Shown here: positions 1-64,000 of the stretch, in pieces | Layout of the letters: the number at the start of each line of letters is the position of its first letter | Numbering within the stretch: position 1 is the stretch's first letter | Assembly: GCF_001463745.1 (NCBI RefSeq) | Contig: NZ_BBWJ01000018.1 | Span: 1-64,000 of the forward strand | DNA from: Aureimonas sp. AU22 | GTDB taxonomy: Bacteria; Pseudomonadota; Alphaproteobacteria; Rhizobiales; Rhizobiaceae | Reading direction: 5' to 3' | Length of the DNA stretch: 64,000 nt | Translations under genes and position numbers: made by a program | Notes under the pieces: generated by a model | The model's database searches: none | The model's input: only the letters and a program-made list of their open reading frames with translations | Told to the model about the DNA's origin: nothing

Positions 1-2
1 CG

Positions 3-1187
3 GCAGGCTGCAGCGCGGATGCGACCCGCCTGCAGGACGGCTTCTATACGGGAGCGATCCCGAAGGCTCCGATCCAGAATTCCCAGGTCGCCGCTGCCCC
101 GGCCGCGCCGACATACCAGGCGCAGCCGACGCAGACTTACGCAGCGGTGGAAACCCCGGCGGTGAGCCGTTCCTCGCTGCCGCCCCCGCCGGCGTCGTCC
201 TACGGCACCGCACCGATGGCGGCCTCGTCCTATCCCGCGCCGGCGCCCGTCCAGGCCGCCGCCCCGGTCGGTCAGGCGCAGGTCGCTCAGACCTCCATGT
301 CTCGCGCGATGCCTGCGGCCTCGTCGTCCGGTGCTCGCAGCGCCAGCGTGAAGGTCGAGCCGGGCGATTCGCTTCTCGGCATCGCCCGCCGCACCGGCGC
401 CAGTGTCGCGGACCTTCGTGCTGCGAACGGCCTCGACGGCGACAACATCCGGATCGGACAGACGCTTGTGGTTCCCGGCGGAGCCGCTCCCGCAGCTTCC
501 GGCACCCGCGTTGCCTCGCTCGGCGCTCCGCCGACGACGCTCCAGGCACAGGCCGCCGCGATCCCCGCTCCGCGCGCCGCGCCCGCCAACCGGCCTGTCG
601 CCGCTTCCGCCGCCCCGGCGGCTCCGCATGCCACCGCCACTGCGCCGGCTCCCAAGGCTTCGCAGCCGGCAGCCGTCGCCGCCGCGCCGGCAGCCCCGGC
701 CGCGCCGAAGGCCAGCGACACCGCGGTTGCGGCCGCTGCGCCCGTTCAGCCCACGACGGTCGCCAAGGAAGAGGCGAAGGAGGAGGCCTCTCTCGCTCCC
801 GCTTCCACCGGGATCGATCAGTTCCGCTGGCCGGTGCAGGGCCGCGTCGTGAAGAACTTCGGCGACAAGGTCGGCTCGCGCCGCAACGATGGCCTCAACA
901 TCTCCGTGCCCCGCGGCACCCCGATCAAGGCCGCCGAGAACGGCGTCGTGATCTACGCGGGCGAGGGGCTGAAGGAGTTCGGCAAGACCGTGCTCGTGAA
1001 GCACGACAATGGCCTCGTCACCGTCTACGGCCATGCCGACGACATTCTGGTGCAGCGCGGCTCCACCGTGAAGCGCGGCCAGGAGATCGCGAAGGCGGGC
1101 ATGACCGGCGACGCCGATGCGCCGATGGTGCACTTCGAGGTGCGCAAGGACTCCTCGCCGGTCAATCCGATGACCTACCTGCGCTGA
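3..1187 (+). CDS. LysM/M23-domain envelope lipoprotein, NlpD/DipM-like (5' end outside window)
   Basis: The frame is open from the left edge, so the start lies outside the window. The first visible residues, AGCSAD, look like the end of a lipobox whose Cys would be acylated. A Pro/Ala-rich linker follows, then one LysM repeat (bases about 348-476, SVKVEPGDSLLGIARRTGAS), a second Ala/Pro linker and a C-terminal LytM/M23 fold (about 825-1180). The metal site is degenerate: the usual H-x3-D is N-D-G-L-N, and the usual H-x-H is M-V-H. That is the pattern of NlpD, EnvC and DipM proteins, which activate periplasmic amidases during septum splitting rather than cutting peptidoglycan themselves. I therefore infer an amidase activator acting in the periplasm. 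A hairpin terminator follows the stop codon. The domain assignment is secure; the non-catalytic role is inference. Confidence 0.85.
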   Translation, partial: AGCSADATRLQDGFYTGAIPKAPIQNSQVAAAPAAPTYQAQPTQTYAAVETPAVSRSSLPPPPASSYGTAPMAASSYPAPAPVQAAAPVGQAQVAQTSMSRAMPAASSSGARSASVKVEPGDSLLGIARRTGASVADLRAANGLDGDNIRIGQTLVVPGGAAPAASGTRVASLGAPPTTLQAQAAAIPAPRAAPANRPVAASAAPAAPHATATAPAPKASQPAAVAAAPAAPAAPKASDTAVAAAAPVQPTTVAKEEAKEEASLAPASTGIDQFRWPVQGRVVKNFGDKVGSRRNDGLNISVPRGTPIKAAENGVVIYAGEGLKEFGKTVLVKHDNGLVTVYGHADDILVQRGSTVKRGQEIAKAGMTGDADAPMVHFEVRKDSSPVNPMTYLR

Positions 1188-1213
1188 TCGGCAGGAACGC
1201 GACCCCCATCCAA

Positions 1214-1245
1214 GGCTCCGGCGCCCAGCGCCGGGGCCTTCTTCG
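1214..1245 (+). terminator. Rho-independent terminator after the M23 gene
   Basis: GC-rich stem: GGC-T-CCGGCGC (1214-1224) pairs with GCGCCGG-G-GCC (1228-1238), then TTCTTCGTT. It lies between two convergent genes and may serve both. Confidence 0.7.
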
Positions 1246-1254
1246 TTCGATGCC

Positions 1255-2127
1255 TCAGATGTCCAGCCGCCGGCCGAGGCGTCCGGCGAGATCCTGGACG
1301 AACTGATAGGCGACGCGGCCCGAGCGGTTGCCCCGTGTCGTTGACCATTCCAGGGCCTCGGCCCGCAGCGTCTCCGCTTCCACCTCGATGCCGCCTTCGC
1401 GGACGTAGCCGGCGACCATCGCGAGGTAGTCGTCCTGCGAACACTTGTGGAAGCCGAGCCACAGCCCGAACCGGTCGGACAGCGACACCTTCTCCTCCAC
1501 CGCTTCGCCGGGATTGATCGCGGTCGACTGCTCGTTCTCCATCATCGTGCGCGGAAGGAGGTGGCGGCGGTTGGAGGTCGCATAGAAGAGAACGTTCGCG
1601 GGCCGCCCCTCGACGCCACCATCGAGCGCCGCCTTGAGCGACTTGTAGGCCGTGTCGTCGTGATCGAAGGACAGGTCGTCGCAGAACAGAAGGATCTGGA
1701 AAGGCTGGACCCGAAGCACCTGCATCAATGCGGGAAGATGGTCGATGTCCTCGCGATGGATCTCGATCAGCTTCAGCGGCTTGTCGTCAGCGCCGGCCTC
1801 GCGGTTTGACCATTCATGCGCCGCCTTCACGAGCGAGGACTTGCCCATTCCCCGCGCTCCCCAGAGGAGGGCGTTGTTCGCCGAGAGGCCCGCGGCGAAG
1901 CGGCGCGTGTTCTCCAAAAGGATTTCGCGCGAGCGGTCGATACCGCGAAGCAACTCGACGGGTACGCGGTTGACCTTCGGCACCGGCTGCAGGGTCGCCG
2001 GCGGCTGGAACACGAAGCAGTCCGCGCCGGTGAGGTCGGCGGCGGGCAGGGGAGCAGGCGCCAGGCGATCCAGCGCGTCGGCAATGCGGCGCAGGAGAGC
2101 GAGCTGGTTGTCTTCGATCGAGGTCAC
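1255..2127 (-). CDS. DUF815-family P-loop ATPase
   Basis: The protein has 290 residues. A helical N-terminus precedes a P-loop NTPase core with Walker A GARGMGKSS, Walker B ILLFCDDLSF and a sensor-like ATSN segment. This matches the DUF815 family of AAA-like ATPases, which are widespread in Alphaproteobacteria next to yajC/secDF and have no settled function. The gene is convergent with the M23 gene and divergent from yajC, about 145 bp away. No signal peptide or membrane segment is visible, so it should be cytoplasmic. Length and motifs look complete. Confidence 0.88.
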   Translation of the reverse strand: MTSIEDNQLALLRRIADALDRLAPAPLPAADLTGADCFVFQPPATLQPVPKVNRVPVELLRGIDRSREILLENTRRFAAGLSANNALLWGARGMGKSSLVKAAHEWSNREAGADDKPLKLIEIHREDIDHLPALMQVLRVQPFQILLFCDDLSFDHDDTAYKSLKAALDGGVEGRPANVLFYATSNRRHLLPRTMMENEQSTAINPGEAVEEKVSLSDRFGLWLGFHKCSQDDYLAMVAGYVREGGIEVEAETLRAEALEWSTTRGNRSGRVAYQFVQDLAGRLGRRLDI

Positions 2128-2186
2128 AGTCTCGCTATGTCCTTCTGATGACGGCGAAACACTCTCGCGTGCCCCGTCGGCTCATG

Positions 2187-2214
2187 TTGCAATCGTGCCG
2201 ACCGTTCGTATATT
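2187..2214 (+). promoter_or_regulatory. Candidate sigma-70-type promoter for yajC-secDF
   Basis: A TTGCAA -35 box (2187-2192) and a TATATT -10 box (2209-2214) are separated by 16 bp, about 58 bp before the yajC start. This is one of the better housekeeping promoter matches in the window. The assignment is by eye only. Confidence 0.5.
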
Positions 2215-2271
2215 GCGGCCGACTTGTGAAGGGCGCGATCGCCCGTTTCCGTCCTGCCCGAGGAGTAGTTG

Positions 2272-2613
2272 ATGTTCGTCACGCCGGCTTTCGCCCAGAC
2301 CGCCGCCGCAGCCGGGGGGCCGGAGAGCATTCTCATCAGCATCCTGCCCTTCATCGCGGTCTTCGCGATCATGTATTTCCTGATCATTCGCCCGCAGCGT
2401 ACGACTGCGAAGAAGCGCGATGAGATGCTGCGCAACATCCGCCGCGGCGACACGGTGGTGACGGGCGGCGGCATTATCGCGAAGGTGACCAAGGTGATGG
2501 ACAACGGCGAGCTCGAGGTCCAGATCTCGGAGCAGACCAAGATCCGGGTGCTGCAGTCGATGATTGCCGACGTGCGCACCAAGGGCGAGCCGGTCGCCGC
2601 CAACACGAAATAA
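2272..2613 (+). CDS. yajC: Preprotein translocase subunit YajC
   Basis: The protein has 113 residues. YajC is the small accessory subunit of the SecDF-YajC complex, which aids SecYEG-mediated export. There is one N-terminal membrane helix (ILISILPFIAVFAIMYFLII) followed directly by the family signature RPQRTTAKKRDEML and a small basic/beta C-terminal domain. I chose the ATG at 2272, not the adjacent TTG at 2269, because AGGAG (2261-2265) sits at normal spacing from it. secDF follows after 122 bp that contain two hairpins. Confidence 0.96.
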   Translation: MFVTPAFAQTAAAAGGPESILISILPFIAVFAIMYFLIIRPQRTTAKKRDEMLRNIRRGDTVVTGGGIIAKVTKVMDNGELEVQISEQTKIRVLQSMIADVRTKGEPVAANTK

Positions 2614-2657
2614 CCTCTTTCGAGGTTGCATTCCGAAGGCCGGGTTTCCCTGGCCTT
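2612..2657 (+). other. Two tandem hairpins between yajC and secDF
   Basis: Hairpin 1: AACCTC/GAGGTT around a TTTC loop (2612-2627), starting inside the yajC stop codon. Hairpin 2: AAGGCC-GGG / CCC-T-GGCCTT around TTT (2636-2657). Neither is followed by a T-run, so a simple intrinsic terminator is unlikely. mRNA processing or 3'-end protection that sets the YajC to SecDF ratio is possible. Confidence 0.45.
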
Positions 2658-2735
2658 CCCATCGTCGATCCGCCCGAGGGCGGCAACGGGCGGGGGCGGA
2701 AGCCACTCGCCCCCTCGCCATGATTCGAGGACGTC

Positions 2736-5324
2736 ATGCTTCACTTCTCCCGCTGGAAAACCGTCCTCATCTGGCTCGCGGTCGTCGCCGGCGTGCTGTT
2801 CGCCATGCCGAACCTGCTGACGCAGGGCCAGCGGGACGCGCTGCCGGGCTTCATGCCGGATCGGCCGATGACGCTCGGCCTCGACCTGCAGGGTGGATCG
2901 TACGTTCTCCTCGAAGTGGACCGCGCGTCCCTCGTCAACGATCGGCTCCAGAGCCTTCGCGACGACGTGCAGCTGTCCCTGCGCAACGGCAACGTCGGTT
3001 TCGCCAACCTCGCCGAGCGCAACAACGGCATCGAGTTCACCCTGCGTGATCCCGCGGGCGGTGCCGCCGCGCGGACCGCGCTGCAGAACCTGACGTCGCC
3101 GATCTCCACCAGCCTCCTGGCGGGCGGTTCCGTCACCGAGACCGAGCTGGCCGAGACGGAGCCCGGCTCGTTCCGCCTGACGCTGACGGACGCCGGCATC
3201 AATTACCGCCTCTCGACCGCCGTGGCGCAGTCGATCGAGGTCGTCCGCCGTCGCGTCGACGAGTTGGGCACCACGGAACCGGTGATCCAGCGCCAGGGCA
3301 TCGACCGCATCATGGTCCAGGTGCCGGGCCTGCAGGATCCCGCTCGCCTCAAGGCGCTCCTCAACCAGACCGCGCGGCTCACCTTCCGCCTCGTCGACGT
3401 GAACAATTCGCCCGAAGCCGTGAAGGCGGGGCAGCAGCCGGTTCCGGCGGGTTCCGAGCTTCTCGAGACCAACGACACGCCGCCGCTGCCCGTCCTCGTG
3501 CAGCGCCAGGTGATGATCTCGGGCGAGAACCTGACCGACGCGCAGCCCGGCTTCGACCAGCAGAACAACCAGCCGGTCGTGAACATCCGGTTCGATTCGC
3601 GCGGCGCGCAGCGCTTCGGCGAAGTGACGCAGCAGAACGTCGGTCGGCCCTTCGCGATCGTTCTGGACGACAAGGTACTCTCGGCACCCAATATCCGCGA
3701 GCCGATCCTCGGCGGCCAGGCGCAGATCTCGGGCAATTTCACCGTTCAGTCGGCCAACGACCTTTCGGTGCTGCTGCGGGCGGGCGCGCTTCCGGCGACG
3801 CTCGACATCATCGAGGAGCGCACGGTCGGACCGGGCCTTGGTGCGGATTCGATCGCGGCCGGACAGAACGCCGGCATCATCGGCGGCGTCTTCGTCATCG
3901 CCTTCATGTTCATCGCCTACGGCTTCCTCGGCATCATCGCGAACATCGCGCTGCTCGTGAACGTCGTCCTTCTCGTGGCGCTTCTGTCGGTCCTCGGCTC
4001 GACGCTGACGCTGCCCGGCATCGCTGGCATCGTGCTCACCATGGGCATGGCCGTCGATTCGAACGTTCTGATCTACGAGCGCATCCTCGAAGAGCGACGG
4101 AACGGGCGCTCGGTGGTCCAGTCGATCGACGCCGGTTTCCACAAGGCGCTCGGCACGATCATGGATGCCAACGTCACAACGCTGATCGCGGCGGTAATCC
4201 TGTTCTTCCTCGGCTCGGGGCCGGTGCGCGGTTTCGCCGTGACGCTGGCGCTCGGCATCTTCACGACCATCTTCACCGCGCTTACCCTGACGCGCTGGAT
4301 GGTGGCCTTCTGGGTGAAGAAGCGTCGTCCGAAGGAAGTGCCGAAGGGCTGGTTCAACTTCGTGCCGCACGGCACGTCGTTCCGCTTCATGGCGATCCGC
4401 AAATGGGCCTTCGCGATCACCATCGGCCTGTCGGTCGCCTCGATCGGCAGCCTCTTCGTCGGCGGCTTGAACTTCGGCATCGACTTCACCGGCGGCACGG
4501 TGCTGGAGGTGAAGTCCAAGGCGCCGGAAGCCGACGTCGGAAAGATTCGCGAGGACCTCTCGCCTATCATCGAGGGCGATATCCAGGTCCAGGAGTTCGG
4601 CTCGTCGCAGGACGTGCTGATCCGCTATGCGGTTCAGGAGCAGGACCTTCAGACGCCGCAGGCGAGCGTCAATGCGGTGCGCGCGGCCTTGCAGAACGAC
4701 TACGATTTCGAGCGCGTGGAGGTCGTCGGCCCGACGGTTTCCGGCGAGCTCGCATGGGCGGCGGTGATCGGCGTCGCCGCATCGCTGCTCGCCATCGCGG
4801 CATACGTCTGGATACGGTTCGAGTGGCAGTTCGCCATCGGCGCCTTGCTTGCCACGGCGCACGACGTGGCGATGACGATCGGCTTCCTCGTCGTCTCGCA
4901 ACTCGAGTTCAACCTGACCTCGATCGCGGCGCTGCTCACGATCGTCGGCTACTCGCTGAACGACACCGTCGTCGTGTTCGACCGGATCCGCGAGAACCTT
5001 CGTAAATACAAGAAGATGCCGATTTCGGAGATCATCGACCGCTCGCTCAATGAGACGCTGTCGCGCACGATGCTGACGGCGGTGACGCTGGTACTGGCGC
5101 TGGTGGCGCTCTATGGGTTCGGCGGCGACGTGATCCGCGTCTTCGTGGCGCCGATGCTGGCCGGCGTTCTGGTCGGCGTCTACTCGTCGATCTTCATCGC
5201 GGCGCCCGTCCTGATCTACTTCAAGCTTCGGCCGGAGACGATCCGCGGCGGCGACCCGAAGGATATCGCCGAAGCCGACAAGAAGGCCCGCGTCGGCACG
5301 ACGCCGCGCGCCGGGCAGGCCTGA
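2736..5324 (+). CDS. secDF: Protein translocase subunit SecDF (SecD-SecF single-chain fusion)
   Basis: The protein has 862 residues. SecDF is the proton-driven membrane component that pulls translocating proteins into the periplasm. The SecD half (about 1-510) starts with one membrane helix and the LGLDLQGGSYVLLEV motif, followed by the periplasmic domain and a five-helix bundle. The SecF half (about 555-850) begins with GGLNFGIDFTGGTVLEV and has GYSLNDTVVVFDRIRENL. Separate secD and secF genes are the rule in Enterobacteria; a fused chain is common in Rhizobiales. The next gene starts one base after the stop codon, so co-expression with the two complex I assembly factor homologues is very likely. 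Confidence 0.97.
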   Translation: MLHFSRWKTVLIWLAVVAGVLFAMPNLLTQGQRDALPGFMPDRPMTLGLDLQGGSYVLLEVDRASLVNDRLQSLRDDVQLSLRNGNVGFANLAERNNGIEFTLRDPAGGAAARTALQNLTSPISTSLLAGGSVTETELAETEPGSFRLTLTDAGINYRLSTAVAQSIEVVRRRVDELGTTEPVIQRQGIDRIMVQVPGLQDPARLKALLNQTARLTFRLVDVNNSPEAVKAGQQPVPAGSELLETNDTPPLPVLVQRQVMISGENLTDAQPGFDQQNNQPVVNIRFDSRGAQRFGEVTQQNVGRPFAIVLDDKVLSAPNIREPILGGQAQISGNFTVQSANDLSVLLRAGALPATLDIIEERTVGPGLGADSIAAGQNAGIIGGVFVIAFMFIAYGFLGIIANIALLVNVVLLVALLSVLGSTLTLPGIAGIVLTMGMAVDSNVLIYERILEERRNGRSVVQSIDAGFHKALGTIMDANVTTLIAAVILFFLGSGPVRGFAVTLALGIFTTIFTALTLTRWMVAFWVKKRRPKEVPKGWFNFVPHGTSFRFMAIRKWAFAITIGLSVASIGSLFVGGLNFGIDFTGGTVLEVKSKAPEADVGKIREDLSPIIEGDIQVQEFGSSQDVLIRYAVQEQDLQTPQASVNAVRAALQNDYDFERVEVVGPTVSGELAWAAVIGVAASLLAIAAYVWIRFEWQFAIGALLATAHDVAMTIGFLVVSQLEFNLTSIAALLTIVGYSLNDTVVVFDRIRENLRKYKKMPISEIIDRSLNETLSRTMLTAVTLVLALVALYGFGGDVIRVFVAPMLAGVLVGVYSSIFIAAPVLIYFKLRPETIRGGDPKDIAEADKKARVGTTPRAGQA

Positions 5325-5325
5325 G

Positions 5326-5709
5326 GTGGAAGGCGAAGTCCGCGACGCGCATTACCCGCGCCGCGCGCCCATCGATGCCTACGGAAACGGTGGATTCCGG
5401 TTCGCCGAAATGTCCCACCGCGGGTCGATCCTTTGCCTGCCGTCCGGCATCTACGGCTGGTCGGCGACGGCCGAGCAGCCCTTCAGCGGCGATCGGCTGA
5501 TGAAGGTTCTGGAGGAAGCGGACGACATCCGTTTCCTCCTCTTCGGCACCGGTAAGGATATTCGCCGGCCCCCGGCCGCACTGCTGGCGCGCCTGCGGGA
5601 GCGTCAGATCTCGTGTGATCCGATGTCGACCGGCGCCGCCGTGCGCACCTACAACATCATGCTGCAGGAGGGCCGCCCGGTCGCGGCCGCGCTCGTGGCG
5701 GTGGAATGA
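5326..5709 (+). CDS. Mth938/DUF498 family protein, NDUFAF3 homologue
   Basis: The protein has 127 residues with a GTG start one base after secDF. The sequence matches the Mth938 (DUF498) fold: YGNGGFRF, then the LPSGIYGW segment, LLFGTGKD, and a C-terminal MSTGAAVRTYNIMLQEGRPV. The human member of this family is NDUFAF3, an assembly factor of respiratory complex I. The stop codon overlaps the next start as ATGA (5706-5709), and the next gene encodes an NDUFAF6-type protein, so the two products probably act together at the membrane. The function in bacteria is inferred from the mitochondrial orthologue; the family assignment is firm. Confidence 0.88.
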   Translation: MEGEVRDAHYPRRAPIDAYGNGGFRFAEMSHRGSILCLPSGIYGWSATAEQPFSGDRLMKVLEEADDIRFLLFGTGKDIRRPPAALLARLRERQISCDPMSTGAAVRTYNIMLQEGRPVAAALVAVE

Positions 5710-6536
5710 CGGACAGCCCGGCATATGCCGACGCCTATGCCGAGTGCGCCCGCATCGTGCAGGCGGGCGATCCCGATCGCGCCGTTTCGGTCGGCTTCGC
5801 ACCGGAGGACCGGCGCAACGGCCTCTGGGCGCTCTATGCGTTCGCGTCCGAGACTGCGGCGATTCGCGATCACGTGACCCAACCGTTGCCGGGGGAGATC
5901 CGGCTGCAATGGTGGCGCGACCGCCTCGAAGCCGCGGATACGGACGTCGAAGCAGCGGGGCAGGGGGCGCCCGTTGCGACGGCCCTGATCGATACCGTGC
6001 GCTGCTACGCGCTGCCGGTCGATGCCTTCGACCGCTACCTCGCCGCACGGATCTTCGACCTCTACTCCGACCCGATGGGCGACCGTCCGGAATTCGAAGC
6101 CTATGCCGGCGAGACCCAGTCGACCGTCGTCATGTTGGCGGCGATGATCCTGGACCGAAACGAGGCGCCGAAGGCCGCCGACGCCGCGGGACACGCGGGC
6201 GTCGCCGCCTGTGCGGCGTCCGTGGTCCGGGATGCGGCGCGGCACCGCGCGCGTCATCAGGTGTTCGTTCCAGCGGATCTCCTGACCGCCACTGGTATCG
6301 ACGCATCCGGATGGCTGGTCGGGGGTGCCCCCACCGAACCCGTGCGACAGGGCCTGATCGCCTACGCGCGCGAGCATCTCCAGAAGGCCGAAGCCGCGGT
6401 CGGAAAGCTACCGGCCGCCATCCGTCCGGCCTTGCTCCCCGCGCTGTTTGCCGCCCGTTCGATCGATCGCGAAAACGCATCCGCGTCGGAACCGATCCGT
6501 CGTCTCTGGTTCTATTGGCGAACGATGCGCCGATAG
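5706..6536 (+). CDS. Squalene/phytoene synthase-fold protein, NDUFAF6-like
   Basis: The protein has 276 residues, all-alpha, of the squalene/phytoene synthase superfamily (YAFASETAAIRDHV, EIRLQWWRDRL, VVRDAARHRARHQVFVPADL). The two Asp-rich motifs that bind the diphosphate-Mg in true synthases are not intact. The first reads ASETAAIRD instead of a DxxxD-type motif, and the second keeps only one Asp. This is typical of the NDUFAF6 branch, which helps assemble complex I and is not thought to make isoprenoids. It is translationally coupled to the NDUFAF3-like gene by a 4-base overlap. A catalytic isoprenoid synthase is the less likely alternative. Confidence 0.82.
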   Translation: MTDSPAYADAYAECARIVQAGDPDRAVSVGFAPEDRRNGLWALYAFASETAAIRDHVTQPLPGEIRLQWWRDRLEAADTDVEAAGQGAPVATALIDTVRCYALPVDAFDRYLAARIFDLYSDPMGDRPEFEAYAGETQSTVVMLAAMILDRNEAPKAADAAGHAGVAACAASVVRDAARHRARHQVFVPADLLTATGIDASGWLVGGAPTEPVRQGLIAYAREHLQKAEAAVGKLPAAIRPALLPALFAARSIDRENASASEPIRRLWFYWRTMRR

Positions 6537-6551
6537 GCGCGACGCCACGGA

Positions 6552-8297
6552 GTGCCCGACTTGAAGCTCGACCTATCCCGCGTTGTCCGCCTCCTGCGTT
6601 CGCTCGCGGTGCGGGCAGGGCAGGCTACCTTCCGCTTTCCTGCGGCGGCGGTAGCGATCTGCGCGATCGCTGCGATCGCGAACTGGGCCGTCGCGGAGGA
6701 CCTCGATACGGGCGATCCTCTGGCGCGTGCGCTTCTGGCGCTGACGGCCGGTGCGGCGGCCTCGGTCGCCGCGACGCTTTTCGCGGAAAGCCGAGGGGCC
6801 GGGCTGGGTCGCGCGCGACTGGCCGGATTTGCAGGGCTGGCGGTGGTGGGCGCCGCCGTCGGCTTCGCGCATCCGTTCCTACTCCATGGCCCCGCGCTGA
6901 CGATCGCCATCGTGACGGCGCTCCCCCTGTCGCCGTTTCTCGGGCGCGGTTCCTCTCGCACCTTCTGGTACTTCACGCTCTGGACCGCCCTCGGCGTCAC
7001 GCTCGGCTGGTTCTCCGTGCTGATCTTCCTGCTCGGGTTCACCGCCATCTTCGAAATGGTGCGGACGCTCTTCGGGATCGGCCTCGGCAGTTCGGCCTAC
7101 ACCCATCTCTTCACGACGGGCCTGACCCTTGTCGGCCCGCTCTTCGCGCTGGGCCGCATTCCCCATCCCGGCGAAGCCGAGGCGCATGACGGCGCCAGCG
7201 AGAGGCTGGCGCGCGCGGTTCGCCCCCTCTTCGAATGGGTCACGGCGCCGTTGGTGCTGATTGCAGGCGTCATCATCCACGTCTACGGCGCGAAGATCGT
7301 GGCTACCGGGGAGGTGCCGACGAACGAGATCGGCTGGATCGTCCTCCTCTATTCCGCCTTCGTACTGTCGCTTCGCGTCGGGCTCGAACCCTATCTCGCC
7401 GACCTGCCGCAGCCCGCCCGCTTCTTCTCGCGCTTCTGGGCCGCGATGCTGGTCGTCCCGCTCGCTCTTTTCGCCTATGCGCTCACGCTCCGCATCGCCG
7501 GGGAAGGGTGGACGATCGAGCGCTACTTCACGGTCGCATACGGTGTGGCCGCCGGCCTTGCCGTACTGCTTCAGGCGATTCCGCGGACGCGTTCGGACAT
7601 CCGGCTCGTCGTCGCCGTGCCACCGGTTCTGCTGGTGCTCTCGACGGTTAGCCCTTGGGGCGTCGCCGACACTGTAGGGCGAAGCCAGGCGGCCCTGATC
7701 GACGAACGGTATGGCGAGGTTCTACGGCGTGGTCCGGACGCGACGCGCAGTCTCGACGGGACGGCGCGATACAGTCTCGTCTCGCGTCTCGATGTCCTCG
7801 ATCAGGTGGACGAGGTCGATCGCCTCGCGCCGGTGCTCCATGCGATCGGAACAGGCGCGCCGGAGAGCCGGGTGGCCGCGCTGCGCACCGTTCTCGGTGA
7901 GGGCGCGACGCTGGAAGCGCAGGCGCTTCAGGATCGGGACGCAAGCTTTGCCGTGGATCAGCCTTGGGAAATCGGAGGCTTCGATCGCATCCTTCCGGCC
8001 ACCGACGCGTCCGCCTGGGCGGATGCCGCGACCGCGCCCGTTCGGCTGGAGGACGGCCGGATGGTGGTCAGCTACCGCGGTCGAACGGATCGGTTCGAGC
8101 TCGCACCCTCGCTCTCTCCCCCGAATGCGGATGGGTCCGCCGGCATTCTGCCGATGCTTTCGCTCGATCTGCGGTCGCCGGAAGGCCGGAACGTTCGGCT
8201 GCGTCTGTCGCATGTGCGCTGGAATGCGCAGGGCGCACCGGTCTTTCTGCAGGGGTGGCTGGCCTTGCGTCACGGCGAATGGGCAAGCCAGCCCTGA
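6552..8297 (+). CDS. DUF4153-family multi-spanning membrane protein
   Basis: The protein has 581 residues with a GTG start 15 bp after the previous gene. The N-terminal two thirds hold about ten to twelve hydrophobic helices (for example AAVAICAIAAIANWAVA, WIVLLYSAFVLSLRVGL). The last roughly 200 residues are soluble and begin near TVGRSQAALIDERYGEVL. The pattern corresponds to DUF4153 proteins, whose function is unknown. It is the last gene of the yajC-secDF-NDUFAF3-NDUFAF6 transcription unit and converges with trmFO 12 bp later. No catalytic motif was recognised. Confidence 0.72.
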   Translation: MPDLKLDLSRVVRLLRSLAVRAGQATFRFPAAAVAICAIAAIANWAVAEDLDTGDPLARALLALTAGAAASVAATLFAESRGAGLGRARLAGFAGLAVVGAAVGFAHPFLLHGPALTIAIVTALPLSPFLGRGSSRTFWYFTLWTALGVTLGWFSVLIFLLGFTAIFEMVRTLFGIGLGSSAYTHLFTTGLTLVGPLFALGRIPHPGEAEAHDGASERLARAVRPLFEWVTAPLVLIAGVIIHVYGAKIVATGEVPTNEIGWIVLLYSAFVLSLRVGLEPYLADLPQPARFFSRFWAAMLVVPLALFAYALTLRIAGEGWTIERYFTVAYGVAAGLAVLLQAIPRTRSDIRLVVAVPPVLLVLSTVSPWGVADTVGRSQAALIDERYGEVLRRGPDATRSLDGTARYSLVSRLDVLDQVDEVDRLAPVLHAIGTGAPESRVAALRTVLGEGATLEAQALQDRDASFAVDQPWEIGGFDRILPATDASAWADAATAPVRLEDGRMVVSYRGRTDRFELAPSLSPPNADGSAGILPMLSLDLRSPEGRNVRLRLSHVRWNAQGAPVFLQGWLALRHGEWASQP

Positions 8298-8309
8298 TCG
8301 GTTCGCGAG

Positions 8310-9725
8310 CTACTCCGCCGCTATGGGTAGAGGAGCTCGTTCGCCGGCGAGCCAGGCCGAGAAGTCCGCCAGGGCGCGCCGCGACATCGCCCGTTTCTTG
8401 GCCATGGTCTTCTCCTTGCCCCGCAGCCGCTTCCCCTCTTCGCGCGGCACCTCGACCGGCGGAAACAGGCCGAAGTTGACGTTCATCGGCTGGAACGAGC
8501 GCTTGCCGCCTTCCTCCTCCGTCGCAAGGTGTCCGCCAGTGATGTGCGCGAGAAGCGCGCCCATCGCGGTCGTTGCGGGCGGCGGGATAGCGGCGTTGCC
8601 TAGCGCCTCGGCCGCCGCGAAGCGTCCCGCCATCAGGCCGACGGATGCCGACTCGACATAGCCTTCGCAGCCCGTGATCTGGCCGGCAAAGCGCAGCGAC
8701 GGACGGCTCTTCAGGCGCAGCGTGCCGTCGAGAAGCGTCGGCGAGTTGAGGTAGGTGTTGCGGTGCAGGCCGCCGAGGCGGGCGAATTCCGCGTTCTCCA
8801 GACCCGGAATGGTGCGGAAGACGCGGACCTGCTCGGCGTATTTCAGCTTCGTCTGGAAACCCACCATGTTGTAGAGCGTGCCGAGCGCGTTGTCCTGGCG
8901 CAGCTGGACGACGGCATAGGCCTTCACGGTCGGGTTGTGGGCATTGGTGAGGCCCATCGGCTTCATCGGCCCATGGCGGAGCGTCTCGGGTCCGCGCTCG
9001 GCCATGACCTCGATCGGCAGGCAGCCGTCGAAATAGGGCGTGCCCTCCCACTCGCGGAACTCGGTCTTGTCGCCCGCGACCAGTGCGGCGACAAAGGCCT
9101 CGTACTGCTCGCGATCCATCGGGCAGTTGACGTAGTCCTTGCCCGTTCCGCCGGGACCGACCTTGTCGTAGCGGGACTGGAACCACGCCTTGCCCATGTC
9201 GATCGTGTCGAAGTGGACGATCGGGGCGATGGCGTCGAAGAAGGCGAGCGCCTCCGCGCCGGTCTCGGCCCGGATAGCCTCGGCGAGGGTCTCGGCCGTC
9301 AGCGGGCCGGTCGCGACGATCGTCTGGCCCCATTCGGCTGGCGGCAGCGTCGCGACTTCCTCGCGCGCGATGCTCACCAGAGGATGCGCCTCGAGCGCTG
9401 CCGTCACCGCTTCGGCGAACCCGTCCCGGTCCACAGCCAGGGCGCCGCCGGCGGGAACCTGATGGGCGTCGGCGCATCGCATGATGAGCGAGCCGGCGAG
9501 GCGCATCTCGGCGTGCAGCACGCCGACGGCGTTCGTTTCCGCGTCGTCGGACCGGAAGGAATTGGAGCAGACGAGTTCGGCGAGCGCGTCGGTCTTGTGC
9601 GCGTCGGTGCCGCGCGTGCCGCGCATCTCGTGCAGGACGACGGGAACGCCGCTCGTCGCCAGTTGCCACGCGGCTTCGGAGCCGGCGAGACCGCCGCCGA
9701 CGATGTGGATGGGATCTTGTGCCAT
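8310..9725 (-). CDS. trmFO: tRNA (uracil-54-C5)-methyltransferase, folate- and FADH2-dependent
   Basis: The protein has 471 residues. TrmFO makes ribothymidine 54 in the T-loop of tRNAs from methylenetetrahydrofolate and FADH2. It opens with the FAD-binding Rossmann motif [18 protein letters not shown], followed by the family segments [18 protein letters not shown] and [10 protein letters not shown] and later [20 protein letters not shown]. The last roughly 40 residues are basic ([17 protein letters not shown]). Length is normal for the family. The start is preceded on its strand by the terminator hairpin of the CCUCCUCCC small RNA, so trmFO probably has its own promoter or depends on read-through. 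Confidence 0.95.
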
Positions 9726-9767
9726 CGCTTTTCATAGCACCGCGGGGGCTCGCACGGAACACCCGGA

Positions 9768-9890
9768 AACGACAACACCCGCCAGGGGAGGACCGGCGGG
9801 TGTCGTTTGGAAGCCTGCGGATGGGAGGAGGAGACCGCAGGCTCGGATCCGCTCGGGCCCTTTGGGAGGAGGATGGGCCCTCGCGAAAGC
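9768..9890 (-). ncRNA. CCUCCUCCC-loop small RNA (cuckoo/CcsR-like), 3' of DUF1127 gene
   Basis: Directly downstream of the DUF1127 stop codon, on the same strand, lie three hairpins whose loops carry an anti-Shine-Dalgarno sequence. Stem 1 GGGCCC/GGGCCC (9855-9860 with 9875-9880) and stem 2 GCCTGCGG/CCGCAGGC (9813-9820 with 9835-9842) both expose CCTCCTCCC. Stem 3 (9775-9783 with 9795-9803, extended to 9768/9807) exposes TCCTCCCC and probably ends the transcript. This is the architecture of the Rhodobacter CcsR RNAs and the wider cuckoo RNA family, which are cut from the 3' UTR of DUF1127 mRNAs under stress. The structure is seen directly; processing and role are inferred. Confidence 0.8.
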
Positions 9891-9900
9891 TATACGAAGT

Positions 9901-10044
9901 TTAGCGGCTCGCCTGACGGGCGAGGTCGCGGATGTCGGAGCGCGCGATGCCGAGATCCGAGAGCTCGCGGCTCGAAAGCCGATTCAGCTCGGCGCAGGTC
10001 TCGCGGAAACGGCGCCAGTTGTTGTAGGAGCGGACGATGTTCAT
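9901..10044 (-). CDS. DUF1127 small basic protein (47 residues)
   Basis: A short gene read directly from the sequence. It begins MNIVRSYNNWRRFRETCAEL and contains LNRLSSRELSDLGIARSDIR, the DUF1127 signature with an Arg-rich N-terminus and the L-x-D-L-G-I-x-R-x-D-I core. Members are about 40-60 residues. In Rhodobacter one of them (CcaF1) binds RNA and influences maturation of the CCUCCUCCC small RNAs encoded behind it; related rhizobial genes affect phosphate and carbon metabolism. Here the same partner RNA lies 10 bp downstream. A 15-bp perfect inverted repeat lies about 127 bp upstream of the start. Identification is firm; the RNA-related role is by analogy. Confidence 0.9.
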   Translation of the reverse strand: MNIVRSYNNWRRFRETCAELNRLSSRELSDLGIARSDIRDLARQASR

Positions 10045-10368
10045 GGGTTTGCCGATGGCTCAAACGTTGTGACCGAGAAGCGAAAGCCGATCGCCTTCGC
10101 TTCGATGAGCTGAATATAATCGGTTCAGTCGGCAGCAGTTATGCCGACGATTGCATGGCAGCCTTGCAGTTTGTGCATCGCACAATGGCGCGAGATCGTA
10201 GCTGCGAGCGGGTTCGATTAACGGTTTGTTAAGTGTCGGTGGGAGGGCGGGGCTCGCCTGCTGTTCCGCTTCGATGCTGAGGACGGAACTGCCCTTTTTC
10301 GCATGGTCGTTTGCACCGGCCGGTGCTATAGCGACGGCGCGCGATGCCGATCCGGACCCGCGCGGGCT
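10045..10368. promoter_or_regulatory. Intergenic region between DUF1127 gene and tRNA-Leu
   Basis: These 324 bp have no gene. They should hold the leader and promoter of the minus-strand DUF1127 gene and the promoter of tRNA-Leu; a TGCTATAG box (10324-10331) is a plausible tRNA -10 element. The perfect inverted repeat TTGTGC-ATC-GCACAA lies at 10171-10185. I could not fix a convincing -35/-10 pair for the DUF1127 gene. Confidence 0.4.
10171..10185. repeat. Perfect inverted repeat TTGTGC-N3-GCACAA
   Basis: A 6-3-6 dyad about 127 bp upstream of the DUF1127 start. The size and symmetry fit a dimeric regulator site, for example the T-N11-A layout of LysR-type proteins, a class reported to control DUF1127 genes in Brucella and Agrobacterium. 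Binding is inference. Confidence 0.4.
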
Positions 10369-10452
10369 GCGGATGTGGCGAAATTGGTAGACGCACCAGA
10401 TTTAGGTTCTGGCGCCAAAAGCGTGGGGGTTCGAGTCCCTCCATCCGCACCA
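10369..10452 (+). tRNA. tRNA-Leu (anticodon UAG)
   Basis: An 84-nt cloverleaf with encoded CCA. The acceptor stem GCGGATG (10369-10375) pairs with CATCCGC (10442-10448), followed by A and CCA. The anticodon stem-loop is CCAGA-TTTAGGT-TCTGG, giving anticodon TAG (Leu, CUN codons). A class II variable arm and the T-loop GGTTCGAGTCC are present. Confidence 0.96.
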
Positions 10453-10664
10453 GCTTGGTGGTAACACTCTCGAACGTGTCACGCGTGAATTCGGTGGCTA
10501 GGGTTCGAGATCGCTTTTCGCGGGCAATCGTCAGTCGTAGGGCTGTGCAACCGTTCCCAGGCCATCGACGCATTGAAGCCGGACGCAACCTCCAAGGGGA
10601 GGGGTTGAGAAATCCGACGCCATCATGCTTTTTGCGATCTGGTGAAACTTGGGGCGCCAGGGGC

Positions 10665-11885
10665 ATGAGTAAGGACGTTGCGTATACATGCCTTTTAGAT
10701 GCAAAGGTACAGGCTTACCTCTACCCAATTGTTGATGCACCGGTCGGCTTCCGCGGGGGGCCGGTTCTCACCGATGTCTCGCAGCAGCATTTCCGCCACC
10801 TGCGTCATGACTCGCCCTACGATCATTTTCAGGCGGACGCTGAATATCCTGCTCGGCTGCCGGGAGACTACTACTACGCCGGTCCGATCTACGATCACTT
10901 CGGGCATTTTTTGTCCGAGATGGTACACCGGATAGTGCCAGCGCACGCGCATGGAGGGAAACACAAGTTCTTGTTCGTGTCGTCGGACAAGACGGCGACC
11001 CCGCCAGATCTGCAAAGTGCTGCCCCCTACATCCGAGACATCCTTGAGTTCCTGGGAATCGACGCTGACAATTCAGTCGTAATCCGAGTGAACTCGATCG
11101 TAGAGCGCCTTCATGTGTTCGAACAGGGCGCGAGTTGGGGCGGCGCGCCTAAGGATGCGTACCTCGATGAACTGAGCCGTTTTTCAAGCGCCCGCCTCGA
11201 TGAGCTGTGTGGGCAGATCAAGCGACCAAAGAAAATCTACGTTTCTCGCTCAGCACTTCCTAAGGTCGGAGCCATCTTGGGAGAGGCCTACCTCGAGACG
11301 GTACTCGCCGATGAAGGATTCGAGGTGTTTCGGCCTGAGCAGCATTCCTTCGCTGTCCAGATGGACCACTATCGGAAGGCCGAAACCATTGTCTTCGCGG
11401 AGGGATCCGCTGCGCATGGTGCTGAACTTCTCGGATCGAGAATGATGGGCTCGGTCGTTCTGGTTCCCCGGTCGCAGCAGGCCTACGTTTTCGAGCGGGT
11501 CCTCCGTCCTCGGTCACGCCAATTCCTGCGCGCCAACGTGACGCGATACCTCGGCACCGTGAAAGAGAATTCTTCCGATGGATCTCCCTTGTTCCACCGA
11601 GGCGTCACGCTGCTACGGCCGAAGATCGCCGTCGAAACCTTCCGAACGAATTCCGTTTCACCGATGCGTGCGTTTTCTAAGGTGGGCTATCTGAAGTCAG
11701 CCGTTACGGACCTTAGAACCTACTTCAAGGATGCCGCGTGTCTGCCAGAACCGTTTAATTGCCGTTATGCCGTTGCACTTGCAACGCGGTTGGCATTCGG
11801 GTGGATTGGCCGTGAACGGGTAAGATCCAAGACACAAAAAGTGCGCGGGAAGACGAAAAGCGGCTGGCCTTCGCGGCCGCGGTGA
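10665..11885 (+). CDS. Glycosyltransferase family 61 (DUF563)-type protein
   Basis: The protein has 406 residues. Features of the DUF563/GT61 family are visible: GDYYYAGPIYDHFGHFLSEM near the N-terminus, the basic segment RPKKIYVSRS about half way, and the acceptor-region motif IVFAEGSAAHGAELLG. Members transfer sugars onto polysaccharides or glycans in the cytoplasm or at the membrane. I chose the ATG at 10665 because the frame upstream runs through the tRNA-Leu. By eye, base composition is clearly less GC-rich than the neighbours, and the gene stands alone between tRNA-Leu and tig, so it may be a later acquisition. The substrate cannot be told from the sequence. Confidence 0.72.
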   Translation: MSKDVAYTCLLDAKVQAYLYPIVDAPVGFRGGPVLTDVSQQHFRHLRHDSPYDHFQADAEYPARLPGDYYYAGPIYDHFGHFLSEMVHRIVPAHAHGGKHKFLFVSSDKTATPPDLQSAAPYIRDILEFLGIDADNSVVIRVNSIVERLHVFEQGASWGGAPKDAYLDELSRFSSARLDELCGQIKRPKKIYVSRSALPKVGAILGEAYLETVLADEGFEVFRPEQHSFAVQMDHYRKAETIVFAEGSAAHGAELLGSRMMGSVVLVPRSQQAYVFERVLRPRSRQFLRANVTRYLGTVKENSSDGSPLFHRGVTLLRPKIAVETFRTNSVSPMRAFSKVGYLKSAVTDLRTYFKDAACLPEPFNCRYAVALATRLAFGWIGRERVRSKTQKVRGKTKSGWPSRPR

Positions 11886-12092
11886 TGCAAGCCTTGCCGT
11901 CATTATCGCCACTTGATCCCCCAGTGGCCCTCCACTACAAGCGCCCGATGGCCGGGTGATGGGTGTTGCGTTCCGACAGCCCGTGGCGTGCTGGTCCGGT
12001 TCTCGGCCCGCGCCGGCTTGGCGGCAAACGAGATTCACTTCAGGATCGGCGGCGGGACTTGGGCTGCCGGTCGAGACCATAAAGGGTTGACG

Positions 12093-13451
12093 ATGCAGGT
12101 TAGGGAAACCAAGGCCGAAGGCCTGAAGCGCGAGATCGAGATCGTCGTGCCGGCGTCCGATCTGGAAGCGCGGCTGCAGACTCGCCTCTACGAGATCAAG
12201 GATCAGGTCAAGCTCAAGGGCTTCCGCCCCGGCAAGGTGCCGATGAGCCATATGCGCAAGTCGTATGGCCGCTCGGTGATGGCCGAGATCGTCAACCAGA
12301 TCATCAACGACACGCCGCGCTCTGTGATCGCGGAGCGCAACGAGCGCTCGGCGATGCAGCCCGAGATCCAGATGACCGAGGACGAGGGCGAGGCCGAGAA
12401 GGTCCTGCGCGGCGAGAGCGATTTCCGCTTCACCGTCGCCTACGAGACCCTGCCGTCCTTCGACCTGAAGGAGACCGACGGCATCAAGATCGAGCGGCCC
12501 GTGGTCGAGGTCGCCGACGAGGAAGTCGAGGAGCAGGTCAACCGCATCGCCGAAAGCGCGCGCACCTTCCAGCCGAAGGACGGTGCAGCCGAGACCGGCG
12601 ATCGCGTGACGATGGATTTCGTCGGCAAGGTCGACGGCGAGGCGTTCCAGGGCGGATCGGCCGAGGACTCCAACCTCGTGCTCGGCTCGGGTCAGTTCAT
12701 CCCGGGCTTCGAGGACCAGCTCCTCGGCGCCAAGGCCGGTGAAGAGAAGACGGTCAACGTCACCTTCCCCGAGGACTACGGCGCGGCGCATCTCGCCGGC
12801 AAGAGCGCGGTGTTCGACGTGACCGTGAAGGCCGTCGCCGCTCCGGAAGCGATGGAGCTCGACGACGAGCTGGCCAAGAAGCTCGGCCTCGAGTCGATCG
12901 CCCGCCTGCGCGAGATCGTGCGCGGCCAGATCGAGAGCCAGTTCGGCCAGGCGACGCGCCAGAAGGTGAAGCGCCAGCTGCTCGACCAGCTCGACGCCGA
13001 ATACTCATTCGAGCTGCCGCAGAAGCTCGTCGAGGCCGAGTTCACGAACATCTGGAACCAGGTGTCGCGCGAGCTCGAGCAGAGCGGCAAGACCTTCGAG
13101 GACGAGGACACGACCGAGGAGAAGGCACGGGCCGAGTACCGCAAGCTCGCCGAGCGCCGTGTGCGCCTGGGTCTCGTCCTGTCGGAGATCGGCGAAAAGG
13201 CTGGCGTCACGGTTTCCGACGAGGAACTGCAGCGCGCCGTGATCGAGCAGGTCCGTCAGTATCCGGGCCAGGAGCAGCAGGTCTACGATTACTTCCGGAA
13301 GACGCCGGAAGCGATCCAGAGCCTGCGCGCGCCGATCTACGAGGAGAAGGTCGTCGACCATCTGCTGGCCACGGTCAACGTGACGGATAAGACCGTGACC
13401 AAGGACGAGCTGATGAAGGACGACGAGGAAGAGCTTTCCTCCGCCGCCTGA
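12093..13451 (+). CDS. tig: Trigger factor, ribosome-associated chaperone and prolyl isomerase
   Basis: The protein has 452 residues. The N-terminal ribosome-binding domain carries the signature [17 protein letters not shown] (the usual form is GFRxGKVP). The central FKBP-type domain (about 160-245) contains [17 protein letters not shown] and [18 protein letters not shown]. The C-terminal arms form the chaperone cradle and end in an acidic tail. Trigger factor meets nascent chains at the ribosome exit tunnel. The ATG at 12093 starts the conserved [20 protein letters not shown] strong terminator follows the gene. Confidence 0.97.
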
Positions 13452-13472
13452 CGCCCCCAAGCATTCGCATCG

Positions 13473-13500
13473 AAGGCCGCCTCTCGAGGCGGCCTTTTTC
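13473..13500 (+). terminator. Rho-independent terminator of tig
   Basis: A perfect stem AAGGCCGCCT/AGGCGGCCTT around CTCG or nearby bases, followed by TTTTTCG. It ends tig and separates it from the channel gene. Confidence 0.88.
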
Positions 13501-13635
13501 GTTCGCACGTGCGAAAAGTTCTGCGCCACCGCCATAGCATCGTCGCATGCGGACTCTAGTTCGGGCATCGAACCGATCGGGGCGCCCGTTGGCGCCGCCC
13601 GCCGAAGACCCATGCCCGCCACGGACCGGAGCTTC

Positions 13636-15996
13636 ATGATCCGACACACCGGTGTTCGAGCGCTGCTTCTCGCGCTTCTTTTCCTCGTCTCGTCGGCGAT
13701 CCTCGAAGGAGGGGCTGCGGCGCAGGTACCGAACCTCCTGCCGGGCATGCCGAAGACCGCGGCTCCGGCCCAGGCGTCCGGCACGCCGTCGGCCGAGGAG
13801 CGGCGGGAGCTCGATGACCTGATCCGCATCCTCGAGACCGAGGCCTCGCGCAATCGGCTGATCGAATCGCTCAAGGCGTCCGCCTACCAGGCTGCACCGG
13901 CTGGGGAGCCGGCGGCGGCTGCGGTCCTCGGGGGCGAGGCCGATCTTGCCGAGTCGGTGCCGGCCCACCTTGCCGCCTATACGCGCTCCGCGGTTGCCGC
14001 CGTCCAGCAAGGTGCCACCGAGGTCGGCACGCTGGCTGCGCAGGCCGGCTATTTCCTATCCGGCGCTCAGTCCATCAACCTGCCGCGGGTGTGGAACGCG
14101 ATCCTCCCCGTATCGACGGTGGCGATCGCGACCCTGCTGGCGCTCGGGCTTCTCGCCATCGTCCGCCGTCGCGTCGCACGCTGGCTCGGATCGCTCGCCA
14201 AACCCAAGGCGCCGGTTCTGCGGCTGGCCCTGGCGAGCGTGGCGATGGTGGCGGATGCGCTCACCGTCATTCTGGCCGCCGCCGCGGGACATGCGACCTC
14301 GCTGTTTCTCACCGGCGGACCGCCTGATATCAACGAGGCCCTGTTCCTCAATGCCTTCGCGCTGACGGAGCTGATCAAGGTGGGCCTTGCGGCCTTCGTG
14401 GCGCCGCATGTGCCGCCGCTGCGGCTCACGCCCTTCAGCGACGGGCAGGCGCGCTACTGGTATCGGCGCCTCGCGCTCGTCATCACGCTGCTCGGCTACA
14501 CATTCCTGTTCGTCGCGCCGGTGGTGCAGTCGATCTCGAGCGTCGCAGCGGCGAACGCGGTTCGCTTCCTCGTCGTGACGGCATCGTTCCTGTTCACGCT
14601 CTGGCTGATCCTGGCCAATCGCGAACGGGTCAAGGCTCGGTTGCAGCGATCCTACCGGGAAGGGGCGCGCAACCCGCAGTCTCGCTTCTACCATCTGCTC
14701 GGCCATGTCTGGTGGCTGCTCGCGGCGTCCTTCGTCGCGGCGCTTTTCGCGCTCTGGATCTCCAGTCCGCGCAACGGCTTCCAGTTCATGCTGAGCGCTT
14801 CGCTGGTGTCTGTCGCGGCGATGGCCGTGGGCGGCCTCGTGGTCTCGATCCTGACGAAGGTCATCGTGCGTGGCATCCGGGTTTCCGCCGCGACGCGCGA
14901 GCGTTTCCCGCTTCTGGAACGACGCATCAACTCCTTCATACCGAAGCTCCTCCTTGTGGTGCGGATCCTCGTCATCGCCGTGGTGATCGGCGTGATCATG
15001 GACGCCTGGTCGTTGATCGACCTCGACAATTTCGCGTCGAGTGCGCTTGGCCGCCGGTTCTCGAGCGGGCTCATCGGCGCCCTCGTGATCCTGACCGTTG
15101 GCTTCGTCGTCCACCTCGTGTTCTCGTCCTGGGTCGAGTACCGCCTCAATCCGAACTTCGGTTCGGTGCCCACGGCGCGCGAGCGCACGCTTCTGTCGCT
15201 GTTTCGAAACGCGCTGACGATCGCGCTTGCGCTGATCGTCATGATGCTCGTCCTCTCGCAGATCGGCATCAACATCGCGCCGCTCCTGGCGGGTGCCGGC
15301 GTGGTCGGTCTCGCCGTCGGTTTCGGTGCGCAGAAGCTGGTTCAGGACATCATCACCGGCGCGTTCATCCAGATCGAGAACGCGCTGAACGAAGGCGACG
15401 TGGTGCAGCTTGGCGCCGTGTCGGGGGTGGTGGAGAAGCTGACGATCCGCTCCGTCAGCCTGCGCGCGCTCGACGGCACCTACTACCTGATTCCGTTCTC
15501 GTCGGTGGATCAGGTCGCCAACATGACCAAGGACTTCTCGAACTTCGTCGCCGACGTGTCCGTCGCCTACGGCGAGGACGTCGGGCAGGTGAAGGACGTC
15601 ATGCAAGAGGCCTTCGAGCGCGTGCGCGGCGGGCCGGAGGGCATCAACATCATCGCCGACTTCGAAATGCTGGGTGTCGAGACGCTCCAGGACAACGCGG
15701 TCATGGTGCGGGGGCGCGTGCGCACGCTTCCCGGAAAGCAGTGGGGCGTCGGCCGCGTCTACCGCGAGGTCGTCAAGGGACTGCTGGCGGAGCGCGGCAT
15801 CAACAGCCCCTTCACGCGGACCGCCGTCGTGCCGCCGCACGAGACGCTGCCGGAGTTCAGCGGGCTCGACATGGCGGGGAACAAGGTGGTCACCCATCGA
15901 CCCCTGCCCAAGACGGTCACCCGCAATCCGGACGGCACCCTGATTCCGCCGGATCCGAAGGACGACGGCGACGACGACGGGGATCCGTCACGCTGA
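13636..15996 (+). CDS. Large MscS-family mechanosensitive channel
   Basis: The protein has 786 residues from the ATG at 13636, which follows GGAG and gives a clean signal peptide ([20 protein letters not shown]). An ATG at 13612 would add 8 residues. A periplasmic N-terminal region and about ten membrane helices lead to the MscS core near residues 525-700. That core has the Gly/Ala-rich pore helix ([20 protein letters not shown]) and the beta-domain signature [20 protein letters not shown]. Such channels release solutes under osmotic downshock. The tail is acidic and disordered ([11 protein letters not shown]). The gene stands between tig and clpP, which are usually adjacent or nearly so in relatives. 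Confidence 0.88.
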
Positions 15997-16139
15997 AACC
16001 GCGCGCCCCGCGTGGAGCTTGCCGCGAAGCTGGGGCCGCTTCTTGCGCTGGCCGCCCCGCGCGCCCTATCTACGAGATCGAAATACCGAGCTTGATTCGA
16101 CCGACACGGCGTCGGCCAGCCCCTTCACGAGAGACCACC

Positions 16140-16772
16140 ATGAAGCATCCCGTCGAGACCATGATGAACCTTGTTCCGATGGTCGTCGAGCAGACGAACC
16201 GGGGCGAACGGGCCTACGACATCTTCTCGCGCCTCCTCAAGGAGCGCGTCATCTTCATCACCGGCCCGATCGAGGACGGAATGGCGACGCTGGTCTGCGC
16301 CCAGCTCCTCTTCCTCGAGGCGGAAAACCCGAAGAAGGAGATCGCGCTCTACATCAACTCGCCCGGCGGCGTGGTGACATCGGGCATGGCGATCTACGAC
16401 ACGATGCAGTTCATCAAGCCGGCCGTCTCGACGCTCTGCATCGGGCAGGCTGCGTCGATGGGCTCGCTGCTGCTGTGCGCCGGCCACAAGGACATGCGCT
16501 TCGCCACGCCCAACGCGCGCATCATGGTGCACCAGCCCTCGGGTGGTTTCTCCGGCCAGGCCTCGGATATCGAGCGTCATGCGCTCGACATCATCAAGCT
16601 GAAGCGCCGCCTCAACGAGGTCTACGTGCAGCACACCGGCCAGGACTACGAGACCATTGAACGCACGCTGGACCGTGACCATTTCATGACGTCGGACGAG
16701 GCCAAGGATTTCGGCCTGATCGACAAGGTCCACTCGACGCGTGAGGCGGTCGAGGCGGCCATCTCGTCCTGA
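16140..16772 (+). CDS. clpP: ATP-dependent Clp protease proteolytic subunit
   Basis: The protein has 210 residues. ClpP forms the tetradecameric protease barrel fed by ClpX or ClpA. The catalytic triad is intact and correctly spaced: Ser106 in GQAASMGS, His131 in MVHQPSGG and Asp180 in LDRDHFM. The start ATG at 16140 gives the conserved [19 protein letters not shown]. clpX follows 244 bp later after a hairpin, so the two genes are close but may be separately promoted. Length is standard. Confidence 0.97.
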
Positions 16773-16810
16773 TGCCTGCGCGCTGCGTTCGTCCTTGATG
16801 TCGCCATGAG

Positions 16811-16834
16811 CCGAGCCTAAATTTCGAGGCTCGG
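16811..16834 (+). terminator. Hairpin between clpP and clpX, possible weak terminator
   Basis: A 7-bp perfect stem CCGAGCC/GGCTCGG with a 10-base AT-rich loop. No T-run follows, so it could be a weak terminator or a processing site. Confidence 0.45.
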
Positions 16835-17016
16835 GCCCTATTAAGCGTCGATCAAGGATAGCGTCGCTAGACTGTCACGGATGCGGGGAGGGCGAGGCCG
16901 GACCTGCGTCCGTGTCGGGCGGTTGCTTTGTGCGCGTTGCAGCATAGGATGAGTCACGGGTCACTCGACCTATCTCCGGACCTCTATGTCCGAGGTGCGG
17001 AACGGAAGGAAGTACG

Positions 17017-18285
17017 ATGAGCAAAGTGAGCGGCGGCGACAGCAAGAACACGCTCTACTGCTCTTTCTGCGGAAAGAGCCAACACGAAGTCCGCAAGCTG
17101 ATCGCCGGGCCGACGGTCTTCATCTGCGACGAGTGCGTCGAGCTCTGCATGGACATCATCCGGGAGGAAAACAAATCCTCCATGGTGAAGTCGCGCGAGG
17201 GTGTGCCGACCCCGCAGGAGATCATCAAGGTCCTCGACGACTACGTCATCGGCCAGTCCTTCGCCAAGAAGGTGCTGTCGGTCGCGGTCCACAATCATTA
17301 CAAGCGGCTCGCCCACGCGTCGAAGAACAACGACGTCGAGCTGGCGAAGTCCAACATCCTGCTGATCGGCCCGACCGGCTGCGGCAAGACGCTGCTCGCG
17401 CAGACGCTCGCCCGCATTCTCGACGTGCCGTTCACCATGTCGGACGCCACGACGCTGACCGAAGCCGGCTATGTCGGCGAGGACGTCGAGAACATCATCC
17501 TCAAGCTCCTGCAGTCGGCCGACTACAACGTCGAGCGCGCGCAGCGCGGCATCGTCTACATCGACGAGATCGACAAGATCAGCCGCAAGTCCGACAACCC
17601 CTCGATCACGCGCGACGTGTCGGGTGAGGGCGTCCAGCAGGCGCTTCTGAAGATCATGGAAGGCACAGTCGCCTCCGTGCCTCCGCAGGGTGGCCGCAAG
17701 CATCCGCAGCAGGAGTTCCTGCAGGTGGATACGGCCAACATCCTGTTCATCTGCGGCGGCGCCTTCGCAGGCCTCGACCGGATCATTTCCGATCGCGGCC
17801 GCAAGACCTCGATCGGTTTTGGCGCCAGCGTCGAAAGCCCCGAGGATCGCCGGACCGGCGAGCTCTTCCGCAAGGTGGAGCCCGAGGATCTCTTGAAGTT
17901 CGGCCTGATCCCCGAGTTCGTCGGCCGTCTGCCGGTCCTGGCGACGCTCGAGGATCTCGACGAGCCGGCGCTTGTCCAGATCCTGGTCGAGCCAAAGAAT
18001 GCGTTGGTCAAGCAGTACCAGCGTCTGTTCGAGATGGAGAACGTCGAGCTCTCCTTCCACGAGGACGCCCTGAAGGCGATCGCCCGCAAGGCGATCGAGC
18101 GCAAGACCGGTGCTCGCGGCCTGCGGTCCATCATGGAATCCATGCTGCTGGACACGATGTTCGATCTGCCGACCCTGGAAGGGGTTCAGGAGGTCGTGAT
18201 CTCGGAAGAGGTCATCGATGGCAATGCGCGGCCTCTCTACATCTACTCGGACCGGAAGGACGAGAAAGAGACCGCGAGTGCCTGA
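17017..18285 (+). CDS. clpX: ATP-dependent Clp protease ATP-binding subunit ClpX
   Basis: The protein has 422 residues. ClpX unfolds substrates and passes them to ClpP; in Alphaproteobacteria it also drives cell-cycle proteolysis. The N-terminal C4 zinc domain has CSFCGKS and CDECVELC. The AAA+ domain has Walker A GPTGCGKT, Walker [10 protein letters not shown] and the pore loop within [18 protein letters not shown]. The C-terminal sensor II region contains [11 protein letters not shown]. The ATG at 17017 is 14 bp after an in-frame-independent GGAAGG-like site. A bidirectional-looking terminator lies behind the gene. Confidence 0.97.
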
Positions 18286-18318
18286 CGCACCGGCCAGTTC
18301 GATCCATTGAACCTTTCG

Positions 18319-18355
18319 AGCCCGCTCCGGAGCGCCGGGGCGGGCTTAACTTTTT
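18319..18355 (+). terminator. Rho-independent terminator of clpX
   Basis: Stem AGCCCGC-T-CCGG / CCGG-G-GCGGGCT around AGCG (18319-18347), followed by TAACTTTTTG. Confidence 0.82.
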
Positions 18356-18532
18356 GAAGGGTCGGTTCGCCGACCGCACCGTTCACCGCCATAGCGATCC
18401 GCGACGTTTCGAACGGGTTGAACGGAGGGGGAACGGGGACCACATTGCCACTGCGAAGGGGCCTTTCGATCCGGTGCCACATGGGCCGATGCGAAAGGGC
18501 CTCCGGCGGCCCAGGCCGCAGAAAGGACTAGC

Positions 18533-20956
18533 ATGTCAGACCCCACATTCCCTGCCGATGCGTCCGCCGAGACCGGTCAGTACCCGGTCCTGCCGCTCCG
18601 CGACATCGTGGTGTTCCCGCATATGATCGTCCCGCTCTTCGTGGGGCGCGAGAAGTCCATACGGGCGCTCGAAGAGGTCATGGGCGCCGACAAGCAGATC
18701 TTGCTGGCGACGCAGAAGAACGCCGGTGACGAAGATCCGGCGCCCGAGGCGATCTACGACCTCGGCACGCTTGCCAACGTGCTGCAGCTCCTGAAGCTGC
18801 CGGACGGCACCGTGAAGGTGCTGGTGGAAGGCGTGTCCCGCGCGCGCATCACCGGGTTCACGGATCGCACCGACTGGCACGAAGCGAATGCCGCGATCGT
18901 TCCCGAGGTCGAGGAAGACCCGGTCGAGGTCGAGGCGCTGGCGCGTTCGGTGATCTCGGAGTTCGAGAACTACGTCAAGCTGAACAAGAAGATCTCGCCC
19001 GAGGTGGTCGGCGCGGCCGGCCAGATCGACGACTATTCCAAGCTTGCCGACACGGTCGCCTCGCATCTCGCGATCAAGATTCCCGAGAAGCAGGAGATGC
19101 TGGGCATCGTCAGCGTGCAGGAGCGCCTCGAGCGCGCCCTGAGCTTCATGGAGGCCGAGATCTCGGTTCTTCAGGTGGAGAAGCGCATCCGCTCGCGCGT
19201 CAAGCGCCAGATGGAGAAGACCCAGCGCGAGTACTACCTGAACGAGCAGATGAAGGCGATCCAGAAGGAGCTCGGCGACGGCGAGGAAGGCCGTGACGAG
19301 CTCGCCGAGATCGAGGAGCGCATCAAGAAGACCAAGCTCTCCAAGGAAGGCAAGGAGAAGGCCTCGGCCGAGCTGAAGAAGCTCCGTCAGATGAGCCCCA
19401 TGTCGGCCGAGGCGACGGTGGTGCGCAACTACCTCGACTGGCTGCTGGGCCTGCCCTGGGGCAAGGCGTCGAAGATCCGTATCGATCTGAAGCGCGCCGA
19501 GGAGATCCTCGAGGAGGAGCACTACGGCCTCGATAAGGTCAAGGAGCGCATCGTCGAGTATCTGGCCGTGCAGAGCCGTCAGGCGAAGCTGAAGGGACCG
19601 ATCCTGTGCCTCGTCGGTCCTCCGGGCGTCGGCAAGACGTCGCTTGCCAAGTCCATCGCACGTGCGACGGGCCGTGAGTACGTGCGCATGGCCCTCGGCG
19701 GCGTGCGGGACGAGGCCGAAATCCGCGGTCACCGTCGGACGTATATCGGCTCCATGCCGGGCAAGGTGATCCAGTCGCTCAAGAAGGCGAAGCGGAACAA
19801 CCCGCTCTTCCTGCTCGACGAGATCGACAAGATGGGCCAGGACTTCCGCGGTGATCCGTCGTCGGCGCTGCTCGAGGTTCTCGATCCCGAGCAGAACGCG
19901 ACCTTCATGGATCACTACCTCGAGGTCGAGTACGATCTGTCGTCGACGATGTTCGTGACAACGGCGAACACGCTCAACATCCCCGGTCCGCTGATGGACC
20001 GCATGGAGTTGATCCGGATCGCCGGCTACACGGAGGACGAGAAGATCGAGATCGCCAAGCGGCACCTCCTGCCGAAGGCGATCAAGGACCATGCCCTGCA
20101 GCCGCAGGAGTTCTCGGTGAGCGAGGACGCCCTGCGCGACATCGCTCGTCGCTATACCCGCGAGGCCGGCGTCCGCTCCTATGAGCGCGAGCTGTCCAAG
20201 CTGGCGCGTAAGGCGGTCACGAGCATCCTGAAGGGCGAGGTGACGACGGTCGAGGTGACGGCGGCGAACCTTGCCGACTATCTCGGCGTGCATCGCTATC
20301 GCTACGGCGAGGCCGAGGCCGAGGATCAGGTCGGCGTGGTCACGGGTCTGGCCTGGACGGAAGTCGGCGGCGAGCTCCTCACGATCGAAGGCGTCATGAT
20401 GCCCGGCAAGGGCAAGATGACGGTGACCGGCAACCTGAAGGACGTGATGAAGGAGTCCATCTCCGCCGCTGCGTCCTATGTCCGGAGCCGGGCGATCGAG
20501 TACGGCATCGAGCCGCCGCTCTTCGACAAGCGGGACATCCACGTCCACGTGCCGGAGGGGGCGACGCCCAAGGACGGACCGTCCGCAGGCATCGCCATGG
20601 CGACCGCGATCATCTCCGTGATGACCGGTATCCCGGTGCGCCGGGACATCGCGATGACGGGAGAGGTCACGCTGCGCGGCAGGGTGCTGCCCATCGGCGG
20701 CTTGAAGGAGAAGCTGCTCGCGGCTCTTCGCGGCGGAATGACGAAGGTTCTGATCCCGGCAGAGAACGCCAAGGATCTCGCCGACATTCCGGACAACGTG
20801 AAGAACAACCTGGAGATCGTGCCGGTCTCGCGCATGGGCGAGGTGCTTCAGCACGCGCTGATCCGCGTTCCCGCGCCGATCGAGTGGTCCGAGGAAGACG
20901 CGGCGGCTCATCTTGCCGCCAAGTCCGATGATTCGCAGGGCGCCGTGGCGCACTGA
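18533..20956 (+). CDS. lon: ATP-dependent protease La (LonA)
   Basis: The protein has 807 residues. Lon degrades damaged and regulatory proteins in the cytoplasm and binds DNA. The N-terminal LAN domain starts at [20 protein letters not shown] and a long coiled-coil-rich region follows. The AAA+ module has Walker [10 protein letters not shown] near residue 362 and Walker [12 protein letters not shown]. The protease domain has the Ser-Lys dyad Ser684 (PKDGPSAG) and Lys727 ([14 protein letters not shown]). All key residues are present. A terminator follows, and hupB lies downstream as in other rhizobial genomes. Confidence 0.97.
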
Positions 20957-20984
20957 CTCCGGTTCCGCCGACCCGAAATGTGAG

Positions 20985-21012
20985 AAATGCCGCCCTTTGG
21001 GCGGCATTTTTC
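20985..21012 (+). terminator. Rho-independent terminator of lon
   Basis: A perfect 11-bp stem AAATGCCGCCC/GGGCGGCATTT with a TTT loop, followed by TT-CG. Confidence 0.88.
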
Positions 21013-21056
21013 GTTCAAAGCCCTTGTTTCCTCGGGTTCGACCCCATGTCGGCCTT

Positions 21057-21070
21057 GAAGGTCGACCTTC
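21057..21070. repeat. 14-bp perfect palindrome upstream of hupB
   Basis: GAAGGTCGACCTTC, 58 bp before the hupB start and inside the expected promoter zone. It is a plausible operator, but no regulator is known from the sequence. Confidence 0.35.
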
Positions 21071-21128
21071 TCTAACGCAGTGTGTCGCACCGAGTCGGTT
21101 CGACTTTTTTCAACGCTGGAGACTGTGC

Positions 21129-21431
21129 ATGAACAAGAACGAACTGGTTGCCGCGGTAGCCGACAGGTCCAAGCTCTCGAAGCAGGACGCCACCACGGCC
21201 GTCGACGCCGTTTTCGACGCGCTGCAGGACGCGATGGCCAAGGGCGACGACGTCCGCCTCGTCGGCTTCGGCACGTTCTCCGTTTCGCATCGCGCGGCTT
21301 CCAAGGGCCGCAACCCGTCGACCGGCGCAGAGGTCGACATTCCGGCCCGCAACGTCGCCAAGTTCACGCCCGGCAAGGGCCTGAAGGACGCGGTGAACGT
21401 CGAGTCCGCTCCGAAGACCAAAGCCAAGTAA
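21129..21431 (+). CDS. hupB: DNA-binding protein HU (beta-type)
   Basis: The protein has 100 residues. HU is a dimeric nucleoid protein that bends DNA. The sequence starts MNKNELVAAVADRSKLSKQD and contains VRLVGFGTFSVSHRAASKGR and the DNA-binding arm RNPSTGAEVDIPARNVAKF, followed by TPGKGLKDAV. A short Lys-rich tail (SAPKTKAK) makes it about ten residues longer than the E. coli protein. It has its own upstream region after the lon terminator, and a 10-bp hairpin follows the gene. Confidence 0.96.
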   Translation: MNKNELVAAVADRSKLSKQDATTAVDAVFDALQDAMAKGDDVRLVGFGTFSVSHRAASKGRNPSTGAEVDIPARNVAKFTPGKGLKDAVNVESAPKTKAK

Positions 21432-21442
21432 TCCATTCCGGA

Positions 21443-21471
21443 GGCGGGGACGTCGGATCGGCGTCCCCGCC
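21443..21471 (+). terminator. Hairpin after hupB, probable terminator
   Basis: A perfect 10-bp stem GGCGGGGACG/CGTCCCCGCC with a 9-base loop, 12 bp after the hupB stop. There is no T-run, so termination strength is uncertain. Confidence 0.5.
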
Positions 21472-21554
21472 GCCACCCCGGACGACGGCGGCCTGTTGCC
21501 CCGGCCGCCCGTATCGCCTCCCACTCCCATCGGCGGAACCCGGCGAGGATCCTC

Positions 21555-22700
21555 ATGCAACTGCCCGGCGCCTTGCTGACGGAAATCGTCGCGCTTCGGC
21601 ACCATCTGCACGCCCATCCCGAAGTTTCCAACGAGGAAGCCGGCACCGCGCTGCTCCTTGCGGAGTTCATTCGCGGATGCGGTCCCGATGATATCCTTTC
21701 CGGGCTGGGCGGCCATGGCGTCGCCGCCGTTTTCGCCGGGTTAGCCGCAGGCCCGACCCTTCTCCTGCGATCCGAACTCGATGCCCTGCCGATCCTCGAG
21801 ATCGGCGAACGCCCGCATCGGTCTCGCCATCACGGCGTCGCGCATCTCTGCGGCCATGACGGGCACAGCGCGATCCTCGCACTCGTGGCGCGCCGGCTTG
21901 CCGAACGCCGTCCGGCCAAGGGGCGGGTGGTTCTTCTCTTCCAACCTGCCGAAGAGACGGGTGAGGGCGCCGCGCGCGTCATCGCGGATCCGCGTTTCGC
22001 GGCCATCTCGCCCGACTATGCTTTCTCGCTCCACAACCTGCCGGGACTAGCCTTCGGCGAGGTTGCCCTCCGTTCTGGCCCGGTGAACTGCGCCTCGCGC
22101 GGCATGCGGATCGTCCTGAACGGCCGCACCGCGCACGCGTCGATGCCCTGGGACGGAGTGTCGCCTCGGCCGGCGCTCGCCGAGCTGCTGGAAGCTCTCC
22201 CGACTCTCGGCGCTGGCGGTCCCTTGGACGAGGCGTTTCGGCTCGTCACGGTGACCCATGCGCGTCTCGGCGAGCCAGCCTTCGGCATCGCGCCCGGTCA
22301 TGGGGAGATCTGGGCGACGCTGCGAACCCTGCGGGACGAGCGCATGGATGCGCTTTGCATGGAGGCGGAGGCGGCAGCGAGGCGTTGCGCCGAGCGCCAT
22401 GGGTTGCAGCTCGAGATCGGCTACGAGGACGTGTTCCGCCACTGCGAGAACCATCCCGAGGCCGTGGACCTGCTGAGAGCGGCTCTGGACGCGCAGGGCA
22501 TCCGACACGAGCCCGGTCAACCCATGTACCCTTCCGAAGACTTCGGACGCTTTGCGGACTGCGCGCGTTCGGCGATGCTGTTCCTCGGCGCAGGGATCGA
22601 TCGTCCGCGGCTGCACAATCCGGACTACGATTTTCCCGATGCGCTCATCCCGGTCGGCGCCGCGATCTTCGAGCAGGTGATCCGCGACGTTCTCGGCTGA
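21555..22700 (+). CDS. M20-family amidohydrolase (hippurate/IAA-amino acid hydrolase-like)
   Basis: The protein has 381 residues. M20D enzymes cleave N-acyl or N-carbamoyl amino acids with two metal ions in the cytoplasm. Visible motifs are LRHHLHAHPEVSNEEAGTA at the start, LLLRSELDALPI, CGHDGHSAILALVARRL (metal-binding Cys/His), QPAEETGEGAARVI and YPSEDFGRFA near the C-terminus. The dimerisation domain sits in the middle. Length is normal. The gene converges with the LOV kinase gene, leaving 19 bp between stops. The exact substrate cannot be read from the sequence. Confidence 0.88.
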   Translation: MQLPGALLTEIVALRHHLHAHPEVSNEEAGTALLLAEFIRGCGPDDILSGLGGHGVAAVFAGLAAGPTLLLRSELDALPILEIGERPHRSRHHGVAHLCGHDGHSAILALVARRLAERRPAKGRVVLLFQPAEETGEGAARVIADPRFAAISPDYAFSLHNLPGLAFGEVALRSGPVNCASRGMRIVLNGRTAHASMPWDGVSPRPALAELLEALPTLGAGGPLDEAFRLVTVTHARLGEPAFGIAPGHGEIWATLRTLRDERMDALCMEAEAAARRCAERHGLQLEIGYEDVFRHCENHPEAVDLLRAALDAQGIRHEPGQPMYPSEDFGRFADCARSAMLFLGAGIDRPRLHNPDYDFPDALIPVGAAIFEQVIRDVLG

Positions 22701-22719
22701 GCCCGATCTCGTCCGGCGA

Positions 22720-23760
22720 CTAGGCGAAGGTCCAACTCGTCGCCTCTCGAGCGAGGGGGTGAAGCGGGGCGTTCAAGCGGAACGAAAGGCCATCGGGCGC
22801 GAAGTCGACGGTGGCCGTTCCGCCGAACTCCGCCGCTAGGACCCGCTCGATGATGCGGATGCCGTAGCCCGTTCGCGACGGCTGCGAGACGGCCGGCCCC
22901 CCCTGTTCATGCCAGTCGAAATGCAGCTGGTCGTCCTCGATGCGCCAGCGGATGCCGACCGTGCCCGTCTGGTTCGACAGGCTTCCGTGACGAGACGCGT
23001 TTTCCGCCAGTTCGTGGACCGCAAGCGAAAGCATGGTTGCAACACGCGGCTTCAACCGCACGTCCGGCCCCTCGACCGTCAGGCGGTCGCCGACGCTGGA
23101 ATGCAGCGGCTCGAGCGCGCCCATCACCACGTCGCCGAGAAGCGCGCTGGCCCATGCCTCGGCAGTCAGCACGTCGTGGCTGCGCGCCAGCGCCTGGATC
23201 CGGCCGGACACGGCGGACGTGATGCTGGCGGGCACCTGGGCGTCGCGCAGGGTCTGGAGGACCACGCTCTGGACCGTCGCCAACGTGTTCTTGACCCGGT
23301 GATCGAGTTCGCGATTGAGGAGAAACCGGTGTTCCTCGGCCCGTTTGCGCTCGGTCACATCGAACTGCGACGCGAAGAAGTAGGTCAGTTCGCCGTTTTC
23401 GAAGACCGGCGACATCAGAAGCGCGTTCCAGAACGTCGACCCGTCCTTGCGATAGTTCAGGATGTCGATCTGGATGGATTGTCGCGCCTCGACCGCCTCG
23501 CGCAGTCGCGTGACGTCGTCGCGGTTCGTCGCCGGACCCTGCAGGAAGCGGCAGTTGCGCCCGATGATCTCGTCGCGCTCGTAGCCTGTGAGTCGCAGGA
23601 AGGCGTCGTTGCAGAAGACGATCGGGTTGTCGTCGCCCAGCGGATCCGTGATGATCATCGGCATGCGGGTGGTTCTGACGGCGGAGGCGAAGGGATCGGC
23701 GCTGCCGCCGCTCGCGATGTCCAGCTCCTTGCCGATCCGCTGGCGTTCCTGCTTGCTCAT
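22720..23760 (-). CDS. Blue-light LOV histidine kinase of the HWE class
   Basis: The protein has 346 residues from the ATG at 23760 ([14 protein letters not shown]); the frame is open further upstream. The PAS/LOV domain (about 30-140) has the photo-adduct motif [10 protein letters not shown] with Cys70, so flavin-based blue-light sensing is expected. The kinase part starts with the HWE/HisKA_2 phosphoacceptor [18 protein letters not shown] (His154), followed by the HWE-type ATPase domain with [14 protein letters not shown]. Related rhizobial and Brucella proteins control stress responses or virulence. No response regulator gene is adjacent, so the partner must be elsewhere. No membrane segment is visible. 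Confidence 0.9.
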
Positions 23761-23942
23761 AAGTCGCCTATGCCGCCTGTGCCGGATCGCCGCCGTGGTC
23801 GTGTTCAACCAGACCCCCGCTACATGGCTTGCGACGTTCCAAGGCGGAAGGCAATGGCCAGAGCCGCCGCAACTTCGAATGTTTCCGCCGATGGTCGGCG
23901 AACCCACGTTTCCCTGTCGTGCGTCATGGGATCGCGGCCCCG

Positions 23943-23969
23943 GAAAGAAGGGGCACCCGCAGGTGCCCC
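23943..23969 (-). terminator. Rho-independent terminator of the superoxide dismutase gene
   Basis: On the minus strand GGGGCACC-TGCG-GGTGCCCC is followed by TTCTTT, 30 bp after the sod stop codon. Confidence 0.8.
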
Positions 23970-23998
23970 ATTCCCGTCTTAGCGGACGTGTCGTCCGG

Positions 23999-24745
23999 TC
24001 AGCGCGCTAGGGCGTTCGCGTAGTTCTCGGACACCTTCGTCCAGTTCACCACGTCCCACCAGGCCGAGAGGTAGTCGGCGCGTCGGTTGTTGTAGGTGAG
24101 GTAGTAGGCGTGCTCCCACACGTCGTTGCCGAGAACCGGCGTGCCGCGCGTCTCCGCGACATCCATCAAAGGGTTGTCCTGGTTGGGCGTCGAGGTGATC
24201 GCCAGCTTCTTGTCGCCGTCCACGATCAGCCATGCCCAGCCGGAGCCGAAGCGCCCGGTGCCTGCGGCCTGGAACGCCTTCTTGAACTCGTCCATGGAGC
24301 CGTAGACTTCGTTGATCGCCGCCGTCAGTTCGGGCGAGGGTTCGCCGCGATCGGCTTCCGGCGCCATGATCTGCCAGAAGAACGTATGGTTCCAATGTCC
24401 GCCAGCGTTGTTGCGAATGGCGGGCGAACGCTGGCCCGCCGTGGCGACGAGGTCCTCGACCGAGACATTGGCGAGCGCTGGATCGGATTTGGCCGCCGCG
24501 TTCAACGCCGTGACGAAGGCCTGATGGTGCTTGGAATGGTGCAGTTCCATCGTCTTGGCGTCGATGACCGGCGCCAGCGCGTCGTAGGCGTAGGGGAGAG
24601 CCGGGAGCGAGAATGGCTCGGACTGGGCAGCCGTATCCGCTGCCGCAGGCGGCGACTGCTGCGCCTGCACGGCATGCAGGGGGGCGATCACGCCGGCAGT
24701 CAGTGCCAGCGCAGCGAGGGGTCCGGTGAGCTTCAGACGACGCAT
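23999..24745 (-). CDS. Exported Fe/Mn superoxide dismutase
   Basis: The protein has 248 residues. It converts superoxide to peroxide and oxygen. An N-terminal signal peptide ([20 protein letters not shown] ... VQAQQ) and a 20-residue Ala-rich linker precede a complete Fe/Mn SOD. The metal ligands are present: His in [11 protein letters not shown], His in [11 protein letters not shown], and Asp and His in [20 protein letters not shown]. Most Fe/Mn SODs are cytoplasmic; a signal peptide points to the periplasm. It lies downstream of a copper-handling group on the same strand. Its ribosome site is partly buried in a hairpin (24753-24781), which may control translation. Confidence 0.92.
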
Positions 24746-24752
24746 TCAGATA

Positions 24753-24781
24753 CTCCGCAGGGGTTCGTAAGCCCCTGCGGA
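24753..24781 (-). promoter_or_regulatory. Hairpin masking the sod ribosome-binding site
   Basis: A 10-bp perfect stem TCCGCAGGGG/CCCCTGCGGA (24754-24763 with 24772-24781) with an 8-base loop. On the mRNA the GGAG ribosome site (complement of 24753-24756) forms the end of the 3' arm, 7 bases before the ATG. No T-run follows. Melting or protein binding would be needed to expose the site. Confidence 0.55.
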
Positions 24782-24838
24782 ACGGGCGCTCAGATCGCGA
24801 CGTTGCAAAAACAAGTCGTGATCGACCGCCACCGGACG

Positions 24839-25348
24839 CTACTGCGCATGAGCGGAATGCTCGCCTTTCGCACCCATGGCGTCGACCTTCAACTGCACTT
24901 CCACGGCTCCCGCCTTCTCGAAGGTCAGCTCGAGCGGCACCATCTGGCCCTCCTGGAAAGGCTGCTTCACCCCGAGGAGCATGAGGTGCAGGCCGCCCGG
25001 CGCCAGCCTTGCCTCCGCGCCGGCGGGAATCGGCAGACCGTCCTCGATCCGGCGCATCGTCATCACGCCGTCCTTGATTGCCATGTCGTGGATCTGAACC
25101 TGTTCGGCCACCGGCGACGAGATGGCGACCAGCCGATCGCTCTCCGTCCCCTTGTTGCTCAGCACGAGGTACCCGGCGCCCGTGCGCGCGCCGGTGGGCA
25201 TGGCGCGGCTCCAGGGATGCCCGATCTCGATGGCGCCGATCTTATACTCGTGGGCGGACGAGGGGGCCGGGGCGAGGAGGGCCGCCGCAAGGATGCTTGA
25301 GAGAATGGCGCCGGCCAGGCGACCGGAAAAACGTGGCGAGCGGATCAT
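24839..25348 (-). CDS. Periplasmic copper chaperone, PCuAC family
   Basis: The protein has 169 residues. PCuAC proteins carry Cu(I) in the periplasm, for example to the CuA site of cytochrome c oxidase. A signal peptide (MIRSPRFSGRLAGAILSSIL ... SSAHE) leads to the core with HPWSRAMPTGARTGAGYLVL, IHDMAIKDGVMTMRRIE and PGGLHLMLLG, where the His/Met residues bind copper. The C-terminus adds GEHSAHAQ. The ATG at 25348 gives the clean signal peptide. A PepSY membrane protein gene and a DUF2946 gene lie upstream on the same strand, suggesting one metal-responsive unit. Confidence 0.92.
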   Translation of the reverse strand: MIRSPRFSGRLAGAILSSILAAALLAPAPSSAHEYKIGAIEIGHPWSRAMPTGARTGAGYLVLSNKGTESDRLVAISSPVAEQVQIHDMAIKDGVMTMRRIEDGLPIPAGAEARLAPGGLHLMLLGVKQPFQEGQMVPLELTFEKAGAVEVQLKVDAMGAKGEHSAHAQ

Positions 25349-25443
25349 CAGTTGTTTCCAAACGGGGGGACGGAAAGGTCGAGGGCATGGCAGACCCAGC
25401 GCCCACAGGACGCTCGGCAGGACGGATGGGGCGGGATCGATCG

Positions 25444-26808
25444 TCATGGCGCCATCCGCGGACGCAGCCGGCGGGCGACGACGTCGAGCAGCAGCATCGT
25501 CAAGAGGGACGCGCCAACCAGGGGAAACAGCACGCCGCCGACCGCCAGTAGGGCGAGCAGCCCGCGAAACACCCGGGGGTCCTTCGGCAGCGGCGGCACG
25601 CCCATCGAGCGGCCCGGGCGCCGCTTCCACCACATCACGCCGGCCGAGATCGCCAGCACGACGTTGCCGATGCAGACGAGGAGCAGGACGATCTGGTTGG
25701 CGAGGCCGAACTGCTGACCGAGGTGGACGCTGATGCCCCACTCGAGTGCCCGTCCCAGCGGTCCATAATCGGCGTAGCGCATGTCGAGAAGCGGCTCGCC
25801 GGTATACTGGTCGAGATGGACCACGCGCTGGCCGGCGACCTCATCGGGATAGACCGAGCCCGTGTAGACGCCGGTCGGCGTCGCCGGGATATTGACGGCG
25901 TAGCCGCGATGGAGGCCGAGTTGGTCGAAGCGGGCGACCGCTGCATCGAGGCCGACCGGCGCGCGTGCCGAGGGGGCGGATGTCGGCATCTGCGCCTGTT
26001 GCATCGACCAGCTCGTCGGCCCTTCGCCGCTGAGTGTCCGGCTCGACATCGGAATATCGGTCCGCACGCCCGCGGGATAGCCGAAGTTCGAGCCGTTCGC
26101 CCATTGGTTCACCTGCCCACCCCAGACCTGCGACCAGGGCATGCCGGTGACGGCGAGAAACACGAGGAAGCCGCCGACGAAAAGGCCGGTGACCGCATGG
26201 GCGTCGCGCCAGAAGACCCGGCGAGCCGGCGTTCCGCGGACGGTGACGACGCCGCCCGTCTGGCCGCGAGGCCACCAGAGATAGATGCCCGTCGCGACCA
26301 GCAGGATCGACCAACCCGCGGCGATCTCGACGGCCGCCCGGGCGAACGTTCCGAAGAACTTCAGGCTGTGGAGTTCGCGGATGGTCCACATGATGGTGCC
26401 ACGGTCCGGCAGCGAACCGAGCACCTGGCCATCGTACGGATCGACGTAGACCGCGCGCCGCTCGCCTGTCGCCGTGCGCACGGTCACTTCGGCCGAGGCG
26501 CCGGGGTCGATGGGGTCGGTGAACTTGACGGCCGTTCCCGGTTGAGCAGCGAGGGCGGCATCCGCCATGGCGGATGGCTTGGCCAGCGGCACGCCGTCCT
26601 GAACGGCGACGCGCTTGAGGTCCGCATGGACGACCGCTTCGATCTCGTCGCGAAACAGGTAGAGCCCTCCGGTGATCGAGAGGGTGGCGAGAAACGGCAG
26701 GACGAACAGTCCGGCGTAGAAGTGCCAGCGCCAGACGGCGCGATAGAGATCGATCGACGAACCGGAACGCGCGGCGCGTCCAGGCCTGTCGAGAGTGAGG
26801 TCCGACAT
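25444..26808 (-). CDS. PepSY-associated TM-helix (iron/copper-related) membrane protein
   Basis: The protein has 454 residues. The start region has the family pattern RAVWRWHFYAGLFVLPFLAT and LYLFRDEIEAVVHADL, followed by a PepSY-type periplasmic segment, TIRELHSLKFFG, helices (AAGWSILLVATGIYLWWPRG), FWRDAHAVTGLFVGGFLVFL and two C-terminal helices (FRGLLALLAVGGVLFPLVG). Members resemble ferric-siderophore or metal reductases of the inner membrane. Its neighbours (DUF2946 upstream, PCuAC downstream) suggest a role with copper or iron. The ATG at 26808 is used; neither it nor upstream TTG has a strong ribosome site. Confidence 0.85.
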   Translation of the reverse strand: MSDLTLDRPGRAARSGSSIDLYRAVWRWHFYAGLFVLPFLATLSITGGLYLFRDEIEAVVHADLKRVAVQDGVPLAKPSAMADAALAAQPGTAVKFTDPIDPGASAEVTVRTATGERRAVYVDPYDGQVLGSLPDRGTIMWTIRELHSLKFFGTFARAAVEIAAGWSILLVATGIYLWWPRGQTGGVVTVRGTPARRVFWRDAHAVTGLFVGGFLVFLAVTGMPWSQVWGGQVNQWANGSNFGYPAGVRTDIPMSSRTLSGEGPTSWSMQQAQMPTSAPSARAPVGLDAAVARFDQLGLHRGYAVNIPATPTGVYTGSVYPDEVAGQRVVHLDQYTGEPLLDMRYADYGPLGRALEWGISVHLGQQFGLANQIVLLLVCIGNVVLAISAGVMWWKRRPGRSMGVPPLPKDPRVFRGLLALLAVGGVLFPLVGASLLTMLLLDVVARRLRPRMAP

Positions 26809-26952
26809 GGGAGGTTCCAAAACCGAATGGAAGTCGCAACGACCCGTGAGGTCGAGGCCGAGAACGCCGTGCAGGGTCCGGCCCCGGCGTTCCGACGGAA
26901 CCCTCCGTGGGCCGGGGCGCTGCGCACGACGTCTCGTGGCGGGAAGCCGTCT

Positions 26953-27345
26953 TCAGGCGGCGACCGGTGGTCCGCGCGTGCTTCTTGGAGATTTCGGAAC
27001 GGTGGTGAGGAGATGGGCGTAGGAGACGAAGCGCCGAGGCAGGCTCGCGACGAACGTGTCGGCCAGTTCCTCCGGGGTCGGGGGAGACGACGCGACCCCC
27101 GCGAACATGCTGCAACCGATCGAACAGCACGCCATCATGTCGTCGTGGCTGTCGGAGGTTCGGTGCGTCCTGCCATGCCCCGTTTCGGTGCTGGCCAGGC
27201 AGAGGACGTTGCCGAATTGATCGCGGCGTAGGGTATCGGCCGAGACGCCCTGCGAAAAGGCGAGCAGCCCGGCCTGGACGGCGAACAGAAGCCCGACGAG
27301 ACGCGCCGTCCATCCGCTCCAATCCGTGCGCCGCTTCGCCACCAT
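26953..27345 (-). CDS. DUF2946-like Cys-rich exported protein
   Basis: The protein has 130 residues. One N-terminal hydrophobic segment (RLVGLLFAVQAGLLAFSQGV) could be a signal or anchor. A central stretch rich in His and Cys follows: GNVLCLASTE, HGRTHRTSDSHDD, then MMACCSIGCSMFAG, which could hold a metal. The pattern fits DUF2946, a family often found beside copper-resistance and PepSY genes; its function is unknown. The start at 27345 gives MVAKRRTDWSGW. It is the first gene of the minus-strand metal group. The family name is probable, not certain. Confidence 0.65.
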   Translation of the reverse strand: MVAKRRTDWSGWTARLVGLLFAVQAGLLAFSQGVSADTLRRDQFGNVLCLASTETGHGRTHRTSDSHDDMMACCSIGCSMFAGVASSPPTPEELADTFVASLPRRFVSYAHLLTTVPKSPRSTRGPPVAA

Positions 27346-27458
27346 GCGTCCTTCCCAAAGGCTTCCGCCGTTCGATACCACGCGCGCGGAGCGGAAGGAA
27401 CTTGGACGCATTGCCCACGTGGCGTATCTGCGGCTGGGGAAAACGACGCTTCCGGCCC

Positions 27459-27475
27459 GATACGACGCCCGTATC
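27459..27475. repeat. Inverted repeat GATACG-N5-CGTATC in the DUF2946/zwf intergenic region
   Basis: A 6-5-6 dyad between the divergent DUF2946 and zwf genes. A further CGTATC half-site lies at 27423-27428. It is a candidate operator for either gene; the regulator is unknown. Confidence 0.4.
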
Positions 27476-27562
27476 GCTTCCCCCGTCCTTCGTCCGTTCG
27501 CGTGAATATGCGACGAAGAGCGCATTCCCGAGGTTCCCGCTTCGCTCAGTTGAGGACACGAC

Positions 27563-29080
27563 ATGACCGCACCCGCCATGGCGCCAGCCTGCACGCTCGT
27601 TCTGTTCGGAGCCGCGGGTGATCTCGTGAAGCGGCTGCTGATCCCGTCCATCTACGATCTTGCCGTGTCCGGTGTTCTCGATCCCCGGTTCCGCATCGTC
27701 GGCGTCGATCGCGCCGAACTCACCGACGAAAGCTGGCGCGGGAGGCTGAAGGAGGCCTTGCACGACATGGCAGCCGATCCGGCGGCGGAGTTCAACGCGG
27801 GCACGATCCGCGAGGACATCTGGCAGGACCTCGCGGGACGCTTGAGCTTCCTCCGGGGCGACGTCACGCAGGACGGTACGTTCGACGCCTTGTCGAAGCG
27901 CATCGATGGCAGCGCGATCTTCTACTGCGCCGTCGCCGGACGCTTCTTCACGCCGATCGCGGAGGGGCTGGGCAGGGCGGGTCTGCTGCGGGAAACCGGC
28001 GGCGCGTTCCGGCGCCTGGTCGTCGAGAAGCCGTTCGGCGACGACCTCGCTTCCGCGCGCGCGCTGGACGCGAAGCTTCTGTCCCTGGCGCGGGAGGACC
28101 AGATCTACCGGATCGACCATTTCCTCGGCAAGGAAACGGTTCAGGCGATCATGGCGCTGCGTTTCGCCAACCGCATCTTCGAACCGCTCTGGTCGGCGGA
28201 GCATCTCGATCACGTGCAGATCACCGCCGCGGAGGTGCTCGGCGTGGAGGGGCGCGGCAGCTTCTACGAGCGGGCGGGCGCCCTGCGCGATATGGTGCCG
28301 AACCACCTGTTCCAGGTCATGGCCATGGTCGCGATGGAGCCGCCGGCGGATCTCGGCGAGCGGGCGGTGCGCGACGCGAAGGGCGCCGTCCTGTCGGCCG
28401 TCAGGCCGGTGCAGCCCGAGGACGTGGTTCGCGGCCAGTACGCCGCCGGTTCGCTCAACGACGAGGCCCGGGTCGGATATCGGCAGGAGCCCGGGGTCGA
28501 TCCGCAGAGCCGGACCGAGACCTACGCCGCGCTGAAGCTCGACATCGACACGCCTCGCTGGGCGGGCGTGCCGTTCTATCTGCGCACCGGAAAGCGGTTG
28601 GCGGCGCACCGCACGGAGATCGTCCTGCAGTTCAAGGCGTCCGCACACGCGATCTTCGGGGCGTCGCCGGAGCCCAACCGGCTGACGCTGCATATCGACG
28701 GCGACAAGGGGCTGCGCACCGAGTTTCAGATCAAGGCGCCGGGGCCCGGGATGGCCTTGGCACCGGTCGCCGAAGCGTTTCGGCACGACGACTTCTTCGA
28801 GCACGTTCCCAACATCGGCTACGAGTCGTTGCTCTACGCCTGCATGATGGGAGACGCTTCGCTGTTCCAGCGGGCGGACGCGATCGAAGCGCCTTGGGCT
28901 GCGGTGGAGCCCGCGCTCGACGCCTGGAAGACCGGCGATCCCGAACTCTACGCCGCCGGCAGCGCGGGGCCGAGCGGCGCCGACGCGCTCCTGGCGCGCG
29001 ACGGTCGCGCCTGGGCACCGCTGCAGACGCCGCCGAACGAGCGCTTCAAGCGTCGCACGGGTGCCGGAGCGTCGGGCTGA
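27563..29080 (+). CDS. zwf: Glucose-6-phosphate 1-dehydrogenase
   Basis: The protein has 505 residues. It oxidises glucose-6-phosphate to 6-phosphogluconolactone with NADP, feeding the Entner-Doudoroff and pentose phosphate routes. Motifs: N-terminal coenzyme site LVLFGAAGDLVKRLLIPSIY, RLVVEKPFGDDLASA, the substrate signature YRIDHFLGKE and FYLRTGKRL. The family's DLxKRK segment reads DLVKRL here, a mild deviation. No pgl or edd gene follows; the next gene is a cation antiporter. Divergent from the metal group. Length is normal. Confidence 0.94.
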   Translation: MTAPAMAPACTLVLFGAAGDLVKRLLIPSIYDLAVSGVLDPRFRIVGVDRAELTDESWRGRLKEALHDMAADPAAEFNAGTIREDIWQDLAGRLSFLRGDVTQDGTFDALSKRIDGSAIFYCAVAGRFFTPIAEGLGRAGLLRETGGAFRRLVVEKPFGDDLASARALDAKLLSLAREDQIYRIDHFLGKETVQAIMALRFANRIFEPLWSAEHLDHVQITAAEVLGVEGRGSFYERAGALRDMVPNHLFQVMAMVAMEPPADLGERAVRDAKGAVLSAVRPVQPEDVVRGQYAAGSLNDEARVGYRQEPGVDPQSRTETYAALKLDIDTPRWAGVPFYLRTGKRLAAHRTEIVLQFKASAHAIFGASPEPNRLTLHIDGDKGLRTEFQIKAPGPGMALAPVAEAFRHDDFFEHVPNIGYESLLYACMMGDASLFQRADAIEAPWAAVEPALDAWKTGDPELYAAGSAGPSGADALLARDGRAWAPLQTPPNERFKRRTGAGASG

Positions 29081-29254
29081 CGCAGCCCTGTCCGAACCGT
29101 ATGCTGCAGTTATAGCAGCGGCGGCACTATGCCATCCGCCGAGGTTCTTGCGGCGCTTTCACGCTGATATGTTCACCCTTGCCGAACGGCACCTCGCATC
29201 GAATCGCCGGGGACGTTAGGTCCGAAGGCGGCAACAGCGCGCGGAGAGCAGGAC

Positions 29255-31036
29255 ATGGCTGTGGAAGGCGTCGGCGAAGCCATCGGGCCGATGGTGACCT
29301 TGATGGCGGCGGCCGTCGTGGCGGTGCCTCTGTTCCGTCGTCTCGGCCTCGGCTCCGTCCTCGGCTACTTCACCGCCGGCGCGCTGGTCGGTCCGTCGGT
29401 GCTCGGCCTCTTCGACGATCCGGAAACGATCCTGCACTTCGCCGAACTCGGCGTCGTCATGTTCCTGTTCGTGATCGGTCTGGAACTCCGGCCGCCGAAG
29501 CTCTGGGCGATGCGTGGCCAGATCTTCGGGCTGGGCCTCGCCCAGGTGCTCGCCGCAATCGCCCTTCTGACGCTGGCCGGCTTCGTCCTGTTCGGGCTTT
29601 CGCCGACCACGGCCTTCATCGCGGGGGCGGGGTTTGTCCTGTCGTCCACGGCGGTCATCATGTCGACCCTGCAGGAGCGCGGGGAGATCGGGTCGCCCGA
29701 GGGGCGGCAGTCGGTCTCCATTCTCCTTTTCGAGGACCTCCTGATCGTCCCACTCCTGGCGATCGTGGCTTTCCTGTCGCCGCTGGAGGCGGGCGAGGGA
29801 GGGCTGAAGGCGCTTCTGCTGGCGCTCGGCGGCATCGCCGCGCTGCTCGTGGTCGGTCGTTGGCTCCTCGGCCCGTTCTTCGCGTTGCTGGCGCGGGCGC
29901 GGACCCGGGAGGTGCTGACGGCGGGAGCGCTTCTTGTCGTGCTCGGCTCAGCGCTCCTCATGCAAGCGGTCGGGCTCTCCATGGCGATGGGCGCCTTCCT
30001 CGCCGGTGTGATGCTGTCGGGTTCGAGCTACCGGCACCAGATCGAAGCCGACATCGAGCCTTTCCGCGGGCTCCTGATGGGCCTTTTCTTCCTGGCGGTC
30101 GGCATGTCGCTCGACCTCTCCGTCGTCGCCCGCGAGTGGCCGCTTCTGATCGGGCTCCTGGTCGCCTACGTCGTGGTGAAGTCGATCGCCGTCTATGGCG
30201 TCGCGCGCCTCTGGGGCAGCTCGAACCGTGGAGCTTTGCATCGCACGGCGATGTTCGCGCAGGGCGGCGAGTTCGCCTTCGTGCTCTACACCTCGGCAAC
30301 CACCAGCGGCGTGATCGACGGACGCGAGAACGCGGTCTTCTCCACCGTCGTGATCCTGTCGATGGCGATCACGCCCCTGATCCTGATCGCGGCGGATCGC
30401 CTTCTCAAGGGCGAGGCGGTCTCGATGGACGGCGTCGAGCACGCGCAGGATCTGCACGGGCAGGTGCTGGTGGTCGGCTTCGGTCGCTTCGGACAGATCG
30501 CCGTGCAGCTTCTCCTCTCGCGCGGGGTGAAGGTTTCGGTGATCGAGAACGATCCCGACCGCATTCGCGAGGCGCAGCGTTTCGGGTTCACCGTCTACTA
30601 CGGCGACGGCACCCGTCTCGATATCCTGCGAACGTCCGGTGCCGCGGAGGCGCAGGCGATCATCGTCTGCGCGGCGGACCGCAAGACGGTCAGCACGGTT
30701 GCCTCGCTCGCGATGAGCGAGTTCCCCAACGCCAAGGTGCTGGCTCGCAGTTTCGACCGTGGGCATGCGATCGAACTGATCCGCTCGGGCGTCGATTTCG
30801 AGATCCGCGAGACGGTGGAGTCCGCCCTTCAGATGGGCGCCGAGGGTCTTCGCCAGCTCGGGTTCGACGAGACCATCGTCGAGGAAGCCCTGGAGGACAT
30901 CCGCGCCCGCGACCAGCAGCGTCTGACGGAGCAGGTCCAGGGCGACATCATGTCGGGACGCGACCGCCTGCACACGGCGCCCGTGCCCGAACCCCTGACC
31001 ACGCAGGCGCGCGCGAAAACACGGCACACGGCCTGA
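29255..31036 (+). CDS. Kef/Ybal-type cation:proton antiporter (CPA2) with RCK domain
   Basis: The protein has 593 residues. The membrane part (about 10-385) has the CPA2 pattern with LGYFTAGALVGPSVLG, FAELGVVMFLFVIGLELRP and GAFLAGVMLSGSSYRHQIE. From about residue 398 a TrkA-N/RCK domain begins with QVLVVGFGRFGQIAVQLLLS, which binds a nucleotide and gates transport. Kef systems export K+ and lower cytoplasmic pH under electrophile stress. No KefF/KefG ancillary gene is adjacent. The gene converges with the M24 peptidase gene. Confidence 0.92.
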   Translation: MAVEGVGEAIGPMVTLMAAAVVAVPLFRRLGLGSVLGYFTAGALVGPSVLGLFDDPETILHFAELGVVMFLFVIGLELRPPKLWAMRGQIFGLGLAQVLAAIALLTLAGFVLFGLSPTTAFIAGAGFVLSSTAVIMSTLQERGEIGSPEGRQSVSILLFEDLLIVPLLAIVAFLSPLEAGEGGLKALLLALGGIAALLVVGRWLLGPFFALLARARTREVLTAGALLVVLGSALLMQAVGLSMAMGAFLAGVMLSGSSYRHQIEADIEPFRGLLMGLFFLAVGMSLDLSVVAREWPLLIGLLVAYVVVKSIAVYGVARLWGSSNRGALHRTAMFAQGGEFAFVLYTSATTSGVIDGRENAVFSTVVILSMAITPLILIAADRLLKGEAVSMDGVEHAQDLHGQVLVVGFGRFGQIAVQLLLSRGVKVSVIENDPDRIREAQRFGFTVYYGDGTRLDILRTSGAAEAQAIIVCAADRKTVSTVASLAMSEFPNAKVLARSFDRGHAIELIRSGVDFEIRETVESALQMGAEGLRQLGFDETIVEEALEDIRARDQQRLTEQVQGDIMSGRDRLHTAPVPEPLTTQARAKTRHTA

Positions 31037-31114
31037 CGACACTCGGCGGGATCGCCGCCGGGGCCGTGTCAGCAAGGCTTGCGGCACGTAGCCTGGGCGC
31101 TACCCCTCGTCGGC

Positions 31115-32266
31115 TCAACGAACGGCGGAGGGATGGCGGTCCGGCTTGGTGAACCATTCCGGGCCGCTTTCCGTCATGTGGACGTGGTCTTCCAGGCGAA
31201 TGCCGAAGCGGTCCGGCACGACGATCATCGGCTCCACCGAGAAGACCATGCCCGGCTCGAGCGCGGTGTCGTTGCCGCGCACGATGTACGGCGCCTCGTG
31301 GATCTCGAGGCCGAGGCCATGGCCGGCGCGATGCGGCAGGCCGGGCATACGGTAGTCCGGACCAAGTCCGTGGCGCGCGAGCACGGCGCGGGCGGCGTCG
31401 TCCAACGCGGAACACGGCGCTCCGAGACGCGCGGCATCGAAGACGGCGTCCTGTGCCTCGCGCTCGATGCGCCAGATGCGCTCGACCTCGGGCGAGGGCT
31501 CGCCGAGCACGTAGGTGCGCGTCAGGTCGGAATGGTAGCCGTCGAGCCGGCAACCGGTATCGACGAGGATCACGTCGCCGTCCCTCAGCGTCTGCTCGCC
31601 GTCCGCACCGTGGGGCAGGGCGGTGGCGGCGCCGAAGGAAACGATCGCGAAGGTCGAACCATCGTCGGCGCCGAGCCGGCGGTGCTCCGCGTCGATGAAG
31701 GCGACGACCTCGGAGGCCTTCATGCCGGCGCGCATGTCGCCGCGTACGCGCTCATGGATGCCGAGGGTGAGGCCCATGGCATGCCGGATCAGCGCGATCT
31801 CTGCCGGCGACTTGCGCATGCGGAGGCGCGAGACGATGGGCCCGCCATCGCGAAGCCGATCGGGGCCCAGAGCCTGCGCCAGTCGATGGTACTGGAAGAG
31901 CGGGAGTTGCTCGTCGAGGGCGAGCACGCCGTGCGGGCCGAGGAGGTCTGCGACCAGCGCTGCGGGATCCTGCTCCTCCTGCCAGGGAACGATGTCTCCC
32001 GGCAGCCGTGGCAGCGTTTCGACGCGGGAGCATTCGAAGGCCGGCACGATGTAGAGAAGCCGGTCGCGCGTCACCAGCGCGCCGCAGAGACGCTCGCTGC
32101 CGTGCCACACGAGGCCCGTGAAATAGCGCAGGCTCTCCGTCGAGCCGAGGAGGAGCGCCGAGACGTTTTGCCGATCGAGCGCGTCCCTGAGACGATCGAG
32201 CCGGTCCATCCGTTCGGCGTCCGCGATGCGGGGTACGGGATGATCCCATGTGGGCAGGACTGACAT
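31115..32266 (-). CDS. M24-family aminopeptidase (Xaa-Pro dipeptidase-like)
   Basis: The protein has 383 residues from the ATG at 32266, preceded by GAGGGAG at 6-base spacing. An N-terminal creatinase-like domain (SLRYFTGLVWHG) is followed by a pita-bread catalytic domain. The five metal ligands are present: both Asp in DTGCRLDGYHSDLTRTYV, His in HRAGHGLGLEIHE, Glu in EPGMVFSVEP and Glu in IRLEDHVHM. It should hydrolyse peptides with a proline at the second position, in the cytoplasm. Length is typical. Confidence 0.9.
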   Translation of the reverse strand: MSVLPTWDHPVPRIADAERMDRLDRLRDALDRQNVSALLLGSTESLRYFTGLVWHGSERLCGALVTRDRLLYIVPAFECSRVETLPRLPGDIVPWQEEQDPAALVADLLGPHGVLALDEQLPLFQYHRLAQALGPDRLRDGGPIVSRLRMRKSPAEIALIRHAMGLTLGIHERVRGDMRAGMKASEVVAFIDAEHRRLGADDGSTFAIVSFGAATALPHGADGEQTLRDGDVILVDTGCRLDGYHSDLTRTYVLGEPSPEVERIWRIEREAQDAVFDAARLGAPCSALDDAARAVLARHGLGPDYRMPGLPHRAGHGLGLEIHEAPYIVRGNDTALEPGMVFSVEPMIVVPDRFGIRLEDHVHMTESGPEWFTKPDRHPSAVR

Positions 32267-32438
32267 GTGGGGCTCCCTCGGCTGCGTCGTGGCGGCACAG
32301 ATGCCGTGGCTTGGCGCGATCCGCAAGGTGGGGCGCGACGGGCCGCCTTCGGCGCTTGCCAGGAACCTGCCCTTCGATCAGGAAGGGTGCGACGACGCGC
32401 GACGTCACGCCCTTCCGTCCCATCGCCCGAGAGCTTCC

Positions 32439-33341
32439 ATGGTGGAAACGCAGCCACGCCTTGCCGTCAGCATCGGTCTGCTCGTGGCGCTCGCGACGCT
32501 CTGGGGGGCGGCCTATACGTTCATCAAGATCGGCGTCGAGACGATCCCGCCGATCACGTTGATCGCCACCCGCACGCTCATCGCCGGGTCGCTGATCCTC
32601 CTGATCCTGCGTTTGCGGGGCCTTCGGCTGCCGACGGATCGGCGCAATCTCGGGCGCTTCTTCGTCCAGGCCTGCCTCAACTCGGTCGTCCCGTTCGTGC
32701 TCGTCGCCTGGGGCACGCAATATGTGGATGCGGGACTGGCCACGATCCTGAACTCGCTGACGCCGGTCTTCGCCTTCCTGATCAACTGGGGCATCACGCG
32801 GCACGAGGCCGTGACGGGCGCCAAGGCGCTCGGTGTGGCAGCGGGGCTTCTGGGCATCTGCCTTGTGGTCGGACCGGCCGCCCTCGGCGGCCAACGCGGC
32901 CAGCTCGCGGCGCAACTCGCCATCGTCTTCGCAGCCGTGGCCTATGGGGCGGCCGTCACGTTCGGGCGCACCTTCCGCGATCTCGATCCCATGATGCCGG
33001 CGGCCGGCTCGCTCCTGTTCGGCGCTGCGATTCTCGTGCCGGTCAGTCTAGTGGTCGACCGGCCCTGGACGATCGACCCGTCGCTCGCCTCCGTTCTCGC
33101 GCTGCTGGCGCTTTCGGTCTTCTCCACTGCGCTTGCCTTCGTCCTTTACTTCACGCTTCTGAAGCGCCTCGGCTCGGTGGGTACCACCGCACAGGCCTAC
33201 CTCCGGGTGCCGATCGGTGTCGGCATCGGCATGCTCTTCCTGGGCGAGACGCCGCAGTCGACGGCCTGGATGGGTTTGGCGCTCGTGGTCGTCAGCGTCG
33301 TCGCCATGACGCTGCCGAAACGCCGGCAACGCACGGCATAG
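32439..33341 (+). CDS. EamA/DMT-superfamily transporter
   Basis: The protein has 300 residues with ten predicted membrane helices in two EamA repeats. The first starts LLVALATLWGAAYTFIKIGV and the second lies after LGICLVVGPAAL. Typical segments are ATRTLIAGSLILLILRLRG, NSLTPVFAFLINW and GTTAQAYLRVPIGVGIGMLF. Such proteins export amino acids, nucleosides or metabolites; the substrate is unknown. The ATG at 32439 begins MVETQPRLAVSIGLLVALAT. Divergent from the M24 gene. Confidence 0.88.
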   Translation: MVETQPRLAVSIGLLVALATLWGAAYTFIKIGVETIPPITLIATRTLIAGSLILLILRLRGLRLPTDRRNLGRFFVQACLNSVVPFVLVAWGTQYVDAGLATILNSLTPVFAFLINWGITRHEAVTGAKALGVAAGLLGICLVVGPAALGGQRGQLAAQLAIVFAAVAYGAAVTFGRTFRDLDPMMPAAGSLLFGAAILVPVSLVVDRPWTIDPSLASVLALLALSVFSTALAFVLYFTLLKRLGSVGTTAQAYLRVPIGVGIGMLFLGETPQSTAWMGLALVVVSVVAMTLPKRRQRTA

Positions 33342-33546
33342 ATCGCCCCACCTTGCGTCCGGGAATCGGATAGGTTCGTCGCGCCGATCCGGTTGGCGCC
33401 GCCGTCAAGCGCAGCGGCGGGACGAATCCTGTCGCGCGGAGGTGAATCGCCCTACGCCTTCTTCGCTATTCGGCTTACTCCCGATGTGCGGCTCGCGACC
33501 CCCTGAAACCTGCCAATCTCCGTCCAGGCGAGCGTCGGAGAGGGCC

Positions 33547-35061
33547 ATGGCAGTTGTGAGCGTTGAACGGCAGGAGCGGCTGGACGAGGCGGGGGGCATC
33601 CTCAGTCTCGAAGCATCGCTGGCCTTGTCGGCCGATGAGGCCAACGGGCTGTTTGCGCAGCACCTCAACCGGCACATGCTCCAGCTCTTCGACATTCTCG
33701 GCCTCAAGGACCTGGACATCCGGGGCGCGCAGGGGACCGAGATCTGGCTGAACGACGGCCGCACGCTCCTCGACTTTTCCGGTGGTCTGGGCGTCCTGGG
33801 CCTTGGCCACAATCACCCGCGGATCATCGCCGCCGAGCGCCGCTGCCACGAGCTGAAGGTCATCGACTGCATCAAGCTGGCGCCGCACAAGCTGCAGGGC
33901 GCGCTTGCCTACAACATCGCCCAGTTCCTTCCCGACCCGCTGCAGGTCTCGTTTCTGGCGGTTTCCGGTGCCGAGGCGAACGAGGCGGCGATGAAGCTGG
34001 CCGAGCGCGTGCAGACGCCGAAAGGCAAGAAGAAGTTTCTCTGCATGCGGGGCGCTTTCCACGGGAAGACGCACGGCGCCCTCTCGCTCACCACGGCCAC
34101 CGACGTCCAGACGGGTTTCCTGCTCGGGGTTCCCAAGGAGAACGTCATTTACGCGACCTATGGCGATCTCGGTTCGCTCCGAGCCGCCATCAAGGAGGCC
34201 ACCGACGAGCGGGGTCGCAACGACATCATCGGCGCGATCGTCGAAACCGTGCACGGTACGACCTGCGAGCTGCTTCCGCCGGGTTATCTCCGGGAGTTCG
34301 TCCAGCTCTGCCGGCAGAACGAGATCCTTTCGATCTTCGACGAGATCAAGGTGGGGATGGGCCGAAGCGGCCGTTTCTGCGCCTTCCAGCACGAGGAGGG
34401 CGCCATCCCCGACATCGTCACGATGGCCAAGACGCTCGGTGGGGGCAAGCGCGAAGTCGCGGCCATGGTCACGTCGCAGGCGCTGTTCGACCGCGCCTAC
34501 GGCAACAAGAAGGACTGCACCCTGCACAGTTCGAGCTTCAGCGGGCTGGGCGAAAGCTGCGCCGTCGCGATCGAAACGCTCAACATCCTGCAGGACGAAC
34601 GGTTGATCGAGCGCGCCGAAGCGATGGGCGCCTATCTGTCGGACAGGCTCCACGCGCTGCGGGACAAACATCCGTCCTGCATCCTGGAGGTCCGGGGACG
34701 TGGCTTGTTCCAGGCCCTTCGCCTGAACTTTCGTCAGGACATGGCGTCGAAGCTGGTCGACGTGTCGAGCAATCCGCTTTTCCGGACCTATCAGACGGTT
34801 CTGATCGGTTCGCTGACGCGGGAGCTTCTCGAACGCCACGAACTCCTCGTGCACTTCCAGCCGGGCGCGCGCGACCTTCTCCATTTCATGCCGCCCTTTA
34901 CGGTGAAGGAAGAGGAGATCGACAAGCTGGTGTCCGCCCTCGACGACGTGCTGACGCGCGGGATCGCCGACGCCACGGTCAACTTCGTCGGCAAGAATAT
35001 CCGACGCGTCTTTGGCGATCTGCGCGACAGGCAACCGGAGCGGCGTGATGTCGGTGCATGA
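33547..35061 (+). CDS. Class III PLP-dependent aminotransferase (operon gene 1)
   Basis: The protein has 504 residues from the ATG at 33547, with GAGAGG just upstream. Fold type I motifs: LLDFSGGLGVLGLGHNHPRI, VSGAEANEAAMKLAERV, DEIKVGMGRSGRF and the PLP lysine Lys295 in VTMAKTLGGGKRE. Class III enzymes move amino groups to terminal aldehydes or ketones (omega-aminotransferases, or HpnO of aminohopanoid synthesis). A roughly 45-residue N-terminal extension precedes the core. The last 14 bases overlap the next gene. In context I infer it aminates an aldehyde made by the GMC enzyme of the same operon. The substrate is not proven. Confidence 0.88.
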   Translation: MAVVSVERQERLDEAGGILSLEASLALSADEANGLFAQHLNRHMLQLFDILGLKDLDIRGAQGTEIWLNDGRTLLDFSGGLGVLGLGHNHPRIIAAERRCHELKVIDCIKLAPHKLQGALAYNIAQFLPDPLQVSFLAVSGAEANEAAMKLAERVQTPKGKKKFLCMRGAFHGKTHGALSLTTATDVQTGFLLGVPKENVIYATYGDLGSLRAAIKEATDERGRNDIIGAIVETVHGTTCELLPPGYLREFVQLCRQNEILSIFDEIKVGMGRSGRFCAFQHEEGAIPDIVTMAKTLGGGKREVAAMVTSQALFDRAYGNKKDCTLHSSSFSGLGESCAVAIETLNILQDERLIERAEAMGAYLSDRLHALRDKHPSCILEVRGRGLFQALRLNFRQDMASKLVDVSSNPLFRTYQTVLIGSLTRELLERHELLVHFQPGARDLLHFMPPFTVKEEEIDKLVSALDDVLTRGIADATVNFVGKNIRRVFGDLRDRQPERRDVGA

Positions 35062-36622
35062 GACGAGCCGATTCTTCAAGCCCGTCAGCGGGGCAGCGCT
35101 CGCGCGACATACGCCGGCGCGCGTCTGGCCGATCGTTCTCGTTCTCCTGTCGGCTGTGCTGTTCCTGGTGAACACCCGCCACGGCATCGGGGTCTATGTC
35201 GACAGCACGCGCTACATGGGCCTCAGCGTCATCCCCTACGACGCTCCCCTCTACCCCTGGCTCCTGAACCTGCGGGTACTGTTCGGGCTGTCGATCGACG
35301 GTGCCGCCGAGGTGCTGGGGCTCCTGTTCGTCTGCGCCAATACGGCGCTGATCTGGCATCTCATCTTCCGGGGAACCCGCAGCGTCTGGCTCTCCTCGCT
35401 CGGCACCGCACTGGCCGTAGTCTCACCGCAGTTCGTCACGCTGCATGCCTTGGCGATGTCGGAGCCGCCGTTCCTGTTCCTGTTGCTTCTCACCATGCTG
35501 CTGTTCCTCCTGTATCTGGAGGCGCGCAGCCCGGCGCTGCTCGTCGCCTGCGCGCTCGCGCTGGGACTCGCTGCACTAGCGCGGTTCACCGCGCCGGCTC
35601 TCGGTGCTGCGGTCGCGCTCTTCCTGCTGCTGGACGCGCGACTTCCCCTCCGCCGACGCATCTCCGACATCGCCTTGTTCGCGGGCGTCAGCGGAGCCGT
35701 GTTCTTCGGTTGGGCTGCGTTCAGCCAGACGACGGAAGGGCATTCCATCGGCCGCGAGCTGCGCTTCCACGGGAACATGGGGCCGAAGGAGTGGCACGAC
35801 AGCCTCGAAGCGCTGACGGCCTGGCTGCTGCCCGATGAGGTGCCGTTCGTGCTGCGCGTCGCTCTTCTCGTCGTGGTGGCCGCGACCGTTGCCGTCCTCG
35901 CGTTGCGCGAGATCCGCAAGTTGGCGAGCGCATCCCCGCAGTCCGGTGCCGACACCGGTGCGGACCTTGCAGCGCTGCTGGCCTTCTTCATCGTCGGCTA
36001 CCTGGCGTTCATGGTTCTGGCGACCTCCGTCGAGGCCAATCTGGCGCTGAACGGCCGCTATGCATTCCCGGCCTATGTCGCGGCCGTGATGCTGACGTCG
36101 ATCGTCGCGGCTCGTATCGACATCGGCAGTCGCCGCCCGGCCACCGTGCTGGTCGGACTGCTCGCCGTCGCGGCGGCCGTTCTGCCGAGCCACATGCTGC
36201 GCACGGCCATGCGATCGGCGGACGCCTATCGTTCGGGTGTGGGATACGCGTCCGTGAACTGGCGCCAGTCGCCGACGGTCGCCGCTGTCGCCGCCCTGCC
36301 GCCGAACGCCCAGCTCTTCACGAACGGGCAGGATGCGGTCGCCTACCTCATCCGGCGGCCGTCGCAGCTCATTCCGAACCATTTCGAACTGCGGACCGGC
36401 CTTCCGGACCCCGAGCGACCCTGGGATCTCCAGATCGACGAACTCCGGGCCGCTCTGCAGCAGCCGGATAGCTACGTGGTCTTCTTCGACCAGATCGACT
36501 GGCGTTTCTATCAGGCGCGGGAGGACGAACTCGTCGCGGCCCTGCCACTGACGCTCGTCAGCGAGCAAGAAGACGGGCGTATCTACCGGCTGAAACCGAC
36601 TGCCAGCATGCCTCAGACCTGA
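35048..36622 (+). CDS. GT-C-like multi-spanning membrane glycosyltransferase (operon gene 2)
   Basis: The protein has 524 residues with about eleven hydrophobic helices. The first (IVLVLLSAVLFLV) is followed by a short loop with DSTRYMGLSVIPYDAPLYPW, an acidic loop as in GT-C/PMT-family transferases that use polyprenyl-phosphate sugars at the periplasmic face. A C-terminal soluble domain contains ALPPNAQLFTNGQDAVAYLI. It overlaps the aminotransferase gene by 14 bp and precedes the UbiA gene by 23 bp. I read it as the transferase that places the lipid-carried sugar on its acceptor. The fold is by pattern only. Confidence 0.65.
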   Translation: MSVHETSRFFKPVSGAALARHTPARVWPIVLVLLSAVLFLVNTRHGIGVYVDSTRYMGLSVIPYDAPLYPWLLNLRVLFGLSIDGAAEVLGLLFVCANTALIWHLIFRGTRSVWLSSLGTALAVVSPQFVTLHALAMSEPPFLFLLLLTMLLFLLYLEARSPALLVACALALGLAALARFTAPALGAAVALFLLLDARLPLRRRISDIALFAGVSGAVFFGWAAFSQTTEGHSIGRELRFHGNMGPKEWHDSLEALTAWLLPDEVPFVLRVALLVVVAATVAVLALREIRKLASASPQSGADTGADLAALLAFFIVGYLAFMVLATSVEANLALNGRYAFPAYVAAVMLTSIVAARIDIGSRRPATVLVGLLAVAAAVLPSHMLRTAMRSADAYRSGVGYASVNWRQSPTVAAVAALPPNAQLFTNGQDAVAYLIRRPSQLIPNHFELRTGLPDPERPWDLQIDELRAALQQPDSYVVFFDQIDWRFYQAREDELVAALPLTLVSEQEDGRIYRLKPTASMPQT

Positions 36623-36645
36623 CGACGAACCATCGGGAGTGGACG

Positions 36646-37674
36646 ATGCCGAACGGTATTATGCAGTCACAAGCGAGTTTGCGGACCGCGCGTGGTTCGC
36701 TGCGTGAATACCTCGCGATCGCGCGCTTCGACCATGCCACGAAGCATGTCTTCATCATCCCCGGCATCATCATCGCCTACGCTCTGCGCGAGCCCACGCT
36801 GAACTACGCCATCGCGGAAATTCTGACGGGGTTCCTCAGCGCGATCGCGATCGCGTCGGCGAATTACGTCATCAACGAGTGGCTGGATCGCGAGTTCGAC
36901 GCCTTCCATCCCAACAAGCAGAACCGGACGTCCGTCCAGTGGGTGCTCTCGCCGACCCTCGTCTATTGCGAGTACGCGCTCTTCGCGGTCGTCGGGCTCC
37001 TTCTCGCATCCTTCGTGACGCCGGCGTTTTTCTATACCTCGGTGCTCTTTCTCTGCTCCGGCGTGCTCTACAACGTTAGACCGATCCGGACCAAGGATCG
37101 CCCGTTCATCGACGTCATATCCGAGTCGGCCAACAATCCGATCCGGCTGATGCTGGGCTGGACGATGATCGAGACCACCACCATACCGCCGATGAGCCTG
37201 CTGCTGGCGTATTGGGCGGGCGGCGCCTTCCTGATGGCGGCCAAGCGCCTCTCCGAGTACCGCGACATCTCGGCTCGGGCGGGCGTCGAGACCCTGGTCC
37301 GCTACCGCCGGTCGTTCCAGCATTACACCGCGGAAAACCTCACCGTCTCGTGCTTCCTGTACGCGATGATGTCGGCCTTCTTCATCGCCGTGTTCCTGAT
37401 CCGCTACCGGATGGAATACGTCTTCGCGCTTCCCTTCATCGCGATCCTCTTCGCGTCCTACCTCTGGCTTTCGCTCCGCCGCAACTCCATCGCTCAGCGG
37501 CCGGAGCGCATGTTCCGGTCCCGCAGGCTGGTCGGCTCGCTGAGCCTCGCCGTGCTCGCCATGGTCACGATGTCCTTCCTCGACATGCCCTTCCTCTACA
37601 AGGTGCTGAAGCGGGACTTCATCCCCGTCGACATCCAGGACTATCGCGCGCAAACCAACGGTCAGCACAAATGA
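36646..37674 (+). CDS. UbiA-family prenyltransferase, DPPR-synthase-like (operon gene 3)
   Basis: The protein has 342 residues with eight to nine membrane helices. The first Asp-rich motif NYVINEWLDREFDAFHPNKQ (Asp81, Asp85, His88, Lys91) matches the H-P-x-K form found in decaprenyl-phosphate phosphoribosyltransferase. The second region reads FIDVISESANNPIR, and a KRLSEYRD segment resembles the KRxxE part of that subfamily. Those enzymes move 5-phosphoribose from PRPP to a polyprenyl phosphate. Homogentisate- or hydroxybenzoate-type activity is less likely. The stop codon overlaps the HAD start (ATGA). GGGAG lies 8 bases before the ATG. Subfamily call is moderate. Confidence 0.78.
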   Translation: MPNGIMQSQASLRTARGSLREYLAIARFDHATKHVFIIPGIIIAYALREPTLNYAIAEILTGFLSAIAIASANYVINEWLDREFDAFHPNKQNRTSVQWVLSPTLVYCEYALFAVVGLLLASFVTPAFFYTSVLFLCSGVLYNVRPIRTKDRPFIDVISESANNPIRLMLGWTMIETTTIPPMSLLLAYWAGGAFLMAAKRLSEYRDISARAGVETLVRYRRSFQHYTAENLTVSCFLYAMMSAFFIAVFLIRYRMEYVFALPFIAILFASYLWLSLRRNSIAQRPERMFRSRRLVGSLSLAVLAMVTMSFLDMPFLYKVLKRDFIPVDIQDYRAQTNGQHK

Positions 37675-38435
37675 ACACGTCCGTGGACTGGCGCGCGGTC
37701 GATCTGGTGATCTTCGACGTCGACGGGACGCTCTACGACCAGTCGCGGCTGCGTCTGCGGATGGCGCTGGAAATGGCCGGAAGCGCTCTGGCCGGCGGGG
37801 GGGCGCGCGATCTTCGCATCGTGCGATCGTACCGCCGCCACCGCGAACGGCTCGCCGAGATGGAGAGCGAGACGTTCGTCGAAAGCCAGTTCGTCGATGT
37901 GGCGGCGGACGTCGACGCAACGCCCGAGCTCGTGCGCAAGGTTGTCGCGGAATGGATGGATCGTCGCCCGTTGCGCCATCTCGCGTCCTCTCGCTATGCG
38001 GGCGTGGAACGGCTCTTCGAAGCGTTGCGGCGTTCCGGACGCGGCATCGCGGTCTTGTCGGATCACCCCGCCGAGGCCAAGCTCGACGCGCTCGGCCTCA
38101 AGTCCGACCTGACCGTCTCGGCTTGCGATCCGAACGTGCGTCGCCTGAAGCCGCATCCGGCAGGGGTGCGGCACATACTTTCCGTGACGGGAACGTTGGC
38201 CCAACGCGCCCTGTTCATCGGGGACCGGTTCGAACGCGATTGGCTGGCTGCCGCACGGGCCCAGGTTCCCGCGCTCATCCGGTCGCGGCTGCGGCACCCA
38301 CGCTGCGCGACCTTTCGGTCGTACCGCTCGGACGTCTTCGCAGCCCTCGGGTGCGATCTCGGTTCCGCTTCGGCCGCCTGGGGCAGTCCACCTGCCGCCC
38401 ACGCCGGTGCCGCGTACCATGCTCGCGAGCTTTGA
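37671..38435 (+). CDS. HAD-superfamily hydrolase (operon gene 4)
   Basis: The protein has 254 residues. HAD motifs: motif I FDVDGTLYDQ (nucleophile Asp and acid Asp), motif II VLSDHPAEAK (Ser), motif III RLKPHPAG (Lys) and motif IV IGDRFERDW. A C1-type cap is inserted after motif I. HAD proteins with D-x-D are mostly phosphatases. It starts inside the UbiA stop codon (4-base overlap) and overlaps the next gene by 17 bp, so the products are made together. The likely task here is removal of the 5-phosphate from the UbiA product; this is inference. Confidence 0.85.
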   Translation: MNTSVDWRAVDLVIFDVDGTLYDQSRLRLRMALEMAGSALAGGGARDLRIVRSYRRHRERLAEMESETFVESQFVDVAADVDATPELVRKVVAEWMDRRPLRHLASSRYAGVERLFEALRRSGRGIAVLSDHPAEAKLDALGLKSDLTVSACDPNVRRLKPHPAGVRHILSVTGTLAQRALFIGDRFERDWLAAARAQVPALIRSRLRHPRCATFRSYRSDVFAALGCDLGSASAAWGSPPAAHAGAAYHAREL

Positions 38436-38787
38436 CCGTTGCGTCGGCGCCATCGCCGAAGTCGTCGCGCGGCGCGAACTTGGCGCACCGACGGACTCGC
38501 AGGTCGATGATGTGGCGCGCTTCCTGCGCGAGGTCCTGCGCCAGATGCCCGACTACCTCCGGATCGCGTTCCGCATCCTCACCATCGTCTTCGACGCGTC
38601 CGCGCTCTTGTTCCACGCCAAGCCGTTCCACCGTTTGCCGCTCGGCGCTCGCGCTCGGCTCGTCGATGCCTGGTCGAGGACCGCGGTTCCGTTCGCCCCG
38701 AGCTTCATTGCCTTCTTCGTGACGTTCGGCACCTTCTGCGTCTCCTCGGATCTTCACGGGGGCGAGGATGCCGCCGCGGTTCGATGA
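38419..38787 (+). CDS. Small helical protein preceding GMC oxidoreductase (operon gene 5)
   Basis: The protein has 122 residues from the ATG at 38419; a GTG at 38407 would add 4. No family motif is certain. The sequence is mainly helical (DDVARFLREVLRQMPDYLRI, then FRILTIVFDASALLF and FHRLPLGARARLVDAW), with one moderately hydrophobic stretch near the end (APSFIAFFVTFGTFCV). It resembles the short helical segment joined to the N-terminus of some long-chain alcohol oxidases. It overlaps the HAD gene by 17 bp and the GMC gene by 20 bp. I infer a subunit or anchor of the GMC enzyme. Confidence 0.6.
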   Translation: MLASFDRCVGAIAEVVARRELGAPTDSQVDDVARFLREVLRQMPDYLRIAFRILTIVFDASALLFHAKPFHRLPLGARARLVDAWSRTAVPFAPSFIAFFVTFGTFCVSSDLHGGEDAAAVR

Positions 38788-40228
38788 TCCGCCCCGCAAG
38801 CTATCGACCGACGTCCTCGTCATCGGATCGGGGCCTGGCGGGTGCGTGACCGCGACCGTGCTAGCGGATGCCGGGAAGGATGTCCTGGTTCTGGAGGAAG
38901 GCGCGGACCTTTCGATCCACTCCGCCCCGCATTTCTCCCGCGAGGAGATCCTGCAGAAGTATCGCAACGCCGGCATCGGGCTCGCTCACGGACCGCTGAG
39001 CGTCGCTTATGTCGAAGGGCGGTGCGTGGGAGGTGGCAGCGAGGTCAATCGCGGCCTGTACCATCGCACACCGGACTACGTGCTGGATGAGTGGAGCCGC
39101 GAGTTCGGCGTCGATCGCCTTTCGTCCGAAGTGCTGCGGCCGCATTTCGAAGCCTGCGAAAGCGTCGCCCGGGTGGAAGCTCCTCCGGAGGGGGTGTCGC
39201 GCGTGTCCGCGAAGCTCGGCGACGGTGCGTCGCGTTTGGGATGGGAGGCGACGGTCGCCCAGCGCCTGGTCCGCTACGGTGCGGAGACGAGGGGGCGCGA
39301 TCGCCAGACGATGACCGAGACGTTTGTGCCGCGCTTCCAGTCCAGGGGAGGGCAGCTGATCACGCGAACCCGCGTCGAACGCATGTCCCGCTCGGGGGGA
39401 CGGTGGCATGCTCACGCGCGGCAACACACGGACGACGGCGCGGAACGATCCGTCGAGATCGTCGCGAACACGGTCTTCGTCGCCTGCGGGGCCGTCCAGA
39501 CCCCGGCATTGCTTCGTCGCGCCGGCATCGGTCGCAACATCGGCGACAGCCTGCGCTTTCACCCCATGGTGAAGATCGTGGCGGAGTTTCCCGACGAGGT
39601 GAACCGTCCCGGCGACCTCGATCCGGTGCATCAGGTCAAGGAGTTCGAGCCCACCATCGGCATGGGCTGCTCAGTCACGCGCCGACCGATGCTGAAGCTC
39701 GCCACCGCCCATCTCGGGGACGATTCCGCCTACGTGGACGCGAACTGGCGGCGGATGGGCATCTACTATGCCCAGACCACGGGCGGGCGGGCGAGCGTGC
39801 GCAACCTGCCGTTCATGCGCGATCCCCTGGTCCGCGTCCGCCATTCGACCCAGGACCGGATCGACCTCGCCCGCGCCTTCCGGCTGTTGGCCGAAGCGCT
39901 ATTCGCGGCTGGCGCGCTCGCGCTTTATCCCGCGGTCGCCGGATACCCCGTGCTGCGCTCTCCGCTGGATCTTTGCGGCCTTCCCGACGTGTTCGCCGGG
40001 GCCGACGGCAGCCTGACGTCGGTCCACGTCTTCTCGTCCTGCCCGATGGGCGAAAACGAACGCCGATGCGCCACCGACTCGTTCGGCGCCGTCCGCGATG
40101 TGGACGACCTTCACATCGCCGACGCTTCGCTGCTCTGCGGGCCGACCAGCGTCAATCCGCAGGGAACCGTGATGGCAATCGCCCATCGAAATGCGATCCA
40201 CGCTCTCGAGCGCGGTTTGCGGCACTAG
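38768..40228 (+). CDS. GMC-family flavin oxidoreductase (operon gene 6)
   Basis: The protein has 486 residues. The N-terminal FAD-binding Rossmann motif is DVLVIGSGPGGCVTATVLAD, followed by VEGRCVGGGSEVNRGLYHRT, typical of GMC oxidases and dehydrogenases. The C-terminal substrate domain has the active His in HVFSSCPMGENE and the Asn in GPTSVNPQGTVMAIAHRNA. GMC enzymes oxidise alcohols to aldehydes or ketones. There is no signal peptide. It starts within the previous gene and leads into the flippase after 17 bp. With a class III aminotransferase in the operon, oxidation of a primary alcohol followed by amination is a coherent reading. Confidence 0.88.
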   Translation: MPPRFDDPPRKLSTDVLVIGSGPGGCVTATVLADAGKDVLVLEEGADLSIHSAPHFSREEILQKYRNAGIGLAHGPLSVAYVEGRCVGGGSEVNRGLYHRTPDYVLDEWSREFGVDRLSSEVLRPHFEACESVARVEAPPEGVSRVSAKLGDGASRLGWEATVAQRLVRYGAETRGRDRQTMTETFVPRFQSRGGQLITRTRVERMSRSGGRWHAHARQHTDDGAERSVEIVANTVFVACGAVQTPALLRRAGIGRNIGDSLRFHPMVKIVAEFPDEVNRPGDLDPVHQVKEFEPTIGMGCSVTRRPMLKLATAHLGDDSAYVDANWRRMGIYYAQTTGGRASVRNLPFMRDPLVRVRHSTQDRIDLARAFRLLAEALFAAGALALYPAVAGYPVLRSPLDLCGLPDVFAGADGSLTSVHVFSSCPMGENERRCATDSFGAVRDVDDLHIADASLLCGPTSVNPQGTVMAIAHRNAIHALERGLRH

Positions 40229-40245
40229 GAGAGCGAGGACGGGTC

Positions 40246-41361
40246 ATGAGCGACGTTCGACCGCCTGCTGCCCCGGTTCACTTTTCCCCTGGTGAGCTCA
40301 GTGCGCTTCCGGCCGTCCCGATATCGCTGCGTTCCCGCGTCCGCCTGTTCCTCGATCGTCACGCGGCGTCCGGCCTGCGTGTCGGGCTGGGATTGCTGCT
40401 CGGCGCCGTCTTCACGGCGCTGGTTCTTCGAACGGTCGATCTCGACGCGGTCTACGACCTGCTTGCGAAGGCCTCCGTCCTCCCGGTGGTGGTGGGCTTG
40501 TGCGCCTTCGTTCTCGACTTCGTTCTGCGCGCCGCTCGGTTCTCCTGGATGTTGCGGTTGGCGATGGGGCAACCTGTTCCGCTTCGTCGCTCGGTTGGCC
40601 CCTACATCGCGAGCTTCGGCGTAAGCGACATTCTTCCCCTGCGGATCGGCGACGGGTTCCGGATCCTCTGGTTCAGCCGTCGCTTCGTGATTCCGGTCGG
40701 CACCTTGGCCGGAACCATGATCATGGAGCGCGTCTTCGATCTCCTCACGATCGTGATCCTGTGCGGCCTCTGCCTCGCGTGGGTGGACGTGCCCGAGGCG
40801 ACGCTCCTCGTGCAGGTGCTCCTACTCGCTCTCGCGGTCTCCCTCGTCGGCGGGTTGTGTCTTCTGTTCGGCCCGTCGTTGCTCGCGAGAGCCCTTGGGT
40901 ACCTGTCCCGGCGTTTCCGCATCGCCTTCCTGGATCGCCCGGTTGCGTTTCTCCAGGTGAGCGCGCAAGCCATCGGCAGCGTGAGATCATGGCGTCACGT
41001 TGGGTCGCTCGCCGTCCTTTCGCTTGGTCTATGGCTTCTGGAGAGCGTCGCCATGATCGGGGCTTGGGTCAGCCTCGGAGGCGATGTCGGCGCCTGGCTC
41101 AAACCGCTTCTGGCTTTCTCGTTCAGCACGCTCGGCACGATGGTGCCAAGCCTTCCCGGTCATTTCGGCACATTCGAGTTCTTCGGGCTGCAGGCGTTCA
41201 AACTCGGCGCCGTGGACGAGAACATGGCCGCTGCCGTCCTGCTCCTCGCCCACCTCGTCATCTGGCTCCCGACAGCGCTTTTCGGCATCGGCTGGCTTTT
41301 GCTCGGTGCAAACGTATCGAAAGGGCAGGTGGTCCCTCTCGCCCGCCCGGAGCAGGGTTAA
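40246..41361 (+). CDS. LPG-synthase-TM/flippase-like membrane protein (operon gene 7)
   Basis: The protein has 371 residues with about eight membrane helices and the family segments DFVLRAARFSWMLR, SDILPLRIGDGFRILWFSRR, GTMIMERVFDLLTI and PSLPGHFGTFEFFGLQAFKL. This is the LPG_synthase_TM (flippase-like) family, whose members move or help to move lipids or lipid-linked sugars across membranes, for example MprF and AglD. It lacks the soluble lysyl-transferase part of MprF. As the last gene of the operon it is a good candidate to flip the polyprenyl-linked sugar before the GT-C protein uses it. A small hairpin lies 12 bp after the stop. Confidence 0.8.
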   Translation: MSDVRPPAAPVHFSPGELSALPAVPISLRSRVRLFLDRHAASGLRVGLGLLLGAVFTALVLRTVDLDAVYDLLAKASVLPVVVGLCAFVLDFVLRAARFSWMLRLAMGQPVPLRRSVGPYIASFGVSDILPLRIGDGFRILWFSRRFVIPVGTLAGTMIMERVFDLLTIVILCGLCLAWVDVPEATLLVQVLLLALAVSLVGGLCLLFGPSLLARALGYLSRRFRIAFLDRPVAFLQVSAQAIGSVRSWRHVGSLAVLSLGLWLLESVAMIGAWVSLGGDVGAWLKPLLAFSFSTLGTMVPSLPGHFGTFEFFGLQAFKLGAVDENMAAAVLLLAHLVIWLPTALFGIGWLLLGANVSKGQVVPLARPEQG

Positions 41362-41373
41362 GTTCGCGTCGGT

Positions 41374-41388
41374 TCCCTCACGGAGGGA
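41374..41388 (+). other. Short hairpin after the seven-gene operon
   Basis: TCCCTC-ACG-GAGGGA, 12 bp after the flippase stop. No T-run follows, so termination is uncertain; it may protect the operon mRNA end. Confidence 0.35.
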
Positions 41389-41518
41389 TCGGACCGGGAC
41401 GTGCGGCCAATCATCGCCTGTCTTGGCGACTTGTCGACAGCCCCTTCGACCGTCCCAGTTTGTCGGATGAGGGCGGGGCGTTCGTGGCGCCGCAAGGCCA
41501 AGGGACGCGCAGTTTTCC

Positions 41519-43045
41519 ATGGAAGCATCCAGACACATGACCGGCCTTCCGGTCCTGCCCGAAGCCGCACGCGCCTATCGCGACGCGTTACCGAAGGGCC
41601 GCTTCGTCGGGTTTCCGTTGCACGGTCTGGATCGGACCGGCGTTCGTGCCTGGAAGGTCGCCCTGTTCCTCGACGACGCCGCGGCTCTCCCCGGCAACCT
41701 GCCGTCCGGCTACGGCTACGGCTTCGACGACGACACGGCGCTGATCGGCGCCTTCGCGGAGATCGCCGAAGCCATCCTGCCGACGCTGCGCCTGATGGAC
41801 GAGCCGCGCTGGATCGACAGCTATCTCGCCTTGCGCGCGGAGCGAGGCGAGGGCGCGATCGTCGATCCGCTGACGCTTTGCCTTCCGGCCGGAAGCCCGG
41901 TGACGCACGACACGCCGCTCGCCTGGATCGAAGCGCGGCGGCGGCGGACGGGCGAGCCCGTGCTGGTGCCCATGGATGTGGCGGCGACGGATTATTTCGA
42001 GCTTCCCGCGGGCTACCAGCCGTTCACCACGCTGATCACCAATGGACTGGGCGCAGGCCCCGATCTCGAGTGGGCCATGGGCCATGGCATCCTCGAGCTC
42101 CTCCAGCGAGACGGCAACGGCCTCGGGTTCCGCGCTCTCGACAAGGGGATCGTCCTCGACATCGATCCGGCGGATCTCGACGACCAGACGCGCGGGCTTC
42201 TGCAACACCTCGATGCCGTCGGGATCGAGGTCATCGCGAAGTTCGCCAGCGACGAGTTCGGGCTGGCGAACGTCTACGTCATCGGCTTCGATCGGCCGGG
42301 CTTCGGGCCCCGCACGCCGATCATGCTGTCGGCCTGCGGCGAGGCCTGCGATCCCGATCGCGCCACGGCGCTGCGCAAGGCGCTCTTGGAGTTCTGCTCG
42401 GCGCGCGTTCGCAAGAGCTACGCACACGGACCCATGAGCGAAGCGCGGAGCGTCGCCCCGGCAGGCTTCATCGAGGACTTCCTCGACCAGGCGATGCCGA
42501 GCCTCGTGGGCGGCGAGAGCCGTGCCTTCACCACCATGCGCGATTGGTCGACGCGTGAAGCCGATAGCCTGAAGACCGCGCTGGACGGCTCGGTCTACGC
42601 CCGCCGGTCCACCAAGCCGTTCCGCGAACTTCCCGCGACGCCGCTTCCCACGAGCCGCGAGCGCGGGCGCTTTGCGGCCGAAGCGCTGGAAGCGGCCGGC
42701 TTCGACGTTCTCGTCGTCGACGGCTCGCCGCGCGACGGAAGCGTCGGCGTCGCCAAGGTCATCGTGCCCGGTCTCGAGGTCGAGACGATGAGCTACTATC
42801 GGATCGGGGAGCGCAACACGCGCCGTCTGATCGAGGCGGGAAGCGATCTCGTGCGTTTCGGCGGGGAAAGCGAGACATTGCGCCCGGTGCGACTGACGCC
42901 GGAAGCACTGGAACGCCTCGGCGGACGTCAGCCGCTTCTCGACACGGCGGCGGTGGATCGCGCGGTCGGGCCGCTCTATCCGCTGTATCGCGAGCCGGAA
43001 GCTCTCCACGTCGCCTGGAGCCTGGAACAGCCGGCCACTCGCTAG
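41519..43045 (+). CDS. YcaO-domain protein without an adjacent TfuA or peptide gene
   Basis: The protein has 508 residues; an ATG at 41537 would remove 6. The YcaO domain is seen in GFDDDTALIGAFAEIAEAIL, TTLITNGLGAGPDLEWAMGH and GILELLQRDGNGLGFR. The last keeps the E-x3-x-R-D frame but has Gln where E. coli YcaO has Glu (ERD). YcaO proteins activate a peptide amide with ATP to form azolines, thioamides or amidines, or help RimO on ribosomal protein S12. No TfuA gene, dehydrogenase or clear precursor peptide lies beside it. Its stop overlaps that of a sugar permease gene by 4 bases. The function is open. Confidence 0.75.
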   Translation: MEASRHMTGLPVLPEAARAYRDALPKGRFVGFPLHGLDRTGVRAWKVALFLDDAAALPGNLPSGYGYGFDDDTALIGAFAEIAEAILPTLRLMDEPRWIDSYLALRAERGEGAIVDPLTLCLPAGSPVTHDTPLAWIEARRRRTGEPVLVPMDVAATDYFELPAGYQPFTTLITNGLGAGPDLEWAMGHGILELLQRDGNGLGFRALDKGIVLDIDPADLDDQTRGLLQHLDAVGIEVIAKFASDEFGLANVYVIGFDRPGFGPRTPIMLSACGEACDPDRATALRKALLEFCSARVRKSYAHGPMSEARSVAPAGFIEDFLDQAMPSLVGGESRAFTTMRDWSTREADSLKTALDGSVYARRSTKPFRELPATPLPTSRERGRFAAEALEAAGFDVLVVDGSPRDGSVGVAKVIVPGLEVETMSYYRIGERNTRRLIEAGSDLVRFGGESETLRPVRLTPEALERLGGRQPLLDTAAVDRAVGPLYPLYREPEALHVAWSLEQPATR

Positions 43046-43938
43046 CCGACCCGGCGAGCGGTTCCGGTCAGCGCGCTGACGTAGAACCGCTGCAGCATGA
43101 GGAAGGCGACGATCACCGGGGCGATGGTGACGAGGATCATCGCCTGCTGCAGCGAAAGCTGGCTTTCCGTGTCGAACGCCCCGCGCACCATGTAGATGCC
43201 GATCGGCGCGGTCTGCAGGTCGGGTGCGCTCTGCGTGACCGTGAGCGTCCAGGCGACCTCGTTCCAGTGGTAGACGAATACGAAGAGCGCCAGCGTCGCC
43301 GCGGCCGGCCGCACGATGGGCAGGACGATGGACCAGAGGATGCGCCATTCGCCCGCCCCGTCCATGCGGGCGGCCTCCAGGAGATCGTCCGGCACGCCGA
43401 TCATGAACTGTCGCATCAGGAAGACGCCGTACCACGAGACGGAGAACGGAAGGATCAGCGCGGCATAGGTCCCGAGCAAGCCTGTTCCACCCTGGCCGAG
43501 AAGGTCGTTGCCACCCATCAGCGGCCAGTAGCGCAGGATGAAGACCAGGGGGATCAGGAACAGGAAGAACGGAAAGAGCTGGGCGACGATCACGAAGCGA
43601 AGGATCGTATCCCGTCCCCGGAAGCGGAACTTCGCGAGCGCATAGCCTGCCGTGACGCTGGTGGCGACCTGCAGGAGCGTGATCGAGACCGTGACGACCA
43701 CGCTGTTGAAGATCCACAGCGCCAGCGGATAGCGTTCGAAGACGTCGGTGAAGTTGCTCCAGACCGGGGTTGCGGGAAAGTAGGGCGGCGGGCGCATCAG
43801 CCGCTCGGCCGGCGTGCGCAGCGCGCCGAGCAGGAGGTCGATGAACGGCACCGTCATCAGAAGCGCGCCGAGGGTAAGCGTCGCGACGGCGGCGACACGC
43901 CAAGGCGAGCGCCGGCGCGTCGGCAACTTGTTTGGCAT
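43042..43938 (-). CDS. Carbohydrate ABC transporter permease, MalG type
   Basis: The protein has 298 residues and six membrane helices. The EAA loop that docks the ATPase is LLEAARMDGAGEWRILWSIV, typical of CUT1 sugar importers. Other segments are GYALAKFRFRGRDTILRFVI and LFVFVYHWNEVAWTL. I chose the ATG at 43938 because the upstream permease stop (TGA) overlaps it as TGATG, showing translational coupling. The substrate is unknown. No ATPase gene of this system is seen in the window. Confidence 0.92.
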   Translation of the reverse strand: MPNKLPTRRRSPWRVAAVATLTLGALLMTVPFIDLLLGALRTPAERLMRPPPYFPATPVWSNFTDVFERYPLALWIFNSVVVTVSITLLQVATSVTAGYALAKFRFRGRDTILRFVIVAQLFPFFLFLIPLVFILRYWPLMGGNDLLGQGGTGLLGTYAALILPFSVSWYGVFLMRQFMIGVPDDLLEAARMDGAGEWRILWSIVLPIVRPAAATLALFVFVYHWNEVAWTLTVTQSAPDLQTAPIGIYMVRGAFDTESQLSLQQAMILVTIAPVIVAFLMLQRFYVSALTGTARRVG

Positions 43939-44810
43939 CACCACGCTTCCAGCCCGCCCCGTCGCATCAACCTCAGCTGGAGGAGCGCGACGGCGAACAC
44001 GATCGCGAGCAGGATGTAGGCGCCGGCCGACGCGAGCCCGAGGCGCAGGTCGGCGAAGGCCATCGTATAGAGGTGGAGCGCGGCGACATTGGTCGTGTTG
44101 ACCGGCCCCCCGCCGGTCAGCACTAGCATCAGAGCGAAATAGCCGACGCCCTTGATCATGTTGGTCATCACCACCAGCAGGATCGTCGGCTTCAAAAGTG
44201 GCAGCGTGATGTACCAGAACACGCGCAGCGGTCCCGCACCGTCCATCTCCGCCGCCTCCTCGCAGGCCTCGTCGATGCCGTCGAGACCGGATGCGAGCAG
44301 CATCATGTCCTGCCCGACATGGAACCAGACGAAGACGACGACGAGCGCCGACATCGCGAAGGCGGGATCGGCGAGCCAGGCCGGCCCGGCGATGCCGAGG
44401 CCCGCCAGGAGCCGGTTGACGAGCCCGTAGGGGTCGGCCAGCAGGAACTGCCAGATATAGGCGATCGCCACGACATTGGTGACGGTCGGAAGCCAGAAGG
44501 CGCTGCGCCAGAGGCGTTTGAAACGACTGTGGCGAAAGGCGAGCGCAAGGCCAAGCGCCAGCGGTACGCCGACGGCGATCGTCGCGCCCACGAACGCGGC
44601 GGTGTTGCGCAAGGACGCGTAGAAGAGGGGATCGCGCGTCAGGAGATAGCGATAGTTCGCCAGCCCGACGAAACGCGGAGGAGCCAGCGAGTTCCAGGTG
44701 GCGAAGCTGAGCCCGAGCGAGAGAAGCAGAGGCAAGACGAAGAACGCCGTCCCCAGAACGAGGGTCGGCGCTAGAAACAGGTACGGTGCGAGCCGTTTGC
44801 CCAGCGTCAT
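43938..44810 (-). CDS. Carbohydrate ABC transporter permease, MalF type
   Basis: The protein has 290 residues and six membrane helices, starting MTLGKRLAPYLFLAPTLVLG. The EAA loop reads CEEAAEMDGAGPLRVFWYIT, and a helix precedes it with VFVWFHVGQDMMLLASGL. It forms the translocation channel with the following MalG-type protein, to which it is coupled by a one-base overlap. It follows the binding protein gene after 43 bp. The pair probably imports a sugar or sugar derivative at the inner membrane. Confidence 0.92.
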   Translation of the reverse strand: MTLGKRLAPYLFLAPTLVLGTAFFVLPLLLSLGLSFATWNSLAPPRFVGLANYRYLLTRDPLFYASLRNTAAFVGATIAVGVPLALGLALAFRHSRFKRLWRSAFWLPTVTNVVAIAYIWQFLLADPYGLVNRLLAGLGIAGPAWLADPAFAMSALVVVFVWFHVGQDMMLLASGLDGIDEACEEAAEMDGAGPLRVFWYITLPLLKPTILLVVMTNMIKGVGYFALMLVLTGGGPVNTTNVAALHLYTMAFADLRLGLASAGAYILLAIVFAVALLQLRLMRRGGLEAW

Positions 44811-44853
44811 GCGGCTCGGTGCGTCTCTGCGATGGTCCGGCGAACAGCCGGCC

Positions 44854-46119
44854 TCACTGCGGCAGGGCCAGAAGGTCGGTGATCTCCTGATCGGCCTTGG
44901 CAAGCGCGTCGGCCGGGGTCATCCGGCCGAGCCAGGCCTCTTCGATCTGCGTGCGCAGGACGCGATCGACTTCGGCGGTCTGCGCGATGTTGGGGTCGCT
45001 GAGCGCACGACCCGAGCGCAGCGCTTCGACGAACGGAGCCGTGAACGCGTCTCCGAACTCGGCCTGAGAGGCGGCGAGGTCCGCCTTGTTGGCCGAGAGG
45101 CTGCCGAGCGAGACCAGCATGTCGCCGACGCAGGAGCGCTTGCCCTCGCCCTGCGGACTGTGCAGCCAGCGCAGAAGGGCCCAGGCTTCCGGCTGATGCG
45201 GGCTCTTGGCGTCCACGCCTTGGTAGAAGGAATACTGGTACGTCTTCCAGTCCGGGCCGCCGGGGATCGGCGCGACGCCGACCGTCTCGTCCATCTTGTC
45301 GCCGAGCCCTTCGCGCATCAACTGCTTCATCCAGTTGGCGCCCGTGATCATGCCGATGCGCCCGGCGGGAAAATCGCGGATCTGGTGGGACGCGCTCGTC
45401 AACCCTTCGCGGAACAGGCGCGCCTGACCTTCCAGCACCTCGACGGCTGCCGGTTCGGTCAGGTGCGTGCCTTCGAGATCGTCGGTCAGGATGCTGCTGC
45501 CCTTCGAGAACAGAAGCGTGCGGAAGGGATGAGCGGCGTTCGCCACGCTCGGTCCGAAGGCATAGCCCGCAACCTCGACACGGCCGAGGCTGTCGCGCTT
45601 GGTGATCTTGGCGGCCGCGTCCATCAAGGACGCCCAGTCCTTGGGCGGCTCGGCGATGCCGGCCTCTGCGAACAGCTTCTTGTTGTAGATGAGCATGTAG
45701 AGGGCGACTTCCGCCGGGATGCCCCAGAGCCGATCATCGATCAACGCAGATTGGACCGTGCTGGCTTCGAAATTCTCGCCGATGAAGTCCGCGATGTCCT
45801 GAGGCGGTTCGGCCAGGATCGCGTTGTCGACGAGGCGTTTTCCCCAGATCGAGTAGACGTTGTATATATCGGGGTGCGCGCCGGCGACCTGCGACGTCAT
45901 GACGTTCTGCATGAAATCCGCGATCGGCGTCTGGCGGTATTCGATTTTGACGCCGGGATGCTCGGTTTCGTACCGTCGGAAGCACGCCGTGAGCGGCGCC
46001 ATCTCGCTGTCGGTATAGTGCGCGGCGAAGGTCAAAGTGACCGGTGTCTGCGCCGTCGCCGCGGGAACGGCCGCGAGCACCGAAAGGAGCGTGATCGCTG
46101 CAGCCTTGGTTTTCTTCAT
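44854..46119 (-). CDS. Extracellular solute-binding protein, CUT1 sugar family
   Basis: The protein has 421 residues from the ATG at 46119; an ATG at 46134 is also possible. The signal peptide is MKKTKAAAITLLSVLAAVPA. The mature part has family 1 binding protein features: VTLTFAAHYTDSEMAPLTAC, DIYNVYSIWGKRLVDNAI, GIPAEVALYMLIYNKKLF and FPAGRIGMITGANWMKQLM. It catches the substrate in the periplasm for the two permeases downstream. It is the first gene of this three-gene operon. The substrate cannot be read; sugars or glycerol-type compounds are usual. Confidence 0.92.
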   Translation of the reverse strand: MKKTKAAAITLLSVLAAVPAATAQTPVTLTFAAHYTDSEMAPLTACFRRYETEHPGVKIEYRQTPIADFMQNVMTSQVAGAHPDIYNVYSIWGKRLVDNAILAEPPQDIADFIGENFEASTVQSALIDDRLWGIPAEVALYMLIYNKKLFAEAGIAEPPKDWASLMDAAAKITKRDSLGRVEVAGYAFGPSVANAAHPFRTLLFSKGSSILTDDLEGTHLTEPAAVEVLEGQARLFREGLTSASHQIRDFPAGRIGMITGANWMKQLMREGLGDKMDETVGVAPIPGGPDWKTYQYSFYQGVDAKSPHQPEAWALLRWLHSPQGEGKRSCVGDMLVSLGSLSANKADLAASQAEFGDAFTAPFVEALRSGRALSDPNIAQTAEVDRVLRTQIEEAWLGRMTPADALAKADQEITDLLALPQ

Positions 46120-46390
46120 CGAATCCGTCCGCATCGATCCCAAACTGACGCGACCATGCCGTATCCCGCCGGTTCGCAAAACCTGCGAGACGACCTTCCC
46201 CGGCGGTCGGGACGTTATGTCGCGAACTGGCATGTCGGGCGTAGTGGGGCACCAGTAGCCCCTGCGGCACCGCTCGTTCCTGCGAAGGCGAGCGCGCCGA
46301 TCGCCGCACGCTCGTCTCCTCCGGCGGCCGGCACAAAGGATCCGGCGCTTCCGCGATCCGACACGACGGACGGGTGTCGACGCTCCCAAA

Positions 46391-46505
46391 CAAAAACGCC
46401 TGCCGGGGGAGGACCGGCAGGCGTCAGAGATTACCCTTCGGCTGGGAGGAGGATGCCGTCGGGCGATCCGCATGAGCCATATTGGGAGGAGGGGCTCATG
46501 CGAAA
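46391..46505 (-). ncRNA. Orphan CCUCCUCCC-loop small RNA (cuckoo/CcsR-like)
   Basis: Three hairpins on the minus strand. Stem 1 CATGAGCC/GGCTCATG (46471-46478 with 46493-46500) has a CCTCCTCCC loop. Stem 2 CGGC/GCCG with an outer CCC/GGG (46434-46463) also has CCTCCTCCC. Stem 3 ACGCCTGCCGG/CCGGCAGGCGT (46396-46424) has a TCCTCCC loop and is followed on the minus strand by TTTTTG, a real intrinsic terminator. The layout copies the locus behind the DUF1127 gene at 9.8 kb, but I find no DUF1127 gene here, so it should have its own promoter. The structure is seen directly; function and promoter are inferred. Confidence 0.78.
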
Positions 46506-46677
46506 CTGGTAGGCTGTATTTAGCGGTTCTATGTGCACTGCGGTAGTGCGTTCAGCGCATGGCTGACCTGCATACTGGGCACAACTTGCGAACCGCTTTC
46601 GATAGCCGTTGGCGATGAACAGGGATGCGCCGCGGTCGGCGAGAAGGGTCCGTGACGTCACGGGAAGCATCCAGTCG

Positions 46678-46878
46678 CTAGTTCTCGGTGCCGCCGCCGA
46701 CGGTCACCGAATTCGATACGCCCTCCGTCTTCCCGCTGAGGCCGGGCACCTCGTCGAGTTGACGAAGGTCGGAGAAGCGCCCGCGCTCTTCCCGGTAGCG
46801 GACGATCTCGAAACCATGGCCCCGCAGGACATCGACGCTATTCAGTTCCTCGGCCGTGGCGGTGTTCAGGTCGATCAT
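46678..46878 (-). CDS. Small helix-hairpin-helix (ComEA-like) protein
   Basis: The protein has 66 residues. It begins MIDLNTATAEELNSVDVLRG and continues to RQLDEVPGLSGKTE, the pattern of the ComEA/helix-hairpin-helix repeat (L-N-x-A-x-x-x-x-L) that binds DNA without sequence preference. GGAGAG lies 6 bases before the ATG on the minus strand. No signal peptide is visible, so it should be cytoplasmic, unlike true ComEA. The tail (SVTVGGGTEN) is short. Proteins of this size occur in Rhizobiales, with unknown role. Confidence 0.75.
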   Translation of the reverse strand: MIDLNTATAEELNSVDVLRGHGFEIVRYREERGRFSDLRQLDEVPGLSGKTEGVSNSVTVGGGTEN

Positions 46879-47056
46879 CGGGCTCTCCTCGTGGTAACTC
46901 GAGACTGTCGTCGCTCGCTAACGCAGGAGAACGACCGGACGGTCCATGCATCGCCGCGACAAACTGCTCCGATCCTGCGCCGTGTCGCCTGCGCCCGGTC
47001 CGATGCCGTTCTTGGTGGACGAGCACCCCGCAGGGTTCAGCCCGGAAGGCTCGGGA

Positions 47057-49432
47057 TCAGACCACGCGTAGGTGCCCGGTGGTCGGGGTCAGCCGTCGCA
47101 CGATCGCGTCCGCCGCACCGACCTCGAGGGGCCGGCCGAGGAGGTAGCCTTGTGCCGTTCCGCAGCCGAGCGCCAGGAGGTCCTGCAGTTGGCTTTCCTG
47201 CTCGATGCCTTCCGCCGTCGTGTCGATGCTCAGCTCGCGCGCCATCGACATGACCGCCCGTACGATCGCGGCAGCGCCGGGGTCGCTGCCGGACGCTGCG
47301 ATGAAGCTTCGATCGATCTTGATGCGATCGACCTTGAACTCGCGCAGGTGGGCGAGCGACGAATAGCCCGTTCCGAAATCGTCCATCGCGACGCGAACGC
47401 CGAGCGCGCGCAGACTGGCGAGGGTGAGGGCGATCTGGCCGCTGTTCTCGACCATCGCGGTTTCGGTGATCTCGATCTCGATCCGAGAAGCGGAGACGCG
47501 GTACTTGGCGAGGGCCTGGGCCAGCTGAGAGGCGAGGGCCGCCGAGCGCAACTGGATGGCCGACACGTTGATCGACATGTAGATGTGGTCGGGCCACTGT
47601 GCAGCGCGTCGGCAGGCCGCATCGATCACCCAGGCACCGATCGTCGAGATCAGGCCGCAGCTCTCGGCCAAGGGGATGAATTCGCCGGGCGACACTAGCC
47701 CACGCTCGGGATGACGCCAGCGTATGAGGGCCTCGAAACCGGTCAGCGTCCGCTCGGGCAGGCTGTAGAGCGGTTGATACCAGAGTTCGAGCTGGTCGGC
47801 GGCCATCGCCGCCGAAAGGTCCTGCTCCAGAAGGCGTTTCTTGGCTTCCTCCTCCAGCATGCCGTCCCGGTAGGTCTCGAACCGGTTTCGCCCGCCGTTC
47901 TTGGCGGCGTAGAGCGCCAGATCCGCCTTCTGCTGCAGAGTGGACGTGTCCCCGGCCAGGCTGGTCGCGATGCCGATGCTGCAGCCGATCGCGACCACGT
48001 GCGAGTGGATCTCGAATGGGATCCCGACCGATGTCGTGATGTCGTTCGCCAGCGCGGCGGCCCGTTCCTGTGGCGCCGAGAGGAGCACCGCGAGTTCATC
48101 CCCGCCGAGCCGGAATGCCTGTTCGCCGGAGCGAAGAAGCAGGCCGATGCGCGCGGCGACCTGGCGCAGAAGCTCGTCGCCGACCGCATGGCCCAGACGG
48201 TCGTTGACGCCCTTGAACCGATCGAGGTCGATCATCAGCATCGTCACGCGGCCACGCGCTAGAAGCTCGTCCATGGACTGGGCGAACATCCGGCGGTTCT
48301 TGAGGCCCGTCAAAGCATCGTGGAACGCCATGTGGGCGATCGTCTTCTGACCGTTCCGGGTTTCCGTAACGTCTTCGTAGGTCAGGATCGCACCGCCCCT
48401 GGCTACGGGCTGGCAAGCGATGCTGAGCACCGTGCCGTCGTCGAGCTGGTGCTCCAGGCGCGTCGCGGTGCTCGACCGCATCCAGCTGTGATGATTGGCG
48501 ATGACCCGGCCGATACGCTCCTGGTCCCAACCGGCTCGCCGACCGATCGCCGTGAGGTAGGTCTCCAGCGTCATGCCGATCCTGACCTCGTCCTTCTCCA
48601 GACGAAACAGCGCGTGGACGCGCTCGTTGACGAGCGTGACGAGGCCGTTGGGCGACAGCATCGTGAGCCCGTTGGACATGTTGGCGAGGGCATCGGACGC
48701 GGTGGCACGCGCCTTCGTGTCGATGAAGCTGCTGGCGAAACCGGATCCCACGATGAACAGCCCGACGCAGGCGACCGCGAAGGCGAGGGCGTTCAGGGCT
48801 TCCGGATCCGAAAAGGATCCGTCGATCTCCATCGGGGAGACGCGGAACGCGGTCATGCCGGTGAAGTGGAGCCCGATGATGGACAGGAAGAACAGAACCG
48901 TCGCTAGGTGCGGACGCATCCACTCGCGGCCGATCCGCAGAGCGACGTGCAGGGCGGAAGCCGCGAGCGTGCAGGAGATGAGGATCGACGCGACGAGGTA
49001 GGACTGATCCCAGCTCACGATGCCCTGCACGCGGTAGGCGACCATTCCGGTGTAGTGCATGACCACGATCGACAAGCCGACAACGGCGCCGCCGATCGCC
49101 GCGGCGCTGGGGATTTTCGCGGTCGCGATCAGGAAGCCGATTCCGGAGCCGGTCATGGCGACGAGCAGGGAGATGATCGTAAGAACCGGGTCGAAGCCGA
49201 TGGGGAGTTTCGGCTCGTAGCCGAGCATCGCAACGAAATGGGTGCACCAGATGGACGCGCCGGTCACGAAAGCCGACAGGACGACCCAGGCGCCTTTCTC
49301 CAGGGAATCTGCCGCCGCCGCCCGAAGAAACAGTCGGACCATGGCCCAGGACCCTGCGCCACAGATGATGGCGGCCATGAGCACCAGCCAGAGGTTGTGC
49401 TCGTCGACAATGCACCCAATCACCGTCATCAT
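47057..49432 (-). CDS. MHYT-GGDEF-EAL cyclic-di-GMP protein
   Basis: The protein has 791 residues from the ATG at 49432 (MMTVIGCIVDEHNL); a TTG at 49474 is possible. The N-terminal MHYT domain has about seven helices with the repeat motifs THFVAMLGY, MHYTGMVAY and LHFTGMTAF, thought to bind copper and sense gases. A PAS-like linker follows. The cyclase motif is RLGGDELA and the phosphodiesterase part has EALIRW, IEIEITETAMVE, MDDFGTGYSSLAHL, VDRIKIDRSFI and AEGIE. Both active sites look intact, so the protein may make or destroy cyclic-di-GMP. The segment before GGDEL (RSGEQ) is not a canonical RxxD inhibitory site. Confidence 0.92.
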   Translation of the reverse strand: MMTVIGCIVDEHNLWLVLMAAIICGAGSWAMVRLFLRAAAADSLEKGAWVVLSAFVTGASIWCTHFVAMLGYEPKLPIGFDPVLTIISLLVAMTGSGIGFLIATAKIPSAAAIGGAVVGLSIVVMHYTGMVAYRVQGIVSWDQSYLVASILISCTLAASALHVALRIGREWMRPHLATVLFFLSIIGLHFTGMTAFRVSPMEIDGSFSDPEALNALAFAVACVGLFIVGSGFASSFIDTKARATASDALANMSNGLTMLSPNGLVTLVNERVHALFRLEKDEVRIGMTLETYLTAIGRRAGWDQERIGRVIANHHSWMRSSTATRLEHQLDDGTVLSIACQPVARGGAILTYEDVTETRNGQKTIAHMAFHDALTGLKNRRMFAQSMDELLARGRVTMLMIDLDRFKGVNDRLGHAVGDELLRQVAARIGLLLRSGEQAFRLGGDELAVLLSAPQERAAALANDITTSVGIPFEIHSHVVAIGCSIGIATSLAGDTSTLQQKADLALYAAKNGGRNRFETYRDGMLEEEAKKRLLEQDLSAAMAADQLELWYQPLYSLPERTLTGFEALIRWRHPERGLVSPGEFIPLAESCGLISTIGAWVIDAACRRAAQWPDHIYMSINVSAIQLRSAALASQLAQALAKYRVSASRIEIEITETAMVENSGQIALTLASLRALGVRVAMDDFGTGYSSLAHLREFKVDRIKIDRSFIAASGSDPGAAAIVRAVMSMARELSIDTTAEGIEQESQLQDLLALGCGTAQGYLLGRPLEVGAADAIVRRLTPTTGHLRVV

Positions 49433-49754
49433 GTCGGCGTCACAAGTCCTGTCCGCAGCGAAGATCGAAGGCAAACCACCGATCGCGAATCGAGCTGCCC
49501 GATGACAGAAGTTATCGCGCGATACGTTATGACGGAGCTAATGGCACGCCGACGATTTGCAGCTGTCGATAACGGGCACTCGTCAGTGTCGAGGTCGGCT
49601 GCGGAAACGGCCGGATCGCGTTCGTATCGAGCCTGCACGTCACGCGTCGTCCGCTGAAGCGGCAGGGACGAACACCTGATTCAGTATGTTCGAACACCAG
49701 CTCGCATTCACAAGGTATCGCGGATCGTGCCGGCACCGTCTTGACGTATGCCGA
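49433..49754. other. Gene-free region between the MHYT-GGDEF-EAL gene and tRNA-Ser
   Basis: About 320 bp without a recognised gene; about 280 bp if the TTG start at 49474 is used. It must hold the promoter of the MHYT gene and the 3' flank of tRNA-Ser. I saw no convincing promoter or hairpin. Confidence 0.4.
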
Positions 49755-49844
49755 TGGCGGAGAGGATGGGATTCGAACCCACGATACCGTTCCCGGTATA
49801 CTCCCTTAGCAGGGGAGCGCCTTCGACCACTCGGCCACCTCTCC
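49755..49844 (-). tRNA. tRNA-Ser (anticodon GCU)
   Basis: A 90-nt class II tRNA on the minus strand with encoded CCA. The acceptor stem GGAGAGG (complement of 49838-49844) pairs with CCTCTCC, followed by G and CCA. The anticodon stem-loop is CTCCC-CTGCTAA-GGGAG, giving GCT (Ser, AGY codons). The long variable arm with TACCG/CGGTA and the T-loop GGTTCGAATCC are clear. Confidence 0.96.
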
Positions 49845-50055
49845 GACGCGGTTTCGAGTATCCGAAGCCCGGACAATGTTCAAGGGGCAAACACTGCGGG
49901 GGCTGGGGTCGCCAGGACACCTGTGTGCTGCTTGCCATGGTCTTGCAGGATGCGCATCCCATTCAAGTTGCAAGGATAATCGCATTGTGGCAGGGCGACT
50001 TGCACGATAGGCTTCTTCTTGTTCGAGCCTGCAGCATCAAGGGAGCCATTGCGCG

Positions 50056-51495
50056 ATGATCAGACGGAAGGGGCCGATCCTGGCAGCGGCGGTGATCGCG
50101 GCCTTTGCCCTCGGATGGTATCGCGGGCTCTTCGGGGTCGATCAGATTGCGCCACCGGCAACGTCGCCGGGCGGCCCGACGGTATCGGGCGAGGTCGGCG
50201 AGGGTGGCGCGCCGTCCGTTCGACAAGGATCGGTTTCGAACTCTGCTTCCGTCGGGTCGTCATCGTCGCCGGCAGCATCGGTCGTTCCGCCGGGAACGTC
50301 GACCCAGCCCCCGATCCAAGAGACCACTGCAAGCCCCGACGGCCCGAAGACGACTGCCGCTCCCGCGTTCGACATCGTGCGGGTGGATCCGGACGGATCG
50401 ACGGTGGTCGCGGGCAAGGGGGCGGCCAACGAAACCATTGCCCTCACGAACGGAACGCAGACATTCGGAGAGGCGCGCACCAACGCCAACGGCGATTTCG
50501 TCATGACGCTGTCGCTGCCAACCGGCAGCCACCGGCTTCAGCTGGCCCAGGGCGGCGATGTCGTTTCGAGCGATGCGGCGGTGGTGAACGTACCGGCGAA
50601 GGACAAGCCGGAGGAGTTGCTGGTGATGATGCAGCGTCCGGGCGAGGCGAGCGAGATTCTGCAGCGGCCCGAAGAGACACCGGTCGCGCAGGCGCCGCAC
50701 CGACCGGAGGCCGCTCCGGCCGAGCCGCAGCAGGCGGACCGGAATGCCGAACTCGCAAGTGCATCGCCGACCGTCCCGGCCACCGAAGCAAGCCCGGCGG
50801 CGCAACCGCGTGCAGGGAGCCTGTCTGTCGAGGCCGTCGAGATCGAAGGCAATCGTCTGTTCGTTGCCGGCGCGGCGAAGGATAAGTCGACGGTCCGTGT
50901 CTATCTGGACGACCAGTCGATCGCGGAAACCGAAAGCGGGGCGGGCGACCGGTTCATTGCCAGCGCACGAACGGATGTGGCCGTCGGCGACCACACGGTC
51001 CGTGCCGATGTCGTCGATGAACGCGGGCAGGTCATCGAGCGTGTGGAGGTCCCGTTCCGGCGTCCGGAAGGAAGCACCATGGCGGCTGTCGCCGCACTGC
51101 CGCCTTCGGCTCCGGACGCGAGTTCGTCCAAAGCGCCCGGCGCGACAGTTGCAACGGTTCCGTCGGCGCCCGAGCAGTCGCCTGGGGAGGGCGGACCGGC
51201 CTCCGCTTCGGGAGCCGTCGGCAACGTGGCAACGGATGCCTCGGGCGCCGCGGCCGGCCTCGGAGAACCGGAGATCGTTCGGCAGCCTGCGTTGCAGGCG
51301 TCCGCGTCGCGGGTCATCATCCGGCGCGGCGACACGCTGTGGCGCATCTCGCGAACGACCTACGGCCGAGGCAGCCGCTACACGGTGATCTACCTCGCCA
51401 ACGGCGACCAGATCCGCGATCCCAACCGGATCTATCCCGGGCAGGTCTTCCGGATGCCGGACGGCGACGAGCCCGACGCGCAACCGCGCGGATGA
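50056..51495 (+). CDS. LysM-domain envelope protein with Ala/Pro/Ser-rich linkers
   Basis: The protein has 479 residues. A single N-terminal hydrophobic segment (GPILAAAVIAAFALGWYRGL) acts as anchor or signal. Long low-complexity linkers connect two beta-rich segments (FDIVRVDPDGSTVVAGKGAA, and VEAVEIEGNRLFVAGAAKDK) that look like Ig/carbohydrate-binding-like repeats. The C-terminus holds one LysM repeat: RRGDTLWRISRTTYGRGSRY ... NRIYPGQVFRMP. It should bind peptidoglycan in the periplasm. Rhizobial relatives are annotated LysM peptidoglycan-binding proteins. No catalytic domain is seen. Confidence 0.82.
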   Translation: MIRRKGPILAAAVIAAFALGWYRGLFGVDQIAPPATSPGGPTVSGEVGEGGAPSVRQGSVSNSASVGSSSSPAASVVPPGTSTQPPIQETTASPDGPKTTAAPAFDIVRVDPDGSTVVAGKGAANETIALTNGTQTFGEARTNANGDFVMTLSLPTGSHRLQLAQGGDVVSSDAAVVNVPAKDKPEELLVMMQRPGEASEILQRPEETPVAQAPHRPEAAPAEPQQADRNAELASASPTVPATEASPAAQPRAGSLSVEAVEIEGNRLFVAGAAKDKSTVRVYLDDQSIAETESGAGDRFIASARTDVAVGDHTVRADVVDERGQVIERVEVPFRRPEGSTMAAVAALPPSAPDASSSKAPGATVATVPSAPEQSPGEGGPASASGAVGNVATDASGAAAGLGEPEIVRQPALQASASRVIIRRGDTLWRISRTTYGRGSRYTVIYLANGDQIRDPNRIYPGQVFRMPDGDEPDAQPRG

Positions 51496-51629
51496 GCAAG
51501 GGGACCCTTCGGCAGGACCGTTTCCGCGAGCCGCCTGGGGTGGCCCTCCGCGACGCGGAAAGCTAGAAGCGTTCCAAAAGGGCGCGCGGCCATCGTCGCG
51601 CCCGCTTCCCGCGACGGAACGCCCCTGCC

Positions 51630-53525
51630 TTGTCCGATACATCCCAACCTTCCGCGGCCGGCGAAAGCCGCGTCATGTGGCGAACCCTGAAGAGCCTCTG
51701 GCCCTATATGTGGCCGGAGGGCCGGCCCGATCTGCGGGCGCGGGTCGTCTGGGCGAGCTTCTACCTCGTGCTCGCCAAGCTCCTGACCGTCGGCATTCCC
51801 TACTTCTTCAAGTGGGCCACCGATGCGCTGGACGGCGCCCATACGGCGCAGCAGTGGTTGCCGCTGGTGCTGACCGGGGCGGTGACGCTGGTCGTCGCCT
51901 ACAACGTCGCGCGTGTCGTTTCGGTGGCGCTGAACCAGTTGCGCGACTCCCTCTTCGCGAGCGTCGGTCAGCATGCGGTTCGCGTCCTGGCCTTCAAGAC
52001 CTTCGTTCACATGCACCAGTTGTCGCTGCGCTTCCATCTGGAGCGACGCACCGGTGGGCTCAGCCGCATCATCGAACGCGGCACGAAGGGCATCGAGACG
52101 ATCGTGCGCTTCACGATCCTCAATACGGTCCCGACGATCCTGGAATTCGCGCTAACCGCGGCGATCTTCGGGTTCGCCTACGGCTGGCGCTACCTCGTGG
52201 TCGTGGCCGTCACGGTGTTCGCCTATGGCTGGTTCACGATCAAGGCCAGTGATTGGCGCATCGCGATCCGCCGGGAGATGAACGATTCCGACACGGAAGC
52301 GAACACCAAGGCGATCGACTCGCTCCTGAACTTCGAAACCGTGAAGTACTTCGGCAACGAGACCATGGAGGCCGAGCGCTTCGATCGGTCGATGGCGCGC
52401 TACGAGAAGGCGGCGACGCAGACGTGGACGTCGCTCGGCTGGCTCAATTTCGGCCAGGGCGTGATCTTCTCGGCGGGAATGGGCGTCACCATGGTCATGT
52501 CGGCGCTGGAGGTGCGCGCCGGCACGCAGACGCTGGGTGACTTCGTCTTCATCAACGCCATGCTGATGCAGCTTTCGGTGCCGCTTAACTTCATCGGCTT
52601 CGTGTATCGCGAAATCCGGCAGGGACTGACGGACATGGAGGAGATGTTCCGCCTCCTGCGCATCCGCGAGGAGGTGAAGGACCGGGAAGGCGCGGCCGAC
52701 CTGGTGGTCGGGTCCGGCGCGATCCGCTTCGAGGACGTGCACTTCAGCTACGACCCGGAGCGTCCGATTCTCAAGGGTGTCAGCTTCGAGGTTCCGGCCG
52801 GCAAGTCGGTCGCGATCGTCGGGCCGTCCGGTGCGGGCAAGTCGACGATCTCGCGGCTTCTCTTCCGCTTCTACGACGTCCAGTCCGGTCGCATCACGAT
52901 CGACGGGCAGGACATCGCGTCGGTGCGACAGGCGAGCGTGCGCGCGGCGATCGGCATCGTGCCGCAGGACACGGTGCTCTTCAACGATACGATCGCCTAC
53001 AACATCCGCTACGGCCGAACGGAAGCGGCGGAAGACGAAGTGCAACGGGCGGCGGCGCTGGCACAGGTCGCCCATTTCATCGAGAGCCTTCCCGAGGGCT
53101 ACGACACGATGGTCGGCGAGCGCGGTCTGAAGCTCTCCGGCGGCGAGAAGCAGCGCGTCGCGATCGCTCGCACGATCCTGAAGGCCCCGCCGATCCTGGT
53201 TCTCGACGAGGCGACGTCGGCGCTCGACACCCATACCGAACAGGAGATCCAGAGCGCGCTCCAGCTCGTCTCCCGCCAGCGCACGACGCTGACGATCGCG
53301 CACCGGCTGTCCACCATCGTCGATGCCGACGAGATCATCGTCCTGCGTTCGGGAAAGATCGTGGAACGGGGGTCCCATCGCGTCCTTCTGGCCGCCGGAG
53401 GCCTCTACGCCGAGATGTGGACGATGCAGCGCGAGGCGAACGAGGCGGAAGAGGCGCTTCGCCGCGCGCGCGAAGCGGATGCGCTCGGCGTCATCGAGCG
53501 AAGGCGCCCGGCCGGCGTCGAGTGA
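51630..53525 (+). CDS. Atm1/ABCB7-type ABC exporter
   Basis: The protein has 631 residues from a TTG start at 51630; the next ATG (51675) would cut 15. Six membrane helices contain the Atm1 signature LERRTGGLSRIIERGTKG and the region TEANTKAIDSLLNFETVKYF. The ATPase domain has Walker A GPSGAGKST, signature LKLSGGEKQR, Walker B ILVLDEATSAL and the His switch TIAHRLST. Bacterial Atm1 proteins export glutathione conjugates and metal-thiol complexes; mitochondrial ones serve iron-sulfur assembly. The N-terminus length suits the TTG start. It stands alone before psd. Confidence 0.93.
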   Translation: MSDTSQPSAAGESRVMWRTLKSLWPYMWPEGRPDLRARVVWASFYLVLAKLLTVGIPYFFKWATDALDGAHTAQQWLPLVLTGAVTLVVAYNVARVVSVALNQLRDSLFASVGQHAVRVLAFKTFVHMHQLSLRFHLERRTGGLSRIIERGTKGIETIVRFTILNTVPTILEFALTAAIFGFAYGWRYLVVVAVTVFAYGWFTIKASDWRIAIRREMNDSDTEANTKAIDSLLNFETVKYFGNETMEAERFDRSMARYEKAATQTWTSLGWLNFGQGVIFSAGMGVTMVMSALEVRAGTQTLGDFVFINAMLMQLSVPLNFIGFVYREIRQGLTDMEEMFRLLRIREEVKDREGAADLVVGSGAIRFEDVHFSYDPERPILKGVSFEVPAGKSVAIVGPSGAGKSTISRLLFRFYDVQSGRITIDGQDIASVRQASVRAAIGIVPQDTVLFNDTIAYNIRYGRTEAAEDEVQRAAALAQVAHFIESLPEGYDTMVGERGLKLSGGEKQRVAIARTILKAPPILVLDEATSALDTHTEQEIQSALQLVSRQRTTLTIAHRLSTIVDADEIIVLRSGKIVERGSHRVLLAAGGLYAEMWTMQREANEAEEALRRAREADALGVIERRRPAGVE

Positions 53526-53614
53526 CACTCTGCCGCGGCGTTGAGCGCCGGGCGGTTTGCCCCTATGTGTCGGAGCCAGCCAGTTTTCGGCAAACCTGAA
53601 GGATTCCCGCCTCG

Positions 53615-54313
53615 ATGGACATGATCGCCTCGATCCGAAACGTCTTCGTTCCGATCCATCGGGCGGGCTATCCCTTCATCGCGGGTTTCTTCGTCGCTTC
53701 CGTGCTGCTCGGGCTCCTGTGGGAGCCGCTGCTCTGGATCGGATTGATCCTCACCGTCTGGTGCACCTACTTCTTCCGCGATCCCGCCCGCACCACGCCG
53801 GTCGGCGAGGATCTCGTGGTCAGTCCGGCCGACGGCAAGGTCTCGCTCGTGGGCCTCGTGCGGCCGCCGGCCGACCTCGGCCTCGGCGACGAGCCGCTGC
53901 TGCGCGTGTCGATCTTCATGAACGTCTTCGATTGCCACGTGAATCGGGCGCCGGTGCGCGGGCGGATCGACCGGATCATCTACCGGGAAGGCCTCTTCAA
54001 GAACGCCGAGCTCGACAAGGCGAGCGAGGTGAACGAGCGCTCCGGGATGGTGATTTCCAACTCGCATGGCGAGGTCGGCGTGGTGCAGATCGCGGGCGCC
54101 GTCGCCCGGCGTATCATCGTCTTTTCGCGCGCCGGCGAGCATCTGGAGACCGGCGAGCGCTTCGGCCTGATCCGCTTCGGCTCGCGTCTCGACATCTACC
54201 TGCCGGACGGAGCGATGGCCCGCGTGGCCGAGGGGCAGAAGGCTGTCGCGGGCGAGACGGTGATCGCGGAATTCGGGGCAGGGCACGGCGCCTGGACCTG
54301 GCGTCGGGACTGA
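53615..54313 (+). CDS. psd: Phosphatidylserine decarboxylase proenzyme
   Basis: The protein has 232 residues. It converts phosphatidylserine to phosphatidylethanolamine at the inner membrane. The short bacterial type is shown by [29 protein letters not shown], split here as two adjoining parts, by [20 protein letters not shown] and by the self-cleavage site [10 protein letters not shown], in which the Ser becomes the pyruvoyl group. Two N-terminal hydrophobic stretches fix it in the membrane. pssA begins 4 bp after its stop, so the two consecutive enzymes of the pathway are co-transcribed. Confidence 0.95.
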
Positions 54314-54317
54314 GCGC

Positions 54318-55097
54318 ATGAGCGATCCCGTCGACACCCCGCCGGCCGCCCCTCCGTCGCGCATCCCCATCCGGCAGATCCTGCCGAACATCATCACGAT
54401 TCTGTCGATCTGCGCGGGCGTCACGGGCATCCGTTTCGCCTTCGAAGGGCGCTTTGAACTCGCCGTGGGTCTCGTCCTTGGCGCGGCCTTCCTCGACGGC
54501 ATCGACGGTCGCCTCGCGCGCCTCGTCAACGGACAGAGCCGGTTCGGGGCCGAGATGGACTCGCTTGCCGACATCGTGAACTTCGGCGTCGCGCCCGCTC
54601 TGCTTCTCTACGCCTACACGCTGCACGACGTCGGCTCGTTCGGGTGGATCTGCGCGCTTCTCTACATCGCCGGCTGTGCGCTGCGCCTCGCTCGCTTCAA
54701 CACGATGCTGGACGAGCCCAACAAGCCGGCCTGGAAGAGCGCTTACTTCACCGGCATTCCGTCGCCCGCCGGAGCGGGGCTGGCCCTGTTTCCGGTCTAT
54801 CTCGGCTTCACCAGCAACCTGGCCTTTCCCGACATCGCCCCGGCGGCGGCGGCCATCTACCTCGTGATCGTCGGCGTCCTCATGGCCAGCCACATCCCGA
54901 CCTATTCCGGCAAGACGATCGGCATACCGCTACGGCGCGAGTACGTGGCGCCGGCGGTTCTCTTCGTCGTCCTCTATATCGGCCTGCTGTTGAGCTTCTT
55001 CTGGGAGACGCTGACGGTCTCGGCGGTCGTCTACTACGCGACGATCCCGTTCTCGATCCGCTCCTACCGAAAGCAGGCGCGGCGCCCGGTGCCCTGA
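54318..55097 (+). CDS. pssA: CDP-diacylglycerol-serine O-phosphatidyltransferase
   Basis: The protein has 259 residues. It makes phosphatidylserine from CDP-diacylglycerol and serine; Psd then decarboxylates it. The CDP-alcohol phosphotransferase motif is complete: DGIDGRLARLVNG followed by FGAEMDSLADIVNFG, with the Asp residues that bind metal. About eight hydrophobic helices follow. This is the membrane (type II) enzyme common in Alphaproteobacteria. It is directly downstream of psd in the same transcript. Confidence 0.95.
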   Translation: MSDPVDTPPAAPPSRIPIRQILPNIITILSICAGVTGIRFAFEGRFELAVGLVLGAAFLDGIDGRLARLVNGQSRFGAEMDSLADIVNFGVAPALLLYAYTLHDVGSFGWICALLYIAGCALRLARFNTMLDEPNKPAWKSAYFTGIPSPAGAGLALFPVYLGFTSNLAFPDIAPAAAAIYLVIVGVLMASHIPTYSGKTIGIPLRREYVAPAVLFVVLYIGLLLSFFWETLTVSAVVYYATIPFSIRSYRKQARRPVP

Positions 55098-55108
55098 AAG
55101 ACCAAGCG

Positions 55109-55663
55109 ATGGCCAAGCAGTTCGAACGGATCGAACCGGTACACCGGCAGATGATGGCGCGTCAGGCGATCTTCTTCGTCGGCTCAGCGGCGGGCGACAG
55201 TCGCGTCAATATCTCGCCGCGCTCGACCACCCATTTCCACGTGCTCGGCGATCTCACCGTCGCCTATCTCGATCTCACCGGCAGCGGCAGCGAAACGGCG
55301 GCCCATGCGAAGGCGGGCGGGCGGGCAACGCTGATGTTCTGCACATTCGACGGTGCGCCGCAGATCCTGCGGCTCTATGGCCGTCCGCGCATCTCCTTTC
55401 GCGGCTCGGCCGACTACCGGACCATTCTGAGCGAGCGATACCCGCAAGGGGAGCCGGTGGGTGCACGGCAGGTCGTGACGATCGATCTCGATCTCGTCCA
55501 AACCTCCTGCGGTTACGCCGTGCCGCTTTTCGAGCACGTGGGCGAGCGACCCGTTCTCGATCGCTGGGCCGAGGCGAAGGGCGAGGAAGGCCTCGACGCC
55601 TATCGGCGCGAGAAGAACATGACGAGCATCGACGGCCTGCCCACAGGGCTTGGCGACGCCTGA
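55109..55663 (+). CDS. PNPOx-fold (pyridoxamine 5'-phosphate oxidase-like) protein
   Basis: The protein has 184 residues from the ATG at 55109, 11 bp after pssA. The split-barrel flavin-binding fold is indicated by HRQMMARQAIFFVGSAAGDS, GRATLMFCTFDGAPQILRLY and GEPVGARQVVTIDLDLVQTS. True PNP oxidases are longer and have a dimer tail that is missing here; it is probably a general FMN- or heme-binding member of the superfamily. It ends 5 bp before the convergent SDR gene. The substrate is unknown. Confidence 0.82.
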   Translation: MAKQFERIEPVHRQMMARQAIFFVGSAAGDSRVNISPRSTTHFHVLGDLTVAYLDLTGSGSETAAHAKAGGRATLMFCTFDGAPQILRLYGRPRISFRGSADYRTILSERYPQGEPVGARQVVTIDLDLVQTSCGYAVPLFEHVGERPVLDRWAEAKGEEGLDAYRREKNMTSIDGLPTGLGDA

Positions 55664-55668
55664 CGCCC

Positions 55669-56409
55669 TCAGTCGGGCATATGGTAGGTCATGAACCGGT
55701 TCTGCCGGACGTCGAAGAGGCGGCCGGTCTCCATGCAGGACGGGTAGGCCAACGGGACGATGCGCGAGGCGACATCGGACGGCGTCGGCAGCGTGTTCGG
55801 ATCCTCGCCGGGCATGGCGAGGGCGCGCATGGCGGTGCGGGTGCCGCCCGGATTGACCGAGTTCACCCGAAGGGCAAGGTTCTGCGTTTCCGCCGCCCAT
55901 GAGCGGCCGAGCGCTTCGAGCGCGGCTTTGGTGGCGGCATAGAGGCCCCAGTAGGCCTTGCAGGAATGCGCCGCGCCGGACGACAGGAGGATGGCGCGGC
56001 CGGCGTCCGACACGCGCAGCAGCGGATCCACAGCGCGGATCAGGCGCCACGCGGACGTGACGTTGATCGCCATCGTGCGGTCGAAGGTCTTCGCCTCGAT
56101 ATGACCGATCGGGCTGAGCGTGCCGAGCGCGCCCGCATTGACGACGAGGACGTCGAGCTTGCCCCAGCGCTCGTGGATCGCAGCGCCCATGCGGTCGACG
56201 CCGGGCCCGTCCGTGAGGTCCAGCGGCACGAGCGTCGTCGAGCCGCCGGCCTTCTGGATCTCGTCATCGAGCTCCTCGAGCCCACCCACGGTGCGGGCGA
56301 CCGCGACGACATGCGCGCCCTCGGCCGCAAGCTGCTTGGCCAGATGATAGCCGATGCCGCGCGAGGCGCCGGTTACGAGCGCGATGCGCCCCTCGAGCTG
56401 GCCGGGCAT
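55669..56409 (-). CDS. Short-chain dehydrogenase/reductase
   Basis: The protein has 246 residues. The classical SDR pattern is present: cofactor motif VTGASRGIGYHLAKQLA, the NAG motif VLVVNAGALG, the catalytic Ser in AILLSSGAAHSC, YAATKAALEALGRSWAAE (Tyr-x3-Lys) and NPGGTRTAMRA. An Arg in VARTVGG fits NADP preference. It lies 43 bp after purF on the same strand, an arrangement often seen in Rhizobiales. The substrate is unknown. Confidence 0.9.
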   Translation of the reverse strand: MPGQLEGRIALVTGASRGIGYHLAKQLAAEGAHVVAVARTVGGLEELDDEIQKAGGSTTLVPLDLTDGPGVDRMGAAIHERWGKLDVLVVNAGALGTLSPIGHIEAKTFDRTMAINVTSAWRLIRAVDPLLRVSDAGRAILLSSGAAHSCKAYWGLYAATKAALEALGRSWAAETQNLALRVNSVNPGGTRTAMRALAMPGEDPNTLPTPSDVASRIVPLAYPSCMETGRLFDVRQNRFMTYHMPD

Positions 56410-56452
56410 GGACGGAACTCCTGAACGCTTGAGATCGAGACGGGCAGGCGGC

Positions 56453-57928
<1,476 letters not shown>

Positions 57929-58082
57929 CTCACACCCGTTCTGGCCGGTCGCGGCCCGCTGCCCGGTTCCGCCCGGCATATGGGAGCGGAAATGGGGTTT
58001 CGCGAACTAAAATGCGATCGGCACGAACAGATCGCGCCGACCCTGCTTCCATCCTACAGCCGGCGGGGCGACCCGCCGGTGA

Positions 58083-58715
58083 TCAGTTGGCCGGAGCGTC
58101 GGCCGGTTCCTCGTTGTCGCGGATCGCGTCCTCGATCGAGCCCGGCTGTTCCGCGGCAGGGTTTTCGCCGGCCGGCGCACCATCGGCGTTCGGCGCCGGC
58201 GTGCCGAAGCGCTCGCGGATCGTTTCCTGCGGATCGTCGGGCAGGGCGCTGACGAGTCGGTTGCCGAGCTCGTCGAGAAGCGGCTTGGAACGGGCCTGCG
58301 CCACCCAGGGCGGCTGGTTTCCCGATTGCGGCGGCGTCAACCAGTTGAAGAACACCATCGCCACCACGACGAGAAGCAGGCCGCGCGCGGCACCGAACAG
58401 GAAACCCAGCGTCCGATCGATCGCGCCGATGCGGGAATCGATGATGAAGTCGGCGATCTTGAGCGTGATGAAGGAGACGACGATCAGCGTGCCGAAGAAG
58501 ATCGTCGCCGCCGAAGCGACGAGGGCCACCTTCTCGTTGTGGATGTAGTTCGACATGAACGGCGTCAGCTGTTCGTAGAACATGTAGGCCGCCGCCGCCG
58601 CCGCGACCCAGCTCAGCACCGACAGGATCTCGCGCGAGAAGCCGCGCACCATCGCCAGAAGCCCCGAAACGAGCATGATGGCGATCAGGATCGCGTCCAG
58701 CAGGGTGACGGTCAT
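58083..58715 (-). CDS. cvpA: CvpA-family membrane protein
   Basis: The protein has 210 residues from the ATG at 58715. Four hydrophobic helices are clear: LLDAILIAIMLVSGLLAMV, SVLSWVAAAAAAYMF, SAATIFFGTLIVVSFITL and FLFGAARGLLLVVVAMVFF. The acidic, Pro-rich tail is disordered. CvpA is found before purF in many Proteobacteria. It was linked to colicin V production in E. coli, and its more general role in envelope stress tolerance is still unclear. The gap to purF is 154 bp. Confidence 0.9.
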   Translation of the reverse strand: MTVTLLDAILIAIMLVSGLLAMVRGFSREILSVLSWVAAAAAAYMFYEQLTPFMSNYIHNEKVALVASAATIFFGTLIVVSFITLKIADFIIDSRIGAIDRTLGFLFGAARGLLLVVVAMVFFNWLTPPQSGNQPPWVAQARSKPLLDELGNRLVSALPDDPQETIRERFGTPAPNADGAPAGENPAAEQPGSIEDAIRDNEEPADAPAN

Positions 58716-58795
58716 TCGATTTCCGGTCTGGCATCCATCGGGCGGCACGACCGTCGCCCGTTACCTGTGTCTTACACTGCGAAGAGGGCGGAAAA

Positions 58796-60184
58796 TCAAG
58801 CCTCCGATTGAACCTGGCGCCCCGCGACCCTGGCGACAAGGTGCGGAAGGCTCTCGACCTCATGCGCCGCGACGTCCCGGTTGCGGGGCAGATCGGCGCT
58901 TGCGGCGGGAAGGACGGACTGCCGGAAGCCGAGCTTTTCCGCTTCCTTCAGCCTCTGCCCGGCATGCGCGACGGGGCGCACGGAGCCGGAGAGGCTGATC
59001 TCGCCGAAATAGACGCAGTCGGTCGGCAACGGCTGGCCGGAGAGGGACGAGACGAGGGCGGCTGCCACCGCGAGGTCCGCCGCAGGCTCCTGGATGCGAT
59101 AGCCGCCCGCGACGTTGAGATACACGTCGTGTTGACCCAGCCGGACGCCGCAATGCGCCTCCAGCACCGCCAGCACCATGGCGAGGCGCGGCTGGTCCCA
59201 GCCCAGCACGGATCGCCGGGGCGTGCCGAGCGTCGACGGAGCGACAAGCGCCTGGATCTCCACCAGCACCGGGCGGGTGCCCTCCATTCCCGCGAAGACG
59301 GCGGCGCCGGGGGCTTGCGCGTTGCGCTCGCCGAGGAACAGCTCGGACGGGTTCTGCACTTCGCGCAGGCCGATGTCGCTCATCTCGAAGACGCCGATCT
59401 CGTCCGTCGGTCCGAACCGGTTCTTGACGGTGCGCAGGATGCGGTAGTGGTGCCCGCCTTCGCCTTCGAAATAGAGAACGGCGTCCACCATGTGCTCGAC
59501 GACGCGGGGCCCTGCGATCTGGCCTTCCTTGGTCACGTGGCCCACGAGGATCACCGCCGCACCGCTCGACTTGGCGTAGCGGATCAGGGCCTGGGAGCCC
59601 GCACGCACCTGCGTCACCGTTCCCGGCGCGGATTCGGCCATGTCGGTCCAGACCGTCTGGATGGAGTCGATGATCACGAGGTCCGGACGCTTGTCCTCGG
59701 CGAGCGTCGCGAGGATGTCCTCGATGTTCGTCTCGGCCATGAGCAGGACGTTCGTATCGGCCGCCTTGAGGCGCTGCGCCCGCAGGCGCACCTGCGCCAC
59801 GGCTTCCTCGCCCGACACGTAGATCACCTTGTGCCCGCCGCGCGCGAGGGCGGCGGCCGCCTGCATCAGGAGCGTCGACTTGCCGATGCCGGGGTCGCCG
59901 CCGACCAGAAGCGCCGAGCCGCGCACGAAGCCGCCGCCGGTGACGCGATCGAGTTCCGCGATCCCCGAGATGATGCGCGGCGCTTCCTCGGTCTCGCCGG
60001 ACAGCGGCAGGAGGGCGGCCGGGCGCCCCTTGCGCTTCGACCGCAGCGGGCCGCCACCGATGCCGTTGGTGTCGTTCTCCTCGACGATCGTGTTCCACTC
60101 GCCGCAGGATTCGCACTTGCCCTGCCAGCGATTGAACACCGAACCGCAGTTCTGACAGATGAAGGAAATCTTGTTCTTGGCCAT
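58796..60184 (-). CDS. radA: DNA repair protein RadA/Sms
   Basis: The protein has 462 residues. RadA is a RecA-like branch-migration helicase that acts during recombination. The N-terminal zinc finger is CQNCGSVF and CESCGEW. The ATPase has Walker A GGDPGIGKSTLLM, the RadA-specific KNRFG motif (VKNRFGPTDEIGVFEM) and a Walker B-like LVIIDSIQTV. The C-terminal Lon-protease-like domain starts near LVAPSTLGTPRRSVLGWD. The ATG at 60184 starts MAKNKISFICQN. Divergent from the PoxB-like gene; cvpA lies downstream. Confidence 0.96.
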   Translation of the reverse strand: MAKNKISFICQNCGSVFNRWQGKCESCGEWNTIVEENDTNGIGGGPLRSKRKGRPAALLPLSGETEEAPRIISGIAELDRVTGGGFVRGSALLVGGDPGIGKSTLLMQAAAALARGGHKVIYVSGEEAVAQVRLRAQRLKAADTNVLLMAETNIEDILATLAEDKRPDLVIIDSIQTVWTDMAESAPGTVTQVRAGSQALIRYAKSSGAAVILVGHVTKEGQIAGPRVVEHMVDAVLYFEGEGGHHYRILRTVKNRFGPTDEIGVFEMSDIGLREVQNPSELFLGERNAQAPGAAVFAGMEGTRPVLVEIQALVAPSTLGTPRRSVLGWDQPRLAMVLAVLEAHCGVRLGQHDVYLNVAGGYRIQEPAADLAVAAALVSSLSGQPLPTDCVYFGEISLSGSVRPVAHAGQRLKEAEKLGFRQSVLPAASADLPRNRDVAAHEVESLPHLVARVAGRQVQSEA

Positions 60185-60373
60185 GCGCACCGCGACGTCG
60201 GGAGTCGTGCTCTAGATGGCATGGGAACAAAAGGGAAACAAGGCGGGAGGCTGCCTGCGCCGCCCTATGCTCTCGGTGCATCCCTGCAACGCGTGGTGCG
60301 GCAGGAACGCCTCGTTCGCGCGACCGTTGTGCCGTCATCGGGAGGACGATGCAGCGCGCGCTGGAGCACACAC

Positions 60374-62092
60374 ATGACAACGATTTCCGAACTCCTGATC
60401 CAGACGCTCGCGGAAGCGGGCGTCGAGCGCATCTGGGGCCTGACCGGCGACAGCCTCAATGCGGTGAACGCAGCGCAAGCCCGGGACGGGCGTATCGCCT
60501 TCCTCCATGTGCGACATGAGGAGGCGGCGGCCTTTGCGGCGGGCGCCGAAGCCGCGGCGACCGGAAAGCTGGCGGTCTGCGCCGGCAGTTGCGGTCCGGG
60601 AAACCTGCACCTGATCAACGGGCTCTACGACTGCCAGCGCAACCACGTGCCCGTGCTGGCGATCGCGGCGCAGATCCCGAGTAGCGAGATCGGGCTCGGC
60701 TATTTCCAGGAAACCCACCCGACCGAACTGTTCCGCGAGTGCAGCCACTTCTGCGAGCTCGTGACCAACCCGAAGCAGATGCCGGAGGTGCTGCACCGCG
60801 CCATGCGAACCGCGATCGCGCGCAAGGGCGTGGCGGTGGTCGTGCTGCCTGGCGACGTCTCGACACTGGAGATCGAAGGCGCCGTGCCGGGGTTCGCTGC
60901 GCCGATCCCGCCGCGAAACGTGCCCGACGACAACGCGCTCGGCCAAGCCGCAGGGATCCTCAACCTGTCGGAGCGCGTCACCATTCTCGCCGGGGCTGGT
61001 GCGGCGGGCGCTCACGATGCGGTCGTGGCGCTCGCCGACAAGCTGGCGGCGCCGATCGTCCATGCCTACCGTGGCAAGGAGCATCTGGAGTGGGGCAATC
61101 CGTTCGATGTCGGGATGACAGGCCTGATCGGCTTCTCGTCCGGCTATCACGCGATGATGGATTGCGACGTGCTGCTGATGCTCGGCACCGATTTTCCGTA
61201 TCGCAACTTCTTTCCGGCGGATGCGAAGGTCATCCAGGTGGACGTCGATCCCTCGGCGCTCGGCCGCCGCACAACCCTCGACCTCGCGGTGGAGGCGGGC
61301 GCCGGCGAGTTCGCTGCGGCGCTGGCGCCGAAGATCGTGAGCGGGCGCGATCGCCGTTTCCTCGAGGCCGCTCTTGCGCACTACCGGAAGGCGCGTGCCG
61401 GCCTGGACGATCTCGCGACGCCGCGCGAGCCGGGCAAGCCGCTGCACCCACAATACGTCTCCAAGGTCGTGAGCGAACTGGCGAGCGAGGACGCGATCTT
61501 CACCGTCGACGTCGGGACGCCATCGGTGTGGGCGGCACGCTATCTCCGGATGAACGGCAAGCGCCGACTGATCGGCTCGTTCAACCACGGGTCCATGGCC
61601 GGGGCGCTGCCGCAGGCCCTCGGAGCGCAGGCGGCCTTCCCGGGGCGGCAGGTCGTGTCCCTGTCGGGAGACGGCGGGCTGGCGATGCTGATGGGCGAGC
61701 TGCTGACCGCGGTCCAGGCAAAACTGCCGGTGAAGATCGTCGTTCTCAACAACGGGTCGCTCGGCTTCGTCGAAATGGAGCAGAAGGCGGCAGGCTACCT
61801 GCCGACCTATGTCGACCTGCAGAACCCCGACTTCGCCGCCATGGCCGAGACGATCGGCCTGCGCGGCATCCGCGTGACCGATTCCCATGCGCTGGAGCCG
61901 GCGCTGCGCGAGGCGTTCGCGCACGACGGCCCCGCGCTGGTGGACGTGGTGTCGGCTCGGCAGGAGCTGTCGCTGCCCCCCAGGATCCAGGCGGAACAAG
62001 CCAAGGGGTTCAGCCTCTATACCCTGCGGGCGATCATGACGGGTCGCGGCGACGAGCTCGTGGAACTCGCCACGACGAACCTGTTCCGCTGA
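60374..62092 (+). CDS. Pyruvate dehydrogenase (quinone)/PoxB-like ThDP enzyme
   Basis: The protein has 572 residues, exactly the length of E. coli PoxB. The three ThDP enzyme domains are present. The first has the activating Glu in HVRHEEAAAFAAGAEAAATG. The middle FAD-type domain includes LAGAGAAGAHDAV. The third has the ThDP motif GDGGLAMLMGEL ... IVVLNNGSLGFVEMEQK. PoxB oxidises pyruvate to acetate and CO2 and passes electrons to ubiquinone at the membrane. Acetolactate synthase or oxalyl-CoA decarboxylase are less likely. It lies opposite to radA and dnaB, in the place where alr is often found in related genomes. Confidence 0.85.
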   Translation: MTTISELLIQTLAEAGVERIWGLTGDSLNAVNAAQARDGRIAFLHVRHEEAAAFAAGAEAAATGKLAVCAGSCGPGNLHLINGLYDCQRNHVPVLAIAAQIPSSEIGLGYFQETHPTELFRECSHFCELVTNPKQMPEVLHRAMRTAIARKGVAVVVLPGDVSTLEIEGAVPGFAAPIPPRNVPDDNALGQAAGILNLSERVTILAGAGAAGAHDAVVALADKLAAPIVHAYRGKEHLEWGNPFDVGMTGLIGFSSGYHAMMDCDVLLMLGTDFPYRNFFPADAKVIQVDVDPSALGRRTTLDLAVEAGAGEFAAALAPKIVSGRDRRFLEAALAHYRKARAGLDDLATPREPGKPLHPQYVSKVVSELASEDAIFTVDVGTPSVWAARYLRMNGKRRLIGSFNHGSMAGALPQALGAQAAFPGRQVVSLSGDGGLAMLMGELLTAVQAKLPVKIVVLNNGSLGFVEMEQKAAGYLPTYVDLQNPDFAAMAETIGLRGIRVTDSHALEPALREAFAHDGPALVDVVSARQELSLPPRIQAEQAKGFSLYTLRAIMTGRGDELVELATTNLFR

Positions 62093-62099
62093 AGGCGGG

Positions 62100-62129
62100 A
62101 GGCCGCTCGCCGAGACCGGGGAGCGGCCT
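62100..62129 (+). terminator. Terminator hairpin between the PoxB-like gene and dnaB
   Basis: A 9-bp perfect stem AGGCCGCTC/GAGCGGCCT (62100-62108 with 62121-62129) between convergent genes. No clear T-run follows on the plus strand. Confidence 0.6.
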
Positions 62130-62134
62130 GTCAT

Positions 62135-63619
62135 CTACTCGTAGCGTTCGGGGAGGTGGCTTTCCTCGGCGAGATCGGTGAACCGCGTGAACTCGGCCTG
62201 GAACGCGAGCTGTGCGGCGCCCGTCGGCCCGTGGCGCTGCTTGGCGATGATCACTTCCGCCTTGCCCCGCGCCTCGTTCATGTCATGCTGCCACTTCATG
62301 TGTTCGTCGGTGCCGGGCTTCGGCTCCTTGCCCTGCAGGTAATACTCCTCGCGATACACGAACATGACGACGTCGGCGTCCTGCTCGATCGAGCCGGATT
62401 CGCGAAGATCCGAGAGCTGCGGCCGCTTGTCGTCGCGGTTCTCGACCTGGCGCGACAGCTGCGACAGGGCGATGATCGGCACCTGGAGCTCCTTCGCCAG
62501 AGCCTTGAGGCCCGTGGTGATCTCGGTGATCTCCTGCACGCGGTTGCCCGACGTCTTGGCCGAGCCCTGCATGAGCTGGACGTAGTCGATCACCATCACG
62601 TCGAGGCCACGCTGGCGCTTCAGCCGCCGCGCGCGCGCGGCGAGCTGGGCGATCGAGATACCGCCGGTCTGGTCGATGTAGAGCGGCGCCTTCTGCATCA
62701 TCTCCGTGCAGGCGACGAGCTTGGAATATTCCGCGTCCGTGATCGAGCCGCGCCGGATCTTGGACGACGAAACCTCCGATTGCTCGGAGATGATGCGCGT
62801 CGCCAGCTGCTCGGCCGACATTTCCAGCGAGAAGAAGCCGACCACCCCGCCGTTGGCCGCCTTGAACGAGCCATCCGCCTGTTCGGCGGGCTCGTAGGCC
62901 GCCGCGATGTTGAAGGCGATGTTGGTCGCGAGCGAGGTCTTGCCCATGGCCGGTCGTCCGGCCAGGATGATGAGGTCGGAATGCTGGAGACCGCCGAGGC
63001 GTCGGTCGAGCTCGCGGATGCCCGTCGAGACGCCGGACAGTCCGCCGTCGCGGTCCTTGGCCGCGCCGGCCATCTCGATGGCCTGCGCCATCGCGTCCTC
63101 GAACGACTGGAAACCGCCGTCGTAGCGCCCGGTCTCGGCCAGCGAGAATAGGGCCTTTTCCGCTTCCTCGATCTGTTCCTTCGGCTCGGCATCCACCGGC
63201 GCGTCGAAGGCGGAGTTGACCATGTCCTCGCCTATGCGGATCAGCGAGCGCCGAAGCGCCATGTCGTAGACCGCGCGACCATAGTCGTTGGTGTTGATGA
63301 TCGTCGTCGCCTCGGCGGCGAGGCGCGCAAGGTACTGCGCGATCGTCATGTCGCCGACGCGGTCGTTGGCCGGCAGGAACGTCTTCAGCGTCACGGGCGT
63401 CGCGATCTTGCCCATGCGGATCATGGTCGATCCCTTCGAGAAGATCTCACGGTGGATCGGCTCGAAGAAGTGCTCCGGTTTCAGATAGTCGTGGACGATG
63501 TAGTAGGCGTCGTTGTTAACGAGGATCGCGCCGAGAAGTGCCTGCTCGGCCTCGATATTGGCCGGCGCCTCACGATAGAGAGGCGCTTCCTCCTCGAACT
63601 TGCGTGCGGCTTCCGCCAT
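62135..63619 (-). CDS. dnaB: Replicative DNA helicase
   Basis: The protein has 494 residues. DnaB is the hexameric helicase of the replication fork. The N-terminal domain begins REAPANIEAEQALLGAILVN. The RecA-like C-terminal part has Walker A GRPAMGKTSLATNIAFNIA, FFSLEMSAEQLATRI, DVMVIDYVQLMQGS and LSQLSRQVENRDDKRP. A roughly 20-residue insertion (YEPAEQADGSFKAANGGVVG) after the Walker A helix is usual in rhizobia. The ATG at 63619 follows GAGGT. rplI lies upstream. Confidence 0.96.
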   Translation of the reverse strand: MAEAARKFEEEAPLYREAPANIEAEQALLGAILVNNDAYYIVHDYLKPEHFFEPIHREIFSKGSTMIRMGKIATPVTLKTFLPANDRVGDMTIAQYLARLAAEATTIINTNDYGRAVYDMALRRSLIRIGEDMVNSAFDAPVDAEPKEQIEEAEKALFSLAETGRYDGGFQSFEDAMAQAIEMAGAAKDRDGGLSGVSTGIRELDRRLGGLQHSDLIILAGRPAMGKTSLATNIAFNIAAAYEPAEQADGSFKAANGGVVGFFSLEMSAEQLATRIISEQSEVSSSKIRRGSITDAEYSKLVACTEMMQKAPLYIDQTGGISIAQLAARARRLKRQRGLDVMVIDYVQLMQGSAKTSGNRVQEITEITTGLKALAKELQVPIIALSQLSRQVENRDDKRPQLSDLRESGSIEQDADVVMFVYREEYYLQGKEPKPGTDEHMKWQHDMNEARGKAEVIIAKQRHGPTGAAQLAFQAEFTRFTDLAEESHLPERYE

Positions 63620-63775
63620 CGCTGACCTCACGGGTATTGGGTAAACATTCCTCATACCCGAGATCGGGTCGCCGGGCCAACGCTTCGAGAGGGGGCACGA
63701 GAAAAACACCGAAGGCTGTGCGTCGGCGGTGGGTAACGCGTGGATAACCTGTGGAGCGCTGGCGCGCCGGAAACG

Positions 63776-63806
63776 AAAAAGAGCTCCCGGCCGAAACCGG
63801 AAGCTC
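63776..63806 (-). terminator. Rho-independent terminator of the rplI operon
   Basis: On the minus strand GAGCTTCCGG-TTTCGG-CCGGGAGCTC is followed by TTTTTC, 51 bases after the rplI stop. Confidence 0.88.
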
Positions 63807-63857
63807 TCGTAGGCTCAATGGGTCGCGGCGCGTAACGCAGGCGCCGCACCGGCTGGA

Positions 63858-64000
63858 TCAGCCGCGGTCGTCCTCGTCCTCGGCACCCTCCTCGTCGAAG
63901 AACTCGCCGCCGCCCGGCACCACGGCATCCTCGTTCGCGCCGTAGATGGCGTCGGCGGAGTTGAGCTTCTCACCCTTGGCCTGACGCTCGGCCTCTTCCT
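63858..64000 (-). CDS. rplI: 50S ribosomal protein L9, C-terminal part (start outside window)
   Basis: The reading frame enters from the right edge and ends at 63858. The visible residues include [20 protein letters not shown] and an acidic Glu/Asp-rich tail ending DEDDRG. This matches the C-terminus of alphaproteobacterial L9, which extends beyond the E. coli protein with an acidic tail. The position directly before dnaB agrees. Only the last 47 codons are visible, so the call rests on the tail pattern and context. Confidence 0.8.

Follow-up and report, generated by a model that had tools for sequence, protein, structure and literature searches.

The three-component pentofuranose addition systems of Citrobacter youngae O1/O2 (Kelly et al. 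2024, PMC11127046) are the closest described counterparts of the locus considered here. According to the available part of that paper, they comprise a UbiA-type PRPP:polyprenyl-phosphate phosphoribosyltransferase (PPPRS), a HAD phosphoribose phosphatase (PRP), a flippase, and a GT-C glycosyltransferase, with an SDR epimerase as an optional addition, and the routes presented there end in the neutral sugars Ribf, Xylf, and Araf. The same text reports an alignment of the ORF13 epimerase with GalE and notes an SMR exporter in mycobacteria; the words "aminotransferase" and "oxidoreductase" have no occurrence in the available portion of its main text. Judged by sequence, the core of our operon is a variant of these systems, a published context that an earlier note on this DNA had missed.

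The operon lies in a window of 64,000 nucleotides, the whole stretch of Aureimonas sp. AU22 DNA that was analyzed. Recomputation from the window sequence returned the seven genes, coordinates, and junctions listed in the earlier note: seven + strand ORFs, each ATG-initiated and in frame, with successive junctions of -14, +23, -4, -17, -20, and +17 bp (minus denotes overlap). In order, they encode a class III aminotransferase (AT), a GT-C-like protein, a UbiA protein, a HAD phosphatase, a small helical protein, a GMC flavoprotein, and a flippase-like protein, and the family calls made previously agree with the Pfam matches of six of them, the small protein having no significant family match. 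A search for the same arrangement elsewhere, as the earlier note had advised, recovered the order AT-GTC-UbiA-HAD-small-GMC in four further genera (Mesorhizobium, Sinorhizobium, Novosphingobium, and Sphingobium), and this recurrence argues that the operon order is not due to chance.

The UbiA protein and the proposed first step

From its ligand residues and fold, the window UbiA protein (36646..37674, + strand, 342 aa; Pfam UbiA, 1.8e-23) looks like a PRPP:polyprenyl-phosphate phosphoribosyltransferase, and the DPPR-like assignment made in the earlier note is supported. Its top NCBIfam model is decaprenyl-P phosphoribosyltransferase (74 bits, under the cut-off of 234), and 8j8j heads both the PDB profile search (3.4e-10) and the Foldseek ranking (8j8j_A, E 4.3e-8, TM 0.70/0.82). 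The comparison with Rv3806c that had been recommended earlier gave 8j8j as the top fold match together with a residue map in which 10 of 13 Rv3806c ligand residues are kept. K28, Y70, K87, and K191 are kept in the window protein and absent at those columns in the genome's quinone UbiA and CtaB, while the departures fall at Q135, Y157, and K208; Q135 and Y157, both changed, are contacts of ribose O3 and the 5-phosphate.

The A. fulgidus UbiA follows as a close second in Foldseek (E 4e-7), so the substrate is not settled by fold alone. This ranking and the generic nature of the Pfam UbiA match would suit an ordinary quinone, heme, or chlorophyll prenyltransferase within an operon that modifies a prenylated small molecule, a reading we consider highly improbable, since the residue map and top fold match indicate Rv3806c and the genome encodes a separate UbiA and CtaB elsewhere, both above their cut-offs. 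In a tree of 24 rows with long branches and one quinone plus one heme enzyme as the outgroup, the window UbiA branches apart from the quinone and heme enzymes encoded by the genome, as the residues also indicate; a grouping with such enzymes was the outcome that the earlier note had named as counting against it. On the tree, the residue map, and those two enzymes encoded elsewhere, a quinone/heme role was rejected. Rv3806c itself joins the UbiA of a second cluster in the same genome (described below) and that of locus L122 (support 95), outside the window UbiA type.

The HAD gene (37671..38435, + strand, 254 aa; Hydrolase PF00702, 2.2e-16; DxD motif D16/D18) overlaps the UbiA gene by 4 bp, and a HAD match adjoins UbiA in most UbiA-seeded loci, with none found in L044 and L047. 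The phosphatase previously placed beside UbiA can be retained as a HAD-family protein with an overlapping gene.

Gene linkage and the proposed fate of the lipid-linked sugar

Taken together, we think the operon probably, though far from certainly, builds a polyprenyl-phosphate-linked amino-pentofuranose and then uses it. UbiA would move 5-phosphoribose from PRPP to polyprenyl phosphate, as its residues and fold suggest, and the HAD protein would take the 5-phosphate off the lipid-linked phosphoribose. The GMC protein with its small helical partner would oxidize a ring hydroxyl, most likely that at C2, to a ketone, which is the role of DprE1 in mycobacteria, and the AT would convert this ketone to an amine. 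The LPG-type protein would then flip the lipid and the GT-C protein would attach the amino-pentose to a surface acceptor. In sister loci, reduction of this oxo-sugar by an extended SDR could yield an epimer, either replacing amination or accompanying it.

The GMC flavoprotein (38768..40228, + strand, 486 aa; GMC_oxred_N, 8e-27; GMC_oxred_C, 4.7e-15) has relatives of 45-57% identity in the UbiA-seeded loci, with H420 and N463 invariant in 17/17 aligned sequences, and it matches sugar, sterol, and choline oxidases similarly weakly. Directly upstream is the small all-helical protein (38419..38787, + strand, 122 aa), a putative GMC partner that is probably the small subunit of the enzyme. It has no significant Pfam family match, and no relatives emerged from Foldseek, VIA-align, or a profile search against the PDB; its helical nature, stated in the earlier note, is upheld by a predicted model of five helices (pLDDT 90.7). 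What that note missed was the link to the GMC: an HMM of the small-protein relatives matches, at E 0.001-0.011, the ORF directly upstream of the GMC in 5 distant GMC loci. Gluconate_2-dh3 (PF13618), a small-subunit type found with FAD dehydrogenases, is matched weakly by 2 of 18 members of the family (best E 0.015), and a profile comparison with plasmid small proteins gave a probability of 47%. Conceivably, the protein might be an N-terminal domain split off a long-chain alcohol oxidase, and the negative fold and profile searches do not argue against this.

Linkage was counted across 81 UbiA-seeded loci, with GMCs of the window type scored above a set limit and the SDR genes of L055 and L056 included. 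AT, GMC, and SDR occur together in 12 loci, AT and GMC in 6, and GMC and SDR in 7 (6 once loci cut off on the AT side are left out), whereas neither a GMC alone nor an AT without GMC was seen. The pairing of GMC and class III aminotransferase proposed earlier is therefore evident in all 18 AT loci, and each of the 25 GMC loci has an AT, an SDR, or both, although "never alone" applies only to window-type GMCs at the score limit used. The SDR, present in 12 AT+GMC and 7 GMC loci, had escaped the earlier note. That note had also expected the GMC and AT to be kept with UbiA in related genomes; both are kept in the 11 loci heading the list (L037-L047) and in 18/81 overall, but 55/81 more distant loci have neither (nor an SDR), and the pair therefore marks a sub-type. 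Another FAD protein family occurs in L041, L070, L072, L076, and L115, where the window GMC does not match it.

It is conceivable, if unlikely, that the GMC and SDR only turn lipid-linked ribose into its epimer Araf or Xylf, in the manner of DprE1/DprE2, with the AT acting elsewhere, for example upon an acceptor lipid or glycan. GMC+SDR loci lacking an AT do exist, and the SDR resembles HpnA, OleD, and GalE, the last of which was also aligned with ORF13; by this analogy the SDR may be a self-sufficient epimerase rather than a reductase. However, no SDR gene, often part of the set elsewhere, adjoins the window operon, and no close SDR was found in the window genome or the genomes of the 6 AT+GMC loci (7 genomes searched). 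The best SDR of these genomes reached 33-34% in four and an E between 1e-14 and 1e-12 in three, and in two of those four (G000 and G153, for which stretches were fetched) it is a second-cluster member. Besides the absence from these loci of any AT without GMC, the GT-C type shifts with the AT: the GT-Cs divide by presence of AT in a tree (support 96), with the window GT-C (35048..36622, + strand, 524 aa; PMT_2, 1.4e-7) in the AT-associated branch and one copy in each branch in Rhizobium sp. Root1334 (L057). The flippase-like membrane protein (40246..41361, + strand, 371 aa; LPG_synthase_TM PF03706, 1.1e-32; TIGR00374, 55.4 bits, cut-off 43.2), which like the GT-C keeps its earlier family call, belongs to a type present in 17/18 AT loci and 0/6 GMC+SDR-only loci with the AT side not cut off.

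The AT (33547..35061, + strand, 504 aa; class III, PLP; Pfam Aminotran_3, 2.4e-69) has a Schiff-base-type Lys295 within AKTLGGG and relatives of 59-81% identity in the UbiA-seeded loci; none was found on plasmids at E 1e-70. It resembles known transaminases, among them PigE and putrescine aminotransferase, which lends some weight to the version in the earlier note, whereby the GMC turns the C5-OH of polyprenyl-P-ribose, exposed by the HAD step, into an aldehyde and the AT yields a 5-amino-5-deoxy-pentose, much like the flavin oxidase and class III aminotransferase that together modify CH2OH groups of aminoglycosides. Class III enzymes often yield primary amines, which would also favor C5, as would the presence of AT and GMC without SDR in 6 loci and the window. 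Nonetheless, we judge C5 oxidation improbable, if slightly less so than epimerization alone. In 6 loci this GMC is accompanied by an SDR but lacks an AT, a combination also seen with distant GMCs, and a ketone can be reduced to an epimer, whereas reducing an aldehyde back yields nothing new; moreover, a sister AT shares a cluster with a homologue of DprE1, a C2-acting enzyme, in the same genome. A ketone, at C2 more likely than C3, fits better. As AT and SDR are together in 12 loci, amination and reduction are possibly sequential or at different carbons, and the GMC need not feed the AT.

The sister AT belongs to a second cluster of the genome (G000:C15, L118), comprising a HAD-UbiA fusion (631 bits, above the cut-off of 351), a DprE1 homologue (337.5 bits, under the cut-off of 500; PDB DprE1 match, 1.3e-64), an ArnF-like SMR (54.7 bits, under the cut-off of 99), and an SDR. 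In 18 of the 19 loci examined, this AT is accompanied by the DprE1 homologue, and the two AT groups join as sisters in a tree rooted with six other class III ATs of the genome. Given this parallel, the GMC plausibly plays DprE1's part, with the AT aminating the oxo-sugar. More tentatively, a lipid-linked amino-pentofuranose pathway may have been built twice in alphaproteobacteria, with sister class III ATs combined with DprE1 in one case and with an unrelated flavin oxidase, a two-part GMC, in the other. Both oxidases would act on polyprenyl-phosphate-ribose, and each version would have a separate flippase; the oxo-sugar would be a branch point between epimerization (SDR) and amination (AT), the latter leading to a new amino-sugar donor.

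Comparison with known systems

The earlier note regarded the combination as undescribed. Its core is already published in the available part of PMC11127046, but no amino-pentofuranose lipid pathway was found in the literature searched, which covered few subscription papers and no bioRxiv preprints. If the amino branch is true, rhizobia and sphingomonads would gain a route, besides the Arn pathway, to positive envelope charge. The DprE1 step, a mycobacterial drug target, would be replaceable by an unrelated flavoprotein, and these loci would be a source of enzymes for making unusual sugar donors.

With the three-component system, as described in the available text of PMC11127046, the operon shares a gene for a probable UbiA-type PPPRS as well as HAD-family, flippase-like, and GT-C-like genes. 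It differs in that its HAD is separate from UbiA and that it adds the GMC, the small partner, and the class III aminotransferase; further, the flippase there is of the MATE family, whereas gene 7 is LPG_synthase_TM/TIGR00374. The GT-C there is of family GT136; the GT-C-like protein of the operon matches PMT_2. The arabinose pathway of mycobacteria, with Rv3806c and DprE1/DprE2 (PMC10994848, PMC11127046, both as available in part), likewise has a DPPR-synthase-like first step and the flavin oxidation of lipid-linked ribose that we propose here. DprE1, however, is FAD_binding_4, a family other than GMC_oxred_N/C, and the operon adds amination. The second cluster has UbiA, HAD, a flavin oxidase, and a sister AT in common with the operon, and an SDR in common with the operon's relatives, but its HAD is fused to UbiA, its oxidase is of the DprE1 type, and its transporter is an ArnF-like SMR. 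A small protein and GMC also occur together, adjoined by an SDR, in the GMC cluster of pNGR234a (L142) and its rhizobial plasmid relatives (9 records with a GMC match). Unlike the operon, the 4 of 9 inspected have no AT annotated or matched, an SMR transporter, and a GMC of 33-35% identity, with UbiA within the fetched stretch in 3/4.

The aminoglycoside 6'-oxidase and its class III aminotransferase carry out flavin oxidation of a sugar CH2OH followed by PLP amination. Likened by description, this pair parallels the flavin-then-PLP sequence proposed for the operon, but acts on free aminoglycosides and at a primary alcohol. Finally, the aminotransferase of the Arn (undecaprenyl-P-Ara4N) pathway, ArnB, of the DegT/DnrJ type, acts on a UDP-4-keto-pentose, whereas the operon AT is a class III Aminotran_3 enzyme.

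Composition and distribution of the operon

The seven-gene operon at 33547..41361 (forward strand) is real and conserved. When the ORFs were re-derived and the junctions recomputed, the genes, strand and spacings (-14, +23, -4, -17, -20 and +17 bp) all agreed with the earlier note. Genes 1-4, 6 and 7 belong to the Pfam families Aminotran_3, PMT_2, UbiA, Hydrolase (HAD), GMC and LPG_synthase_TM, respectively, and gene 5, encoding a small helical protein, has no significant Pfam family. Among NCBIfam models, gene 7 exceeds the cut-off of TIGR00374 and gene 4 that of the broad HAD-SF-IA-v1, while the best models for the class III aminotransferase (AT; PigE, 242 bits vs a cut-off of 850), the GMC flavoprotein (MftG, 74 vs 400) and UbiA (74 vs 234) score far below theirs. 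About 157 bp downstream lies a YcaO gene (41519-43045; SagD-like, 90 bits vs 219), which is probably separate from the operon. Elsewhere in the window, 10001-12000 has a G+C content of 0.58, vs 0.63-0.70 in the other 2-kb blocks, and adjoins a tRNA-Leu gene (10369-10452); it is possibly an inserted segment.

A scan of genome contigs with a UbiA alignment yielded 395 confirmed relatives, the best 80 of which, plus L037 from the same family as the window, formed a set of 81 loci (L037-L117) in which AT, GMC and a frequent partner gene, SDR, were counted by summed bit score. All three occur in 12 loci, AT and GMC in six (the window being one more such case), GMC and SDR in seven (L048, L058, L060, L062, L063, L065 and L074), SDR alone in one (L059, where the stretch ends inside SDR), and none in 55. 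Thus, AT is accompanied by GMC in 18/18 loci and GMC by AT and/or SDR in 25/25. As L048 stops at a contig end upstream, where AT presence is not readable, the six other GMC+SDR loci were used as AT-less; one of them, L074, comes from a 14.9 kb MAG contig. The LPG-type flippase-like gene lies within the stretch in 17/18 AT loci (the exception is L044) and in 0/6 of the AT-less loci; its orientation is opposite to that of AT in 17/17, and only in the window is it co-directional with the operon. No HAD match was found in L044 and L047, the small gene of L044 was detected by HMM, and a HAD match stands beside UbiA in 39 of the 55 loci lacking AT, GMC and SDR.

Several neighboring features were also encountered. 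GMC is split over two frames in L037 (6803-8285) and L043 (11029-13552), as is HAD in L043, which may reflect decay or sequencing error. A second FAD-protein family, which the window GMC did not single out, recurs near UbiA (L041, L070, L072, L076 and L115), and a GtrA-like family, so named from annotation, occurs in 26/87 loci (L031-L117). On a plasmid of Rhodobacter sp. CZR27 (L032, 6329-10481), a window-type UbiA comes after an 885-aa gene with a haloacid dehalogenase-like annotation and before a GtrA gene, in a region adjoining nap nitrate reductase genes.

AT was further searched in 14 genomes or records and SDR in 11 genomes. Among the genomes with AT-less GMC+SDR loci, those of L058, L062 and L065 have as sole AT a second type (37-38%), and those of L060, L063 and L074 only generic class III matches (best-scoring 30-34%). 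The window's genome and those of L038, L039, L041, L042, L043 and L045 lack a close SDR (60% or more), whereas the remaining 4/11 have one. Therefore, AT without SDR and SDR without AT are both true genome-wide states in these samples. Among 397 genomes of the order, drawn without the family genome G057, only the window's carries an AT of at least 55%; the second type (36-41%) occurs in 20 further genomes (21/397 including the window's), and GMC at E 1e-60 in just two further genomes (36-37% identical). Among 151 family genomes, a close UbiA is limited to the window's and G057 (69%), with no UbiA match in the sole same-genus genome examined. The distribution of the operon is sporadic, which fits a variable surface trait.

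UbiA as the proposed first step

The window UbiA has no second match in its own genome at E 0.001, and when the PDB was searched with an 8-row UbiA profile, Rv3806c (8j8j, 3.4e-10) and A. fulgidus UbiA (5.5e-5) were the sole matches at E 0.01. The same two lead the Foldseek matches of its AlphaFold2 model (pLDDT 88.3): 8j8j (E 4.3e-8, TM 0.70/0.82, rmsd 3.2), then the A. fulgidus protein (E 4.0e-7). When ligand residues of Rv3806c were mapped from passages of PMC10994848, R22, K28, Y70, N73, D77, K87, R90, Y138, K143 and K191 proved to be retained (window R27, K33, Y74, N77, D81, K91, R94, Y142, K150 and K200), with differences at Q135, Y157 and K208. These ten are common to 18/18 rows of window-type UbiA. 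The genome's quinone UbiA and CtaB retain 6/13 and 5/13; both lack K28, Y70 and K87 and have a gap in the K191 column. In a quick tree with one quinone and one heme enzyme as outgroup, the 18 window-type rows, a second-cluster UbiA from the same genome, L122 and Rv3806c split from the outgroup (SH-aLRT 98), and Rv3806c falls outside the window type with the second-cluster UbiA and L122 (95), both placements being subject to the caveat of long branches. The grouping with quinone or heme prenyltransferases that, according to the earlier note, would have refuted its proposal did not occur, as judged from the tree and the residue map. We infer that the window UbiA probably transfers 5-phosphoribose from PRPP to polyprenyl phosphate.

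The probable site of oxidation and the proposed fate of the oxo-sugar

His420 and Asn463, which have a catalytic role in GMC enzymes, are invariant in 17 aligned GMC proteins. The association of GMC with the small protein probably extends to distant relatives: an HMM of the small protein matches the ORF directly upstream of GMC in 5/5 distant GMC loci (L121, L122, L142, L143 and L144), with E values of 0.001-0.011 that are individually marginal, although the position is identical each time, and apart from close relatives no other match at E 1 or better was present in that ORF set. All five clusters, including that of pNGR234a, contain SDR and an SMR gene (recognised by sequence rather than family search in L121 and L122), and AT was found in none of them. 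UbiA is present in L121, L122, L142 and L143 and absent from the L144 stretch, which is truncated where the record begins; a Mesorhizobium plasmid that carries the GMC accession of L144 (L145) has UbiA at a greater distance. The pNGR234a cluster (L142, 6040-14105), located on a symbiosis plasmid, comprises SDR, SMR, small protein, GMC, a hypothetical protein of 658 aa, a second SDR and a HAD-UbiA-like gene; its genes are presumably those named y4n, under which no relevant paper was found in the library searched.

The second cluster of the window's genome (contig C15, L118) encodes a HAD-UbiA fusion (868-2310), a DprE1 homologue (2303-3652), an ArnF-like SMR (3792-4232), SDR (4229-5242) and a class III AT (5255-6709), followed on the minus strand by a long ORF (6768-8558) with no Pfam match at 1e-5. 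With six further class III ATs from this genome as outgroup, window-type (10 rows) and second-type ATs (11 rows) each form one group, and the two join as sisters. Across 19 loci with the second type (the window genome, L119, L120 and 16/20 further genomes, leaving out G375, G395, G474 and G528), the DprE1 homologue is present in 18 and all five genes in 16; L123 lacks SMR and SDR, L133 lacks SDR, and L134 has only SMR, SDR and AT.

The earlier note had GMC oxidising the 5-OH to an aldehyde, a scheme that now appears less likely than oxidation at C2. An SDR could convert a ketone to its epimer, whereas it would merely revert a C5 aldehyde. Furthermore, the sister AT adjoins a DprE1 homologue, and DprE1/E2 are the enzymes that bring about inversion at C2 of decaprenyl-P-ribose (passages of PMC11127046). 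Since GMC is always found with AT, SDR or both in the counted loci, the simplest joint reading is that GMC would produce a C2 ketone, which AT would convert to an amine. Oxidation and amination could conceivably take place at C3 instead.

A possible change of donor and known systems

The GT-C tree, from which the partial L048 was omitted and for which L074 has no match, separates an AT branch (19 rows) from a no-AT branch (8 rows) with support of 96. The no-AT rows all belong to Rhizobiaceae or Phyllobacteriaceae, and their kinship could contribute to the split. However, Rhizobium sp. Root1334 (L057) has both GT-Cs, the AT-adjacent copy falling in the AT branch and the UbiA-adjacent copy in the no-AT branch. 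This pair within a single genome suggests that AT alters the donor.

The core of the operon corresponds to the three-component system outlined by Kelly et al. 2024 (PMC11127046), which consists of PPPRS, a flippase and a GT-C, with SDR or DprE1/E2 epimerases. Neither "aminotransferase" nor "oxidoreductase" occurs in the main text of that paper (0 times each), and a library-limited literature search found no aminating version of the system. The new points are the proposed aminating branch and the proposed replacement of DprE1 by GMC.
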